Below the pieces are notes generated by a model that ran no database searches, was not told the DNA's origin, and saw only the letters and a program-made list of their open reading frames with translations. DNA of 51,204 nucleotides, from NCBI GenBank assembly GCA_013330595.1, contig DUIB01000063.1, positions 1 to 51,204 on the forward strand, given 5' to 3'. This stretch comes from Candidatus Woesearchaeota archaeon (GTDB lineage: Archaea; Nanobdellota; Nanobdellia; Woesearchaeales; UBA9642). The position numbers and the translations under genes are program-made. This document shows positions 1-51,204 of this stretch, piece after piece. Within the stretch, counting starts at the first letter, position 1. Each line of letters begins with the position of its first letter.

Positions 1-14
1 TTACGATTTCCGTT

Positions 15-149
15 AATTTTTTATACGTCAGAAATACCACTCATCTATGATGAGTGGAAAAGCCATGCTTATCCTTCTGATATACATGGACTGGTATTTC
101 TGATCGTGATCAAGAACAAACATGATTGCTAGCAATCATGCCACCGGTC
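15..149 (+). repeat. Structured dispersed repeat, copy 1 (inverted relative to 34013-34147)
   Basis: 135 bp matching the reverse complement of 34013-34147 with a single visible mismatch; contains stem TCAGAAATACC/GGTATTTCTGA, inner hairpin ACTCATC-tat-GATGAGT and 20-bp perfect palindrome CATGATTGCTAGCAATCATG. Confidence 0.93.
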
Positions 150-251
150 TTTGACATTTTTTATAAAACATTAAACTGATTTTGGTTGCTGAAAAATAAA
201 ATACAAATTCAAACATAAAACTTTATAAACCGTCCTCAACAACTTTCTCTG

Positions 252-446
252 ATGGTAAAATATAAGATTGAACTTGATAGAGAGACATGCATTGGTTGTG
301 GAGCATGTACTGTTGCTTGTGATAATTTCGTCACAGATGGAGATAAGGCAAAAGTCGTGAAATCAGAAGTAGATTCTCTAGGCTGCAACCAAGATGCAGC
401 AGACGGTTGCCCTGTGAGTGCAATAAAAGTGACGAAGATAGAATAG
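252..446 (+). CDS. 4Fe-4S ferredoxin
   Basis: 64 aa with CIGCGAC...C...C..GCP cysteine pattern. Confidence 0.9.
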   Translation: MVKYKIELDRETCIGCGACTVACDNFVTDGDKAKVVKSEVDSLGCNQDAADGCPVSAIKVTKIE

Positions 447-448
447 AA

Positions 449-1186
449 TTATTTCTTACTGTTTTTCCACATTAGCTTGAATTGATTAAGGTATGATTGT
501 GCATTATCTTTATTCTTTATAACAATTGCTATAGGCGGTTTTGCTGTCCATATACAAAGAATAACAGTATCATTATATATGAATGTGTCTGTCAAACTTA
601 TGAATTCTTCTGTATGGAAACGATATTCGCCGACATATTCCTTAAGTAAAGTCGGATTTTGTGTTCTTACGGATTTATTAAATATAACTTTTGAATGTAT
701 TTTTTGTATTTTCTTCTGTTTCTGCCAAATATAGAAGTAAGATCCCATAATTTCTTTGAATATTCCTGACACTCCAAAATCATAATATGCTCCATCAATT
801 CCTAATTCTTCAAGTAATTGATCGAATACTGTCCTAAGTCCTTTCACTCCAGAATAAATCATTATATGCTGTTGCTCTTTTGCCAGCGATTGTTTGAGCA
901 ATAGTTTTGGAAGTATTTCTTTTAATCTTTCTTCTCTTTCCTTGAGCAGAGTCATGAACTCTTCCGGAGATGCTGCTGCAAAATGTTGTTTTTTTTCAAT
1001 GATTATAGAAGATACTAATCCTTTCTCCTTTAATCTTTCAAGAATCTGGTACGTTGTTGCGCGATGTAACCCTGTTTTTTTAATAATAGGACCAACAAGT
1101 GAGGATCCCTGTTCAAGCAATGCTATATAAATGACCGCTTCTGAATCGGTAAGTCCGAGATCCTTAAGCATTGCTTGTTCATCCAT
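449..1186 (-). CDS. TrmB-family transcriptional regulator
   Basis: N-terminal wHTH (LGLTDSEAVIYIALLEQGSSLVGPIIKKTGLHRATTYQILERLKEKGLV) plus TrmB-like effector domain. Confidence 0.85.
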   Translation of the reverse strand: MDEQAMLKDLGLTDSEAVIYIALLEQGSSLVGPIIKKTGLHRATTYQILERLKEKGLVSSIIIEKKQHFAAASPEEFMTLLKEREERLKEILPKLLLKQSLAKEQQHIMIYSGVKGLRTVFDQLLEELGIDGAYYDFGVSGIFKEIMGSYFYIWQKQKKIQKIHSKVIFNKSVRTQNPTLLKEYVGEYRFHTEEFISLTDTFIYNDTVILCIWTAKPPIAIVIKNKDNAQSYLNQFKLMWKNSKK

Positions 1187-1223
1187 TTTTGTTTATGGTC
1201 TTAAATCTATATAAATATTGTGT

Positions 1224-1249
1224 TTTGTAATCTTATATAAGACTACAAA
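1224..1249. promoter_or_regulatory. Palindromic operator candidate between the TrmB-like gene and the divergent ORF
   Basis: TTTGTA-a-TCTTATATAAGA-c-TACAAA, near-perfect dyad in the divergent promoter region. Confidence 0.5.
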
Positions 1250-1309
1250 TGTTTATATACTCATTCAATTATATAACTATTAAACAGTGGTTACATAGGA
1301 GGATGTCAA

Positions 1310-1756
1310 ATGATAAATCTACAGTATAACGCATGCATCAGTATCAAAAAAATGTTAGTTAAATATGATGGATTCGAAGCAATAATCAAGAGTACAAAAA
1401 GATTCTCATATATTCCAAGAGATGAAAGTGAATCAGATATAGAACTTCGATTAAAAGGCAATCCAAATATAAAGGCATCAGTACAAGAGATTAAAAAAAC
1501 ATTAACAATAGATGCATTGTACGGAGAATCACGAAACCTGAATAATTCTGAACATATTATATCAGAACTATTTATAATGAATGATTTAGAAACAGTAATC
1601 GAGATAATCGAACATAATTTGAACCCTGTCGATCAGTATGAATATACAGAGCCACATAGAGAAACATCCATTTATATCGGTTCAGAATCAGAAACTTCAA
1701 AGAATAAATATTATGATGACTTTCTAAATAGAATACACTCAATTGTAATAAAATAG
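1310..1756 (+). CDS. Hypothetical protein
   Basis: 148-aa ORF with upstream TATA-like and GGAGGA sequences. Confidence 0.55.
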   Translation: MINLQYNACISIKKMLVKYDGFEAIIKSTKRFSYIPRDESESDIELRLKGNPNIKASVQEIKKTLTIDALYGESRNLNNSEHIISELFIMNDLETVIEIIEHNLNPVDQYEYTEPHRETSIYIGSESETSKNKYYDDFLNRIHSIVIK

Positions 1757-1772
1757 ATATAATGAACCTCCC

Positions 1773-2401
1773 CGCCCTAAAGGGCGAGGTATCTAGTGTG
1801 CAAACGAAGTAACTTTCGTTTGTTGGAAATAATTCCAGTGGTTGTTGCTTTCAGCAATGTAATGCTGAATCGTATCAGCAGTAACATTCCCAACACTTCG
1901 ATAAAATTTTCCTGGACTCCAAAAATGTCCTTTGCGAAAATTTTTATATCTTCGAAGCGAAGGATGCTTTTTAAAGAGCTGATATGCACTTCCGCCCTTA
2001 AAAATTTGCAAAGCTTTGCAAACAGGTATTGTTGCTGGAACACCCACAAAAAGATGGATGTGGTCATCCATTACTTTCAGTTCAAAGATTTCAAATCCCC
2101 ATCGCTCGGCGATGGAACGCAAGATTGTATAACAATCTTGGCGTAAGTTTTCCAATCCAAAGATTGGAAAAGCGTACTTTGGTTTCCACACAAGGTGGAA
2201 ACAATTTTGTCCGACAGAATGCCTGTTGTTTGTTAAACCTTCCATTTTCGTTGCCTCCGTGCAACGAAAAATTCATAGCTCACGCTAAATTGATGTGAAA
2301 ATTTAGGTGCGTGTGCCAAAAATTCGGTGCACGCATTATTTATGATTAAAAGAATAGAAAAAGTTAACGGAGGAAAGGACTACAACCCGGCTTGAAAGCC
2401 G
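1773..2401 (-). mobile_element. IS200/IS605-family insertion sequence, TnpA only
   Basis: tnpA flanked by hairpins CGCCCTaaAGGGCG (1773-1786) and CGGCTTgaAAGCCG (2388-2401), both followed by AGGTATC; exact ends not determined. Confidence 0.8.
1793..2245 (-). CDS. tnpA: IS200-like Y1 transposase
   Basis: HUH motif DHIHLFVG and C-terminal Tyr region HFWSPGKFYRSVGN...TIQHYIAES. Confidence 0.92.
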   Translation of the reverse strand: MEGLTNNRHSVGQNCFHLVWKPKYAFPIFGLENLRQDCYTILRSIAERWGFEIFELKVMDDHIHLFVGVPATIPVCKALQIFKGGSAYQLFKKHPSLRRYKNFRKGHFWSPGKFYRSVGNVTADTIQHYIAESNNHWNYFQQTKVTSFAH

Positions 2402-2423
2402 AGGTATCCTTTATATGTAATGA

Positions 2424-2972
2424 ATGGGAAATAATATGGAATATGAAAAGAAGCTTGATGAAAATGCTGTAGATTATTTCGAAGATAGACTTCGTTCGAA
2501 TTTAGAATTTGATTATCAAAGATGTTCTTATAATAAACTAGATTGGGATATACAGGGATATCTTTCTTATTATAATGGTGAAAGGTTCTATATTGCAATC
2601 AGAGATTTTATCAGAAAAAACATTGCAGGCGATTTAATGAATGCCAAGTATTCTGTATTAGATGCTCGCAAAACATCTTTTAACTTAAAAACTATAACGA
2701 ATGAATTTGAAAAGATCAAAAAATATGAGGTAAAGGGATCTAAATTAGGGGAAATTGAGATACATCGAAGATATAAATATGGTTTTCTTGGTTTACTAAA
2801 AAATGTTATGGATCCGTACGAATCTGCAAAATTTAGTCAATGGTCGTTCAAAAAAGAATTTTATGCTCAGACAATTCCTTACGAAAGATGTTTAGATCCG
2901 TATACAGAATTACTCATCGCCGATTGTGAGTCATTGAAAGAATATATAGAAAGGAAGGATAAATTTAGATAA
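2424..2972 (+). CDS. Hypothetical protein
   Basis: 182-aa ORF, no recognised domain. Confidence 0.5.
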   Translation: MGNNMEYEKKLDENAVDYFEDRLRSNLEFDYQRCSYNKLDWDIQGYLSYYNGERFYIAIRDFIRKNIAGDLMNAKYSVLDARKTSFNLKTITNEFEKIKKYEVKGSKLGEIEIHRRYKYGFLGLLKNVMDPYESAKFSQWSFKKEFYAQTIPYERCLDPYTELLIADCESLKEYIERKDKFR

Positions 2973-3025
2973 GAATAATACTTTAATATCAAAAACAATA
3001 TAAACAGCATTATCCTCTTCATCTC

Positions 3026-5434
3026 ATGCACGATTCTATTAACGGATTCATAGTTTATCCTACGTACAGGATTGTTGATGATGAATCAGAGGAGGGCAAA
3101 GCGAAGAGGAGAAAGAAGGCTCTTGTTTATCTATTCGGCAGATTGGAGAATGGTGAATCATTTCTAACAATTAATCATGTCAGGCCGTACTTCTATGTAA
3201 AGACAGAAGATCTTAAAAACACCAAGCTACAGAAGGCATTGAAGGATTTTGATGCTGTTACAGAGGATTCTGATTTCAGGAATTTTGAGGATGAAAACGT
3301 TACAAAGATCATATTATGGATTCCCGCCGATGTCGCTAAGTTCAGGAAGTATCTTGAAGAGATAAACATTGAATGCTATGAGGCTGATATCAGATTCTAT
3401 CAGAGGTTCTTGATAGACAAAGATATTAAAGGATCATTAACAATAAAAGGGGATTTCAAGAAAGGAAACTATGTTGATAGGATCTATGAAGAGCCAGAAT
3501 TAAAAAGTTCTAAATTGATTCCAGACTTAAAGGTCTTGTCAATTGACATTGAAACAGACAGCAAGGCAAAAGGAATATATTGCATCTCATTATATACAGA
3601 AGGATTAAACAATAAATCTTCTTACAAACAAGTGCTTCTTCATGCATCAGACAAGGACATAGGAAAACCATTGCATAATGCAATCTCAATAAATACTGAA
3701 AAAGAGATGCTTGAAAAGTTTTCTGAATTAGTCAAAGAGATTGATCCTGACATAATTACGGGATGGAATGTAATTGATTTTGATTTAAAGCTTATTAAAG
3801 AGAAATTTGACAAATATAATATTCCGTTTACTTTAGGAAGAATTGATTGGCCTTGTAAGATTGAAATTAATGATAGTTTTATGAGAGATTCTTCAGCAGA
3901 TTTTCCTGGAAGAATGGTGCTTGATGGAATACAAATGCTTAGGACAAGCTTTGTCAAACTAGATAATTATAAACTAGAAACAGCAGCTCAAGCATATCTA
4001 GGAGAAAAGAAATTAATAGGACAGAAGAACAAAGCAGAAGAGATCGATAATTTATATAAGAATGATCAGCAAAAATTAGTTGATTATAACCTAAAGGATT
4101 CTGAACTCGTATACAAAATATTATTTAAGACATCTGCAATACAATTAACAATCCAAAGATCAATGATAACAGGAATGACTTTAGAAAGAGTTCGTGCAAG
4201 TGTAGCAAGTCTGGATAGCTTATTCTTAAGATATGCCAAACACCATAAACTTGTTTTGAATAGTACAAAATTCTCTGAAAAAGATGTTCCTTTCAAAGGA
4301 GGCTTTGTTATGAAGTCCAAACCCGGAATATATGATTATGTTTTAGTCCTAGATTTCAAAAGTCTGTATCCTTCAATAATCAGGACATTGAATATTGATC
4401 CATATTCATATGTTAAGAATCCTCCTAAAATTTTGAATAAAGACAAATTTATTCAAGCTGCAAATGGAGCTGTATTCAAGAATCAAGATGGAATACTTCC
4501 AAGCATAATTCAGGACGTATGGAAACAAAGAGATGATGCGAAAAAGAAAAAAGCCCAGGCTCATGTAATATATGCATTAAAGATCATAATGAACTCATTT
4601 TATGGAGTTCTAGGCAACCCTTCTTGCAGGTTCTATAATCCTGCAATGAGCAATGCAATAACATATACTGCAGAAGAGACAATCAAGCTGGCAGCAAAGA
4701 AAGTCGAGGAATTAGGATATGAAGTGATATATTCAGACACTGATTCAATATTTCTCGTCAGCAAAGCAAAAAATATCAGTGATGCAGAGAATATAGGAAA
4801 AAAGATAGAGAAACACGTAAATGATTTTTATGAAGATTACATCAAAGAAAGATATCATAGGAAAAGCTTTTTTGAAATACAATTCGAGAAGCTCTTCAAA
4901 GTATTCTTAATGCCTACAATTCGCGGTTCTGAAGAAGGCGCAAAGAAGAGATATGCGGGTTTATTGATTGTTGATGGAAAGGAAGAGATGAGCTTTACAG
5001 GAATGGAATTTGTCAGAGGAGACTGGACTGAATTAAGCAAGAAGTTCCAGATAGAATTATTTGAAAAAGTCTTCAATAAGGAAGAAGTTTCTGGATATAT
5101 TAAGAAATTTGTTGATGATCTGAAAAAAGGCAAATATGATGATAAATTAATTTATAAGAAAAGCATTAACAAGCCATTATCAGAATACACAAAGACAACT
5201 CCTCCACATGTTAAAGCAGCAAGACAATTGAAGAAACTTACTTCAAATCAAATATTTTACATTATAACGAAAAACGGTCCAGAGCCTGTTGAGAAGCTTA
5301 AACATAAGCCAGATTATGATCATTATATCGATAAGCAATTGAAACCGATTGCTGACACTATTCTTTCTGTATACGGAAAAAACTTTGATGATATATTTAG
5401 AAACTCTACACAATCAAGTCTGTTTGGATATTGA
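3026..5434 (+). CDS. polB: Family B DNA polymerase
   Basis: 802 aa; exo motifs SIDIET and NVIDFDL; pol motifs DFKSLYPSII and YSDTDSIF. Confidence 0.97.
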   Translation: MHDSINGFIVYPTYRIVDDESEEGKAKRRKKALVYLFGRLENGESFLTINHVRPYFYVKTEDLKNTKLQKALKDFDAVTEDSDFRNFEDENVTKIILWIPADVAKFRKYLEEINIECYEADIRFYQRFLIDKDIKGSLTIKGDFKKGNYVDRIYEEPELKSSKLIPDLKVLSIDIETDSKAKGIYCISLYTEGLNNKSSYKQVLLHASDKDIGKPLHNAISINTEKEMLEKFSELVKEIDPDIITGWNVIDFDLKLIKEKFDKYNIPFTLGRIDWPCKIEINDSFMRDSSADFPGRMVLDGIQMLRTSFVKLDNYKLETAAQAYLGEKKLIGQKNKAEEIDNLYKNDQQKLVDYNLKDSELVYKILFKTSAIQLTIQRSMITGMTLERVRASVASLDSLFLRYAKHHKLVLNSTKFSEKDVPFKGGFVMKSKPGIYDYVLVLDFKSLYPSIIRTLNIDPYSYVKNPPKILNKDKFIQAANGAVFKNQDGILPSIIQDVWKQRDDAKKKKAQAHVIYALKIIMNSFYGVLGNPSCRFYNPAMSNAITYTAEETIKLAAKKVEELGYEVIYSDTDSIFLVSKAKNISDAENIGKKIEKHVNDFYEDYIKERYHRKSFFEIQFEKLFKVFLMPTIRGSEEGAKKRYAGLLIVDGKEEMSFTGMEFVRGDWTELSKKFQIELFEKVFNKEEVSGYIKKFVDDLKKGKYDDKLIYKKSINKPLSEYTKTTPPHVKAARQLKKLTSNQIFYIITKNGPEPVEKLKHKPDYDHYIDKQLKPIADTILSVYGKNFDDIFRNSTQSSLFGY

Positions 5435-5474
5435 AAATTTCTTCTGGAATTTTCAATTCCAAAAACCGCGCAAC

Positions 5475-5507
5475 AATTGATTTTGTCTTTAGATTCATGC
5501 GGTTTTT
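5475..5507. terminator. Hairpin between convergent genes
   Basis: AAAAACCGC ... GCGGTTTTT inverted repeat between polB and the flavodoxin gene; coordinates approximate. Confidence 0.45.
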
Positions 5508-5511
5508 GTTA

Positions 5512-5982
5512 CTAGATCTTTCTCAGAAACTCTCTTGCCTTATCTTCAAACTGATTATTCCAGACTTCTTTTGTTAATAATGTTAATGTTGCTCTTGGTT
5601 TTTTTCCAATAAGCTTCTGCATTACAGCGAATGATCTCTTGCTTCCTGATCCTCCCATTGTGCAGAAGAATGATATTGATTTATTCTTGAGAATGTCCTT
5701 ATTTTCCTTAATATAAATCCTTAATGCAGGAGTTATTGTCCATGCCCATACTGGATTTCCCAAAATAATAATATCATAATCCTGAGGATTTCTTTTTAAT
5801 GGTTGTATCTTTGTGATCTTTTTTAAAGAAGCATCTTTTCCTGCTGTAATGTATCTTATTGGACCAGCACGGTTTTTCTTGTCAATAATCTCTTCAATAT
5901 GTGCGCTCATCCTATTAGCCATGTATTCAGCCACTTTTTTTGTTGTTCCTGTCCTAGAATAATATACTACGAGTATTTTCAT
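5512..5982 (-). CDS. Flavodoxin-like protein
   Basis: N-terminal MKILVVYYSRTGTTKKVAEYMA FMN-binding motif. Confidence 0.88.
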   Translation of the reverse strand: MKILVVYYSRTGTTKKVAEYMANRMSAHIEEIIDKKNRAGPIRYITAGKDASLKKITKIQPLKRNPQDYDIIILGNPVWAWTITPALRIYIKENKDILKNKSISFFCTMGGSGSKRSFAVMQKLIGKKPRATLTLLTKEVWNNQFEDKAREFLRKI

Positions 5983-6275
5983 GATCTTTGCAAGTATCCT
6001 GGTTGAGGCTCGAATATTAATCCGTCTCTCTTAAGTTTTTCAATTAATGCAGTTATCTCCATCTCAGTCATGCCCTGACTCTCTGCTTCAACAATGAGTT
6101 TTTCTGTCTGGATCTTTCTCTTTTTTGCTGACACTTCATCAAATATTGTAAGTAATTTAATCTTACTGTCCATCTCAAAATCATCCATCATAGAAGTGGC
6201 CAGCTGTCGCTGTAATTTCATTACTTCATCAAACTCAGTATCATCTAGTACTCCCATTGCCAACCCCCTAAGCAT
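5979..6275 (-). CDS. Small protein with MCM C-terminal winged-helix-like domain
   Basis: C-terminal ALIEKLKRDGLIFEPQPGYLQRS resembles the archaeal MCM extreme C-terminal wH (…LKREGEIYEPRPG…); overlaps flavodoxin start by 4 bp. Confidence 0.55.
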   Translation of the reverse strand: MLRGLAMGVLDDTEFDEVMKLQRQLATSMMDDFEMDSKIKLLTIFDEVSAKKRKIQTEKLIVEAESQGMTEMEITALIEKLKRDGLIFEPQPGYLQRS

Positions 6276-6417
6276 AAAAGTGAGAGAAATTTAAATAGTT
6301 ATCGGAATTAGTATATAAAAAAGTATATTAAGGTTAATAATAGATTTACTCACTTGTAAAATACACTAAAAGTTTATATACGCTCTCCTCAATAATAGAG
6401 TGTTCGGGGGTGCTTTA

Positions 6418-6576
6418 ATGGAGATCATTAAAACTATAAGAGACAATAATTATGAGCAGGTAAATCATATAAAGATCGAGGCAGGGAATTACACACATAG
6501 ACAGATCGAAACCAAAGACGGAAAAACATACATGAGGATCAAGCAGAGAAGATTGTTTGAGATTGATTCGACTTAA
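6418..6576 (+). CDS. Small hypothetical protein (52 aa)
   Basis: MEIIKTIRDNNYEQVNHIKIEAGNYTHRQIETKDGKTYMRIKQRRLFEIDST; TATA-like TTTATATA upstream; below the ORF-track size cutoff. Confidence 0.5.
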   Translation: MEIIKTIRDNNYEQVNHIKIEAGNYTHRQIETKDGKTYMRIKQRRLFEIDST

Positions 6577-7284
6577 TTATTTTACAATCTTCCACATGAA
6601 TTCAAATTGATTTCTATACGCTTTTGCAGCTTCTTTGCTTTTTATTAGCACAATAACAGGTGGTTCAATAAACCATAATAATATTGCAACCTTATCTCCA
6701 TAGATAAGTGTTGTTGCAGGTCCAGAGAATTCTTTTGGAATTGACTTAAATACAGAATACTTAGATTCAAGAATCTTCTCACCTTTAGTATAGAACTGTC
6801 TTGCATGAATTTTTTTTACTTCCCTTTCTCTAAGATACTTTTTTGTATATTCTGGAAGAAGATGATACATGCGATCTGTGGCTCCGAATCCGACAAAATC
6901 CTTTCCTTCATGTAATATGTCGTTTAGAACTGTTTTCAATCCTTCTTTTCCTTCATATGTTTCTATGATTGGTTTTGGTTTAAAGGATCGATATATCTTT
7001 GTAAGATTAGGCATAATGTCTTGAAGTGATTTCTCCCTTTCAACAAGATAATCTCTTAATTTTTCAGGAGGAGCTATGCGATAATATGTTTTATTATTTG
7101 TGATAATATAATTGACCAATCCTTTTTTTATAAGTCCTCTTAATGAATCATAAATATTGGTTCTATCCTCTTTTGTTCTTTTTGCAATATCGCCTGCTTT
7201 TGCCTGCTCTAATTCAAGCAATGCAAGATATGCCCTTGCCTCTCTTTTTGTAAGACCTAATTCAACAAGCTTCTCTGTATCCAT
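6577..7284 (-). CDS. TrmB-family transcriptional regulator
   Basis: wHTH LGLTKREARAYLALLELEQAKAGDIAKRTKEDRTNIYDSLRGLIKKGLV; paralogue of 449-1186. Confidence 0.87.
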   Translation of the reverse strand: MDTEKLVELGLTKREARAYLALLELEQAKAGDIAKRTKEDRTNIYDSLRGLIKKGLVNYIITNNKTYYRIAPPEKLRDYLVEREKSLQDIMPNLTKIYRSFKPKPIIETYEGKEGLKTVLNDILHEGKDFVGFGATDRMYHLLPEYTKKYLREREVKKIHARQFYTKGEKILESKYSVFKSIPKEFSGPATTLIYGDKVAILLWFIEPPVIVLIKSKEAAKAYRNQFEFMWKIVK

Positions 7285-7369
7285 AAACCGTGGAGCGTTT
7301 ATGAAATTATAAATGTTGTGTATATTTATACAACAAGAATTTAAATAATGTTACTATTTCTTAGTTAGT

Positions 7370-8410
7370 ATGGAACTAAGCAATGTTATTGATAATCATA
7401 ATCGTTCAAAAGAGATTATAGAAAAACTACTTTCAAAAAAAATATCAAGAGATATGCCTTCAAAATTGTTTAAAATTGAACAGATAATAGGAGAAAAAAT
7501 TCAACGAAATCAATATATAGAATTATTAGGATTATGGGGCGGCTCAAAAGAAGGAATACCTGGAGATGAAGCTGATAAAAAAAGCTTAGATTCATTGGTT
7601 TACATTAGGAATAAAAGCAGAGATATAAGAATATCTTTATTATTTTGTGATTTTCACCATCATTATGCAAATAATGTATCTTGGGAAGAAACGATAAAAT
7701 ATTTTGAAGTTTTATACAACATATGCGATCAATCAAATATATACCTAATTAAATTGTCAGATCATGCATTTATGACAACTAAAAAAACTGATAATGAAGA
7801 TGATAAAAATACATTGAAAAGTGTATATAATGATAAAATTTTATCTTATTTACCAATATCGAAGGATTTTTATCAAATAATAAAAAAGTTAAAATATGGT
7901 GCAAATAAACATTATAGAGATGAAACACTTAAAGACTATAATTTACGATGGAAAAAATCGATAGCAAACTCGGAGGAAAAATATTCGAAATCAATCGAAA
8001 TAACGAACAAACAGGTCGAGAGACTTGAACAATATTTAAAAAATATTTCTGAAAAATATAAAAGAAAAGAAAGGTTACAGAAAATATTAAATACTACAAA
8101 GGAAAGATTAAACTCAATAAAAAATCATGCAAGATGGGAATCAGAAAATATAAAAAAGGACATTGATAGAATATTAATACCTTCCATCGAGTATTACGTT
8201 GATCTTGAAATTCACTTTTTAAAAATAATAAAAGAAAAATACCCGGATACTATTTTCTTCTCTTTTTCTGATCCAGACATCCAGAAACCGATAGCGGAAG
8301 CAGCTAATGTTCCAATGTTCTATTTTCATGCTGATATGCATGGAGGAAAGTTCAAGAACCATGTTCCCTGGTATTCTGGCACCGTTGATTCTGAAAAACA
8401 GCAATCTTAA
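7370..8410 (+). CDS. Hypothetical protein
   Basis: 346-aa ORF, no confident family. Confidence 0.55.
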   Translation: MELSNVIDNHNRSKEIIEKLLSKKISRDMPSKLFKIEQIIGEKIQRNQYIELLGLWGGSKEGIPGDEADKKSLDSLVYIRNKSRDIRISLLFCDFHHHYANNVSWEETIKYFEVLYNICDQSNIYLIKLSDHAFMTTKKTDNEDDKNTLKSVYNDKILSYLPISKDFYQIIKKLKYGANKHYRDETLKDYNLRWKKSIANSEEKYSKSIEITNKQVERLEQYLKNISEKYKRKERLQKILNTTKERLNSIKNHARWESENIKKDIDRILIPSIEYYVDLEIHFLKIIKEKYPDTIFFSFSDPDIQKPIAEAANVPMFYFHADMHGGKFKNHVPWYSGTVDSEKQQS

Positions 8411-8438
8411 TAAAACATTTCTTATTCTTTTTAATTGC

Positions 8439-8594
8439 GGGCGTGTAGCGCAGCTTGGATACTTCGCTTCTGGGCGAAGGCTCAGGCGCAGCCAGAGAGC
8501 GCGAAGCACTCCTAAAACCTTTTTGCAAGCAAAAAGCTTTACCAAAAAGGCAGAAGAGATGCTTAGGTCGTGGGTTCGAATCCCATCACGCCCG
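8439..8594 (+). tRNA. tRNA-Arg(CCT) candidate with two introns (8461-8497 in D-loop; 8515-8558 in anticodon loop)
   Basis: Acceptor GGGCGTG/CACGCCC, T-arm GTGGG-TTCGAAT-CCCAT, anticodon stem AAGCA/TGCTT with loop CTCCTAA after removal of 44 nt, D-arm GCGC-AGCTTGGATA-GCGC after removal of 37 nt; discriminator G. Confidence 0.8.
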
Positions 8595-8599
8595 TTTTT

Positions 8600-8619
8600 G
8601 TTGCTTTAGCAACCTTTTT
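8600..8619 (+). terminator. tRNA terminator hairpin
   Basis: GTTGCtttaGCAAC followed by a T-run. Confidence 0.5.
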
Positions 8620-8741
8620 TGATTAAACTTTTTTCTAAAAAGTTTAGTGGAAATCCCATCATGCCCGTATACCATTACTTCTTTACTGATTTTCCGATTT
8701 TTGAACAAAATGTAAGGGTAATGATCGATTAAGAAAAAAGT

Positions 8742-9479
8742 TTAGTCATTCTCAATTCTCGGAGCTAATATGAACATCATCTGGATCTTATCCAGCTCTT
8801 TATATTCTAGTTTCAATGGATAATCCTTGTTGAATGAGATCTCTACAGTTGATGCGATCTTTGATCCTTGGATCATCTTCTTTAGATATTCTATTGAATA
8901 TTTCGATTTGACTTTTTCTTCTGCCTTTATTGAAACATTCTCTTCTGGCTTTATTTCAACAGTTGCCTTGCTTGAATCTCCTGAAGCAGAAACTATGAAC
9001 TTTTTCTCTTCTGCCTGGAATGATACTGATTCTGCTATGATCTCAACATCCTCAATAGCATCATTAAGCATTCCTGACGGGCACTTAATTACAGTCTTGA
9101 ATTTCAGTTCAGGAACTTTCTGCTCTTTTTCTTCCAGATCAATCAATGGCAGATAGAATGTCCTTACAGTATTTCCTTGTAATGTTATCTTTAACTTATT
9201 TTCAGCTAATTCAAGAACAAGATTATCATTTGCCTTTATTCTTCTTAGCACTTGCTTAAGATTATTTAAGTTCAGGGAAATTACAGTATCTTCTTTGACT
9301 GTATACTCAACAAATGAGCTGCTCAATAATCTGAAAACTACCATTGCCACATTGGCAGGATCCATGGCAATCATCTCTATAGAATCCTTCTTGACCTTGA
9401 ATTTTGCCTCATTGACAAGATCATTGATTATTGTTATAGGCTCTTTAATTAGTTTTGTTTCAGCTAGCACAAGTTTCAT
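8742..9479 (-). CDS. pcn: DNA polymerase sliding clamp (PCNA)
   Basis: 245 aa; DSIEMIAMDPANVAMVVFRL and C-terminal FILAPRIEND. Confidence 0.95.
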   Translation of the reverse strand: MKLVLAETKLIKEPITIINDLVNEAKFKVKKDSIEMIAMDPANVAMVVFRLLSSSFVEYTVKEDTVISLNLNNLKQVLRRIKANDNLVLELAENKLKITLQGNTVRTFYLPLIDLEEKEQKVPELKFKTVIKCPSGMLNDAIEDVEIIAESVSFQAEEKKFIVSASGDSSKATVEIKPEENVSIKAEEKVKSKYSIEYLKKMIQGSKIASTVEISFNKDYPLKLEYKELDKIQMMFILAPRIEND

Positions 9480-9536
9480 ATTTACACCCCAACTATAGTT
9501 ATAATTGAGAGAACTCTTAAGGATTTAAAAATTTGA

Positions 9537-11819
9537 CTATTGATGAGCTTGGGCAAGTAATTCTTCAATCGACTCCCATCTTTCCTGTCTTCCTGTAAGC
9601 AAATAATTACACCTGAAATCAAGTGTGCTGTTAGCATAGCATCTATTACATAAATCCTCAGTATAAGTCTCCCTGCATTTCATGCCTAACTTTTCATTTA
9701 ATCCAAACAAATGCTTATTCATCACCCATTCAATAATCCAATCTGTTTTAATATCTCTCATGAAACCACTATTTAGCATTATCTCCTTTATTCTTATCTT
9801 TTCATGACGATAATTTCCCTTGTCAATCAACGGTTTTTTGGTGTAAAAACTCCGTAAGAACTCTTTCGTATCAGTCCCTGAGATAGTATCTAAATACTTA
9901 GTAGAACTAAAAGGTGTTTGAACTATGACAGTGTAAATCCTGTCTGCATCTAATTTTAAGCCATTAATAACCATTAGTCCATATCTTGATGCCTGCTTAA
10001 AAAAATATTGGACAGGATAATATCTTGCAACTCTTCTTTTGAAATCAATTATTATTGGATTATCTCCTGTAATTGCTACAGCATCTGGTCTTCCCCCATC
10101 ATCAATAGTAACATCTTGCTCCTGCAATCCTTCTATCTTATCGATAGTCATAGCAAATAACGGATTATTTGATTTGGACAATCTTTTCTCCAGTTCATCG
10201 ACAGCAAGATTCCAATCATGCTGCGTAGGCTTATAATAATTTTTTATTGGAACCTCGCAATATTTGCTCCTATCCATAGGCTCAATACCTAGTTTATCAA
10301 GAAAATATTTTTGATCTTCTCCTAATTCATTTGCTATTTTATGTCTTATGCTTCCACTAATGGCTTCATCATTCTTCTCAATCTCAAAAGGGTATTCTCT
10401 CTCCATAACGTTTATATACTTAATAAAAGGGCATTCATGTGAAGTGTTGCTAGGCCTTGTCATTCGTATGGAATCATTGAATAATAAACTTATATCTAAT
10501 GGCTTGACCATTTCTTTTTTTGTTTTCTGCCAGCTCTTATCAGCATTCTTATCTGCATGAACAGGAAAATTATTCTCATTCAAGAAATAGATAATGACCT
10601 CTATTGGGGATATTCTGACTTGATATTTAATTATATCATCTTCAAGCTTCTTGACCATAGAATAGGGGATTTCACTTAACTCTCCCTCAATATCTTTTAC
10701 ATCCCCTCCTGCATATATGTAAGGGTATTTGGATGATGTGAACAATTCATGTCTTTCATGAAAGGCTTTTTGCTTAATAATCACAGCTTCATTACTATTG
10801 CCATATTTGGCATTAAGCCATCCTGATAATCTGTTTAAGGCCTGAGGTTCCAATACTCCTCTTATAGGGATATTTTTTGTATCCTGCAATAGTTTTACTC
10901 CGATAATATGTTTTTCTAACTCAGGAAGATTGTTCCTTATTATTCCTTCTATCAGGTCATTAGCTATGTTTCCTTGAGTCATAAAACCATCATAAACCCG
11001 GATATTTAATTCCTTAAGTATAGAAGAGTATTTTTGTTTGAGAATCTCTCTATTAAGAGAAATTGCAGTATCGCAGAGCCTCTTAAAATCATCCATGCTA
11101 GGAACATTGAATATCGTGTCTTGATATTTACTTTTATAGGTATAGTATAATGTCTCTAGATAATAAGGCTCTTTATTAACTTGCTCATTGAATTTCTTTA
11201 TAGAAAAAACTGATTCAGCAACATTATAATTTTCAAGTCTTTGATCATCATCATAATATCTCTCATAATCTCCCAGCAATGATTTGTGTTTTTTTTCAAG
11301 CCAAGAATTAATACTCACTATACTATCGCTGAATGGATTGATGATCTTCGTTCCTTCCTGGCCTGTCTGTATCATAAATGGGAATTCAAAAGGCGCATGT
11401 CTGAAAAACACTATATTCTCAATTCCTTGTTTGACAACAGGATTATATTTATCATAGATCTCCATTAAATATGTGGCAAAATCTGTTTTTGTGCAGAAAT
11501 CATCTGTGTTGACATGCTTAAAAAATCCTAATGGACTTTCCAGGCCAAGATTAAACATTCCAAGCCAAACAATATCATTATTCTTAATGATATCAATATT
11601 CTCAGCCACAGATTCCTGCAACAATAGATATTTCTCCATAATGCCAACAAAGTTTCTTTCCTCTTGCCTATCTGTTGCCTGGTCAATCAGAAACTCTATA
11701 TTGTCTTTTTTTACGCCCTTTGGATCTAATTTTGTTGAATCAACCCATATCTTATGAGTGTATATTAGCCTAGAAAGAGTGCTTATCGGATTAGATAATG
11801 AGTATATAGATGCAAGCAT
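9537..11819 (-). CDS. Cas4/RecB-like PD-(D/E)XK nuclease, predicted Fe-S
   Basis: GSIRHKIANEL, GGRPDAVAITGDNPIIIDFKRR (nuclease core), QASRYGLMV; one upstream Cys (ECPFIKYINV) and C-terminal Cys trio (LCNRCYANSTLDFRC). Confidence 0.75.
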   Translation of the reverse strand: MLASIYSLSNPISTLSRLIYTHKIWVDSTKLDPKGVKKDNIEFLIDQATDRQEERNFVGIMEKYLLLQESVAENIDIIKNNDIVWLGMFNLGLESPLGFFKHVNTDDFCTKTDFATYLMEIYDKYNPVVKQGIENIVFFRHAPFEFPFMIQTGQEGTKIINPFSDSIVSINSWLEKKHKSLLGDYERYYDDDQRLENYNVAESVFSIKKFNEQVNKEPYYLETLYYTYKSKYQDTIFNVPSMDDFKRLCDTAISLNREILKQKYSSILKELNIRVYDGFMTQGNIANDLIEGIIRNNLPELEKHIIGVKLLQDTKNIPIRGVLEPQALNRLSGWLNAKYGNSNEAVIIKQKAFHERHELFTSSKYPYIYAGGDVKDIEGELSEIPYSMVKKLEDDIIKYQVRISPIEVIIYFLNENNFPVHADKNADKSWQKTKKEMVKPLDISLLFNDSIRMTRPSNTSHECPFIKYINVMEREYPFEIEKNDEAISGSIRHKIANELGEDQKYFLDKLGIEPMDRSKYCEVPIKNYYKPTQHDWNLAVDELEKRLSKSNNPLFAMTIDKIEGLQEQDVTIDDGGRPDAVAITGDNPIIIDFKRRVARYYPVQYFFKQASRYGLMVINGLKLDADRIYTVIVQTPFSSTKYLDTISGTDTKEFLRSFYTKKPLIDKGNYRHEKIRIKEIMLNSGFMRDIKTDWIIEWVMNKHLFGLNEKLGMKCRETYTEDLCNRCYANSTLDFRCNYLLTGRQERWESIEELLAQAHQ

Positions 11820-11906
11820 TTTCTCCCAACCAATTATGATTTTTTAACTACTTTCAAATAAATAATAATTCGATAACTATATATACTATATATATTTTTT
11901 GCTTAT

Positions 11907-14414
11907 ATGCTCTTAACCCATGTAGAAATAAAAGGCCAGAAGATAGATACAGAGAAAATTATATTTTATGGAAGAAATAATGATGGCTTGGAGAAGTTAG
12001 AAGAAGAGATATATAGTTTCAATACATTGTTCAATGACCTGAGACCGACAAAGGTTTTCGCACTATCATATTCTACATCAGAAGATGTCCTTAAAAAAAG
12101 ATTAATTGACCTTGAATCAAACCAGGCCTTCAAAAAACTAAATTTCAAAACAATAAAAAAAGATGAGAATTATATTATTTATGCTGAAGGCAACACAAAA
12201 ATATTGAAAAAATTGCCTGCATATTTCAAGATAAAGCCAGGTTCCAATAACTTCTCAAGTGTTGAATTGCTAAGAAAGCAACTCAGATTCCCATTTTCAT
12301 TAATAAAGAAGCATAATGCTATCTGGATGGTTGATAGGCAATTGTCATTAGATGAATTCCTGATGCTTAATTCAGCTTCATTAGACAGTGAATTCATGCA
12401 TTGGGAAAAAGAGAAAAAAGTAGATTACCTAAATAACAGCAGAGAACAGAAAATGGATTTCTTAACAAACACATATAATATTTTAACAGGACAAGAGAGT
12501 GAAGATGAATTAACAAAAAAGATAGTAGATTTTTTTAATGAAAATAAAGGTAAACAGGGAATAATTGATAAGCCCCTGTCTGTTTCATTGGCAATCAATA
12601 AAAAAAATATCCGAATCGATGCCGACAATAAAATGAATTACGATCTTTGCATCGATAAAGTCTATCATTTATGCCATCTGGGGGAAGAATCTCAAGATAT
12701 GATGATGGATCTGGCTACGGGAAAAACTAATGTCATATTCATCAAAAACCAAGATGAATTAGAGATGATAAAGAGATTGAATTTGGCTGTTGAGAAAGAA
12801 AAAATACTGATCTTTCTGACACAAAACGGGCCAAAATATGATCTTCCAAAATTAAGAGAATTTGGCCTGAAATTTTTCAATGAAATGCCTGAGATAAAGA
12901 GTTCTGCAGGATTCTTTTATCAGACAATCATAAAAGGAAATATAATACTTGACTTAGCATCTTATTCTCAAAATTATTTTCCATGGACCATAGATAATAA
13001 ATATGCGACAATCATAAAGCTGATAACTGGAATGGATTTTGAAAAAAGCATCACATATGATGATCAGACAAGATTGACTCTCGAAGCAATCCTTGGAAAT
13101 AATGAATCTATAAAAATCATGAGGAAATATGATGTTGAGGATGTAACAGGAATGTCTATGACTGAAAAATATATCCTGCCGATGATATACTTTAAGAGCA
13201 AGATAGCAAGAACAAGTCCAGAAGTGATCAATGTGACATCAAAGGCAAATTGGGCATTGGATCTTTACAGGTATGAGTATCTGCTTGAAGGAAAAGGTTT
13301 CTGGACAGTAACAAAATATAAAGAATATAACAAGTTTCAAACATTCGATAAATTCAAAAAATTAGTGAAAGAATATGAATCAATGAGGGAAAAACCTAAG
13401 AGAATAAATGTTGTGAAAAATTTCACCCGCGGGGCATTGTTCTACATTGCTCCTTTTACATCAATTCATCACCACGAGATACAAAAAAAAACAGCGATAA
13501 AGGAGGCTTTTGATTATCTGAAAAGGCCCGATGCCACAAATCTGGAGAAGATCGATCTGATTTTGACAATAGAAGAAGGCTATTTAAAGCCATATCTATT
13601 TGATAATTCTTTAAACAAAAGTTCCCGTGAAAAAGATATTGTCAACCAATTCAGAAATCTTGTAAGAGCATTTCCCCCTATAAATAATAATGATAACTAT
13701 TATTGCTTCAAAATCAGAGATTCAGAACATCCTTATTTCAAGGAAAATATGAAAGGATTAGGAATAGAACTTTCCAGAGGAAAATTCTTTAATGTAAAAA
13801 AAGGTTCATTTATATTGTATGATGAAAGAAATTTCTACAAGAAGGATATTGATGCCAAAGGAAAAGCAGGATACAAAACTATTTATCAGCAGGAGCTAAT
13901 TCATGATTATATAGAATTATTATTCAAGAAAGGCCCTGATGAAGCTATTAAGACAATTGTTGAATTCTTCAAAAAGCTTAACAATAATTCTTTGGATAGA
14001 AACAAAATGATTTATTTTAAAGAAAGCATGATAAAGGATTATTTTGATTATTCAAGTTATGCTCAACAGCAAGAGAGAGTTCAAGCATATATTGAATTAG
14101 GATTAAAAAAAGATGAAAAGGCGGCATTTTTTAAATTAGGCAAGGTACATGTGCCTTTAGAGCATTTTGAGCAAATGCCAGATAGTTATATTTTTAGCGA
14201 TAAGATAAAAGATCAGCTTATACAGGATTATCTAGGAACTATTGAAAAACGTAATATCAATATGCAAGAAGGCAAGATAGGAAAATATATTCAACCATTG
14301 GCTAAGTATTATGGATTAAATAAAAATTTATTTTCTAGATTCATATTAGCAGGGGATTATGAGAGCATAGTTCATAACAAGAAAGACCTGTTCTCAGATA
14401 TATTTAAAGAGTAA
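11907..14414 (+). CDS. Divergent, apparently inactivated PolB-like protein
   Basis: 835 aa; NGPKYDLPKL resembles exo II, YDVED resembles exo III, TSKANWALDLYRYEYLLEGKGF resembles the post-exo region; canonical pol motifs DxxSLYPS and DTDS absent. Confidence 0.55.
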   Translation: MLLTHVEIKGQKIDTEKIIFYGRNNDGLEKLEEEIYSFNTLFNDLRPTKVFALSYSTSEDVLKKRLIDLESNQAFKKLNFKTIKKDENYIIYAEGNTKILKKLPAYFKIKPGSNNFSSVELLRKQLRFPFSLIKKHNAIWMVDRQLSLDEFLMLNSASLDSEFMHWEKEKKVDYLNNSREQKMDFLTNTYNILTGQESEDELTKKIVDFFNENKGKQGIIDKPLSVSLAINKKNIRIDADNKMNYDLCIDKVYHLCHLGEESQDMMMDLATGKTNVIFIKNQDELEMIKRLNLAVEKEKILIFLTQNGPKYDLPKLREFGLKFFNEMPEIKSSAGFFYQTIIKGNIILDLASYSQNYFPWTIDNKYATIIKLITGMDFEKSITYDDQTRLTLEAILGNNESIKIMRKYDVEDVTGMSMTEKYILPMIYFKSKIARTSPEVINVTSKANWALDLYRYEYLLEGKGFWTVTKYKEYNKFQTFDKFKKLVKEYESMREKPKRINVVKNFTRGALFYIAPFTSIHHHEIQKKTAIKEAFDYLKRPDATNLEKIDLILTIEEGYLKPYLFDNSLNKSSREKDIVNQFRNLVRAFPPINNNDNYYCFKIRDSEHPYFKENMKGLGIELSRGKFFNVKKGSFILYDERNFYKKDIDAKGKAGYKTIYQQELIHDYIELLFKKGPDEAIKTIVEFFKKLNNNSLDRNKMIYFKESMIKDYFDYSSYAQQQERVQAYIELGLKKDEKAAFFKLGKVHVPLEHFEQMPDSYIFSDKIKDQLIQDYLGTIEKRNINMQEGKIGKYIQPLAKYYGLNKNLFSRFILAGDYESIVHNKKDLFSDIFKE

Positions 14415-14445
14415 ATTTTTTAAATAGCCGATATTTCAACTGATA

Positions 14446-16188
14446 ATGCCAGACAAATGGAACCTATTGGATATTCTCAGCAATCAGTCAACAGATCAGA
14501 TTGAAGCATTATTGAAGAAGGATGTTGATCAGTTTGAGAGTTATAAGAAGATCCTTAATTCTATAGATGAGAAGAAGATGCTTGAGATCCTTGAACTAAA
14601 GGAAAGGATCTATGAAAGTATGAGTAAGCTTGAGAATTATTATGCAATGAGGTTTTATGAAAACGTAAAGGATTCAGAGGCATCAGCAAAATTATCCTAT
14701 CTAAAACAATTGCATACAGATCTCAGCAATAGGATAATGTTTTTCTCATTATGGTTCATGAAACTTGATGATAACACAGCAAAAAAGTTCGTTGAATCAA
14801 AGATACTTGCAAGATTTAAGCATTATTTTGAAAGAATAAGACAATTAAAGGAGCATACTAAATCAGAGGAGATAGAACAGATAATTAACCTTAAAAACAT
14901 CACTTCTGGAAGTTTTTTTGATGTATATGAAATAATGACAAGCTCTTTTGAATATGATTTCAATGGAAAAAAACTTACTTCTGAAGCTATGATAAGCAAG
15001 TACAGAGATATTGATCCTAAAATAAGAAAACAGGCTTATGATATTTTACTCGGAAAATATCGAGAGCACAAAGCAGAGCTTTATGAGATATACAAAAATA
15101 TTGTCTTAGATTGGACTAATGAAGATTTGAAGATAAGAAATTACAATAAATCAATAAGCTCAAGAAACATGAGCAATGATCTTGATGATTCAACTGTTGA
15201 TGCCGTGTTAGATGTTGTAAGAGAGAATTCAAAGTTATGGCATAGATACTTCCAGTTAAAATACAAGATACTATCGAAAAAAAGAAAATTTCCATATTCA
15301 AGATGTCACATCTATGCTCCTTATGAGGTGAAATTAAAGAGTTATGATTATGATTATTGCAAAAAATATGTCCTTGAAACATTCAAGCAATTTGATCAAA
15401 GATTCTTTGATGCAGCAAATGAAATATTCAAGGCAAAGCATGTCCATAGTCATCCTCAAAAAAATAAGAGAGGAGGGGCATTCTGCAATATAATCACTAA
15501 CAAGCATGCACCATATGTCTTACTGAATCACACAGATACTATCAGAGACATGTTCACAATAGCTCATGAACTCGGTCATGGAATGCATGACATGTTTTCA
15601 AGAGTCCAGCCAAATTTGTTGCAGCAGCCTCCTTTGCCTATTGCAGAGACAGCATCTGTATTTGGAGAGATGATACTTGCAGATAGGATATTGAAAGAAT
15701 CAAAGAACAATGAAGAGAAAAAATTCATATTAATGAATCTCCTTGACAATGAGTTTGCAACAATTCCTCGACAGGCATTTTTTGTGATATTTGAAAAGAT
15801 AGCACATGAAAATATCCCTAAAGGCATAACAAAAGAAGAGCTAGACAAGAAATATCTTGAAATACTTAAAGAGCAATTCGGATCAATGGAAATCCCAGAA
15901 GTATTCAAGAATGAATGGAATTATATTCCACACATACACGAAACACCATTCTATTGTTATGCATATGCATTCGGAAATCTACTAGTTTTGTCTTTGTATG
16001 ACATGTATAGAAAACAGGGCAAAGTATTTATCGAGAAATATATCAAATTCCTTTCTTATGGAGGGTCAAGATATCCAAAAGAACTGCTTGCAGGTCTAGG
16101 CATTGACATCAATGACAAAAGATTCTGGCAAAAAGGAATACAAATAATTAAAGAGCAGATAGAGCAGTTGGAAGAATTAAGTAAATAA
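14446..16188 (+). CDS. pepF: M3-family oligoendopeptidase
   Basis: HELGHGMHDMFSR zinc motif and downstream PIAETASVFGE. Confidence 0.93.
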   Translation: MPDKWNLLDILSNQSTDQIEALLKKDVDQFESYKKILNSIDEKKMLEILELKERIYESMSKLENYYAMRFYENVKDSEASAKLSYLKQLHTDLSNRIMFFSLWFMKLDDNTAKKFVESKILARFKHYFERIRQLKEHTKSEEIEQIINLKNITSGSFFDVYEIMTSSFEYDFNGKKLTSEAMISKYRDIDPKIRKQAYDILLGKYREHKAELYEIYKNIVLDWTNEDLKIRNYNKSISSRNMSNDLDDSTVDAVLDVVRENSKLWHRYFQLKYKILSKKRKFPYSRCHIYAPYEVKLKSYDYDYCKKYVLETFKQFDQRFFDAANEIFKAKHVHSHPQKNKRGGAFCNIITNKHAPYVLLNHTDTIRDMFTIAHELGHGMHDMFSRVQPNLLQQPPLPIAETASVFGEMILADRILKESKNNEEKKFILMNLLDNEFATIPRQAFFVIFEKIAHENIPKGITKEELDKKYLEILKEQFGSMEIPEVFKNEWNYIPHIHETPFYCYAYAFGNLLVLSLYDMYRKQGKVFIEKYIKFLSYGGSRYPKELLAGLGIDINDKRFWQKGIQIIKEQIEQLEELSK

Positions 16189-16209
16189 ATGCGAATGTTA
16201 AAATATTAA

Positions 16210-17088
16210 TTGATAAAAATGCAGAATAAAAACACCGCTTTGATATATGCTTTGATTGCCATAATTCTTTGGGGAACTGTTGCTGCGGCCTCTAAACTTA
16301 TGCTTAAAACCATCACCAATTTTCAGTTAATGTTTTTTGTCGCGCTTTTCTCAACTATTTCAACTCTCGGAATTGTTGTCTTTTCCAGAAAAATAAGTGA
16401 AGTAACTAAATTAATAAAAGAAAATTTGTTGTCCATCATCACATTAGGTTTTATAGGCTTAGGAATTCAGCAATTCTTAATTTTTACAGCCTTTGCAAAT
16501 GCTCCGGCAGCACAAGTTAATGTTTTAAACTATATGTGGCCAATTTTTATTTTAGTTCTATCAGTTTTTATTCTAAAAGAGAAACCTTCCCTAAAAATAA
16601 TGATAGCGTTTCTTTTAGGAATCATCGGGGTATATATTGTAATAACAAAAGGTCAACTCTTTTCCTTGCAAATTCATTATTTTTATGGATACTTATTAGC
16701 TTTAGGTGCTGCTTTCTGTTGGGCGCTATTCTCCACATTAAATAAAACCAAGAATTATGAACCTATTGGCGCTAGTTTCTTATTTAATCTTACAGGATTA
16801 ATTTTTATGACGATAATAATGTTTTTTACGAAATCATCATTTAATATTACTACAAATGAAATCATAGGAACTTTTTATATAGGATTATTCCCGACAGCCA
16901 TAGGCTTTATTTTGTGGGTAAAGGCATTAAAATTAGGAAAAACTTCAATTATCGCCAATCTTGGTCATTTAACTCCTTTTATTTCGTTAATCTTCATTTA
17001 TATAATCCTAAAAGAAACAATCCTTATCAGCGAAGTGATAGGATTAATTATAATTGTGTCTGGAATTTTATTACAATTAAAGAAATGA
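16210..17088 (+). CDS. EamA/DMT-family transporter
   Basis: About 10 hydrophobic segments in two repeats; IILWGTVAAASKL start. Confidence 0.85.
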   Translation: MIKMQNKNTALIYALIAIILWGTVAAASKLMLKTITNFQLMFFVALFSTISTLGIVVFSRKISEVTKLIKENLLSIITLGFIGLGIQQFLIFTAFANAPAAQVNVLNYMWPIFILVLSVFILKEKPSLKIMIAFLLGIIGVYIVITKGQLFSLQIHYFYGYLLALGAAFCWALFSTLNKTKNYEPIGASFLFNLTGLIFMTIIMFFTKSSFNITTNEIIGTFYIGLFPTAIGFILWVKALKLGKTSIIANLGHLTPFISLIFIYIILKETILISEVIGLIIIVSGILLQLKK

Positions 17089-17090
17089 TC

Positions 17091-18410
17091 CTATTTTATA
17101 TTTATCTTTGCCCCGTTTCTCAATAAGAATACGTTCTTATTCTCTCTGTAGCCTAGCTCTTCTGCCAATTCTAGGAATTGTTCTGTTGTCGCGATCTCTG
17201 AATGTGTTGGGATGAGGTTTTTTGGATTGATCATGTTTATTAGGTCTCTTGCATCCTCTCTTGCTCCATGTCCAGAAACGTGGATGTCCCTGAATATCCT
17301 GACTCTTTTCTTTTTCAGTTCATTCTCCATCTTTTCCCTGTTCTTGATGTTTTCCTCTCCAGGAATTATTGTGCAGGAAAATATTACTATGTCTTCTTTC
17401 TTAAAATTAAAATAATTATTGAATATCATTCTTGCAAGAACAGATTTTGGCTCTCCTTGATGGCCTGTAACAATGAAGACATAATCCTCTGGCTTTTTGC
17501 ATTTTTTTAAGAATGTCTGGATTTGATGCCTGTATTTAATGATCTTTCCTGTTTTTGAGAATTCAATTACTTTAATATTCTCTCCTGCCCTGATATATTT
17601 TTCAAGACTTCTTCCGAGGAATACAACTTTCCTGTTTAATTGCTTGGCAAATTCCAAAATTGATTTTATTCTTGCTAAATGACTTGAGAATGTTGAAACA
17701 ATCATTGCCTTGCCATTGCTATTAGTACTTATCATGACTTCTCTTAACAATTCTTTTGCAACAGATTCAGAAGGAGTCTTAATAGGCTTATTTGCATATA
17801 ATGAGTCCATTATCATGACTTTGACATTGCTCAATTGTTTCATCCTGCCAATATTGCTCTTTAATCCAAGAGTTGGCTGATTGTCTAGCTTGAAATCATT
17901 TGCATAAACTATTGAGCCGTATTTTGTGTGTATGACAACCATTGCTGTATGAATTATTGAGTGTGTTATGCTTATGAATTCTATCTTGATATTATCAGAC
18001 ACCTTGAATATCGAGTTTACTTCATGAGCTACTAATTTATTATTGATCTTGATCTCTTTATCCTCTAATAAGACTTTTAAAACTTCTATCGTATAAGGAG
18101 TTCCATGAATTGGGCATTTGAATTTTGATGCAAGAAAAGGTGCTGCACCAATATGATCGAGATGTGCATGGCTGATGCATATTGCTTTCACCATAGGCAT
18201 CCAATGCTCAATCTCAGTAATATCAGGAACAGCCTCTATCTCAATAAGTTTCTTATAAGAAAGATCAACCTCATCCTCATCCTGGGTGTAATGAATATAA
18301 TTCTGCAAATGCAATCCAAGATCAAGAACAATGACTTCATCATCGACCTTTACTGCAGTACAATTCCTTCCAACCTCTCTATAACCGCCAACAGGCATTA
18401 TTTCTATCAT
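17091..18410 (-). CDS. rnj: Ribonuclease J (metallo-beta-lactamase/beta-CASP)
   Basis: SHAHLDHIGAAPFLASKF, VTGHQGEPKSVLARM, HVSGHGAREDARDLI, PTHSE. Confidence 0.93.
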   Translation of the reverse strand: MIEIMPVGGYREVGRNCTAVKVDDEVIVLDLGLHLQNYIHYTQDEDEVDLSYKKLIEIEAVPDITEIEHWMPMVKAICISHAHLDHIGAAPFLASKFKCPIHGTPYTIEVLKVLLEDKEIKINNKLVAHEVNSIFKVSDNIKIEFISITHSIIHTAMVVIHTKYGSIVYANDFKLDNQPTLGLKSNIGRMKQLSNVKVMIMDSLYANKPIKTPSESVAKELLREVMISTNSNGKAMIVSTFSSHLARIKSILEFAKQLNRKVVFLGRSLEKYIRAGENIKVIEFSKTGKIIKYRHQIQTFLKKCKKPEDYVFIVTGHQGEPKSVLARMIFNNYFNFKKEDIVIFSCTIIPGEENIKNREKMENELKKKRVRIFRDIHVSGHGAREDARDLINMINPKNLIPTHSEIATTEQFLELAEELGYRENKNVFLLRNGAKINIK

Positions 18411-18511
18411 TAACCCACAGCTGTAGTATATAGTTTAAAAATTTGTCTATTTATCGCTTTTTGCAAAAATTTAAAAAGAATAAAAATATTGAACATCATC
18501 GAGGTGTTATT

Positions 18512-19801
18512 ATGAAAAATATATTATTGATATTTTTTGTTCTTGCAGTAGTAGGAGGATTTGCTTTTGCAGAAAGAGGTGGATCCGGCAATTCGAATAA
18601 TTCAACCACTGAGTGCGTGATTAATGATGACTGCGATGCAGATGAGATTTGCATAGATGGAGAGTGTGAAGACAATGATCTTGGGAATAGATCCAGTGAA
18701 AATGAATGCACTGCAGATACAGACTGCACAAATGGAAAAGTGTGCATCAATGGTGAATGCGAGAGATTTGAAAACGAAACAGAAGATAATGATAAGAATG
18801 AAACAGAGGATGAATGCTCTGTCAATACAGATTGCGATGCAGATAAGATTTGTTTAAATGGAGAATGTGAAGATGCTGATGAAAACGAAACAGAAGATAA
18901 TGATGAGAATGAAACAGATGATAATTCAACTGGTAGAGTGAGATGGCTTAAGGATTGTGTTGATGATTCAGCAATGAGGAACTTAAATGAATTAGCAATG
19001 AAATTAAGACAGGCAGAAGTTAGGGGAGATCAGGAAGAGATTATCGAACTTAAAGCACAAATAGAGAAGTTGAACTTAAAAGTCAGAACAAGAACAGAAG
19101 AATGCAAGCAAAGAAACATGAACCTAGGGCTCTTTGTTAGTCAAGCAGTCAAGGATAAGAATGGAAGTGCTTCTGGAATTGTTGAATATTATAAGCTTAA
19201 ACTATCTGAAATATCCCAAGAGGATAATTTGACTTTAAGGCTTGATATGCTTAGGGCATTAAGGCAAGAAGTAGACGCAGAAATAAGAAGCATTATGGAA
19301 AACAAGAGAGAAATCAGACAGGAAGAGATGAAGGATCTTGTTGAAAAATTCGAAATAAGAAGAGACAAGATAAAAGCAGATGATGTTGAGGTTGATTCTG
19401 ATAACAGGACAATAATAACTGAGATCAATGGAAAGGAAGTAGAAATCAAGGTATTGAACAGGCAGATTAAGATAAAAGTTGAAGGAACAGAAGTTGATGC
19501 ATCAGAGATAACGCTTGAAAACAATACTTTATTCTATAATGGGACTGCAATAAAGACATTGCCTTCAGATGCATTGTTCAGATACAAGATAAAAGCCAAA
19601 GAGATGGAGCTTGAACAAAAAGAGGATAGATTGATCTATAAGGTCAAATACGAACAAAGGAAAAAAGTGCTTGGATTGTTCAAGGCAAAGGCACAGAGAG
19701 AAGCTGAGATAGATTCATCTGATGGGAACAAGCTAGAAGATAAAGGCCCATGGTGGATCTTTTTAGCAACCAATGACAAATCTGTAGAGACTGCTGAATA
19801 A
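18512..19801 (+). CDS. Secreted Cys-rich repeat protein with C-terminal coiled-coil region
   Basis: Signal peptide MKNILLIFFVLAVVGGFAFA; three ECxxxxDCDADxICxxGECED modules; internal Met chosen as start of ORF 18443-19801. Confidence 0.75.
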   Translation: MKNILLIFFVLAVVGGFAFAERGGSGNSNNSTTECVINDDCDADEICIDGECEDNDLGNRSSENECTADTDCTNGKVCINGECERFENETEDNDKNETEDECSVNTDCDADKICLNGECEDADENETEDNDENETDDNSTGRVRWLKDCVDDSAMRNLNELAMKLRQAEVRGDQEEIIELKAQIEKLNLKVRTRTEECKQRNMNLGLFVSQAVKDKNGSASGIVEYYKLKLSEISQEDNLTLRLDMLRALRQEVDAEIRSIMENKREIRQEEMKDLVEKFEIRRDKIKADDVEVDSDNRTIITEINGKEVEIKVLNRQIKIKVEGTEVDASEITLENNTLFYNGTAIKTLPSDALFRYKIKAKEMELEQKEDRLIYKVKYEQRKKVLGLFKAKAQREAEIDSSDGNKLEDKGPWWIFLATNDKSVETAE

Positions 19802-19841
19802 TCCATAAGATTTTTATACTAACTTTATTTTTTTATTTCTT

Positions 19842-20321
19842 GTGAAAAACCGTCTAGTAGGGATAATCATAGTTATTTTTGCAGCTTTGATGGGATTCAT
19901 GATTTGGCTGTTCAATAAGGCATTAAGCGAGATAGTCAATGTATCATGCAGTCATGGCCCTACATGCCCTATGTGGGAATCAATAAGGTTTCAAACTAAT
20001 CTAAGCATAGGGATAATGACTGCTGTTGCATTGCTTGGACTATATTTTATGTTCTTTGCAAAAGATGAATCAGCCAAGGAATTGAAACCGAAGAAAATTG
20101 AGAAGAAAGATTATTCAGCAGTATTAAAGGAATTAAGTGATGAAGAACGACATGTCGTACATAAATTGATAGATGCTCAAGGATCATTATTCCAATCAGA
20201 TCTAGTAGATGAGAAACACACTAAAGTCAAGGTGACGAGAATTCTTGACAGGCTAGAAGGCAAAGGCCTGATCGAGCGCAAAAGGCGTGGAATGACTAAT
20301 GTCGTGCTGTTGAAGCATTGA
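19842..20321 (+). CDS. Membrane-anchored winged-helix regulator
   Basis: Two N-terminal TM segments then MarR-like wHTH (VTRILDRLEGKGLIERKRRGMTNVVLL). Confidence 0.75.
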   Translation: MKNRLVGIIIVIFAALMGFMIWLFNKALSEIVNVSCSHGPTCPMWESIRFQTNLSIGIMTAVALLGLYFMFFAKDESAKELKPKKIEKKDYSAVLKELSDEERHVVHKLIDAQGSLFQSDLVDEKHTKVKVTRILDRLEGKGLIERKRRGMTNVVLLKH

Positions 20322-20373
20322 TTCTAAAATTAACAGACAAGAATTATTTAAGATTTTTTGTTAATACTGAAAT

Positions 20374-21210
20374 TTATCTCTTCAGTTTTTTCACATCCTT
20401 GTTTTTAGGAAGAAAGTTCTCATCAGTGACTATGCTCTTTCCGGTTTTTTCTTCTAATTCTGTTCGCGCATTCTTTGCAATATTGCCGCCTTTCTTGCTT
20501 GCCACTTTATTTTCATTCATTCCTTCAGCATTCATTGTCTCGGCAATCTGCCTTGTTGATAATTCAGCTAATGCAGTAAAGATTAATTCTGCTTCAGTCA
20601 TGTGATCCCTGAGATTTTGAGATTTTAATTCCTTCAGCTTTTTATGGTCTTTAACACTTAGTCCTGTCCATTCCTGATGGATGATGCTGGTCAGTATGGC
20701 ATATTCCTCTTCTTTTGTTATTTGATGATCTTTCCAATAATCTGTGAGCTTGTTTCTTGTTTCCTGGCCCATCATTCTCTGCCGGATCCATTTATTACTT
20801 CTTCCAAGTTTCTGCCAATTCTCTCTAGCACGATTCAATGATAAAGAAGGATCTGCAATCTCCTTAATACGCTCATAACCAACTTTAGCTAGCCATAACT
20901 TAATAGGTTCAGCTTTTGGAGAAGGCACTGACTGGATGATACGCAATAATACTTCTGGATTAGCAACATCTGTCAAATAGCTCTTACCATCTGAAGCCGG
21001 TAACTTCAGTTGGTCACATTTTGTGACCACCTCACTTCCCTCTTCCTTTAAGCGATTTTTGAGAGTTGTCCAATAACTTTGAGCACGCCCGTGGTCTTTC
21101 TGCTGTATCAATACTGCAATAATATCCACAACTGAAAAATACCATGTTTCGGTCCTTTCATCATAATGCCTTCGTATCTTAAAATTCTCAAATAATGCCA
21201 GGTCAGTCAT
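20374..21210 (-). CDS. BRO-N / DinD-like protein
   Basis: RRHYDERTETWYFSVVDIIAVL...SVPSPKAEPIKLWLAKVGYERIKE and C-terminal KKGGNIAKNARTELEEKTGKSIVT. Confidence 0.85.
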   Translation of the reverse strand: MTDLALFENFKIRRHYDERTETWYFSVVDIIAVLIQQKDHGRAQSYWTTLKNRLKEEGSEVVTKCDQLKLPASDGKSYLTDVANPEVLLRIIQSVPSPKAEPIKLWLAKVGYERIKEIADPSLSLNRARENWQKLGRSNKWIRQRMMGQETRNKLTDYWKDHQITKEEEYAILTSIIHQEWTGLSVKDHKKLKELKSQNLRDHMTEAELIFTALAELSTRQIAETMNAEGMNENKVASKKGGNIAKNARTELEEKTGKSIVTDENFLPKNKDVKKLKR

Positions 21211-21304
21211 TTTAACACCCCTTGAGCAGATAATATGATCATCGAAGAAACACTAATCTATTCATAAATCTTACGCGAGCATGTCTAGTGAAGTGATTAG
21301 AAAG

Positions 21305-21395
21305 TCTGGGCGGGGCTATTGCTGTCTGGGTGATCTGCGTGGGTCGATTTCCACTGCAAGACACTTCCTTATTTTTCACACGATATCACACCATT
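21305..21395. repeat. ~90-bp direct repeat, copy 1
   Basis: TCTGGGCGGGGCTATTGCTGTCTGGGTGATC...CACACGATATCACACCATT shared with 27732-27821. Confidence 0.92.
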
Positions 21396-21518
21396 TGAGA
21401 TATATTATATCAAATATTTTTGATTTTGGGAGAGATAAATGTATTAATATTTTTAATAATATTTTTCGACTTTTGAACCGTAAACTTTATTAATCAGTGA
21501 CTATTGCTAGATAGTAAC

Positions 21519-22421
21519 ATGAAAGTTGCGCTTATTAAGGATAATTCAGCACCTTTTGATACAAGAAATTGGCACGATATTTACGCAGAGCACTTTCGTG
21601 ATATGGGTGTATCTACAGTTTTTCTAGATCCAAACAAAAGTTCTTTCATTGATGATGCTGTAAGCACTGCTTGCGGTGCATATTTATGGAGGGTATGGCA
21701 TGTCCCGCAGGATCGTATAGATGCAACAAGAAAAATACGTTTCTTGGAGAAAGAATGCGGTCTTCTTATGTTTCCTACTCATAGGATGTTAGAAGATTAT
21801 GATGATAAAGCAAGCGAATTATTTTTTATGCGCAAACAAAAATATCCAATTCCCGAAACATTTTTTACGCGCTCTAGTGAAGAAGCTAAAGATTATTGTC
21901 AAACATGTGCTTTACCAATAGTATCTAAAGCATATGATGGTGCTTCAGGTGATAATGTTCGTTTGCTTAATAATCGGGATTCATTAATTTCCCATGTAAA
22001 TGATGCATTCAGTCAAACTGGGATAAAAACACATTTTTCAGGAAGCGTTCAACAAGGATATATATTCCTACAAAAATATATTCCTTGTAAAAAAGACATG
22101 AAAATTATAGTAATAGGTGAAGAAGTCGCTTTAAGCTATTGGCGAAAAGGTTTAGAGTGGAAACATAATATAAGCAGTGGTGGAAGTATAGATACTACGC
22201 CTATACCTGAGCAAGCTAAACAATTAGCTGTTCAAATAACAAAAGATCTTAAATATGATTGGTGTGGACTAGATTTTATAGAACATGACAATCGTATATT
22301 TCTTATAGAGTATGGTTCTATGTTTGCCATTACGCCTAGATTTATTCCCATCTTTGGAAGTATAGATGCAGATATGTTACGAAAACAATGCGAATTGGTT
22401 GTTAAGAGGATAAAAAAATGA
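21519..22421 (+). CDS. ATP-grasp family protein
   Basis: LPIVSKAYDGASGDNVRLLNN, GYIFLQKYIPCKKDMKIIVIG, YDWCGLDFIEHDNRIFLIEYG. Confidence 0.82.
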   Translation: MKVALIKDNSAPFDTRNWHDIYAEHFRDMGVSTVFLDPNKSSFIDDAVSTACGAYLWRVWHVPQDRIDATRKIRFLEKECGLLMFPTHRMLEDYDDKASELFFMRKQKYPIPETFFTRSSEEAKDYCQTCALPIVSKAYDGASGDNVRLLNNRDSLISHVNDAFSQTGIKTHFSGSVQQGYIFLQKYIPCKKDMKIIVIGEEVALSYWRKGLEWKHNISSGGSIDTTPIPEQAKQLAVQITKDLKYDWCGLDFIEHDNRIFLIEYGSMFAITPRFIPIFGSIDADMLRKQCELVVKRIKK

Positions 22422-23437
22422 TACGGTATGGCATTATAGGTTATGGTGATGCAGGAATGGTGCATCAAAAAGTTATTTCCAGACTTTCGAATATAGCAGA
22501 ACTAACAGCAATTTATGATATTGATGAGAACAAAAAAGAAATGATCGAAAATAAGTTGAATGGTGTTTTTGCTGTAGATAATATTAATCAATTATTAAAG
22601 TATGTAGATGCAGTGTCTATATGCACCCCGCATAATACACACTATAAACTAGCAGAGGAATTACTATTGAATGGGAAAGATGTTCTAATAGAGAAACCTG
22701 TTGCTATAAAATTAGATGATGCGCAAAAATTGGCGTATATTGCACAACAAGAAAACCGTGTGACAGCCACTATATTTCAACATAGGTATGAACCAGTAAA
22801 TGTTTGGATTAAAGAGCATTTGGACTTAGGAAAATTAGGAGACCTATTAAGTATCTCTGTCCAGATTAAATGGTCCAAACATTCAAATTATTATGATTCT
22901 TGGAAAGGAAAATTAGATGAAGCAGGAGGAGGAGTTCTAATTAATCAAGCAATTCATTTTATAGATTTAGCTAATTGGTTCGGAGATGGCATAAAAGAAG
23001 TATATACAAATAATATTCAGCACAGATCTATAGAAGTTGAAGATAACGCCATAGTTTCTCTAAAATTTAAATCTGATGCTATAGGATTAATAGATGCATC
23101 AACCTCTGCCCAGAAACATATTGGGACCACAGTAGAAATTGTTGGTACAAAAGACACCATAAAAACTTATGAAGGAAGAATACTTGCTTGGACATCAAAA
23201 TCCGATAATGATATAGTTAATATGAATGCGCACATAGCTAGTATAGATGCTGAAACATGGGGTAAAAAATATTTTGGTCATGGACATATATATCAAATAG
23301 AAGAATTTGTTAAAAGATGTATAGATAGAATGCCCCCACAGATAGGAGTCTTAGAAGGTGCCAAAACTCTTGCAGTAGTATTAAGCATGTATGAAAGTAT
23401 GCGATTGAAACAACCAGTCAAGGTGAACTATCTATGA
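22418..23437 (+). CDS. Gfo/Idh/MocA-family oxidoreductase
   Basis: GIIGYGDAGMVH; AVSICTPHNTHYKLAEELLLNGKDVLIEKPVA. Confidence 0.93.
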   Translation: MIRYGIIGYGDAGMVHQKVISRLSNIAELTAIYDIDENKKEMIENKLNGVFAVDNINQLLKYVDAVSICTPHNTHYKLAEELLLNGKDVLIEKPVAIKLDDAQKLAYIAQQENRVTATIFQHRYEPVNVWIKEHLDLGKLGDLLSISVQIKWSKHSNYYDSWKGKLDEAGGGVLINQAIHFIDLANWFGDGIKEVYTNNIQHRSIEVEDNAIVSLKFKSDAIGLIDASTSAQKHIGTTVEIVGTKDTIKTYEGRILAWTSKSDNDIVNMNAHIASIDAETWGKKYFGHGHIYQIEEFVKRCIDRMPPQIGVLEGAKTLAVVLSMYESMRLKQPVKVNYL

Positions 23438-24534
23438 AAATAGAACCATACCAAAAGGATGCTCTAATAAAATATATTAATCAAGAAGGATCTTGCTCAT
23501 CACCAAGCTGTGAAGGAGCAATCGCAACTTTTGAAAAAAGTATTGCAGAATATTTTAAAAGAAAATATGTTTTACTAACAGTAAATGGAACAAGCGCTCT
23601 TATGTTAGCATATTTATCTACAGGAGTGTCTCGCAACACGCCTGTGATAGTACCACAATATGCGCACTATGCCGCAATTCATCCTCTTAAAAATATAACT
23701 GATAAAATAATTCCTATTCCTGTTGACTCAGAGACACTAGAAATGAATATAGAATTAGTGGGAAAGGCTTTCAAAAAACTTCATAATGCCCCTAAACCAG
23801 CTCTTCTTAATGTAGTAATGACAGGATTCTGTACGAACAGCACAAATCTAAGAAAACTTTGTGATACATATGATGCAATATATATAGAGGATTGCAGTAG
23901 GGCATATCTTTGTAACGATGATGGAATATTAGGTACTAAAGGCGATGTTAGTTGTTTCTCAATGCAGGGTAGCAAAGCACTTTGTGCTGGTGAAGGCGGA
24001 TTATTCTTAACAGATAATCAAAGCAATTATGAACATGCTGTTCAACTAGCCTTTCCTGGTAGAACAAAACACACAGGAACAATAAATGAGAATACTTTTG
24101 AATCATCTATATACCCTTTTAAGCTTAGACCTAGTCCTATAATTGCTGTCATTGCGCATTCGCAATTACCTTATCTTGAGGAACGTGTAAATAATTCAAG
24201 AAAAAATCTAAAATTGCTTGCAGACGCCCTTGAAGAGAATATGGATTTAAATGTAATTCATAAGGAATCTATACATAAAAAAGGAGGATGGAAAGATGCA
24301 TGCATAAAATGTCAAGATGCCGAATATGCAACACATTTTGTGTCAATACTTAAAAATATTGGTGTGCAAGCTAGATTAGAGTTCTCCGATGCTTTTGTAG
24401 ATATAGATGATTATTCTATCTATTCTAATTTGGTTTTATTAGAAGGATTTAGTGGCTACAAAAAAGCAGATGAAAATCATATTAACCAAATAAATAAAAT
24501 AGCTACAGCTGCAAAAATGTTAAAAGGAAAATAA
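23434..24534 (+). CDS. DegT/DnrJ/EryC1/StrS-family aminotransferase
   Basis: VLLTVNGTSALMLAY; VSCFSMQGSKALCAGEGGLFLT (PLP-lysine region). Confidence 0.92.
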   Translation: MKIEPYQKDALIKYINQEGSCSSPSCEGAIATFEKSIAEYFKRKYVLLTVNGTSALMLAYLSTGVSRNTPVIVPQYAHYAAIHPLKNITDKIIPIPVDSETLEMNIELVGKAFKKLHNAPKPALLNVVMTGFCTNSTNLRKLCDTYDAIYIEDCSRAYLCNDDGILGTKGDVSCFSMQGSKALCAGEGGLFLTDNQSNYEHAVQLAFPGRTKHTGTINENTFESSIYPFKLRPSPIIAVIAHSQLPYLEERVNNSRKNLKLLADALEENMDLNVIHKESIHKKGGWKDACIKCQDAEYATHFVSILKNIGVQARLEFSDAFVDIDDYSIYSNLVLLEGFSGYKKADENHINQINKIATAAKMLKGK

Positions 24535-24535
24535 A

Positions 24536-25915
24536 ATGAATGGATCTCAAGAAATACTAATATTATCATTAGGTCCCGTCTTTAGGAATTATGTACATGG
24601 GGGATCGCAAAAGATATTGCGAGATGTAGCCGTATATTTAGGAAAATCTAATAATGTAACAATATTGTGTAATCGTAGAAGAGATAATAAAGACACATTT
24701 ATGCTCGGAGAAAATGTAACTGTAAAACCTATACTACAATTTAAAGAAACTTTTCCCGAAGCATATAATGCACCACCATATAAACTTGCATTCTCACGCG
24801 AAATAATAAAAAATCATGTTACGAAAAGCGATGTTGTATATATGCATGACGCAGGTATACTATTTCATGATATATTTGATGATGTACCATTAGTGATATC
24901 TCCAAGAGACTTTCTATATCCTGAGACTCTCCTTGGTGTTTTGAATTTTAAAAGAGATAAAATGATTGTGACAACACAATACATGAAGGACTGTGTTCTT
25001 GCATTAACTGATTCAGTATCAAATTTAGAGAATAAAATCGAAGTGATACCTAACGGAGTAAATTCTGAACTTTTTCATTATAAGAATCCATCATCATTAA
25101 GAAACGAATTAGGAATTAAAGACACTGTAACCCTCTTATATCCTCATAGAACTCCAACCAAAGGTTTACCTTTTGCTTTAGAAGTAACGAAAAGACTTAT
25201 ATCTGAAGGCATGAATGTGGCACTTCTTATTCCAAACTATATAGATTCATTAATAAATGAGGATATAAAGAACACATATAAAATTCTAAAGAAAACTATT
25301 ACTGCATGGAATCTTGATTCTTATGTTTTTATACATGATTGGATACCTCAAGAGAGAATGCCTGAATATTATTCTCTAGGAGATGTTACTTTATGTTTAG
25401 GTACTTTTCCTGAATCTTTTGGGAATGTTACACTCGAATCTCTTATGTGCGGCACTCCTGTAGTAGCTTCTAAGGTTGCAGCTCAAAGAGAAGTGATTCC
25501 TGATTCGATGATGCCGAAAGTTGATCCATTTAATGTTGAAGAAATGACAAACCTTACAAAGAAATTTATTGCTAATAAACCTGACTTGCGAGATGTTCGT
25601 CAATATATATTGGATAAATATAATTATGTTAATATGCTTGAAGGATATTCACAAGTATTGAGATCTTTCGGAACAAGAATCAAAAACACTCAATCAGATA
25701 ATTTTTCACATTCTTTTCTTAAAATAGCTCCCTGGTGCTATTTGAAAAATGATGGTATTTATAATGATTATACAGAAAATACTGCTTATCCTGATATAGC
25801 TGTTGCATTTGCAAATGGAGATCGCGTATCCTATAACTCGTTAAAAGATTTAGTAAATCCAAAAAGAATATCTGATGCATTATTAGAAGGATTTATTAGA
25901 GGATCAAATGCTTGA
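24536..25915 (+). CDS. Glycosyltransferase, GT4-like
   Basis: VIPNGVNSELF; FPESFGNVTLESLMCGTPVVASKV. Confidence 0.9.
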   Translation: MNGSQEILILSLGPVFRNYVHGGSQKILRDVAVYLGKSNNVTILCNRRRDNKDTFMLGENVTVKPILQFKETFPEAYNAPPYKLAFSREIIKNHVTKSDVVYMHDAGILFHDIFDDVPLVISPRDFLYPETLLGVLNFKRDKMIVTTQYMKDCVLALTDSVSNLENKIEVIPNGVNSELFHYKNPSSLRNELGIKDTVTLLYPHRTPTKGLPFALEVTKRLISEGMNVALLIPNYIDSLINEDIKNTYKILKKTITAWNLDSYVFIHDWIPQERMPEYYSLGDVTLCLGTFPESFGNVTLESLMCGTPVVASKVAAQREVIPDSMMPKVDPFNVEEMTNLTKKFIANKPDLRDVRQYILDKYNYVNMLEGYSQVLRSFGTRIKNTQSDNFSHSFLKIAPWCYLKNDGIYNDYTENTAYPDIAVAFANGDRVSYNSLKDLVNPKRISDALLEGFIRGSNA

Positions 25916-26912
25916 AGACTTATGTATACATATAGGAAATCGAAACGGACTAAAGACTTTAACATCTAACAAGTCAAGATTATATTACCTATTTTCATCA
26001 CTCATTAAACATGTTCCAAATATAAATCATGCAGAAGTATTATTTTCTGATAATGAATCAGAAGATGATTCCTGCAATTTTTTCAAAAAATTAGGAATAG
26101 GAACAATTGTAAATCGTCCAATTATAAGAGTTGAACCTAAATGGTTACAAACAACACTAAATAATCAACTAAACATATCCGATGCAATACAACAGACAAA
26201 CAAAAAGTTTTTTTGGAATATTGAAAACGATAGCTACTTTTTTCGCTCAGAATTTATACAGCAAGCATTAGATGTACTATCAACTCGAGAAGACATTGTA
26301 ATTGTGAACCTTAGATACTGGATATCATTAGATAAAAAAGATTGGATAGGAATCCCAAAAAATCTTTCTAGGTATGATGCCTGTTCGAAAACTCCATCAG
26401 GTACTACGTTTTATGAACTTGAAAGACGAGATTGTGATGTTTTATGGATTGATGTAACGAACGATATTTCACAAGATTTTTGTTTTGATGATAAATATGA
26501 TCCTATGCATTGTGTGTTGTCTGACGAACTTAAAGTTGGTAATATAAGAAATACTCCTGATGGTAAATATCAACGATTACTTAACGAGCATTGGAACACA
26601 TATGCTAGTCATGGATATATCGCACGTACAGATACGCTACGTTTTATTATTGAACGATATCAACCATTATCAGAGCGGAATATGTCTATGATGGTTCGTA
26701 AGCATTTCAAGGCAGCTAAGTTAGAGATGGATGCCTTTTTTTCATTCGGTTGGAATAAACGAGTTCAGAATGTTAATGAAAAAGATATAGAAAAAATGAT
26801 TTTATATTGTGAAAATACCCCTTGTTCATCAATGAAAGAAATCGGAACATTTATTAATTCATCGAATGTAACAATTTATAATGAAAGTCAATCGCGTGTA
26901 TCAATACTCTGA
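25908..26912 (+). CDS. Putative glycosyltransferase or hypothetical
   Basis: Operon context; KKFFWNIENDSYFF suggests a GT-A-like acidic motif, weak. Confidence 0.45.
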   Translation: MLEDLCIHIGNRNGLKTLTSNKSRLYYLFSSLIKHVPNINHAEVLFSDNESEDDSCNFFKKLGIGTIVNRPIIRVEPKWLQTTLNNQLNISDAIQQTNKKFFWNIENDSYFFRSEFIQQALDVLSTREDIVIVNLRYWISLDKKDWIGIPKNLSRYDACSKTPSGTTFYELERRDCDVLWIDVTNDISQDFCFDDKYDPMHCVLSDELKVGNIRNTPDGKYQRLLNEHWNTYASHGYIARTDTLRFIIERYQPLSERNMSMMVRKHFKAAKLEMDAFFSFGWNKRVQNVNEKDIEKMILYCENTPCSSMKEIGTFINSSNVTIYNESQSRVSIL

Positions 26913-27612
26913 TGAGTTTACAGGAAAACTGGCATCTTACGATAAAAGGAAGAAGCCTTCTTGGATACAATTCGAATCTGATATAAAAATTCAATTCTTA
27001 AGAGCTGATCATGAGGGTGTTCAATACTGGTATAGAAGATATTTTCAAGATTATTTCTTAATTTTGAATGCTACACCAAATGATTATGCTTCATACTATG
27101 ATGAGATAGCGCACTCTTACGACACAATGGTGCCTCAGAATGTGCAACTTGCAGATTTTATAATCGAAAAAATGCATACTCTCATAGCTAAAAATGCACA
27201 TATTCTTGAATTATCAGCAGGTACAGGTATTCTTTCGAAAAAAATAGTGCCTGAATGGTCTAACCTTACAATTACAGATATATCCCCTAAATGTCTTGAG
27301 ATTGCAAAAACAGAAACTCATTTGTCAGATGAAAATATTATAGTAGCAGATGTTTTGAAATTCAATACAGAAAAGAAATTTGATGCCATAGTTGAGTTAA
27401 TGGGTTTGGATTATTTTTCTGACGATGAGATAGAAAAAATAGCAAATAATGTCTTGTCTAAAATCCATAAAAATGGGGTATTAGTATTTGTTGATAGACA
27501 TCATTATTCTTCTTTCGAAAAAAGATTAAAAGTATTAGAAAAGGGTTTTTTTGATATGGAGACTCCTACAGGTAAATTTCCTTATGCATACATGATCGCA
27601 ATTAAAGAATAA
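26881..27612 (+). CDS. Class I SAM-dependent methyltransferase
   Basis: ILELSAGTGILSKKI; LTITDISPKCLEIAK; FDAIVELMGLDYFSDDE. Confidence 0.87.
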   Translation: MKVNRVYQYSDEFTGKLASYDKRKKPSWIQFESDIKIQFLRADHEGVQYWYRRYFQDYFLILNATPNDYASYYDEIAHSYDTMVPQNVQLADFIIEKMHTLIAKNAHILELSAGTGILSKKIVPEWSNLTITDISPKCLEIAKTETHLSDENIIVADVLKFNTEKKFDAIVELMGLDYFSDDEIEKIANNVLSKIHKNGVLVFVDRHHYSSFEKRLKVLEKGFFDMETPTGKFPYAYMIAIKE

Positions 27613-27731
27613 TATACATTTTTATTAATAACCCTGTTCGGATTCGTATTCCTTTGTGCTTGGGTGTGTCGTAACCCTGCAACTTATTGTTAAAAATCTG
27701 TTTTTCTTCGACGATAGTACGTCGTTCTCGG

Positions 27732-27821
27732 ATTTGGGCAGGGCTATTGCTGTCTGGGTGATCCTGCAGGGTCGATTTCCACTGCGGGACACTTCCTTAT
27801 TTTTCACACGATATCACACCA
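27732..27821. repeat. ~90-bp direct repeat, copy 2
   Basis: GGGCAGGGCTATTGCTGTCTGGGTGATCCTGC...CACACGATATCACACCATT. Confidence 0.92.
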
Positions 27822-28095
27822 TTCTACAGAAAACTACGAAAAAAATATAAATCGACTATTCTTCTCACGTTTTACGATTAAAACCGTTATTTTTCAATCT
27901 AAATGATGTAATTACTGTGGTTTATGAACAATTGCCAGAGCTAATATACAATAAAAGAAACAATCTCCACTCGTAATTGACAAGACCAAGGCAATAGAAA
28001 TCATTGAAGAGATGAAACTTACACGTTTCCAAAAGCTTAAATGAAATAATGAAAAGGTATTTTCGATACTATGCGAAAGAAATAAAACGAATGAC

Positions 28096-29313
28096 GTGAT
28101 AAAGAACAAACCAATACACATATTGATTGCTATATTCTCTACTTTAGTGACAACACTCATTCAGATTCTGATTTCGTTATTGCAAAAAATATTTCTAGGA
28201 ATTATTGACATAGTACTATTATTTTTGTTTTTTTGGAAAATATTGCATTATCCCATAGCAAAAACTATTATTATAGTAATACTGATAGAAACCGTATTAA
28301 TTTTGCTAAGCAACATTAAATTATATATAGAAAGTATCCAAACTGAATATTTTTCTGTGCTAGATGGTTTCAGATTTCAACAAATAATAACACAGAATTC
28401 TAAAGATAAGGAAAGACCGCATACGTCACCAAGAATCACCATAAATAAAGAACAATATATTGTTATAGAGTATGGAGATTATATTAATCCTAATAGAAGT
28501 GAAAATGTTACAGGATTTTTGATTTTGGATCATAAAACAGGTAGAATCATAAGAAATGAAAATGAATTAAAGGATGTTATAAAAGTTTACAAATGTTGGA
28601 GGTACATCTATCTCAATCCATTATTAGGCAAAAAAATAAAACTATCACCGCAGATCATTAAAAGTATGCTTAAATTTCAAAATAATTTTGTGAGTTTGAT
28701 AAATAAAAGAATATCAAATAATTACAAAGAAGTATCAACTATTGAGGATGAAGAGTTAATCAACATGTTGAAAGAACTAGATCAACAAGTAATTCTTCAA
28801 TACCAGTACGTGAAGGAAAAACTAGAAAGGGAATATAAACTACTTAAGGCAATTACTATCATACATAGCAATCCATCTCTAGAATTCTATCAAGAAATAA
28901 TAAATGATATTAATATAGTATCTAAAATGAGTCAAGAAGAAAACAAAATATGGCAAGAAAGACAAAAAACTTGGAGAAAATTATATAAATACGAAAAAAT
29001 AAAAATAGAAAAATTACCAGAACCGAACTATAAATCAATAAGTTTAGGAATAATTGGAGATTTAATAAACTATTTCTTATTTAAAAAAGAAGAATACCCT
29101 ATAAGTAAAGATACCATGATAGAACTAACAATGGAAGGAAGTAAAAAAACAAAAAAAGAATTAATGAAATTATTAAACAAATATGTGACATATCATTTTT
29201 TTGGCATAAAGGCTATTGAAAAAAATATTGAATTAAATAACGAACTTAAAAAAATAAGAGACACATATAACCAAATCTGGAGTTATAATGATATATCAAA
29301 TGTGCGAAATTAA
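28096..29313 (+). CDS. Hypothetical membrane-anchored protein
   Basis: 405 aa with N-terminal TM segments. Confidence 0.5.
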   Translation: MIKNKPIHILIAIFSTLVTTLIQILISLLQKIFLGIIDIVLLFLFFWKILHYPIAKTIIIVILIETVLILLSNIKLYIESIQTEYFSVLDGFRFQQIITQNSKDKERPHTSPRITINKEQYIVIEYGDYINPNRSENVTGFLILDHKTGRIIRNENELKDVIKVYKCWRYIYLNPLLGKKIKLSPQIIKSMLKFQNNFVSLINKRISNNYKEVSTIEDEELINMLKELDQQVILQYQYVKEKLEREYKLLKAITIIHSNPSLEFYQEIINDINIVSKMSQEENKIWQERQKTWRKLYKYEKIKIEKLPEPNYKSISLGIIGDLINYFLFKKEEYPISKDTMIELTMEGSKKTKKELMKLLNKYVTYHFFGIKAIEKNIELNNELKKIRDTYNQIWSYNDISNVRN

Positions 29314-29548
29314 TAAGATATATCTAATTATAGTGTATTATTTTACAAAAGAGCATAAATTCTAGTCCAGTATTAACTCCGATGTTACTAAAGTAAGTTC
29401 CAAAGTTAGCCAATCCCTCCATACAAATTTATCGACTAGAACCACAACCTTTTAAGTTTTCATTCTAGAGATCTGACACTATTAAGCACAATGAAGTCAA
29501 AAAAATTTGGATATTAATGAATTTATATTTTAATATTCTGGAATAAAA

Positions 29549-29606
29549 CTTGGACAGGACTATTACTACTTGTGTGATCCTGTGGCTTCGATTTTTCTAC
29601 CAAGAC
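29549..29606. repeat. Degenerate copy 3 of the 21305/27732 repeat
   Basis: TTGGACAGGACTATTACTACTTGTGTGATCCTGTGGCTTCGATTTTTCTACCAAGAC aligns to the left half of copies 1 and 2. Confidence 0.65.
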
Positions 29607-29935
29607 TGTGGTGCAGATAATAATGTATAAATCCAGTATATAATTAATGACAGTATTATGGTTGTTAATAACAATCCTAGCCACCAATTAAATATTTTTT
29701 TGTACATCTCATTTCTATCCTCAATATCATATGTAGTTCGGTGTGTTTCTTCAAGTTTGTTTGAGGCTAAATCGTGTAATGTCCAACATGCTAGCGATAT
29801 AAATAATATTATTAAACTATCAACCAAGAATATGGTTTTGTTATACCCTATTATTTTTCCTGTTATAGCTAGAAGAAATATAATGAATGATAAACCTGTT
29901 GTGGCAGTGTATGCTGTTTTATAGCTAACGTTCAT
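29597..29935 (-). CDS. Small hypothetical membrane protein
   Basis: 112 aa with three to four TM segments. Confidence 0.5.
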   Translation of the reverse strand: MNVSYKTAYTATTGLSFIIFLLAITGKIIGYNKTIFLVDSLIILFISLACWTLHDLASNKLEETHRTTYDIEDRNEMYKKIFNWWLGLLLTTIILSLIIYWIYTLLSAPQSW

Positions 29936-30054
29936 ATTGTGTATAGCAAGAGGTATTTTATAAAGGTATATTTTTTAGGTAGTCTTTTTATATTTCTTTT
30001 TGGTAATACGTTTTCCGAGTTTTCTATATTAATGCTGGTAACCTTTATTTTTTT

Positions 30055-30774
30055 ATGGAGTTGAATAAGATTGCTTGTATGGATTGTCTTGAGTATTTGG
30101 GGCAGATTCCTGACAATTTTGTCGACCTTGTGGTGACAGATCCCCCGTATAATGTTTCTCAAAAAAATAATTTAAAATTTGGAGGGAGAGTTATTATTAA
30201 GAATTTTGGTGATTGGGATTTTGGCTTTGATCCTGTGCCTGTTTTAGCCGAATTACGCCGAATTCTCAAACCAAATGGGCAAATATACGTCTTCTGCGGA
30301 ACCGAGCAAATTCCAATTTATATACGAGAATTTATAGAAAACTGGTTCTTCAGAAATCTACTTGTTTGGTATAAAACTAATCCTCCGCCAAGAATGAGCA
30401 AAACAAACTACCTTTTTGCAAACGAATATATAATCTACGCTATAAAAGAAAAGGGAAAGCCTTCTTTATCCACATTTAATTTTTCCTCCCAGTCAACAAT
30501 GCACAACACCTTCATATCGGGAGCACTACAAGGAAAAGAACGATTAAAGGGTAAAAATGGCATGGCAATACATCCAACACAAAAACCATTGGCTATTCTA
30601 AAAAAGTTAATTGAAGTATCAAGCAATCCTGGAGATATAATCCTTGATCCATTTATGGGAATAGGATCAACAGCAGTAGCATGCAAAGAACTAAAAAGAA
30701 AATTCATAGGATGCGAATTAAATCCTAAATATGTGGCATGGGCAAACAGCAGATTAAATACTAGAAATAATTAG
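30055..30774 (+). CDS. DNA adenine/cytosine-N4 methyltransferase
   Basis: VVTDPPYNVSQ and ILDPFMGIGSTAVACKELKRKFIGCE motifs (DPPY before FxGxG). Confidence 0.92.
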   Translation: MELNKIACMDCLEYLGQIPDNFVDLVVTDPPYNVSQKNNLKFGGRVIIKNFGDWDFGFDPVPVLAELRRILKPNGQIYVFCGTEQIPIYIREFIENWFFRNLLVWYKTNPPPRMSKTNYLFANEYIIYAIKEKGKPSLSTFNFSSQSTMHNTFISGALQGKERLKGKNGMAIHPTQKPLAILKKLIEVSSNPGDIILDPFMGIGSTAVACKELKRKFIGCELNPKYVAWANSRLNTRNN

Positions 30775-30863
30775 ATTTTCTTTATTCACCACTGGACATT
30801 TAAGCACAAGATTTATAAAATCTACAAATATTTACAAATAATCGTATTTGTGGGGTGTAAATC

Positions 30864-31010
30864 ATGGGCGATAGCAAAAGAAAAAATGTCACCATACACA
30901 TAGATTCTGACTTGTATGAACTATACTCAGATTATTGCAAAAAAGAAGGACTTGTTTTGTCAAGACAAATAGAAAAATTTATTGAAAAAGAATTGAAAAA
31001 AAATGAATAA
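30864..31010 (+). CDS. Ribbon-helix-helix-like small protein
   Basis: MGDSKRKNVTIHIDSDLYELYSDYCKKEGLVLSRQIEKFIEKELKKNE; 48 aa, overlaps the next gene by 8 bp. Confidence 0.65.
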   Translation: MGDSKRKNVTIHIDSDLYELYSDYCKKEGLVLSRQIEKFIEKELKKNE

Positions 31011-32610
31011 AACCGATCTGGTGAGAGCCCTGAATGGCATCTTAGAAACGGAAAAGATATCTGATTTAGACTTGTCTAATCTAAACGGTGAAAAAGATTT
31101 TTTGAGCGAAATTTATGAAAAATCACTAGATAAAACACAACGAAAAAAATTCGCTCAGTTCTTTACCCATAAAGAGTTAGTAACTTTTATTATAAAAAAT
31201 ATTCCTATGGAAAGAGATAGCTTTGTTCTTGATCCAGCTTGCGGTGCAGGTGCCTTTTTGATAGAAGCATACAACACAGGACATAACTTTGATAATATTT
31301 ATGGTGTCGATATCGATTCAACAGTTCTAGATCTTGCTGCTTTAAATCTAGAACACGCATGTGGTAAGAAATCCAATAACTTAACTCATGCAAACACATT
31401 AAAGGACTGTAATTTATCTCTATTTCCTAAAGTCTTGACGAATGGCGGTTTTGATGTGATTATTGGAAATCCGCCTTTTCAGAACCTTAAAAAAAATATT
31501 GATTATTTTGAAGACGAATCTATTTATGGGGATGTGCTCTCAGGAATTGCTAACTCAGCAGCTTTGATGATAGCCAAGGGTTACGAACTGCTAAAAGAGG
31601 GGGGATATTTAGGCTTCGTATTACCAAAAAATATTGTAAGAGTTGATTCTTTTTTATCTTTGAGAAAATTTCTCATTAATAATACTAGAATAACTCACAT
31701 ATTCGATTTGGATCATTATTTCAAAGATGTGAGATGTGATCAAATTATAATTATATTTCAAAAAATGAAAATGAGTAAAGAGGAATTAAGCAATAATAAA
31801 ATAGAAATACTCATCCATAAAAAGAAGGGCGATTTTGATAAACCGTATAAATATTATATGTCACAAGATAAATTTTTAGACTATAAATTCTTTCCAATTT
31901 TTTATCACGAATCTATTTTTCCGTTAGCTCAAAAATTCTTAGATTATAAAGAAACAGTAGAATCTACTTCGGACGATATTTTCAGGGGTTTAGGGGTATC
32001 ATCCAGTGAGACTCAAAAACAGCGTACAGAAAAGTCATTTGTGGTTTATAGAGGTGATTGTATACAACGATTTGGTATTAAGTATGAATTGTACTTACCA
32101 ATGGACAATTTGAAAGATAATCAGCTAACACGATTAGACAGGCTAAACAGAGATAAGATAATATTACAGAATTTGTGCTCAAAGGAAGGCGGAATATTTG
32201 CTACCTTAGCAAAGAAAGACGAATTGACACTAGACACAGTCACTAATATTACTTCATCAACCGTTGATAATAGATATTTATTGGCAGTTCTAAATTCTAG
32301 AATTACAAATTTTTTCATGATTTTTGTAACATTTCTAAATTCTAATTTTACAATGCACACCGACAGGGAATATATAGGAAAAATCCCTATTGTTGTACCA
32401 GAATTAGACAAACAAAAAGCGGTAATTAAGATAGTCAATAATTTGCTTAGTTTAGAAGATAAATACTCCGCACAGTTTTTTTTAGAATATGAAGAATTAA
32501 ATACTCTATTGTATGATATTTATAAATTATCTGAATCAGAAAGAAATATAATAAATAACCTTCTTAAAGAAGTGATGAGTGGGAGGCAAAATGGCAGAAA
32601 AAATGAATAA
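31003..32610 (+). CDS. N6-adenine DNA methyltransferase, gamma-type
   Basis: FVLDPACGAGAFLIEA; FDVIIGNPPFQNLKK. Confidence 0.92.
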   Translation: MNKTDLVRALNGILETEKISDLDLSNLNGEKDFLSEIYEKSLDKTQRKKFAQFFTHKELVTFIIKNIPMERDSFVLDPACGAGAFLIEAYNTGHNFDNIYGVDIDSTVLDLAALNLEHACGKKSNNLTHANTLKDCNLSLFPKVLTNGGFDVIIGNPPFQNLKKNIDYFEDESIYGDVLSGIANSAALMIAKGYELLKEGGYLGFVLPKNIVRVDSFLSLRKFLINNTRITHIFDLDHYFKDVRCDQIIIIFQKMKMSKEELSNNKIEILIHKKKGDFDKPYKYYMSQDKFLDYKFFPIFYHESIFPLAQKFLDYKETVESTSDDIFRGLGVSSSETQKQRTEKSFVVYRGDCIQRFGIKYELYLPMDNLKDNQLTRLDRLNRDKIILQNLCSKEGGIFATLAKKDELTLDTVTNITSSTVDNRYLLAVLNSRITNFFMIFVTFLNSNFTMHTDREYIGKIPIVVPELDKQKAVIKIVNNLLSLEDKYSAQFFLEYEELNTLLYDIYKLSESERNIINNLLKEVMSGRQNGRKNE

Positions 32611-32680
32611 TCTTACGGGAAAGGAGTGGCTTCAATTTTCGTTTACTATATGGCGAGATTGAAGAAAAAAGGAATGAGGA
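32591..32680 (+). pseudogene. Remnant of a DNA methyltransferase 5' end
   Basis: MAEKMNNLTGKEWLQFSFTIWRD*RKKE*; resembles the LTGKEWL..SFSIWRD start of a DNA methyltransferase family, in-frame stops. Confidence 0.45.
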
Positions 32681-32739
32681 GTTATCTTGCTCATAGAAAT
32701 AATAAATAACAATTGAATATATTTTTGGAGGAATAGGAA

Positions 32740-33207
32740 ATGTCAAAGATATTGGATTCAATATGTGTCTATGCTGAAAAGAATGCTCACAAATTAGGGT
32801 TGTATTCAATAACAGCATTAGTTGTAGGGTTAGGCATGTTTGTAGGTGGCGAAATAGCATATAACAATATCCGTTACCCTAAAACAGAATATTCTGAAAA
32901 GATGAAAGAACTTAATGATTCAATCAAATATAATTTGCCAAGTCTTGAAGAAGTCTTAAGAAATGATTCATTGCTATTGTATTATACTAATACCATTAAA
33001 GAACTTGACAGTCTTAAATATTTAGATAGGGTTGAGCATGATAAACTGACAGATGGTTATCAAAATTCATTGGAATACATATTTTCAGACTATGCTTCAA
33101 GTATCGGAATATCTATAGTATTACTTGATGTTCTTTTTAATATCGGCATGATAGCTTTAGGCCCATATAACATGCGTCGAAAGAATGAATCTAAACAAAA
33201 TAACTGA
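32740..33207 (+). CDS. Hypothetical membrane protein
   Basis: 155 aa, two TM segments. Confidence 0.5.
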   Translation: MSKILDSICVYAEKNAHKLGLYSITALVVGLGMFVGGEIAYNNIRYPKTEYSEKMKELNDSIKYNLPSLEEVLRNDSLLLYYTNTIKELDSLKYLDRVEHDKLTDGYQNSLEYIFSDYASSIGISIVLLDVLFNIGMIALGPYNMRRKNESKQNN

Positions 33208-33586
33208 ACCTTTTCTCATAGTTCTTGTGATCTAGATATTCGATGATTACCGCAATAATTGTTATCTTATTTAGAGACTGTATACTGTAGAGAAGCCTCC
33301 AACCGTTTGGAAGGTTGTATTTCCAGAGATTGTTGATCTTATAGTTCTTTGAATATGCTTTTGGTATAAGTTTTTTAGGTATTTGTATGCCACAATACAC
33401 ATTAGATTTAATGTTCACCAATGCTTTTTCTATATTATTGCCTAATTCCCTTTCTTCATATCTCCCTCTAAAGAGCTTGTTATATCTCAGCTTCGCCTTT
33501 TCATCCCTGAATTTGATTTCCTTGGCTTCCATGATAAATCCTTCCTTCTTAAGTAATATCTTGCTAACTCTGGATTGTATATCCAT
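33191..33586 (-). CDS. RelE-like toxin candidate
   Basis: CGIQIPKKLIPKAY...NLWKYNLPNGWRLLYSI...VIIEYLDHKNYEKRF; real start may be the internal Met (MEAKEIKF). Confidence 0.7.
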   Translation of the reverse strand: MDIQSRVSKILLKKEGFIMEAKEIKFRDEKAKLRYNKLFRGRYEERELGNNIEKALVNIKSNVYCGIQIPKKLIPKAYSKNYKINNLWKYNLPNGWRLLYSIQSLNKITIIAVIIEYLDHKNYEKRFSYFV

Positions 33587-33864
33587 CCTATTACTCCTTT
33601 CCTATCTACAGCTATCATGTTCTCATGTAGGAGATAGTCTATTGTCAGGCAATATGTCTGCCACATGACTTTTCTTGGTAGTTTTAGCCATAGTTGTCTT
33701 CTATTAAATTCACCGGAAAATTTCCTTATGGTGCCCTTTACCATGATGTAAGTTTCTAATGTAGGCATTCTTGCATAATTTATTTTATTAATAAATGGTT
33801 TAGCGCTCATACTTATATTGTATATCAATTGATATATAAAGTTTTTGGCTTTGGAGATAAACAT
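33487..33864 (-). CDS. Antitoxin-like wHTH protein partnered with 33191-33586
   Basis: RMPTLETYIMVKGTIRKFSGEFNRRQLWLKLPRKVMWQTYCLTIDYLLHENMIAVDRKGVIGWIYNPELARYYL; overlaps toxin gene. Confidence 0.65.
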   Translation of the reverse strand: MFISKAKNFIYQLIYNISMSAKPFINKINYARMPTLETYIMVKGTIRKFSGEFNRRQLWLKLPRKVMWQTYCLTIDYLLHENMIAVDRKGVIGWIYNPELARYYLRRKDLSWKPRKSNSGMKRRS

Positions 33865-34012
33865 ACAGGAAGTAAATATGCTTTTCTTTATATGCGTTTC
33901 TCAAGAAAAATCGTAAATTTTTCGAAGGATCCGAAAAAAAATGTCAAGAACCACCGGTCAAATGCACAAAATCACAGATTTTGGCACGCTGAAAATGTCT
34001 TCATTTTCATCG

Positions 34013-34147
34013 GACCGGTGGCATGATTGCTAGCAATCATGCTTGTTCTTGATCACGATCAGAAATACCAGTCCATGTATATCAGAAGGATAAGCATGGC
34101 TTTTCCACTCATCATAGATGAGTGGTATTTCTGACGTATAAAAAATT
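34013..34147 (-). repeat. Structured dispersed repeat, copy 2
   Basis: Reverse complement of 15-149; abuts the stop codon of the KaiC-like gene. Confidence 0.93.
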
Positions 34148-34977
34148 TACAACAGCGGATTCTGTCCTCCGTATAATGCTGAGAACTTTCCGTTCTTGAA
34201 TTCAAGACTAAAAACATCTGTATTTACTGATGTTGATCTCATCTTCACAATACTTATCTCTCTAACAACTGCTCTCCTGAATTGTGATAATCTTATGTAG
34301 ATTATTCCGTCAGAGAGATAATCCTCAACTCCGTATTCAGAATATTTGCTTCCATCTAATGGCATTTCAGAAACAAGATACGAAGTAATATTCAGATCTC
34401 TTAAGAATTCAAAGATAAAGAATAATTCAATCCTCGGATTCTCGAATTTTCCTAGAACGTATAATGCTGACAATGAATCTAAAACAAACATATCGAGTCC
34501 TAGATCTGATTTTATCTTCTTCACAAGATTCTTGATAACATTCACCCATCCTGCATTGGCTGTTGTGTTTATCTTTGTATCCTTAATCTCTTTTCTTATG
34601 CAGCCTAAATCTCCAAATATTATTGTGCCTTTTTTCGATTCTTTAAGTTGTGATAACTGAGAGTTTATATTAGATAAATCATTTATCAAAAGAATGTTGA
34701 TCTTGCTTAAGTCATAGCCCATATTTATTATGTGATTGAGCAAGCTTACATATGATTGCTCTAATGATATGTATAACGCGATTTTTCCTTTATTGACACA
34801 TTCATTGTATACCGAGTTAAAGCATACTGAAGATTTCATTGTTCCTGCAGTTCCGCATATTAATACTACATAACTCTCCGGGATACCTCCTTCTATATTT
34901 TCATCTAATCCCTGAATATGCAAAGGAACTCTTTTAAGTTCATTTCTTTTTGTAATAATCTTCTCCATTTTATTCAC
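34147..34977 (-). CDS. KaiC/RadA-like RecA-superfamily ATPase
   Basis: GLDENIEGGIPESYVVLICGTAGTMKSSV; ALYISLEQS; MFVLDSLSALY. Confidence 0.88.
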   Translation of the reverse strand: MNKMEKIITKRNELKRVPLHIQGLDENIEGGIPESYVVLICGTAGTMKSSVCFNSVYNECVNKGKIALYISLEQSYVSLLNHIINMGYDLSKINILLINDLSNINSQLSQLKESKKGTIIFGDLGCIRKEIKDTKINTTANAGWVNVIKNLVKKIKSDLGLDMFVLDSLSALYVLGKFENPRIELFFIFEFLRDLNITSYLVSEMPLDGSKYSEYGVEDYLSDGIIYIRLSQFRRAVVREISIVKMRSTSVNTDVFSLEFKNGKFSALYGGQNPLL

Positions 34978-36232
34978 CTTTTTTATGCACCAGATTATTA
35001 ACCCTTCCAGAGTCTGTATTAACTATGATGCTTTTGTTTTCTTCAACAACAGCACATCCAACAATCACACCTTCTGTCTGGTATTGCCAGATCTTTTTCC
35101 CCAGAGTCTTGCCAGGTTGTTTTGTTATAGCATCCCCTGATTGGCCTGTCTGGGAGACAATTCCTGATATGCCTGGAACATAATCAAGCATATAGCTTCC
35201 CTCTGAATCAAGTATATAGATATTACGATCATAGCTTCCTGCAATGATCTCCTGTTTTCCATCATTATCGATATCAGCAATTATTGGACTTGCAACAACC
35301 CAAAAATCTGTCTCATAACTCCATAGCTTCTTTCCTGAAAAATCCAATGCATAAATATTATTATCGCACGATCCAAATATTATCTCTTTTTTGCCATCAT
35401 TATTAATATCTGCTATTGAAACCTTTGAGCAGATAGCTCCATCTGTCTCGTATTTCCATAATTCCTCTCCTTTTTCATTCAAGCAATAAAGATTTCCATC
35501 TGAGGATCCGATAAGAATGACAGGATTATTGCCAGAAATTAGGGATTCTGCTATAGGCTGTGCAAGTATCTTGCCTTTTGTCTGGAACTTCCACATAACA
35601 TTGCCTTTTATTGACAATGCATATATCATTCCTGAATTTGTTCCAAAAACAATCAATGGCTCTTTAAAATTGAGAAATGCTGGGCAGCTCTCTATTCCAG
35701 AATCAGCTTCGAACTGCCAAAAGACCTTGCCTTTTGAGTTCAAGAAATAGAGGTTTTTGTCAGATGATCCGAAAAATATGCCTGATTCCTTATTATTGAA
35801 TCTTTGAATTACAGGAGAACCTCTTATTGGGCCATTAGCTTGGAATGTCCAGAGCATTTTTCCATTATTCTGCAATACATATAATTTTCCTGCCTCTGTC
35901 CCGAATACAATCTCTTTTTTATTATCCCAATTCAGATCTGATATGTTTGGAGTGCTATGAATGCTGTCTGAGGTGTCAGCATCTAAAAACATCAGTTCAA
36001 CTTCACTATGGCTCTCTTGTGCAGAAAAGACCCATTTCATGTTTCCATTAATATCAATGCTTACTAGCTTGCCATCCTTTGTACCAAAGACTATCTCTTT
36101 ATTGCCATCATCATCAATATCCTCGACAATAGGGCTTGACAAAAGCAATGATCCAGAATCATACTTCCAATTTTCCTCTATTCTGCCTGATTTCCTGCCA
36201 AGCATGTTCTTAAAAGCAAAAGTTATATTCAT
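34970..36232 (-). CDS. PQQ/VCBS-type beta-propeller protein
   Basis: Repeats of VEDIDDDGNKEIVFGTKDGKLVSID / GKKLWSYETDFWVVASPIIADIDNDGKQEIIAGSYDRNIYILD. Confidence 0.88.
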   Translation of the reverse strand: MNITFAFKNMLGRKSGRIEENWKYDSGSLLLSSPIVEDIDDDGNKEIVFGTKDGKLVSIDINGNMKWVFSAQESHSEVELMFLDADTSDSIHSTPNISDLNWDNKKEIVFGTEAGKLYVLQNNGKMLWTFQANGPIRGSPVIQRFNNKESGIFFGSSDKNLYFLNSKGKVFWQFEADSGIESCPAFLNFKEPLIVFGTNSGMIYALSIKGNVMWKFQTKGKILAQPIAESLISGNNPVILIGSSDGNLYCLNEKGEELWKYETDGAICSKVSIADINNDGKKEIIFGSCDNNIYALDFSGKKLWSYETDFWVVASPIIADIDNDGKQEIIAGSYDRNIYILDSEGSYMLDYVPGISGIVSQTGQSGDAITKQPGKTLGKKIWQYQTEGVIVGCAVVEENKSIIVNTDSGRVNNLVHKKGE

Positions 36233-36329
36233 GATAAAAAACCTGATTGCGTTATATTTAAATCTTTTGAAATATGCAAAGTATTTAACACGAGAAAAGC
36301 AACTATTCTTGAATGATAACGAATATTAT

Positions 36330-36465
36330 TAGTAAGCGACCTTAGCCCAGTTCTATGTTAGCATCTCGGAAATGAGAATTAATTCTCATTATCCGCTCGA
36401 TATATGCGATAAATCGCATATTCGAAGATGCTAACATAGTAGTACGTATTTTAGATCGCTTACTA
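36330..36465. repeat. Cruciform-type intergenic element
   Basis: Outer TAGTAAGCGA/TCGCTTACTA, middle CTATGTTAGCATCT/AGATGCTAACATAG, inner ATGAGAATTAATTCTCAT and ATATGCGATaaATCGCATAT. Confidence 0.9.
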
Positions 36466-36525
36466 TAATTTGGCTTTATTCATCATACAAAAATTTAAAT
36501 ACAAGTATTATACTTTACTGTTAAC

Positions 36526-37956
36526 ATGGGGCTTATCGATGAAATAAAGAGGGAGCTTGCTATTAGCCATTCTATTAATGAGATCAAAAGCAATCTTGTC
36601 AAAAGAGGCTTTTTGCAGGAAGATGTAGAGAAAGCACTTTATCAAATGCTTAATATAAAAAGTGGTGTAAGATCAAAGAATGAGAATATATTGAGTATTA
36701 AGGAGCTCACTGACAGGATAGGATATGGATCTGCAAGCCAACAATTTGTCAATATTTTATTCATGCTTTCAGGGGCATCATTCTTTTTCATAGGATTATT
36801 TAATGGCATTAAGACTGTGTTAGTGACATTGCTTTCAGGTTTTCTTGAAGAATATTCAAAGGTCAAGCAAGTCAGTAAAAATCTTATTAGTACATCTGGG
36901 ATTGTTTATGGATTCAGCTTCTTAGGAATGAGTATTGCTACTGTATTAAAGAGTCCAGGTTTCTTTGCTTTTTCTTTGATAGTAGGAACATTGGGAATTA
37001 TAGCACATGGCGATTTATATCTTAATTACTCTAAATCATTGCTTAAGCCTGACAGAAAAACATTCCTTAAATTCATATCCTATTTCGGAATACTAATCAC
37101 ATCAGCAGTTCTATTGATTTCTGGTTTTATTATGCAGTCAATTCCGATTTATGGATTGAATATAATTTTTGCAGGCATGACCTTTAAGATATTCGGGCAT
37201 ATTTTAATATTTGAAATAACAGCAATAATGTTTATCATTTCTGGATATTTACTCTCATTTGTCCAGGATCAGTCTGAGAAGATCGCTTTTTCCTACTCTA
37301 CTTTTTCAAACATATTCAAAGGCTATTTGTCTGAGAATATCGGATCCTACAGGATTTTTGCAAAAAATAACAAAGTTTACCTGCTCACTATAGCCACAAT
37401 ACTTACTACTATTGTTCAGATTCTTGGCAATTCTTATTACGGAATATATATTTATAATGAATACAAGAATCAATTTCTTGGCGGTTTTATGAATGTTGCA
37501 CTAATTTTCGTAATAGCATTGATTGCATCACTTGTTGGCTCTATTATGACAAAGAAATTTGCCAAGTTTTTAGGTGAGGCTCCAATGCTTGTTTTCGGTA
37601 CATTGCTTATTGCATTAATGCCGATAACATTGTATTTTAACCATAATCTTTATTCTATAGGACTTGGTGCAGCATTGTCTATCGTAGGAAGCACTATTGT
37701 TGGTGTTGCCCAGGGATTATTAGGAGAAAAATTAATGAATGAAAATGAGTTAAAAAGGTATTATTCAAGCCTGGGATTTGTGAGCATTATTCCTATATTG
37801 CTTCTAGTTACATTAGGCGCCTTAATAACTCAATTATTTAATCTTGAATTCTTGTTTTTAGTATTAGGAATAACATTGGCTTTGGTTGTTATGCCATTGT
37901 ATTTTCTGATTGTTGTGATAGTAGATTCTGAATATAGAAAGGAAAGAAGGGTTTAA
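36526..37956 (+). CDS. Polytopic membrane protein, MFS-like
   Basis: About 11-12 hydrophobic segments; short soluble N-terminal domain. Confidence 0.65.
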   Translation: MGLIDEIKRELAISHSINEIKSNLVKRGFLQEDVEKALYQMLNIKSGVRSKNENILSIKELTDRIGYGSASQQFVNILFMLSGASFFFIGLFNGIKTVLVTLLSGFLEEYSKVKQVSKNLISTSGIVYGFSFLGMSIATVLKSPGFFAFSLIVGTLGIIAHGDLYLNYSKSLLKPDRKTFLKFISYFGILITSAVLLISGFIMQSIPIYGLNIIFAGMTFKIFGHILIFEITAIMFIISGYLLSFVQDQSEKIAFSYSTFSNIFKGYLSENIGSYRIFAKNNKVYLLTIATILTTIVQILGNSYYGIYIYNEYKNQFLGGFMNVALIFVIALIASLVGSIMTKKFAKFLGEAPMLVFGTLLIALMPITLYFNHNLYSIGLGAALSIVGSTIVGVAQGLLGEKLMNENELKRYYSSLGFVSIIPILLLVTLGALITQLFNLEFLFLVLGITLALVVMPLYFLIVVIVDSEYRKERRV

Positions 37957-38237
37957 TTGTAATAATTTATGTTTTTAAGTTTGTTGATTATTTCTTTTAA
38001 AGGCTTTAGGTCTGCAATTTTAAATTGTTCCTTTAAATTTTCTTTAATCTTCTGGAATTTATCTCTAAACCAGTGCTCATCAACCTTAAAATTGTGAAAT
38101 AGATAATCCTGATATTGATCGATGAACATATGATATATGCGTGGAGTGTAGTGCTCAAAGAGGTCACGTTTTTTTATGGTCTTTAATCTTTCATATTGGT
38201 CTGTTATGTTAATTACTAGATACTCTAATGGATTCAT
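37953..38237 (-). CDS. Hypothetical protein
   Basis: 94-aa ORF. Confidence 0.45.
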   Translation of the reverse strand: MNPLEYLVINITDQYERLKTIKKRDLFEHYTPRIYHMFIDQYQDYLFHNFKVDEHWFRDKFQKIKENLKEQFKIADLKPLKEIINKLKNINYYN

Positions 38238-38307
38238 AATGTCGAAAGAGCGGGTATGAATATAAATATTTCTATAAATTTATAAATATTCAGAGAATCT
38301 CCTTATC

Positions 38308-39825
38308 ATGTACATAGCCCAGATTATCTCAGGAAAGTTCGGAGAGATCATTGCAAGACAGAAGTCTGATGCAGACATTGAGTTAGGCCAGATACTTGTT
38401 GCAGAGGATTCTGGGATAAAGTTTTTTCTTCAGGTTTATGATATTCAGTATGGATCGCAAATAAGTAAACAGAATCTTGAGCTCATATCTGGCATGAGTT
38501 TAGAGGAGAATGCTGATTTGGAATTCATGGATAAGAATCTTAGGAATTATAAGATTGCATTGCTTAAGCCTCTGATGATTTTATCTAGCTCTGGATCAAA
38601 GCTTTCAAAGTCTATGCCTTCAATGTTTTCTTTGCTTAGGGACTTAAATGATAAGGATATGGATTTTCTTTCTAAACCTAAAAATTCCCTGTTTCTTGGA
38701 AATCTTAGAAGTGGGAGCAGGATGCTTGATGCAAAAATTTATCTTGATGCAGATAATGTACTTACACATCATATATTGATTACAGGGACAACAGGTAAAG
38801 GAAAATCAGTCTTGATGAGCAATATTCTATGGGATTTATCCGGAAAAGCAGGCATGCTTGTGCTTGATCCCCATGATGAGTATTATGGAAGGAATATCAT
38901 AGGATTAAAGGATCACCCAAGTGGAAAAACAGTCTACTATACATCAAGAAATCCTCCTAAAGGAGCTATCTCATTGAAGATCAATCTTAGTGTCTTAAGG
39001 CCTGTGCATTTTGGTTGTCTGGACTTCTCTGATGCTCAAGAGCAGGCAATGAATGCTTATTACAAGGAATATGGCAATAAATGGATTGAGGCAGTTATTC
39101 TTGAAAAGCCTGTTAAAGTGAATTTTATTGATGCAACAATCAATGTTTTGAAAAGAAGATTGATGTATCTTCTTGACCTAGATTTTTCTGACTCACAACT
39201 TTTCTGTAATGGGGTGTTTGATATCGCATCAGGATTATCAACTGTTAAAAGCATATGTGAAGATCTTGAAAATTCTAAGACAGTAATTATTGATACTAGC
39301 AATTTCTCTGGTCAGATAGAATTGCTTATAGGATCATTGATTGCAACTGAAGTATTTAATAAGCATAAACATTACAAGATGCAAGGCTTGTTGAATGAAA
39401 AACCAGTGATTAGCATTGTGCTTGAAGAAGCTCCAAGAGTTCTTGGCAAGGAAGTTCTTGAGAAAGGTTCAAATATTTTCTCATCAATTGCCCGTGAAGG
39501 TCGTAAGTTTAGAACAGGATTGATTGCAATAACACAGCTTCCTTCATTGATTCCTAGAGAGATTCTTGCTAATATGAATACAAAAATTATTCTTGGTACT
39601 GAGATGATGAATGAAAGACAGGCAATAATAGAGAGTGCATCACAAGATTTGAGTTCAGATTCAAGAAATATTGCTGCTCTTGACAAAGGAGAATGCATTG
39701 TTTCTAGCAATTTCGCTAAATTCGCAATTCCAGTAAAGATCCCATTGTTTAAAGATTATGTTAAAGATGTGAAAAAAGATTCATCGCCTAAGGATTTTTC
39801 CGGAGTAGGGATTATTGAAGAATAA
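38308..39825 (+). CDS. herA: HerA-like ATPase/helicase
   Basis: [63 protein letters not shown]. Confidence 0.92.
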
Positions 39826-39897
39826 TGTTGTAATTCTAGAGTGGTTAAGAAAGAAAAAGTTTATAAACAGTGTGATATTTTTATTATTGGTGAACAA

Positions 39898-40264
39898 TAT
39901 GGTTGTACGCGCACAAAATAGGATAATAAATAATATTGATGATACTCTCGAGTATGTTGGACCTGTAAAAACAAAATTATGTGAAACATTTAGAAACAGC
40001 AAAATATGGCATGTTGAGTTGATATTTACTTATAAAAATGAACGAATTGATACTGTTACTGGTAGTACTTTCGAATCAGAGAAATTAGATGACAGAAAGG
40101 GTTTTGAAATATTAAGTGAGTTCTTAGAAGCTAATGAGTTATATTTATCCTTTCCAGCAGGAAGCATTGGCATAAATAGGAAATCAATAACTAGAAATGG
40201 AGAGACATATGTGCCTAAAAAAGAAAAAAGATTTATAGATTATTTAGAAAGTCGTATTAAATAA
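39898..40264 (+). CDS. Hypothetical protein between herA and mre11
   Basis: MVVRAQNRIINNIDDTLEYVGPVKTKLC..., internal start in ORF 39815-40264. Confidence 0.5.
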
Positions 40265-40294
40265 CTTTATTAATCCATTTCTTTTTCTTTTATT

Positions 40295-41500
40295 ATGAAG
40301 TTTGCTCATATGGCTGATGTGCATATCGGATCATGGAGAGATCCCAGGCTTAAGGAGCTCAGCATAAATTCTTTTGTTAAGGCATTGAAGATTTGCGAGC
40401 AGGAAAATGTTGATTTTATATTGATTGCAGGAGACCTATTCAATACTGCTCTTCCATCTATTGATAATTTAAAGACAGTTGTCAAAGAATTGAAAATATT
40501 AAAAGAAAAGAACATTTCAATATACATTATCCCTGGCTCTCATGATTATTCTCCTAGTGGAAAGACAATGATCGATGTTCTTGAAGAGGCTGGATTAGCA
40601 ATAAATGTTGTCAAGGGAAAAGTCGAAGATAATAAATTATTTCTTAAATTTACTGTTGATGAAAAGACAAAAGCAAAAATAACAGGAATGCTAGGCAAAA
40701 AAGGGCAACTTGAAAAGAATATTTATGAAAGCCTTGATCTTGAATCATTGGAAAAAGAAAATGGCTTTAAGATTTTCATGTTTCATTCTGCAATAGCTGA
40801 GATGATGCCCAAAGAATTTGCTTTGATGGATGCAATGCCGTTAAGCATGCTTCCTAAGAATATGGATTATTATGCAGGAGGACATGTTCATATTGTTAAA
40901 CAAGAATCATTTCCTAATCATAAGAATATTGTTTATCCTGGTCCATTGTTTCCTGCAAATTTTCAGGAGCTTGAAAACATTGATTCAGGATTCTATATAT
41001 ATGATAATGAGGTATTGAAAAGACAAGTCCTTAACATGATAAATACTTTTGTAATAGATATTGATGCAAATCATAAAACCCCTGAAGAAGTGATTGCAAT
41101 GATTGACCAGAAAATATTGAAAAAAGAATTCCTAAATACAATTGTATTGATTAAAATCAAAGGCACTTTAAAGACAGGAAAAGTCTCTGATATTAATTTC
41201 AATGAGATAAGCACAAAGATATATTCACAAGGAGCATTCTATGTTATGAAGAATACTTCAAAATTATCCTCAGAAGAATTTGAAGAGATAAAGATCAATA
41301 CAGAAAACATAGAAGATCTAGAAGATTCAATAATCAAAGAGCATCTACAACAAGTAAAGGTTACTGGCTTTAAAGATAAGGAATATAATATAATCAAGGA
41401 TCTTATGAAGACTTTTGAATCAGAAAAGCATGAAGGCGAAAAGGTTCATGAATACGAAGACAGAATAAGAAAAGAAGCCGATAAAGTGTTAGATGTTTAG
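40295..41500 (+). CDS. mre11: DNA double-strand break repair nuclease Mre11
   Basis: MKFAHMADVHIGSWRDPRL; ILIAGDLFNTALPS; GSHDYSPSGKTM; AGGHVH. Confidence 0.93.
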   Translation: MKFAHMADVHIGSWRDPRLKELSINSFVKALKICEQENVDFILIAGDLFNTALPSIDNLKTVVKELKILKEKNISIYIIPGSHDYSPSGKTMIDVLEEAGLAINVVKGKVEDNKLFLKFTVDEKTKAKITGMLGKKGQLEKNIYESLDLESLEKENGFKIFMFHSAIAEMMPKEFALMDAMPLSMLPKNMDYYAGGHVHIVKQESFPNHKNIVYPGPLFPANFQELENIDSGFYIYDNEVLKRQVLNMINTFVIDIDANHKTPEEVIAMIDQKILKKEFLNTIVLIKIKGTLKTGKVSDINFNEISTKIYSQGAFYVMKNTSKLSSEEFEEIKINTENIEDLEDSIIKEHLQQVKVTGFKDKEYNIIKDLMKTFESEKHEGEKVHEYEDRIRKEADKVLDV

Positions 41501-42100
41501 CATACATAAATTCTGAAAGAATTCCTGATCAAAATTATTATAAGTTTTAGATGTTTCCTTAATCAAAATGTCCTTGATAATTTGAGCATATTTTTTTGCA
41601 GTACCTTGCTGTGATTTGATGAATGCAAAAGCGGCATCTTGTTCTGCTTTAAATAATATAGGATCTATATCTTTGTTAAATTCATTTGTTAATTCTTTCC
41701 GATCATGAACTATTTTTAATAATCCGCTTTGTTTTAATCCTTCATATGCTTTTACATTCCAGGACCATTTTGGACCGCTAATTATACGCTTTCCATAAAA
41801 TGCAGGTTCTAAAAGATTTTGACCACTGCCATCAAACGTATCACCTATGAGTGCAACATTGCATATGCTGTAGAGATCTGATAATATGCCTTCTTTAGTT
41901 ATTATCCTGATATCTGTAGGTTCATGAAACTCTTTATCCATTGAATATTTAACATCCATACGTTGAAGAGTCTCAATTGTGCCTTTAACATCACATCTCG
42001 GAACAATAATCCCTATATTTTCTTTACCGATTCTTTTCTTACTTTTCTGTAAGATTTTTGCTTTTATCGTATTTCTTCCGGTTTTCTCTAAGAAAGACAT
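41489..42100 (-). CDS. KdtA/WaaA-like glycosyltransferase C-terminal domain
   Basis: VALIGDTFDGSGQNLLEPAFYGKRIISGPKWSWNVKAYEGL resembles the GGQNPLEP...GP...NF motif of Kdo transferases; 203 aa, no N-terminal GT-B domain. Confidence 0.6.
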   Translation of the reverse strand: MSFLEKTGRNTIKAKILQKSKKRIGKENIGIIVPRCDVKGTIETLQRMDVKYSMDKEFHEPTDIRIITKEGILSDLYSICNVALIGDTFDGSGQNLLEPAFYGKRIISGPKWSWNVKAYEGLKQSGLLKIVHDRKELTNEFNKDIDPILFKAEQDAAFAFIKSQQGTAKKYAQIIKDILIKETSKTYNNFDQEFFQNLCMLNI

Positions 42101-42160
42101 ATTAAGAATTTTTAATTACAATCAAAAGATTTAAATACTACTGTTAATTTTAATTTACAG

Positions 42161-42182
42161 TTAGTTAATTTAAATTAACTAA
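42161..42182. promoter_or_regulatory. 22-bp perfect palindromic operator candidate
   Basis: TTAGTTAATTTAAATTAACTAA immediately upstream of the ATG at 42184. Confidence 0.6.
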
Positions 42183-42183
42183 T

Positions 42184-42459
42184 ATGAATATTGCATTAAA
42201 AAGAATGATTGCTGTAATGATGAATCAGCATATTGTAGGACACAAACATATCCCGGAAATGCTCTTAATCAAATCACGAATTAAGAATTTGTCTAAGCAG
42301 CAACAGAAGGAGTTTATGGATGAATATTCAAGATTGGTCAATATGGATTATTTTTGGAGATTGAAAAAGAGAACAGGAAAAGGCACAGAATGGCACATAA
42401 GTATAAATCCTGATATGTTAGTAGATCTGAAAGAATTAATAGGTGATGAATCAACATGA
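42184..42459 (+). CDS. Hypothetical small protein
   Basis: 91 aa, overlaps the following wHTH gene by 4 bp. Confidence 0.5.
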   Translation: MNIALKRMIAVMMNQHIVGHKHIPEMLLIKSRIKNLSKQQQKEFMDEYSRLVNMDYFWRLKKRTGKGTEWHISINPDMLVDLKELIGDEST

Positions 42460-42824
42460 AAAGCTTAAGATTTCCGCCAGGCAAATATTGCGAAATATAT
42501 GGATTTACAGTAAGGAATAGGGTTGTTGAGTATTTTTTAGAGAACTTAGGAACAGAAATTGCCGTTGGTGATATGGCTAAAGAAATTGGCATAAGCAGGC
42601 CTAAAGCATATCAGATTATTGATGAATTAATGAGAAGAAATTATGTTTTGAAGGATCGAATAATAGGAAAAACACAATTATACCAATTGAATAAAGATAA
42701 TCTTATAGTAAAAATATTCATGAGGAACTTTAATGAATGTCTCAACATAATTGTAGAAGAGCATTCCAAGAAGAAAACATCCAATTCATCCGCAAGAATT
42801 GCGGTGAGCGCGAAAGGGATATAG
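42456..42824 (+). CDS. Winged-helix DNA-binding protein
   Basis: EIAVGDMAKEIGISRPKAYQIIDELMRRNYVLKDRIIGKTQLYQLN. Confidence 0.72.
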   Translation: MKSLRFPPGKYCEIYGFTVRNRVVEYFLENLGTEIAVGDMAKEIGISRPKAYQIIDELMRRNYVLKDRIIGKTQLYQLNKDNLIVKIFMRNFNECLNIIVEEHSKKKTSNSSARIAVSAKGI

Positions 42825-42859
42825 GAAAAAATATAAACTGATAAAATAGCTATTATCTC

Positions 42860-43126
42860 ATGTGGATTACTAAGCTTAAATTAAGACATGAAGATTGTCC
42901 TATTGTTACTAGATGTCAAAAATTCCATCTTATTGTTTATTCTTATCCTAGCACTTGGTATGAAGAGAAGAAAAAGAAATTTGCAACAACAAGAATGTAT
43001 GATCTTGGATCAGGAGAAGAATGGTCAAGGGACTGGTTAAACTTGACACGAGTGGGATCCATAATAGAAACAGAGGGAATTGAAGGATATAAAAAAATGA
43101 TCAATACAGGAACATGGCCTGTCTAA
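42860..43126 (+). CDS. Hypothetical protein, possible lone N-terminal domain of a bacterio-opsin-activator-type regulator
   Basis: MWITKLKLRHEDCPIVTRCQKFHLIVYSYPSTWYEE; weak family recognition. Confidence 0.35.
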   Translation: MWITKLKLRHEDCPIVTRCQKFHLIVYSYPSTWYEEKKKKFATTRMYDLGSGEEWSRDWLNLTRVGSIIETEGIEGYKKMINTGTWPV

Positions 43127-44430
43127 GGCGTAGTCCTCAGCATCGTCCTCGGGAACGGTATTGCATCCTTGATGTTCTCTAGCTTGCATATCCATGATAT
43201 CAATCTCTCAACTCCCATCCCAAATCCTCCATGCGGTACTGATCCATATTTTCTTGTATCAAGATAGAATTCATAATTCTTAGGATCTTCACCCATATCT
43301 TCTAGTCTCTTCTTTATCTTTTCTAGATCAGATTCTCTTTCTGATCCTCCGATTATTTCTCCGTAACATTCAGGGGCAATGAAGTCACATCCATGGACTA
43401 CATCTGGATTGTCATCGTCTTCTTTCATATAGAATGCCTTAACTATTTTAGGATAATTGCTCACAATCAAGAACTGGTTATGTAGCTTAGATAATTCATC
43501 CTCTTCAATAGTTCTCAAGTCTTTTCCCCATTCAATGTTGATATTGCATTTCTCTTTTAATTCTTTTAATGCATCAGTATATGTCATTCTTATGAATGGC
43601 TTGTCAAGAACATCATAAAGTATTTTTACATCTCTTCCTAATATTTTTAGCTCATTTTGATTTTGCTCAAGAACTTTCTTAAGAACATGTTTTATACATG
43701 CTTCTCCATAATCTTGAATATCTTTGAATGTTGCCCATGCAACTTCCATCTCTGCATGCCAGTATTCAGTCAAATGTCTTGATGTCTTGCTTTTTTCTGC
43801 TCTGAAACTAGGAGCTATTGTATATATTTTTTCCATTGAAAATATTGCAGGCTCTGCATAAAGCTGCCATGTTTGAGCCAAGAAAACTGGTTTACCAAAA
43901 TAATTTACACTAAAAAGAGTTGATCCACCTTCTGCCTGTGTCGCCTGGAGTATTGGGCTTTGATATTCATAGAATCCTTCTTTTCTGAAATATTCATCAA
44001 TTGCTCCAAACACTGTTGATCTTATTTTCAGTATTGAAGTCATGTACCTTGATCTAAGCCATAAATGCTTTAAATCAGCTAGCAATTCTGTTGATTGGTC
44101 TTTTTGAATAGGCCAACCTATGCTTTCCCCGATTAATTTTATCTCCTTGACTTTTACTTCAAATCCTGTAGGTGCCCTTTTATCCTCAACTATCTCTCCT
44201 GATAATTCAAATGATGCTTCTATATCGATCTTCAATGCATCATTCCATGATTCTTCTGAAACATGCTCTTTTTCAACAACACATTGAATGATCTCAGTTG
44301 CATCTCTCAATACTATGAACCTTAATGCATTGCTTCCTCTAGACCTATAGCACCATCCTCTTAAATGGACTATTCCAGAGCCTTTTTCCATTGCTTTTTT
44401 AATTGATATGAAATGAGTCATTATAATCAC
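43123..44430 (-). CDS. asnS: Asparaginyl-tRNA synthetase
   Basis: Class II motifs; RHLTEYWHAEMEVAW; HGGFGMGVERLISWICKLENIKDAIPFPRT. Confidence 0.88.
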   Translation of the reverse strand: MIIMTHFISIKKAMEKGSGIVHLRGWCYRSRGSNALRFIVLRDATEIIQCVVEKEHVSEESWNDALKIDIEASFELSGEIVEDKRAPTGFEVKVKEIKLIGESIGWPIQKDQSTELLADLKHLWLRSRYMTSILKIRSTVFGAIDEYFRKEGFYEYQSPILQATQAEGGSTLFSVNYFGKPVFLAQTWQLYAEPAIFSMEKIYTIAPSFRAEKSKTSRHLTEYWHAEMEVAWATFKDIQDYGEACIKHVLKKVLEQNQNELKILGRDVKILYDVLDKPFIRMTYTDALKELKEKCNINIEWGKDLRTIEEDELSKLHNQFLIVSNYPKIVKAFYMKEDDDNPDVVHGCDFIAPECYGEIIGGSERESDLEKIKKRLEDMGEDPKNYEFYLDTRKYGSVPHGGFGMGVERLISWICKLENIKDAIPFPRTMLRTTP

Positions 44431-44460
44431 TGATTCCTTATATTTGAATCTGGCAGTATT

Positions 44461-46152
44461 TTAAAATGTTTTGTTGTCTAGAGCCCATAATTTCTTCATG
44501 CCTTTTTCATGCACACTGCTTACTGCCCTGCCTGATGGATCATCCATTTTTGCAAATTCCTGGCTCCATCTAAATGCTGTTGGTGTTGAGCAGGCTATTG
44601 AAGGCCCTACAGGCACTGTCTCTGCAGCAGCAGGACTCTTGAACAATTCATCAAACAATGTCCTATAATAATACTGCTCCTTAGATGTTGGAGTCTGCTT
44701 AGGAAATCTTTTTGCGGCATCTTTCATCATCTCATCACTGATATGTTCTTCAGCAAACTTTTTCAGGTAATCTATCCATCCATAACCTACTCCGTCTGAA
44801 AATTGTTCTTTCTGCCTCCATAATACTTCTTTAGGAAGCAAGTCTTTGAATGCGTCTCTCAATATCTTTTTCTCAATAATTTTTCCAGGGCACATTTTAT
44901 CTTGAGAATCTATGTTCATTGCATATTCCAGAAAATCCTTGTCCAGGAATGGGACTCTTGTCTCTAATCCCCATGCAGCTGTTGCTTTGTTTGCCCTAAG
45001 GCAATCATATTTGCTTAATGCAAAAAGTTTTCTCACAGTTTCTTCATGGAATTCCCTGGCATCAGGAGCCATATGGAAATATAAGTATCCTCCAAATACT
45101 TCATCAGCACCTTCTCCTGACAACACCATCTTAATTCCCATAGATTTTATTTTTCTTGCCATCAGATACATTGGTGTTGCTGCACGAATAGTTGTTGTAT
45201 CGAATGTCTCAAGATGATATATGACATCGCGTATGGCATCAAATCCTTCTTCTATTGTGAAGACTATTTCATGGTGCACTGTTCCTATATGTTTTGCAAC
45301 TATTCTTGCAAATTTCATGTCAGGAGAATCCTTCAATCCTACTGCAAAAGAATGCAGCCTTGGCCACCATGCCTCTTCTTTTTCTCCTGATTCTATTCTT
45401 TTCTTTCTATGTTTTGCTGCTATTGCTGCAATAAGCGATGAATCCAATCCTCCTGATATTAGTACGCCATATGGGACATCTGACATCATCTGTCTTGTCA
45501 CAGCTTTCTCCAGTTCTGCACGCAAAACTTTAAGCGAGACTTTTTTTGTTGGCAAAGTTCTAGCCCATTTTGGATCATACCATCTCATGAACTTCTTATC
45601 TGAATTTAGATAATAATGTCCTGGTGGAAATTCCTTTATTTCATCACAATATTTGTCTAATGCTTTCATCTCACTCGCAAAATATATTGATCCTTCTTTG
45701 TCCCAGCCGACATATAATGGCTCTATGCCCATATGGTCTCTTGCAGCAAAATAAGTCTTTTTTCTTTTGTCATATATCACAAATGCAAATATTCCATCCA
45801 TCATGTCGAGGAATTTTGGTCCATACTCATCATATAAGTAAAGTATAACTTCACAATCAGATGCAGTTTGCCAATCATGTTTTTTCTTTAGCTTTTTTCT
45901 AAGTTCTTTATGAGTATAAATCTCTCCGTTTACTGCAAGAACACTTCCTGTTGTTGTGTCAATCAATGGTTGTGCACCATGCTCTACATCAACTATTGAT
46001 AATCTTTCATGAGCAAGTATTGCGGCATCATCTGCATATATTCCGCTCCAGTCTGGTCCTCTATGCCGTATCTTTCTTGCCATGTCCATAGCTCTGGCTC
46101 TTGTTTCCTTGGATCTATTTTTGAATTCAAATATTCCTATTATGCCACACAT
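44461..46152 (-). CDS. asnB: Asparagine synthase (glutamine-hydrolysing)
   Basis: MCGIIGIF N-terminal nucleophile Cys; PYGVLISGGLDSSLIAAI; VLSGEGADEVFGGYLYF. Confidence 0.95.
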   Translation of the reverse strand: MCGIIGIFEFKNRSKETRARAMDMARKIRHRGPDWSGIYADDAAILAHERLSIVDVEHGAQPLIDTTTGSVLAVNGEIYTHKELRKKLKKKHDWQTASDCEVILYLYDEYGPKFLDMMDGIFAFVIYDKRKKTYFAARDHMGIEPLYVGWDKEGSIYFASEMKALDKYCDEIKEFPPGHYYLNSDKKFMRWYDPKWARTLPTKKVSLKVLRAELEKAVTRQMMSDVPYGVLISGGLDSSLIAAIAAKHRKKRIESGEKEEAWWPRLHSFAVGLKDSPDMKFARIVAKHIGTVHHEIVFTIEEGFDAIRDVIYHLETFDTTTIRAATPMYLMARKIKSMGIKMVLSGEGADEVFGGYLYFHMAPDAREFHEETVRKLFALSKYDCLRANKATAAWGLETRVPFLDKDFLEYAMNIDSQDKMCPGKIIEKKILRDAFKDLLPKEVLWRQKEQFSDGVGYGWIDYLKKFAEEHISDEMMKDAAKRFPKQTPTSKEQYYYRTLFDELFKSPAAAETVPVGPSIACSTPTAFRWSQEFAKMDDPSGRAVSSVHEKGMKKLWALDNKTF

Positions 46153-46176
46153 TTTGTTGTCCTCCAATATTCAAAG

Positions 46177-46264
46177 CGACCCTGGAGAGATTCGACCTCT
46201 CGACCTTCTGATTGCTGCATAGATGAATAACAGTCAGACGCTCTAACCTCTAAGCTACAGGGTC
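46177..46264 (-). tRNA. tRNA-Asn(GTT) with a 15-nt intron (46213-46227)
   Basis: Acceptor GACCCTG/CAGGGTC, anticodon arm TCTGA-CTGTTA[intron]A-TCAGA, T-arm GAGAG-GTCGAAT-CTCTC. Confidence 0.9.
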
Positions 46265-46512
46265 ATGGTATATTTAAGAATTTAACTAATGTTATACGAA
46301 AGTGTTTTAGAATAATTATAAGATGAGAACTAATCTTAACTAACTGTATGTAGATTCCGTAAATCAAGCATTTTTGCTGTTGTCATGTTTATCAACCCTG
46401 TTATTCTAATATATAGTACAACTCCTATCTTTATATATTTATTTCCTAAAATAAGGTAGAAAATGATATAAGATAGTAAAATTTATATAGAAAATAGGAC
46501 AAGTGTTCCATT

Positions 46513-46965
46513 ATGGGTCAAGAAATAGATGAAAAAGATAAGAAGATCATTGAAGTGCTTAAGAATCATGCAGAGTTTACAACAAGACAGATAGCTAAAA
46601 AGACATTGCTTCCGATAACCACTGTCCATAATAGAATAAGAAAACTCAGAAAAGAGGGCATCATAAGAAAATATACTGTAAAGCTTGATAATTCTAAATT
46701 AGGAAAGAATTTTGTATCATACATATTAGTGTCAGTAAATCTTGCTATACTTAAACAGAAACATAAGACACAACATGATCTGGCTAATGAATTAAAGAAG
46801 TTCTATTTTGTAGAAAGAGCAGACATCGTAACAGGCGGTACAGATATGGTTGTAATTATGAGAGTCAAGGATATAGAAGAATTTGATAATTGTTTATTGA
46901 ATAAATTACAACTCGTAGAAGGTATAGATAAGACGCAGACACTGATAGTAATACATAGTAAATAA
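46513..46965 (+). CDS. Lrp/AsnC-family transcriptional regulator
   Basis: DEKDKKIIEVLKNHAEFTTRQIAKKTLLPITTVHNRIRKLRKEGIIRKYTVKLD and RAM-like C-terminus. Confidence 0.9.
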   Translation: MGQEIDEKDKKIIEVLKNHAEFTTRQIAKKTLLPITTVHNRIRKLRKEGIIRKYTVKLDNSKLGKNFVSYILVSVNLAILKQKHKTQHDLANELKKFYFVERADIVTGGTDMVVIMRVKDIEEFDNCLLNKLQLVEGIDKTQTLIVIHSK

Positions 46966-46981
46966 GAAAGAAAAAAATAAA

Positions 46982-47230
46982 TTATTTCTTCTTTTTCTTA
47001 GCTTTCTTTGCTGGCTTTGGCAATGGTTTAGTTGTAGCGCATGTGCTGCATTTGAATAATGCATACAGTCCGCACCATCCAAGCAATCCTGTTAGTAGCG
47101 CAATTGCTGCTAATATGAACCACAATACTGCATAGGTAGGATAGACAAATCCAAGGATAATGAATATAATTGCTAAAATAAATCTAATCATCCTATCAAT
47201 CATTCCCACGTTTTCCTTCATAGGCATCAC
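46982..47230 (-). CDS. DUF2892-like small membrane protein
   Basis: KENVGMIDRMIRFILAIIFIILGF...TGLLGWCGLYALFKCST. Confidence 0.75.
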   Translation of the reverse strand: MMPMKENVGMIDRMIRFILAIIFIILGFVYPTYAVLWFILAAIALLTGLLGWCGLYALFKCSTCATTKPLPKPAKKAKKKKK

Positions 47231-47299
47231 CCACTACTCTCTAGGAGGACAAGTTTATAAAGTTGTTTATTTTTGTTCCAAAACCGAAAAATATAAATA

Positions 47300-47331
47300 G
47301 TAAAGCATACTTTACGTTAAGTATGCTTTAC
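47300..47331. promoter_or_regulatory. 13-bp-arm inverted repeat upstream of XRE gene
   Basis: GTAAAGCATACTT-tacgtt-AAGTATGCTTTAC, just downstream of a TATA-like ATATAAATA. Confidence 0.6.
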
Positions 47332-47345
47332 ATACATGACGGAAA

Positions 47346-47540
47346 ATGACATTATCAAAAAATCGTTTAAAGGAATTCAGGGAAAAGAAGAAGATGACGC
47401 AGGAAGACTTAGCTTCAAAGACAGGAGTAAGTAGACAGACAATAATAAGCATCGAGTCAGGAAGATATGTTCCAAGTCTAGAATTAGCATTAAAATTCGC
47501 AACTTTGTTCAAATGCAAAGTAGAAGATTTATTCGGGTGA
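47346..47540 (+). CDS. XRE-family HTH regulator
   Basis: LKEFREKKKMTQEDLASKTGVSRQTIISIESGRYVPSLELALKFATLFKCKVEDLF. Confidence 0.9.
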   Translation: MTLSKNRLKEFREKKKMTQEDLASKTGVSRQTIISIESGRYVPSLELALKFATLFKCKVEDLFG

Positions 47541-47544
47541 AAAA

Positions 47545-49255
<1,711 letters not shown>

Positions 49256-49261
49256 TGAGAA

Positions 49262-49280
49262 TCTGGGCGGGGCTATCCGT
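49262..49280. repeat. Short fragment of the 21305/27732 repeat
   Basis: TCTGGGCGGGGCTAT matches the first 15 nt of copy 1 exactly. Confidence 0.45.
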
Positions 49281-49382
49281 AACGATATCATGAAAACCCA
49301 TTTGTTTTCAGGATGCTGAAAAGCAAAACTTTTCGAGCATATCAATCAAGAATTATCTAAATCCTTCTGAGACTATCTTTGG

Positions 49383-49592
49383 TCATTTTTTAGAAAGTCT
49401 TTCTCTGGCTTCTTCTATTGTTATCGTGTCTTCTGAAGACATTAGGGACTGTCTTAGTTGCTCCTTTGCTGTTTGAGAATGCTTTAAATTCTTGAATCTC
49501 CATTCCTTTACTCTTCCTTTCTTGACATCATCTAAGGATTTTAGCATGCTCTCTAAGAATTCGTTTTCCTCTTCAAGTTTTACTTTATCCAT
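49383..49592 (-). CDS. Antitoxin-like small protein
   Basis: 69 aa, MKSLDDVKKGRVKEWR-type antitoxin N-terminus; no toxin recognised next to it. Confidence 0.5.
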   Translation of the reverse strand: MDKVKLEEENEFLESMLKSLDDVKKGRVKEWRFKNLKHSQTAKEQLRQSLMSSEDTITIEEARERLSKK

Positions 49593-49730
49593 TTTATTCC
49601 TCTGAAAAAATCCTGTGTTTCAATCTCAACTATTCTTCTTGCCAGAGCTTTTTTTAGGCTAATATTTCTCTTCTTTAGTTTTTCAATCTCTTCATCCGTA
49701 TTGCCCGTAAATTGTATGTAAATAAATATT

Positions 49731-50270
49731 TTATGCTATTATGCTTTTTTTCTTAGTTTTCTTAACATGATGAACAATGTGTGTTTGTCGATCATTTATT
49801 ATCTTCTTTATCTCTAACGGATTTCTTATCTTTCTATATCTTATCTCGTACCGATCTGTTCCGGCTGTGTTGATTGTTAATGTTCCTGTGTTCATGATCT
49901 TGTCCCAGAATGTCTGATGGAATGCAATGTCTGTTATGTATTTGTAGCTTGAAGATTTGAATTTCTCTGAGAATATTCCCATACTATACATTAATCTCTC
50001 ATTTGTTAATGCATATCTTCTACTCCATATCCTGTATTCAAGCCTTAATAGCATTATTATTGAATAGACCAAGACCAATTTTGATATTAAGTTTACGAAA
50101 TTCCAGAATATGAATAAATGTGAGCCAGGTTCGTTATAGAATGAAAATATTATTGCTAAGATTAATAATATTATGTGAATTAAGTATTGTAATAAGTATG
50201 CTAATCTTGAAGGCCTGAAGAACTTTACTATTTTCTCATCGCTATCCAAATGTTTGTTTAGATTGAACAT
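49731..50270 (-). CDS. bPH2/PH-domain membrane protein
   Basis: Two TM segments then YALTNERLMYSMGIFSEKFKSSSYKYITDIAFHQTFWDKIMNTGTLTINTAG. Confidence 0.82.
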   Translation of the reverse strand: MFNLNKHLDSDEKIVKFFRPSRLAYLLQYLIHIILLILAIIFSFYNEPGSHLFIFWNFVNLISKLVLVYSIIMLLRLEYRIWSRRYALTNERLMYSMGIFSEKFKSSSYKYITDIAFHQTFWDKIMNTGTLTINTAGTDRYEIRYRKIRNPLEIKKIINDRQTHIVHHVKKTKKKSIIA

Positions 50271-50315
50271 GTTGTCACTTGCATTTATGCTTATATATAT
50301 TTTTCTATAATATCA

Positions 50316-51017
50316 TTATTTGATCTTCTTCAAGAATCCCATCAATGCGAAAGCTTCCCTTTTGGATAAGAATGATTTGCCTATGATCTTTTTCCATAAT
50401 GTCCTTTGAGTGTTTTTCTTTTCTTCTGTTGTGAAATTCATTTTTTTCATTGATTCTTCTAATATCTTGTATAAATGCTCTTTTTCTTTTTCTGTTATAG
50501 GTATTATGTGGCTTGTTATGTTTTCTTTATTTTGTTGTTTAAATAACTCGTACATGATTATTGTTGCTGCATGGCTTATGTTCATTGTACCATAATCCTT
50601 GGATGTTGGGATTGTGACTGTAAAATCACAGATGCTTATCTCTTCATTGTTTAATCCAGTGCTTTCTCTTCCTATAATGATTCCTAGTTTAGATTTTTTA
50701 TCAAGATCCGATAATTTTTCTGCTAATTGTTCTGGACTTATTGGACTTCTGGAAATATTGTAATCTCTTCCAAGCTTTGCTGTTGTTGCAATAAGATAAT
50801 CAAAATCCTTTCTGAGTTTTTTAAGATCATACTTTCTTACTTTTACTTTTTTTACAAGATCATTAGCCCATTTGGCCCTATTCCTGAATTCCTCATTATT
50901 AAGATCAAATTTAGGGTCAATAAGCATTAATGATGCGAATTCAAAATTCTTCATTGATCTCAGAACTGCACCACTATTACCCGGATTCTCAGGAGCAATT
51001 AATATAAATGTGATCAT
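50316..51017 (-). CDS. SpoU/TrmJ-like RNA methyltransferase
   Basis: FILIAPENPGNSGAVLRSMKNF; GIIIGRESTGLNNEEISICDFTVTIPTSKDYGTMNISHAATI. Confidence 0.9.
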   Translation of the reverse strand: MITFILIAPENPGNSGAVLRSMKNFEFASLMLIDPKFDLNNEEFRNRAKWANDLVKKVKVRKYDLKKLRKDFDYLIATTAKLGRDYNISRSPISPEQLAEKLSDLDKKSKLGIIIGRESTGLNNEEISICDFTVTIPTSKDYGTMNISHAATIIMYELFKQQNKENITSHIIPITEKEKEHLYKILEESMKKMNFTTEEKKNTQRTLWKKIIGKSFLSKREAFALMGFLKKIK

Positions 51018-51143
51018 ATTACATGTATCTGGCCTATATTAATAAAGGTTGTTGCCTTGCCGTATGCTTAGAGCATTGAATTGGCAAAATATATAAAGAA
51101 CGGTTAATTACTTTTTGGTAGTATTTGAGATTTGAGGGGTTAT

Positions 51144-51204
51144 ATGATAGGTAATTATAAGCTAGAAGCACAGAAGAAGCATCCTAAATATGGAAATGCA
51201 AAAA
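51144..51204 (+). CDS. Start of an ORF truncated by the window edge
   Basis: MIGNYKLEAQKKHPKYGNAK..., ATG with upstream TATA-like sequence. Confidence 0.4.
   Translation, partial: MIGNYKLEAQKKHPKYGNAK

Follow-up and report, generated by a model that had tools for sequence, protein, structure and literature searches.

Mobile hairpins of the REP/REPIN type are known from bacteria; for Archaea, a published survey of Y1 proteins lists no type other than IS200 (PMC6006769). For the bacterial REPINs, which go with RAYT transposases, the replicating unit is proposed to be an inverted doublet that can fold in two ways (PMC3116915). A further group of bacterial REPs, tagged by CGTC/TGTC (Di Nocera 2013), has stems of 8-9 bp that begin with two A-T pairs, loops of 4-5 nt and a CCA tail (PMC3733652). 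ISDra2, of the IS200/IS605 type, inserts 3' of TTGAT (PMC2806898). The Rickettsia palindromic elements (RPEs) sit in-frame in essential genes and add peptide segments to them (review PMC10969869).

We analysed a hairpin repeat that is present twice in a 51,204-nt stretch of Woesearchaeota DNA (the window). The repeat belongs to a real archaeal family that is undescribed in the literature searched; this literature (subscription papers and preprints lay outside its scope) gave no earlier description of the element, of its centre word or of an archaeal RPE or REPIN. The unit consists of two back-to-back inverted hairpins with a single bulged base each, and its ends are TGTCA/TGACA.

Like REPINs, the archaeal element is short, gene-less, intergenic and multi-copy, has two inverted hairpins per unit, and combines alternative single- and double-hairpin folds with a proposed single-strand mobilisation in trans (PMC3116915). 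In contrast to the unpaired GTAG of REPINs, its TGTC tag sits in the stem. Its loops run from 3 to >90 nt with nested hairpins, and no RAYT was found. GTAG or GTGG is absent from the hairpin foot; the element ends in TGTC or CGTC. These ends are shared with the CGTC/TGTC-tagged REPs, which also form inverted dimers, are partly intragenic and have no known dedicated transposase (PMC3733652). However, the archaeal element pairs TGTC within a stem that has a bulge, the pairs after TGTC are A-T and then G-C, and it has long loops and a GAGCA/GATCA tail.

The IS200/IS605 elements resemble it in having a target on one side only, 5' of the left end (for ISDra2, TTGAT; PMC2806898), a right end resembling this target, hairpins at or near both ends and no target duplication. 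They differ in that the archaeal element has no internal transposase, its hairpins are inverted to each other, no unpaired guide tetranucleotide is evident outside its hairpin foot, and the Y1 elements that were inspected in these genomes have other ends. With RPEs it shares the palindromic make-up and the in-frame insertions in essential genes that add peptide segments, but its architecture differs, as its sequence probably does, its host is an archaeon, and only 5 of 79 classified copies lie in an open frame. The family works like REPINs and RPEs and is a member of neither as defined.

The repeat unit, its fold and its copies

The preliminary description had reported a near-identical inverted pair of 135-bp elements. 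Indeed, 15-149 and the reverse complement of 34013-34147 are 134/135 identical, with one A/G difference (BLAST E 1e-64). The sequence also contains the stems, the dyad GATCGTGATC and the palindrome of 20 bp that were claimed for it. The 135-bp length did not hold as the repeat unit, as this frame cuts the element inside hairpin 2. The minus strand past 34013 runs on to ...GACCGGTGGTTCTTGACA, which closes the second hairpin domain, and the complete unit (W2) is therefore 195 nt long, with TTTATA preceding it. The features of the two window copies, W1 and W2, are as follows.

33942-34136, minus strand: W2, complete long-subfamily copy, CGTCAG ... TTCTTGACA, 195 nt (ends from copy comparison; DNA fold z -11.9)
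34137-34142, minus strand: TTTATA, a hexamer that flanks W2 on the left and resembles the target (consensus of the family TTRAHA, from the left-flank motif in 95 copies)
34056-34136, minus strand: domain 1 of W2, a hairpin that contains inner hairpins and is closed by the outer stem CG-TCAGAAATACC / GGTATTTCTGA-t-CG (folds; stem covariation)
34050-34061, minus strand: centre TGATCGTGATCA, junction of the two inverted hairpins (core motif search)
33942-34055, minus strand: domain 2 of W2, a hairpin closed by the outer stem TG-a-TCAAGAAC / GTTCTTGACA (folds; covariation)
34022-34041, minus strand: perfect 20-bp palindrome CATGATTGCTAGCAATCATG within domain 2 (sequence)
33960-34012 (approximate limits), minus strand: optional two-hairpin module in the domain 2 loop, missing from short copies (copy comparison)
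26-156, plus strand: W1, second copy, 3' arm truncated (without CCGGTGGTTCTTGA), contig start (copy comparison; model match 25-157, E 5e-9)
20-25, plus strand: TTTATA, left flank of W1 (unreliable, since 1-14 are common to several contig ends)

W2 folds into two adjacent branched domains with z-scores of -9.1 as RNA and -11.9 as DNA, and 0 shuffles were as stable. This DNA fold and at least 25 copies with unrelated flanks exclude chance. Both stems are backed by compensatory changes. In 18 trimmed copies, 98.7% of cells pair. The same copies show 22 double-sided changes compared with 4.9 in shuffles (0/500 as high), and slid controls of this test collapse. The long subfamily has C at its first position, which pairs with G in the centre. 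Among 82 distinct rows from many genomes, a freely varying purine of hairpin 2 faces its partner as G-C in 34 rows and as A-T in 42, with 0 mismatches. This set was fetched by the centre alone, and its centre conservation is no evidence because the search imposed it. G-T pairs are in mild excess over A-C pairs (24 vs 11). The 20-bp palindrome is altered in sequence in other copies and is palindromic still.

About 50 copies are present in this 1.35-Mb MAG, comprising at least 25 recent, near-identical copies of the long subfamily and about 25 older ones. BLAST against the genome, the suggested copy-number check, was combined with end-motif scans; for the long subfamily, whose copies have unrelated flanks, the left junctions number at least 25 distinct ones and the right junctions about 25, many of them at contig ends or scaffold gaps. 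Searching with the central word TTTCTGATCNTGATCAAGAAC brought in older copies with very different loops. The core common to all copies is TGTCAGAAAT-X-ATTTCTGA(k)CA.TG(m)TCAAGAAC-Y-GTTCTTGACA, where k is T/G, m is A/C, and X and Y measure 3-62 nt and 4-94 nt, respectively, in the copies extracted. The element ends drawn from the long subfamily alone were replaced by TGTCA/TGACA after the older copies were compared. A covariance model has about 30 matches in the genome; some 25 of these do not belong to the long subfamily, and the weakest are near E = 0.01; the stretches around the matches were used for the genome analysis.

The loops are built of modules. Copies differ in whether they have a block of two hairpins between CCGGTC and GACCGG, and likewise in a second variable block at GATC|GTGATC. 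Copies nested inside copies were seen at four loci (L309 and L311 in G051, L188 and L132); thus, the element can insert into its own kind and become larger. The Y loops of three copies (L200, L204, L209) carry CCGCCCTTTAGGGCGG hairpins that resemble the right-end hairpins of these archaea's IS200 elements, which suggests an exchange of hairpin modules.

Arrangement of the pair in the window

W1 stands at the contig start, and its 3' arm is short by 14 nt (without CCGGTGGTTCTTGA). The first 14 window bases recur at the ends of three other contigs (C69, C57 and C20) and agree with the left flank of C35. We consider the left junction of W1 unreliable, owing to these shared bases and to the missing CCGGTGGTTCTTGA at the 3' end. 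The possibility that the repeat as such is an assembly artefact does not hold, though W1 is at a contig edge, as W2 is located mid-contig and copies occur in dozens of other genomes.

In the congener G005, ferredoxin and DNA polymerase B, the orthologs of window ~254-446 and 3026-5434, respectively, come directly after KaiC, which is 90% identical to its ortholog at 34147-34977, with no element between. Polymerase B is downstream of KaiC in G003 too, in the same orientation. In the window, KaiC and the ferredoxin/polymerase B genes are at opposite ends of the 34-kb W1-W2 interval. An inversion of 150-34012 by recombination of the two copies had been envisaged before, and inverting this segment would indeed give the gene order of G005 and G003; however, a misjoin at W2 explains the order equally. 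We give even odds to the W1-W2 arrangement being an assembly misjoin at the repeat, with no biological inverted pair 34 kb apart. W1 at the contig end, its 14-nt flank common to other contigs, and the direct adjacency of KaiC to ferredoxin and polymerase B in G005 speak for the misjoin, but W2 is complete, mid-contig and free of N, and a real inversion between the copies would produce the identical picture.

The interval also holds a run of genes of ATP-grasp-like, oxidoreductase, aminotransferase and glycosyltransferase-like type, after which come DNA methyltransferase genes (21504-32610). No orthologs of these were found in the ~100-120 kb examined per congener, and therefore they are possibly an island inside the 34-kb interval. 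Elsewhere in the window, two large divergent adjacent ORFs of 760 and 835 aa (9537-14414) have no Pfam match. Two tRNA genes, at 8439-8594 (plus strand; 156 nt, probably with an intron) and 46177-46264 (minus strand), were found by Rfam and missed by ARAGORN.

Insertion sites, interrupted genes and distribution

We aligned 95 complete copies without redundancy, using the core to orient them. The left flank has the consensus T T R A H A at -6 to -1, with A at -3 and at -1 in 85/95 and T at -5 in 76/95; this left motif resembles TTGACA, with which the element itself ends on the right. In the same copies, no position of the right flank exceeds 0.14 bit. No target duplication was found in the flanks examined (long-subfamily junctions and the 95 copies).

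Several copies interrupt genes. Excising TGTCAG..TTGACA reopens the frame of a CN hydrolase (161 nt, L186; PF00795, 102.8 bits) and that of an unnamed protein (71 nt, L209). Two further genes, one for a YhcG nuclease in the genome that the window comes from (L091) and one for a Y1 transposase in G065 (L286), regain their frames only when the boundary is shifted by 1 nt. The latter gene (G065:C112:10655-11084) is interrupted by an element variant with the right end GGATGA. The JAGVXP loci carry in-frame copies of 54 nt in GatA, 108 nt in GatD and 54 nt in GatE, located as follows.

L185:3105-3158; L200:3881-3988 and 5803-5856: in-frame Gat copies, in tRNA amidotransferase subunits of one Woesearchaeota genome

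Aligning the three subunits with solved homologues, we find that the extra Gat residues fall exactly in the gaps of the latter; the predicted peptide within GatA is MSEIQRISEHAQKPLVFD. The three in-frame copies of this one genome are an odd concentration in one pathway. Among the 79 classified copies, 43 are in a codirectional, 15 in a divergent and 13 in a convergent intergenic context, 5 are inside ORFs and 3 are incomplete. The strand of the copies relative to genes is split 29 vs 14 and that of the control 121 vs 82, so the skew is no greater than in the control.

The element is absent at the KaiC-ferredoxin junction of G005; neither a strain-level empty site nor an excision product was seen. 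The earlier suggestion of a MITE/REP-like mobile element is backed by the many near-identical copies, their unrelated flanks, the one-sided motif, the reopened frames and the empty G005 junction, and the mobility of the element is well supported.

Plain BLAST gave no match in relatives because the loops diverge, and the core-motif search and the covariance model were used instead. The core is matched at E <= 0.01 in 65 of the 118 sampled genomes of the order (Woesearchaeota), with none to 41 matches per genome, some places being counted on both strands. In a phylum-wide sample, 64 of 279 genomes match at E <= 1e-5; these comprise genomes of the order and eight others from its class, and other classes are absent among the matches listed. 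Named records with the element are nearly all Woesearchaeota. Two centre-pattern matches outside the group (L179, L208) were rejected as chance, since their hairpin arms are missing. Viral contigs yielded 0 matches to the centre pattern, and spread by viruses was rejected on this ground.

Mobilisation and rival readings

The one-sided target resembling the right end, the hairpin ends and the lack of duplication are marks of single-strand insertion of the IS200/IS605 kind. From these features and the REPIN-like inverted doublet, we infer mobilisation in trans by an HUH transposase acting on single-stranded DNA. Our main reading, to which we assign a probability of about 0.65, is a non-autonomous, REPIN-like element that inserts like IS200/IS605 through single-stranded DNA, with an HUH/Y1-type transposase supplied in trans. 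The enzyme would recognise the folded hairpins on single-stranded DNA, cutting after TTRAH(A) in the left flank and after TTGAC(A) at the right end. The strand would then be inserted 3' of another TTRAHA in the IS200/IS605 manner, as proposed for REPINs. Hairpin modules in the loops may be gained and lost, partly through nesting, and some in-frame insertions may be retained as peptide insertions.

We searched for the mobilising enzyme. Y1 transposases are found in 40 of the 118 genomes of the order. The element occurs in 25/40 genomes with Y1 compared with 40/78 without it, and so the 118 genomes show no genome-level association. In several high-copy genomes, no Y1 was found. Incomplete assembly of repeated transposase genes could hide such an association. 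The element model matches beside 0 of 31 Y1 loci, and ends shared with an autonomous Y1-transposase element were not found among the Y1 elements inspected. Descent from the window IS200 or the other Y1 elements inspected was rejected, as the ends differ. IS91/Y2 mobilisation was dismissed with PF04986 in just 2/118 genomes. An autonomous version with a gene between the hairpins was discarded as well; the isolated half-elements seen in the loci examined are decayed or nested copies.

The window itself contains an ordinary IS200 (1760-2420, minus strand) with an intact Y1 transposase (1793-2245), classic GC-rich end hairpins and ends unlike those of the repeat; the congener G004 has a relative of it (86% over 662 bp). 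The Y1 protein matches IS200 NF033573 with 109 bits and stays below the cut-off for the REP transposase NF047646 (28 of 80 bits). At G000:C29:270-787 (L033), a second Y1 gene, broken by a TGA, has a branched GC-rich hairpin behind it, and directly after this hairpin lies a gap-interrupted repeat copy at TTGATA.

Among the other readings of the family, a classic MITE with short terminal inverted repeats TGTCA/TGACA, a DDE transposase and a duplicated target is unlikely. The ends TGTCA(A)GAA and TTCTTGACA do form imperfect inverted repeats, and the copies are short and gene-less, but target duplication is absent, the flank motif is one-sided, and the interrupted frames reopen without an extra duplicated stretch. 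We think it improbable that TGTCA ... TGAGCATGCTCA ... TGACA is a site for protein binding or chromosome organisation whose spread or maintenance serves a host function. Such a site would fit the outer and central words, which are conserved and nearly palindromic order-wide (the centre being ascertained by search); however, copy number varies from none to ~40 matches among the genomes of the order, and the polar left-flank motif would be left unexplained. The structured RNA of the preliminary description, or a transcription terminator under selection at many loci, is very improbable despite the very stable folds on both strands and the compensatory changes, because no credible Rfam family matches (the window gives the two tRNAs only, and the best hit at W2 is GcvB with 14 bits vs a threshold of 42), the 43:15:13 context and the strand counts reveal no strand or 3'-end bias beyond the control, copies lie inside coding genes, recent copies are near-identical, and the excess of G-T over A-C pairs is mild.

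Beyond single-strand mobilisation in trans, we tentatively propose that the family may be an ancient counterpart of REPINs and RPEs in Woesearchaeales. It would use a single-stranded DNA route with an enzyme that is neither a recognised RAYT nor Y1, grow by nesting and donate in-frame peptides to essential proteins.

That REPIN-like logic occurs across an archaeal order points to a wider spread of mobility based on hairpins. The element family helps explain the fragmentation of these MAGs and offers a handle on rearrangement in small archaeal genomes. The GatA, GatD and GatE proteins of one species are testable cases of selfish DNA turned into a protein segment.
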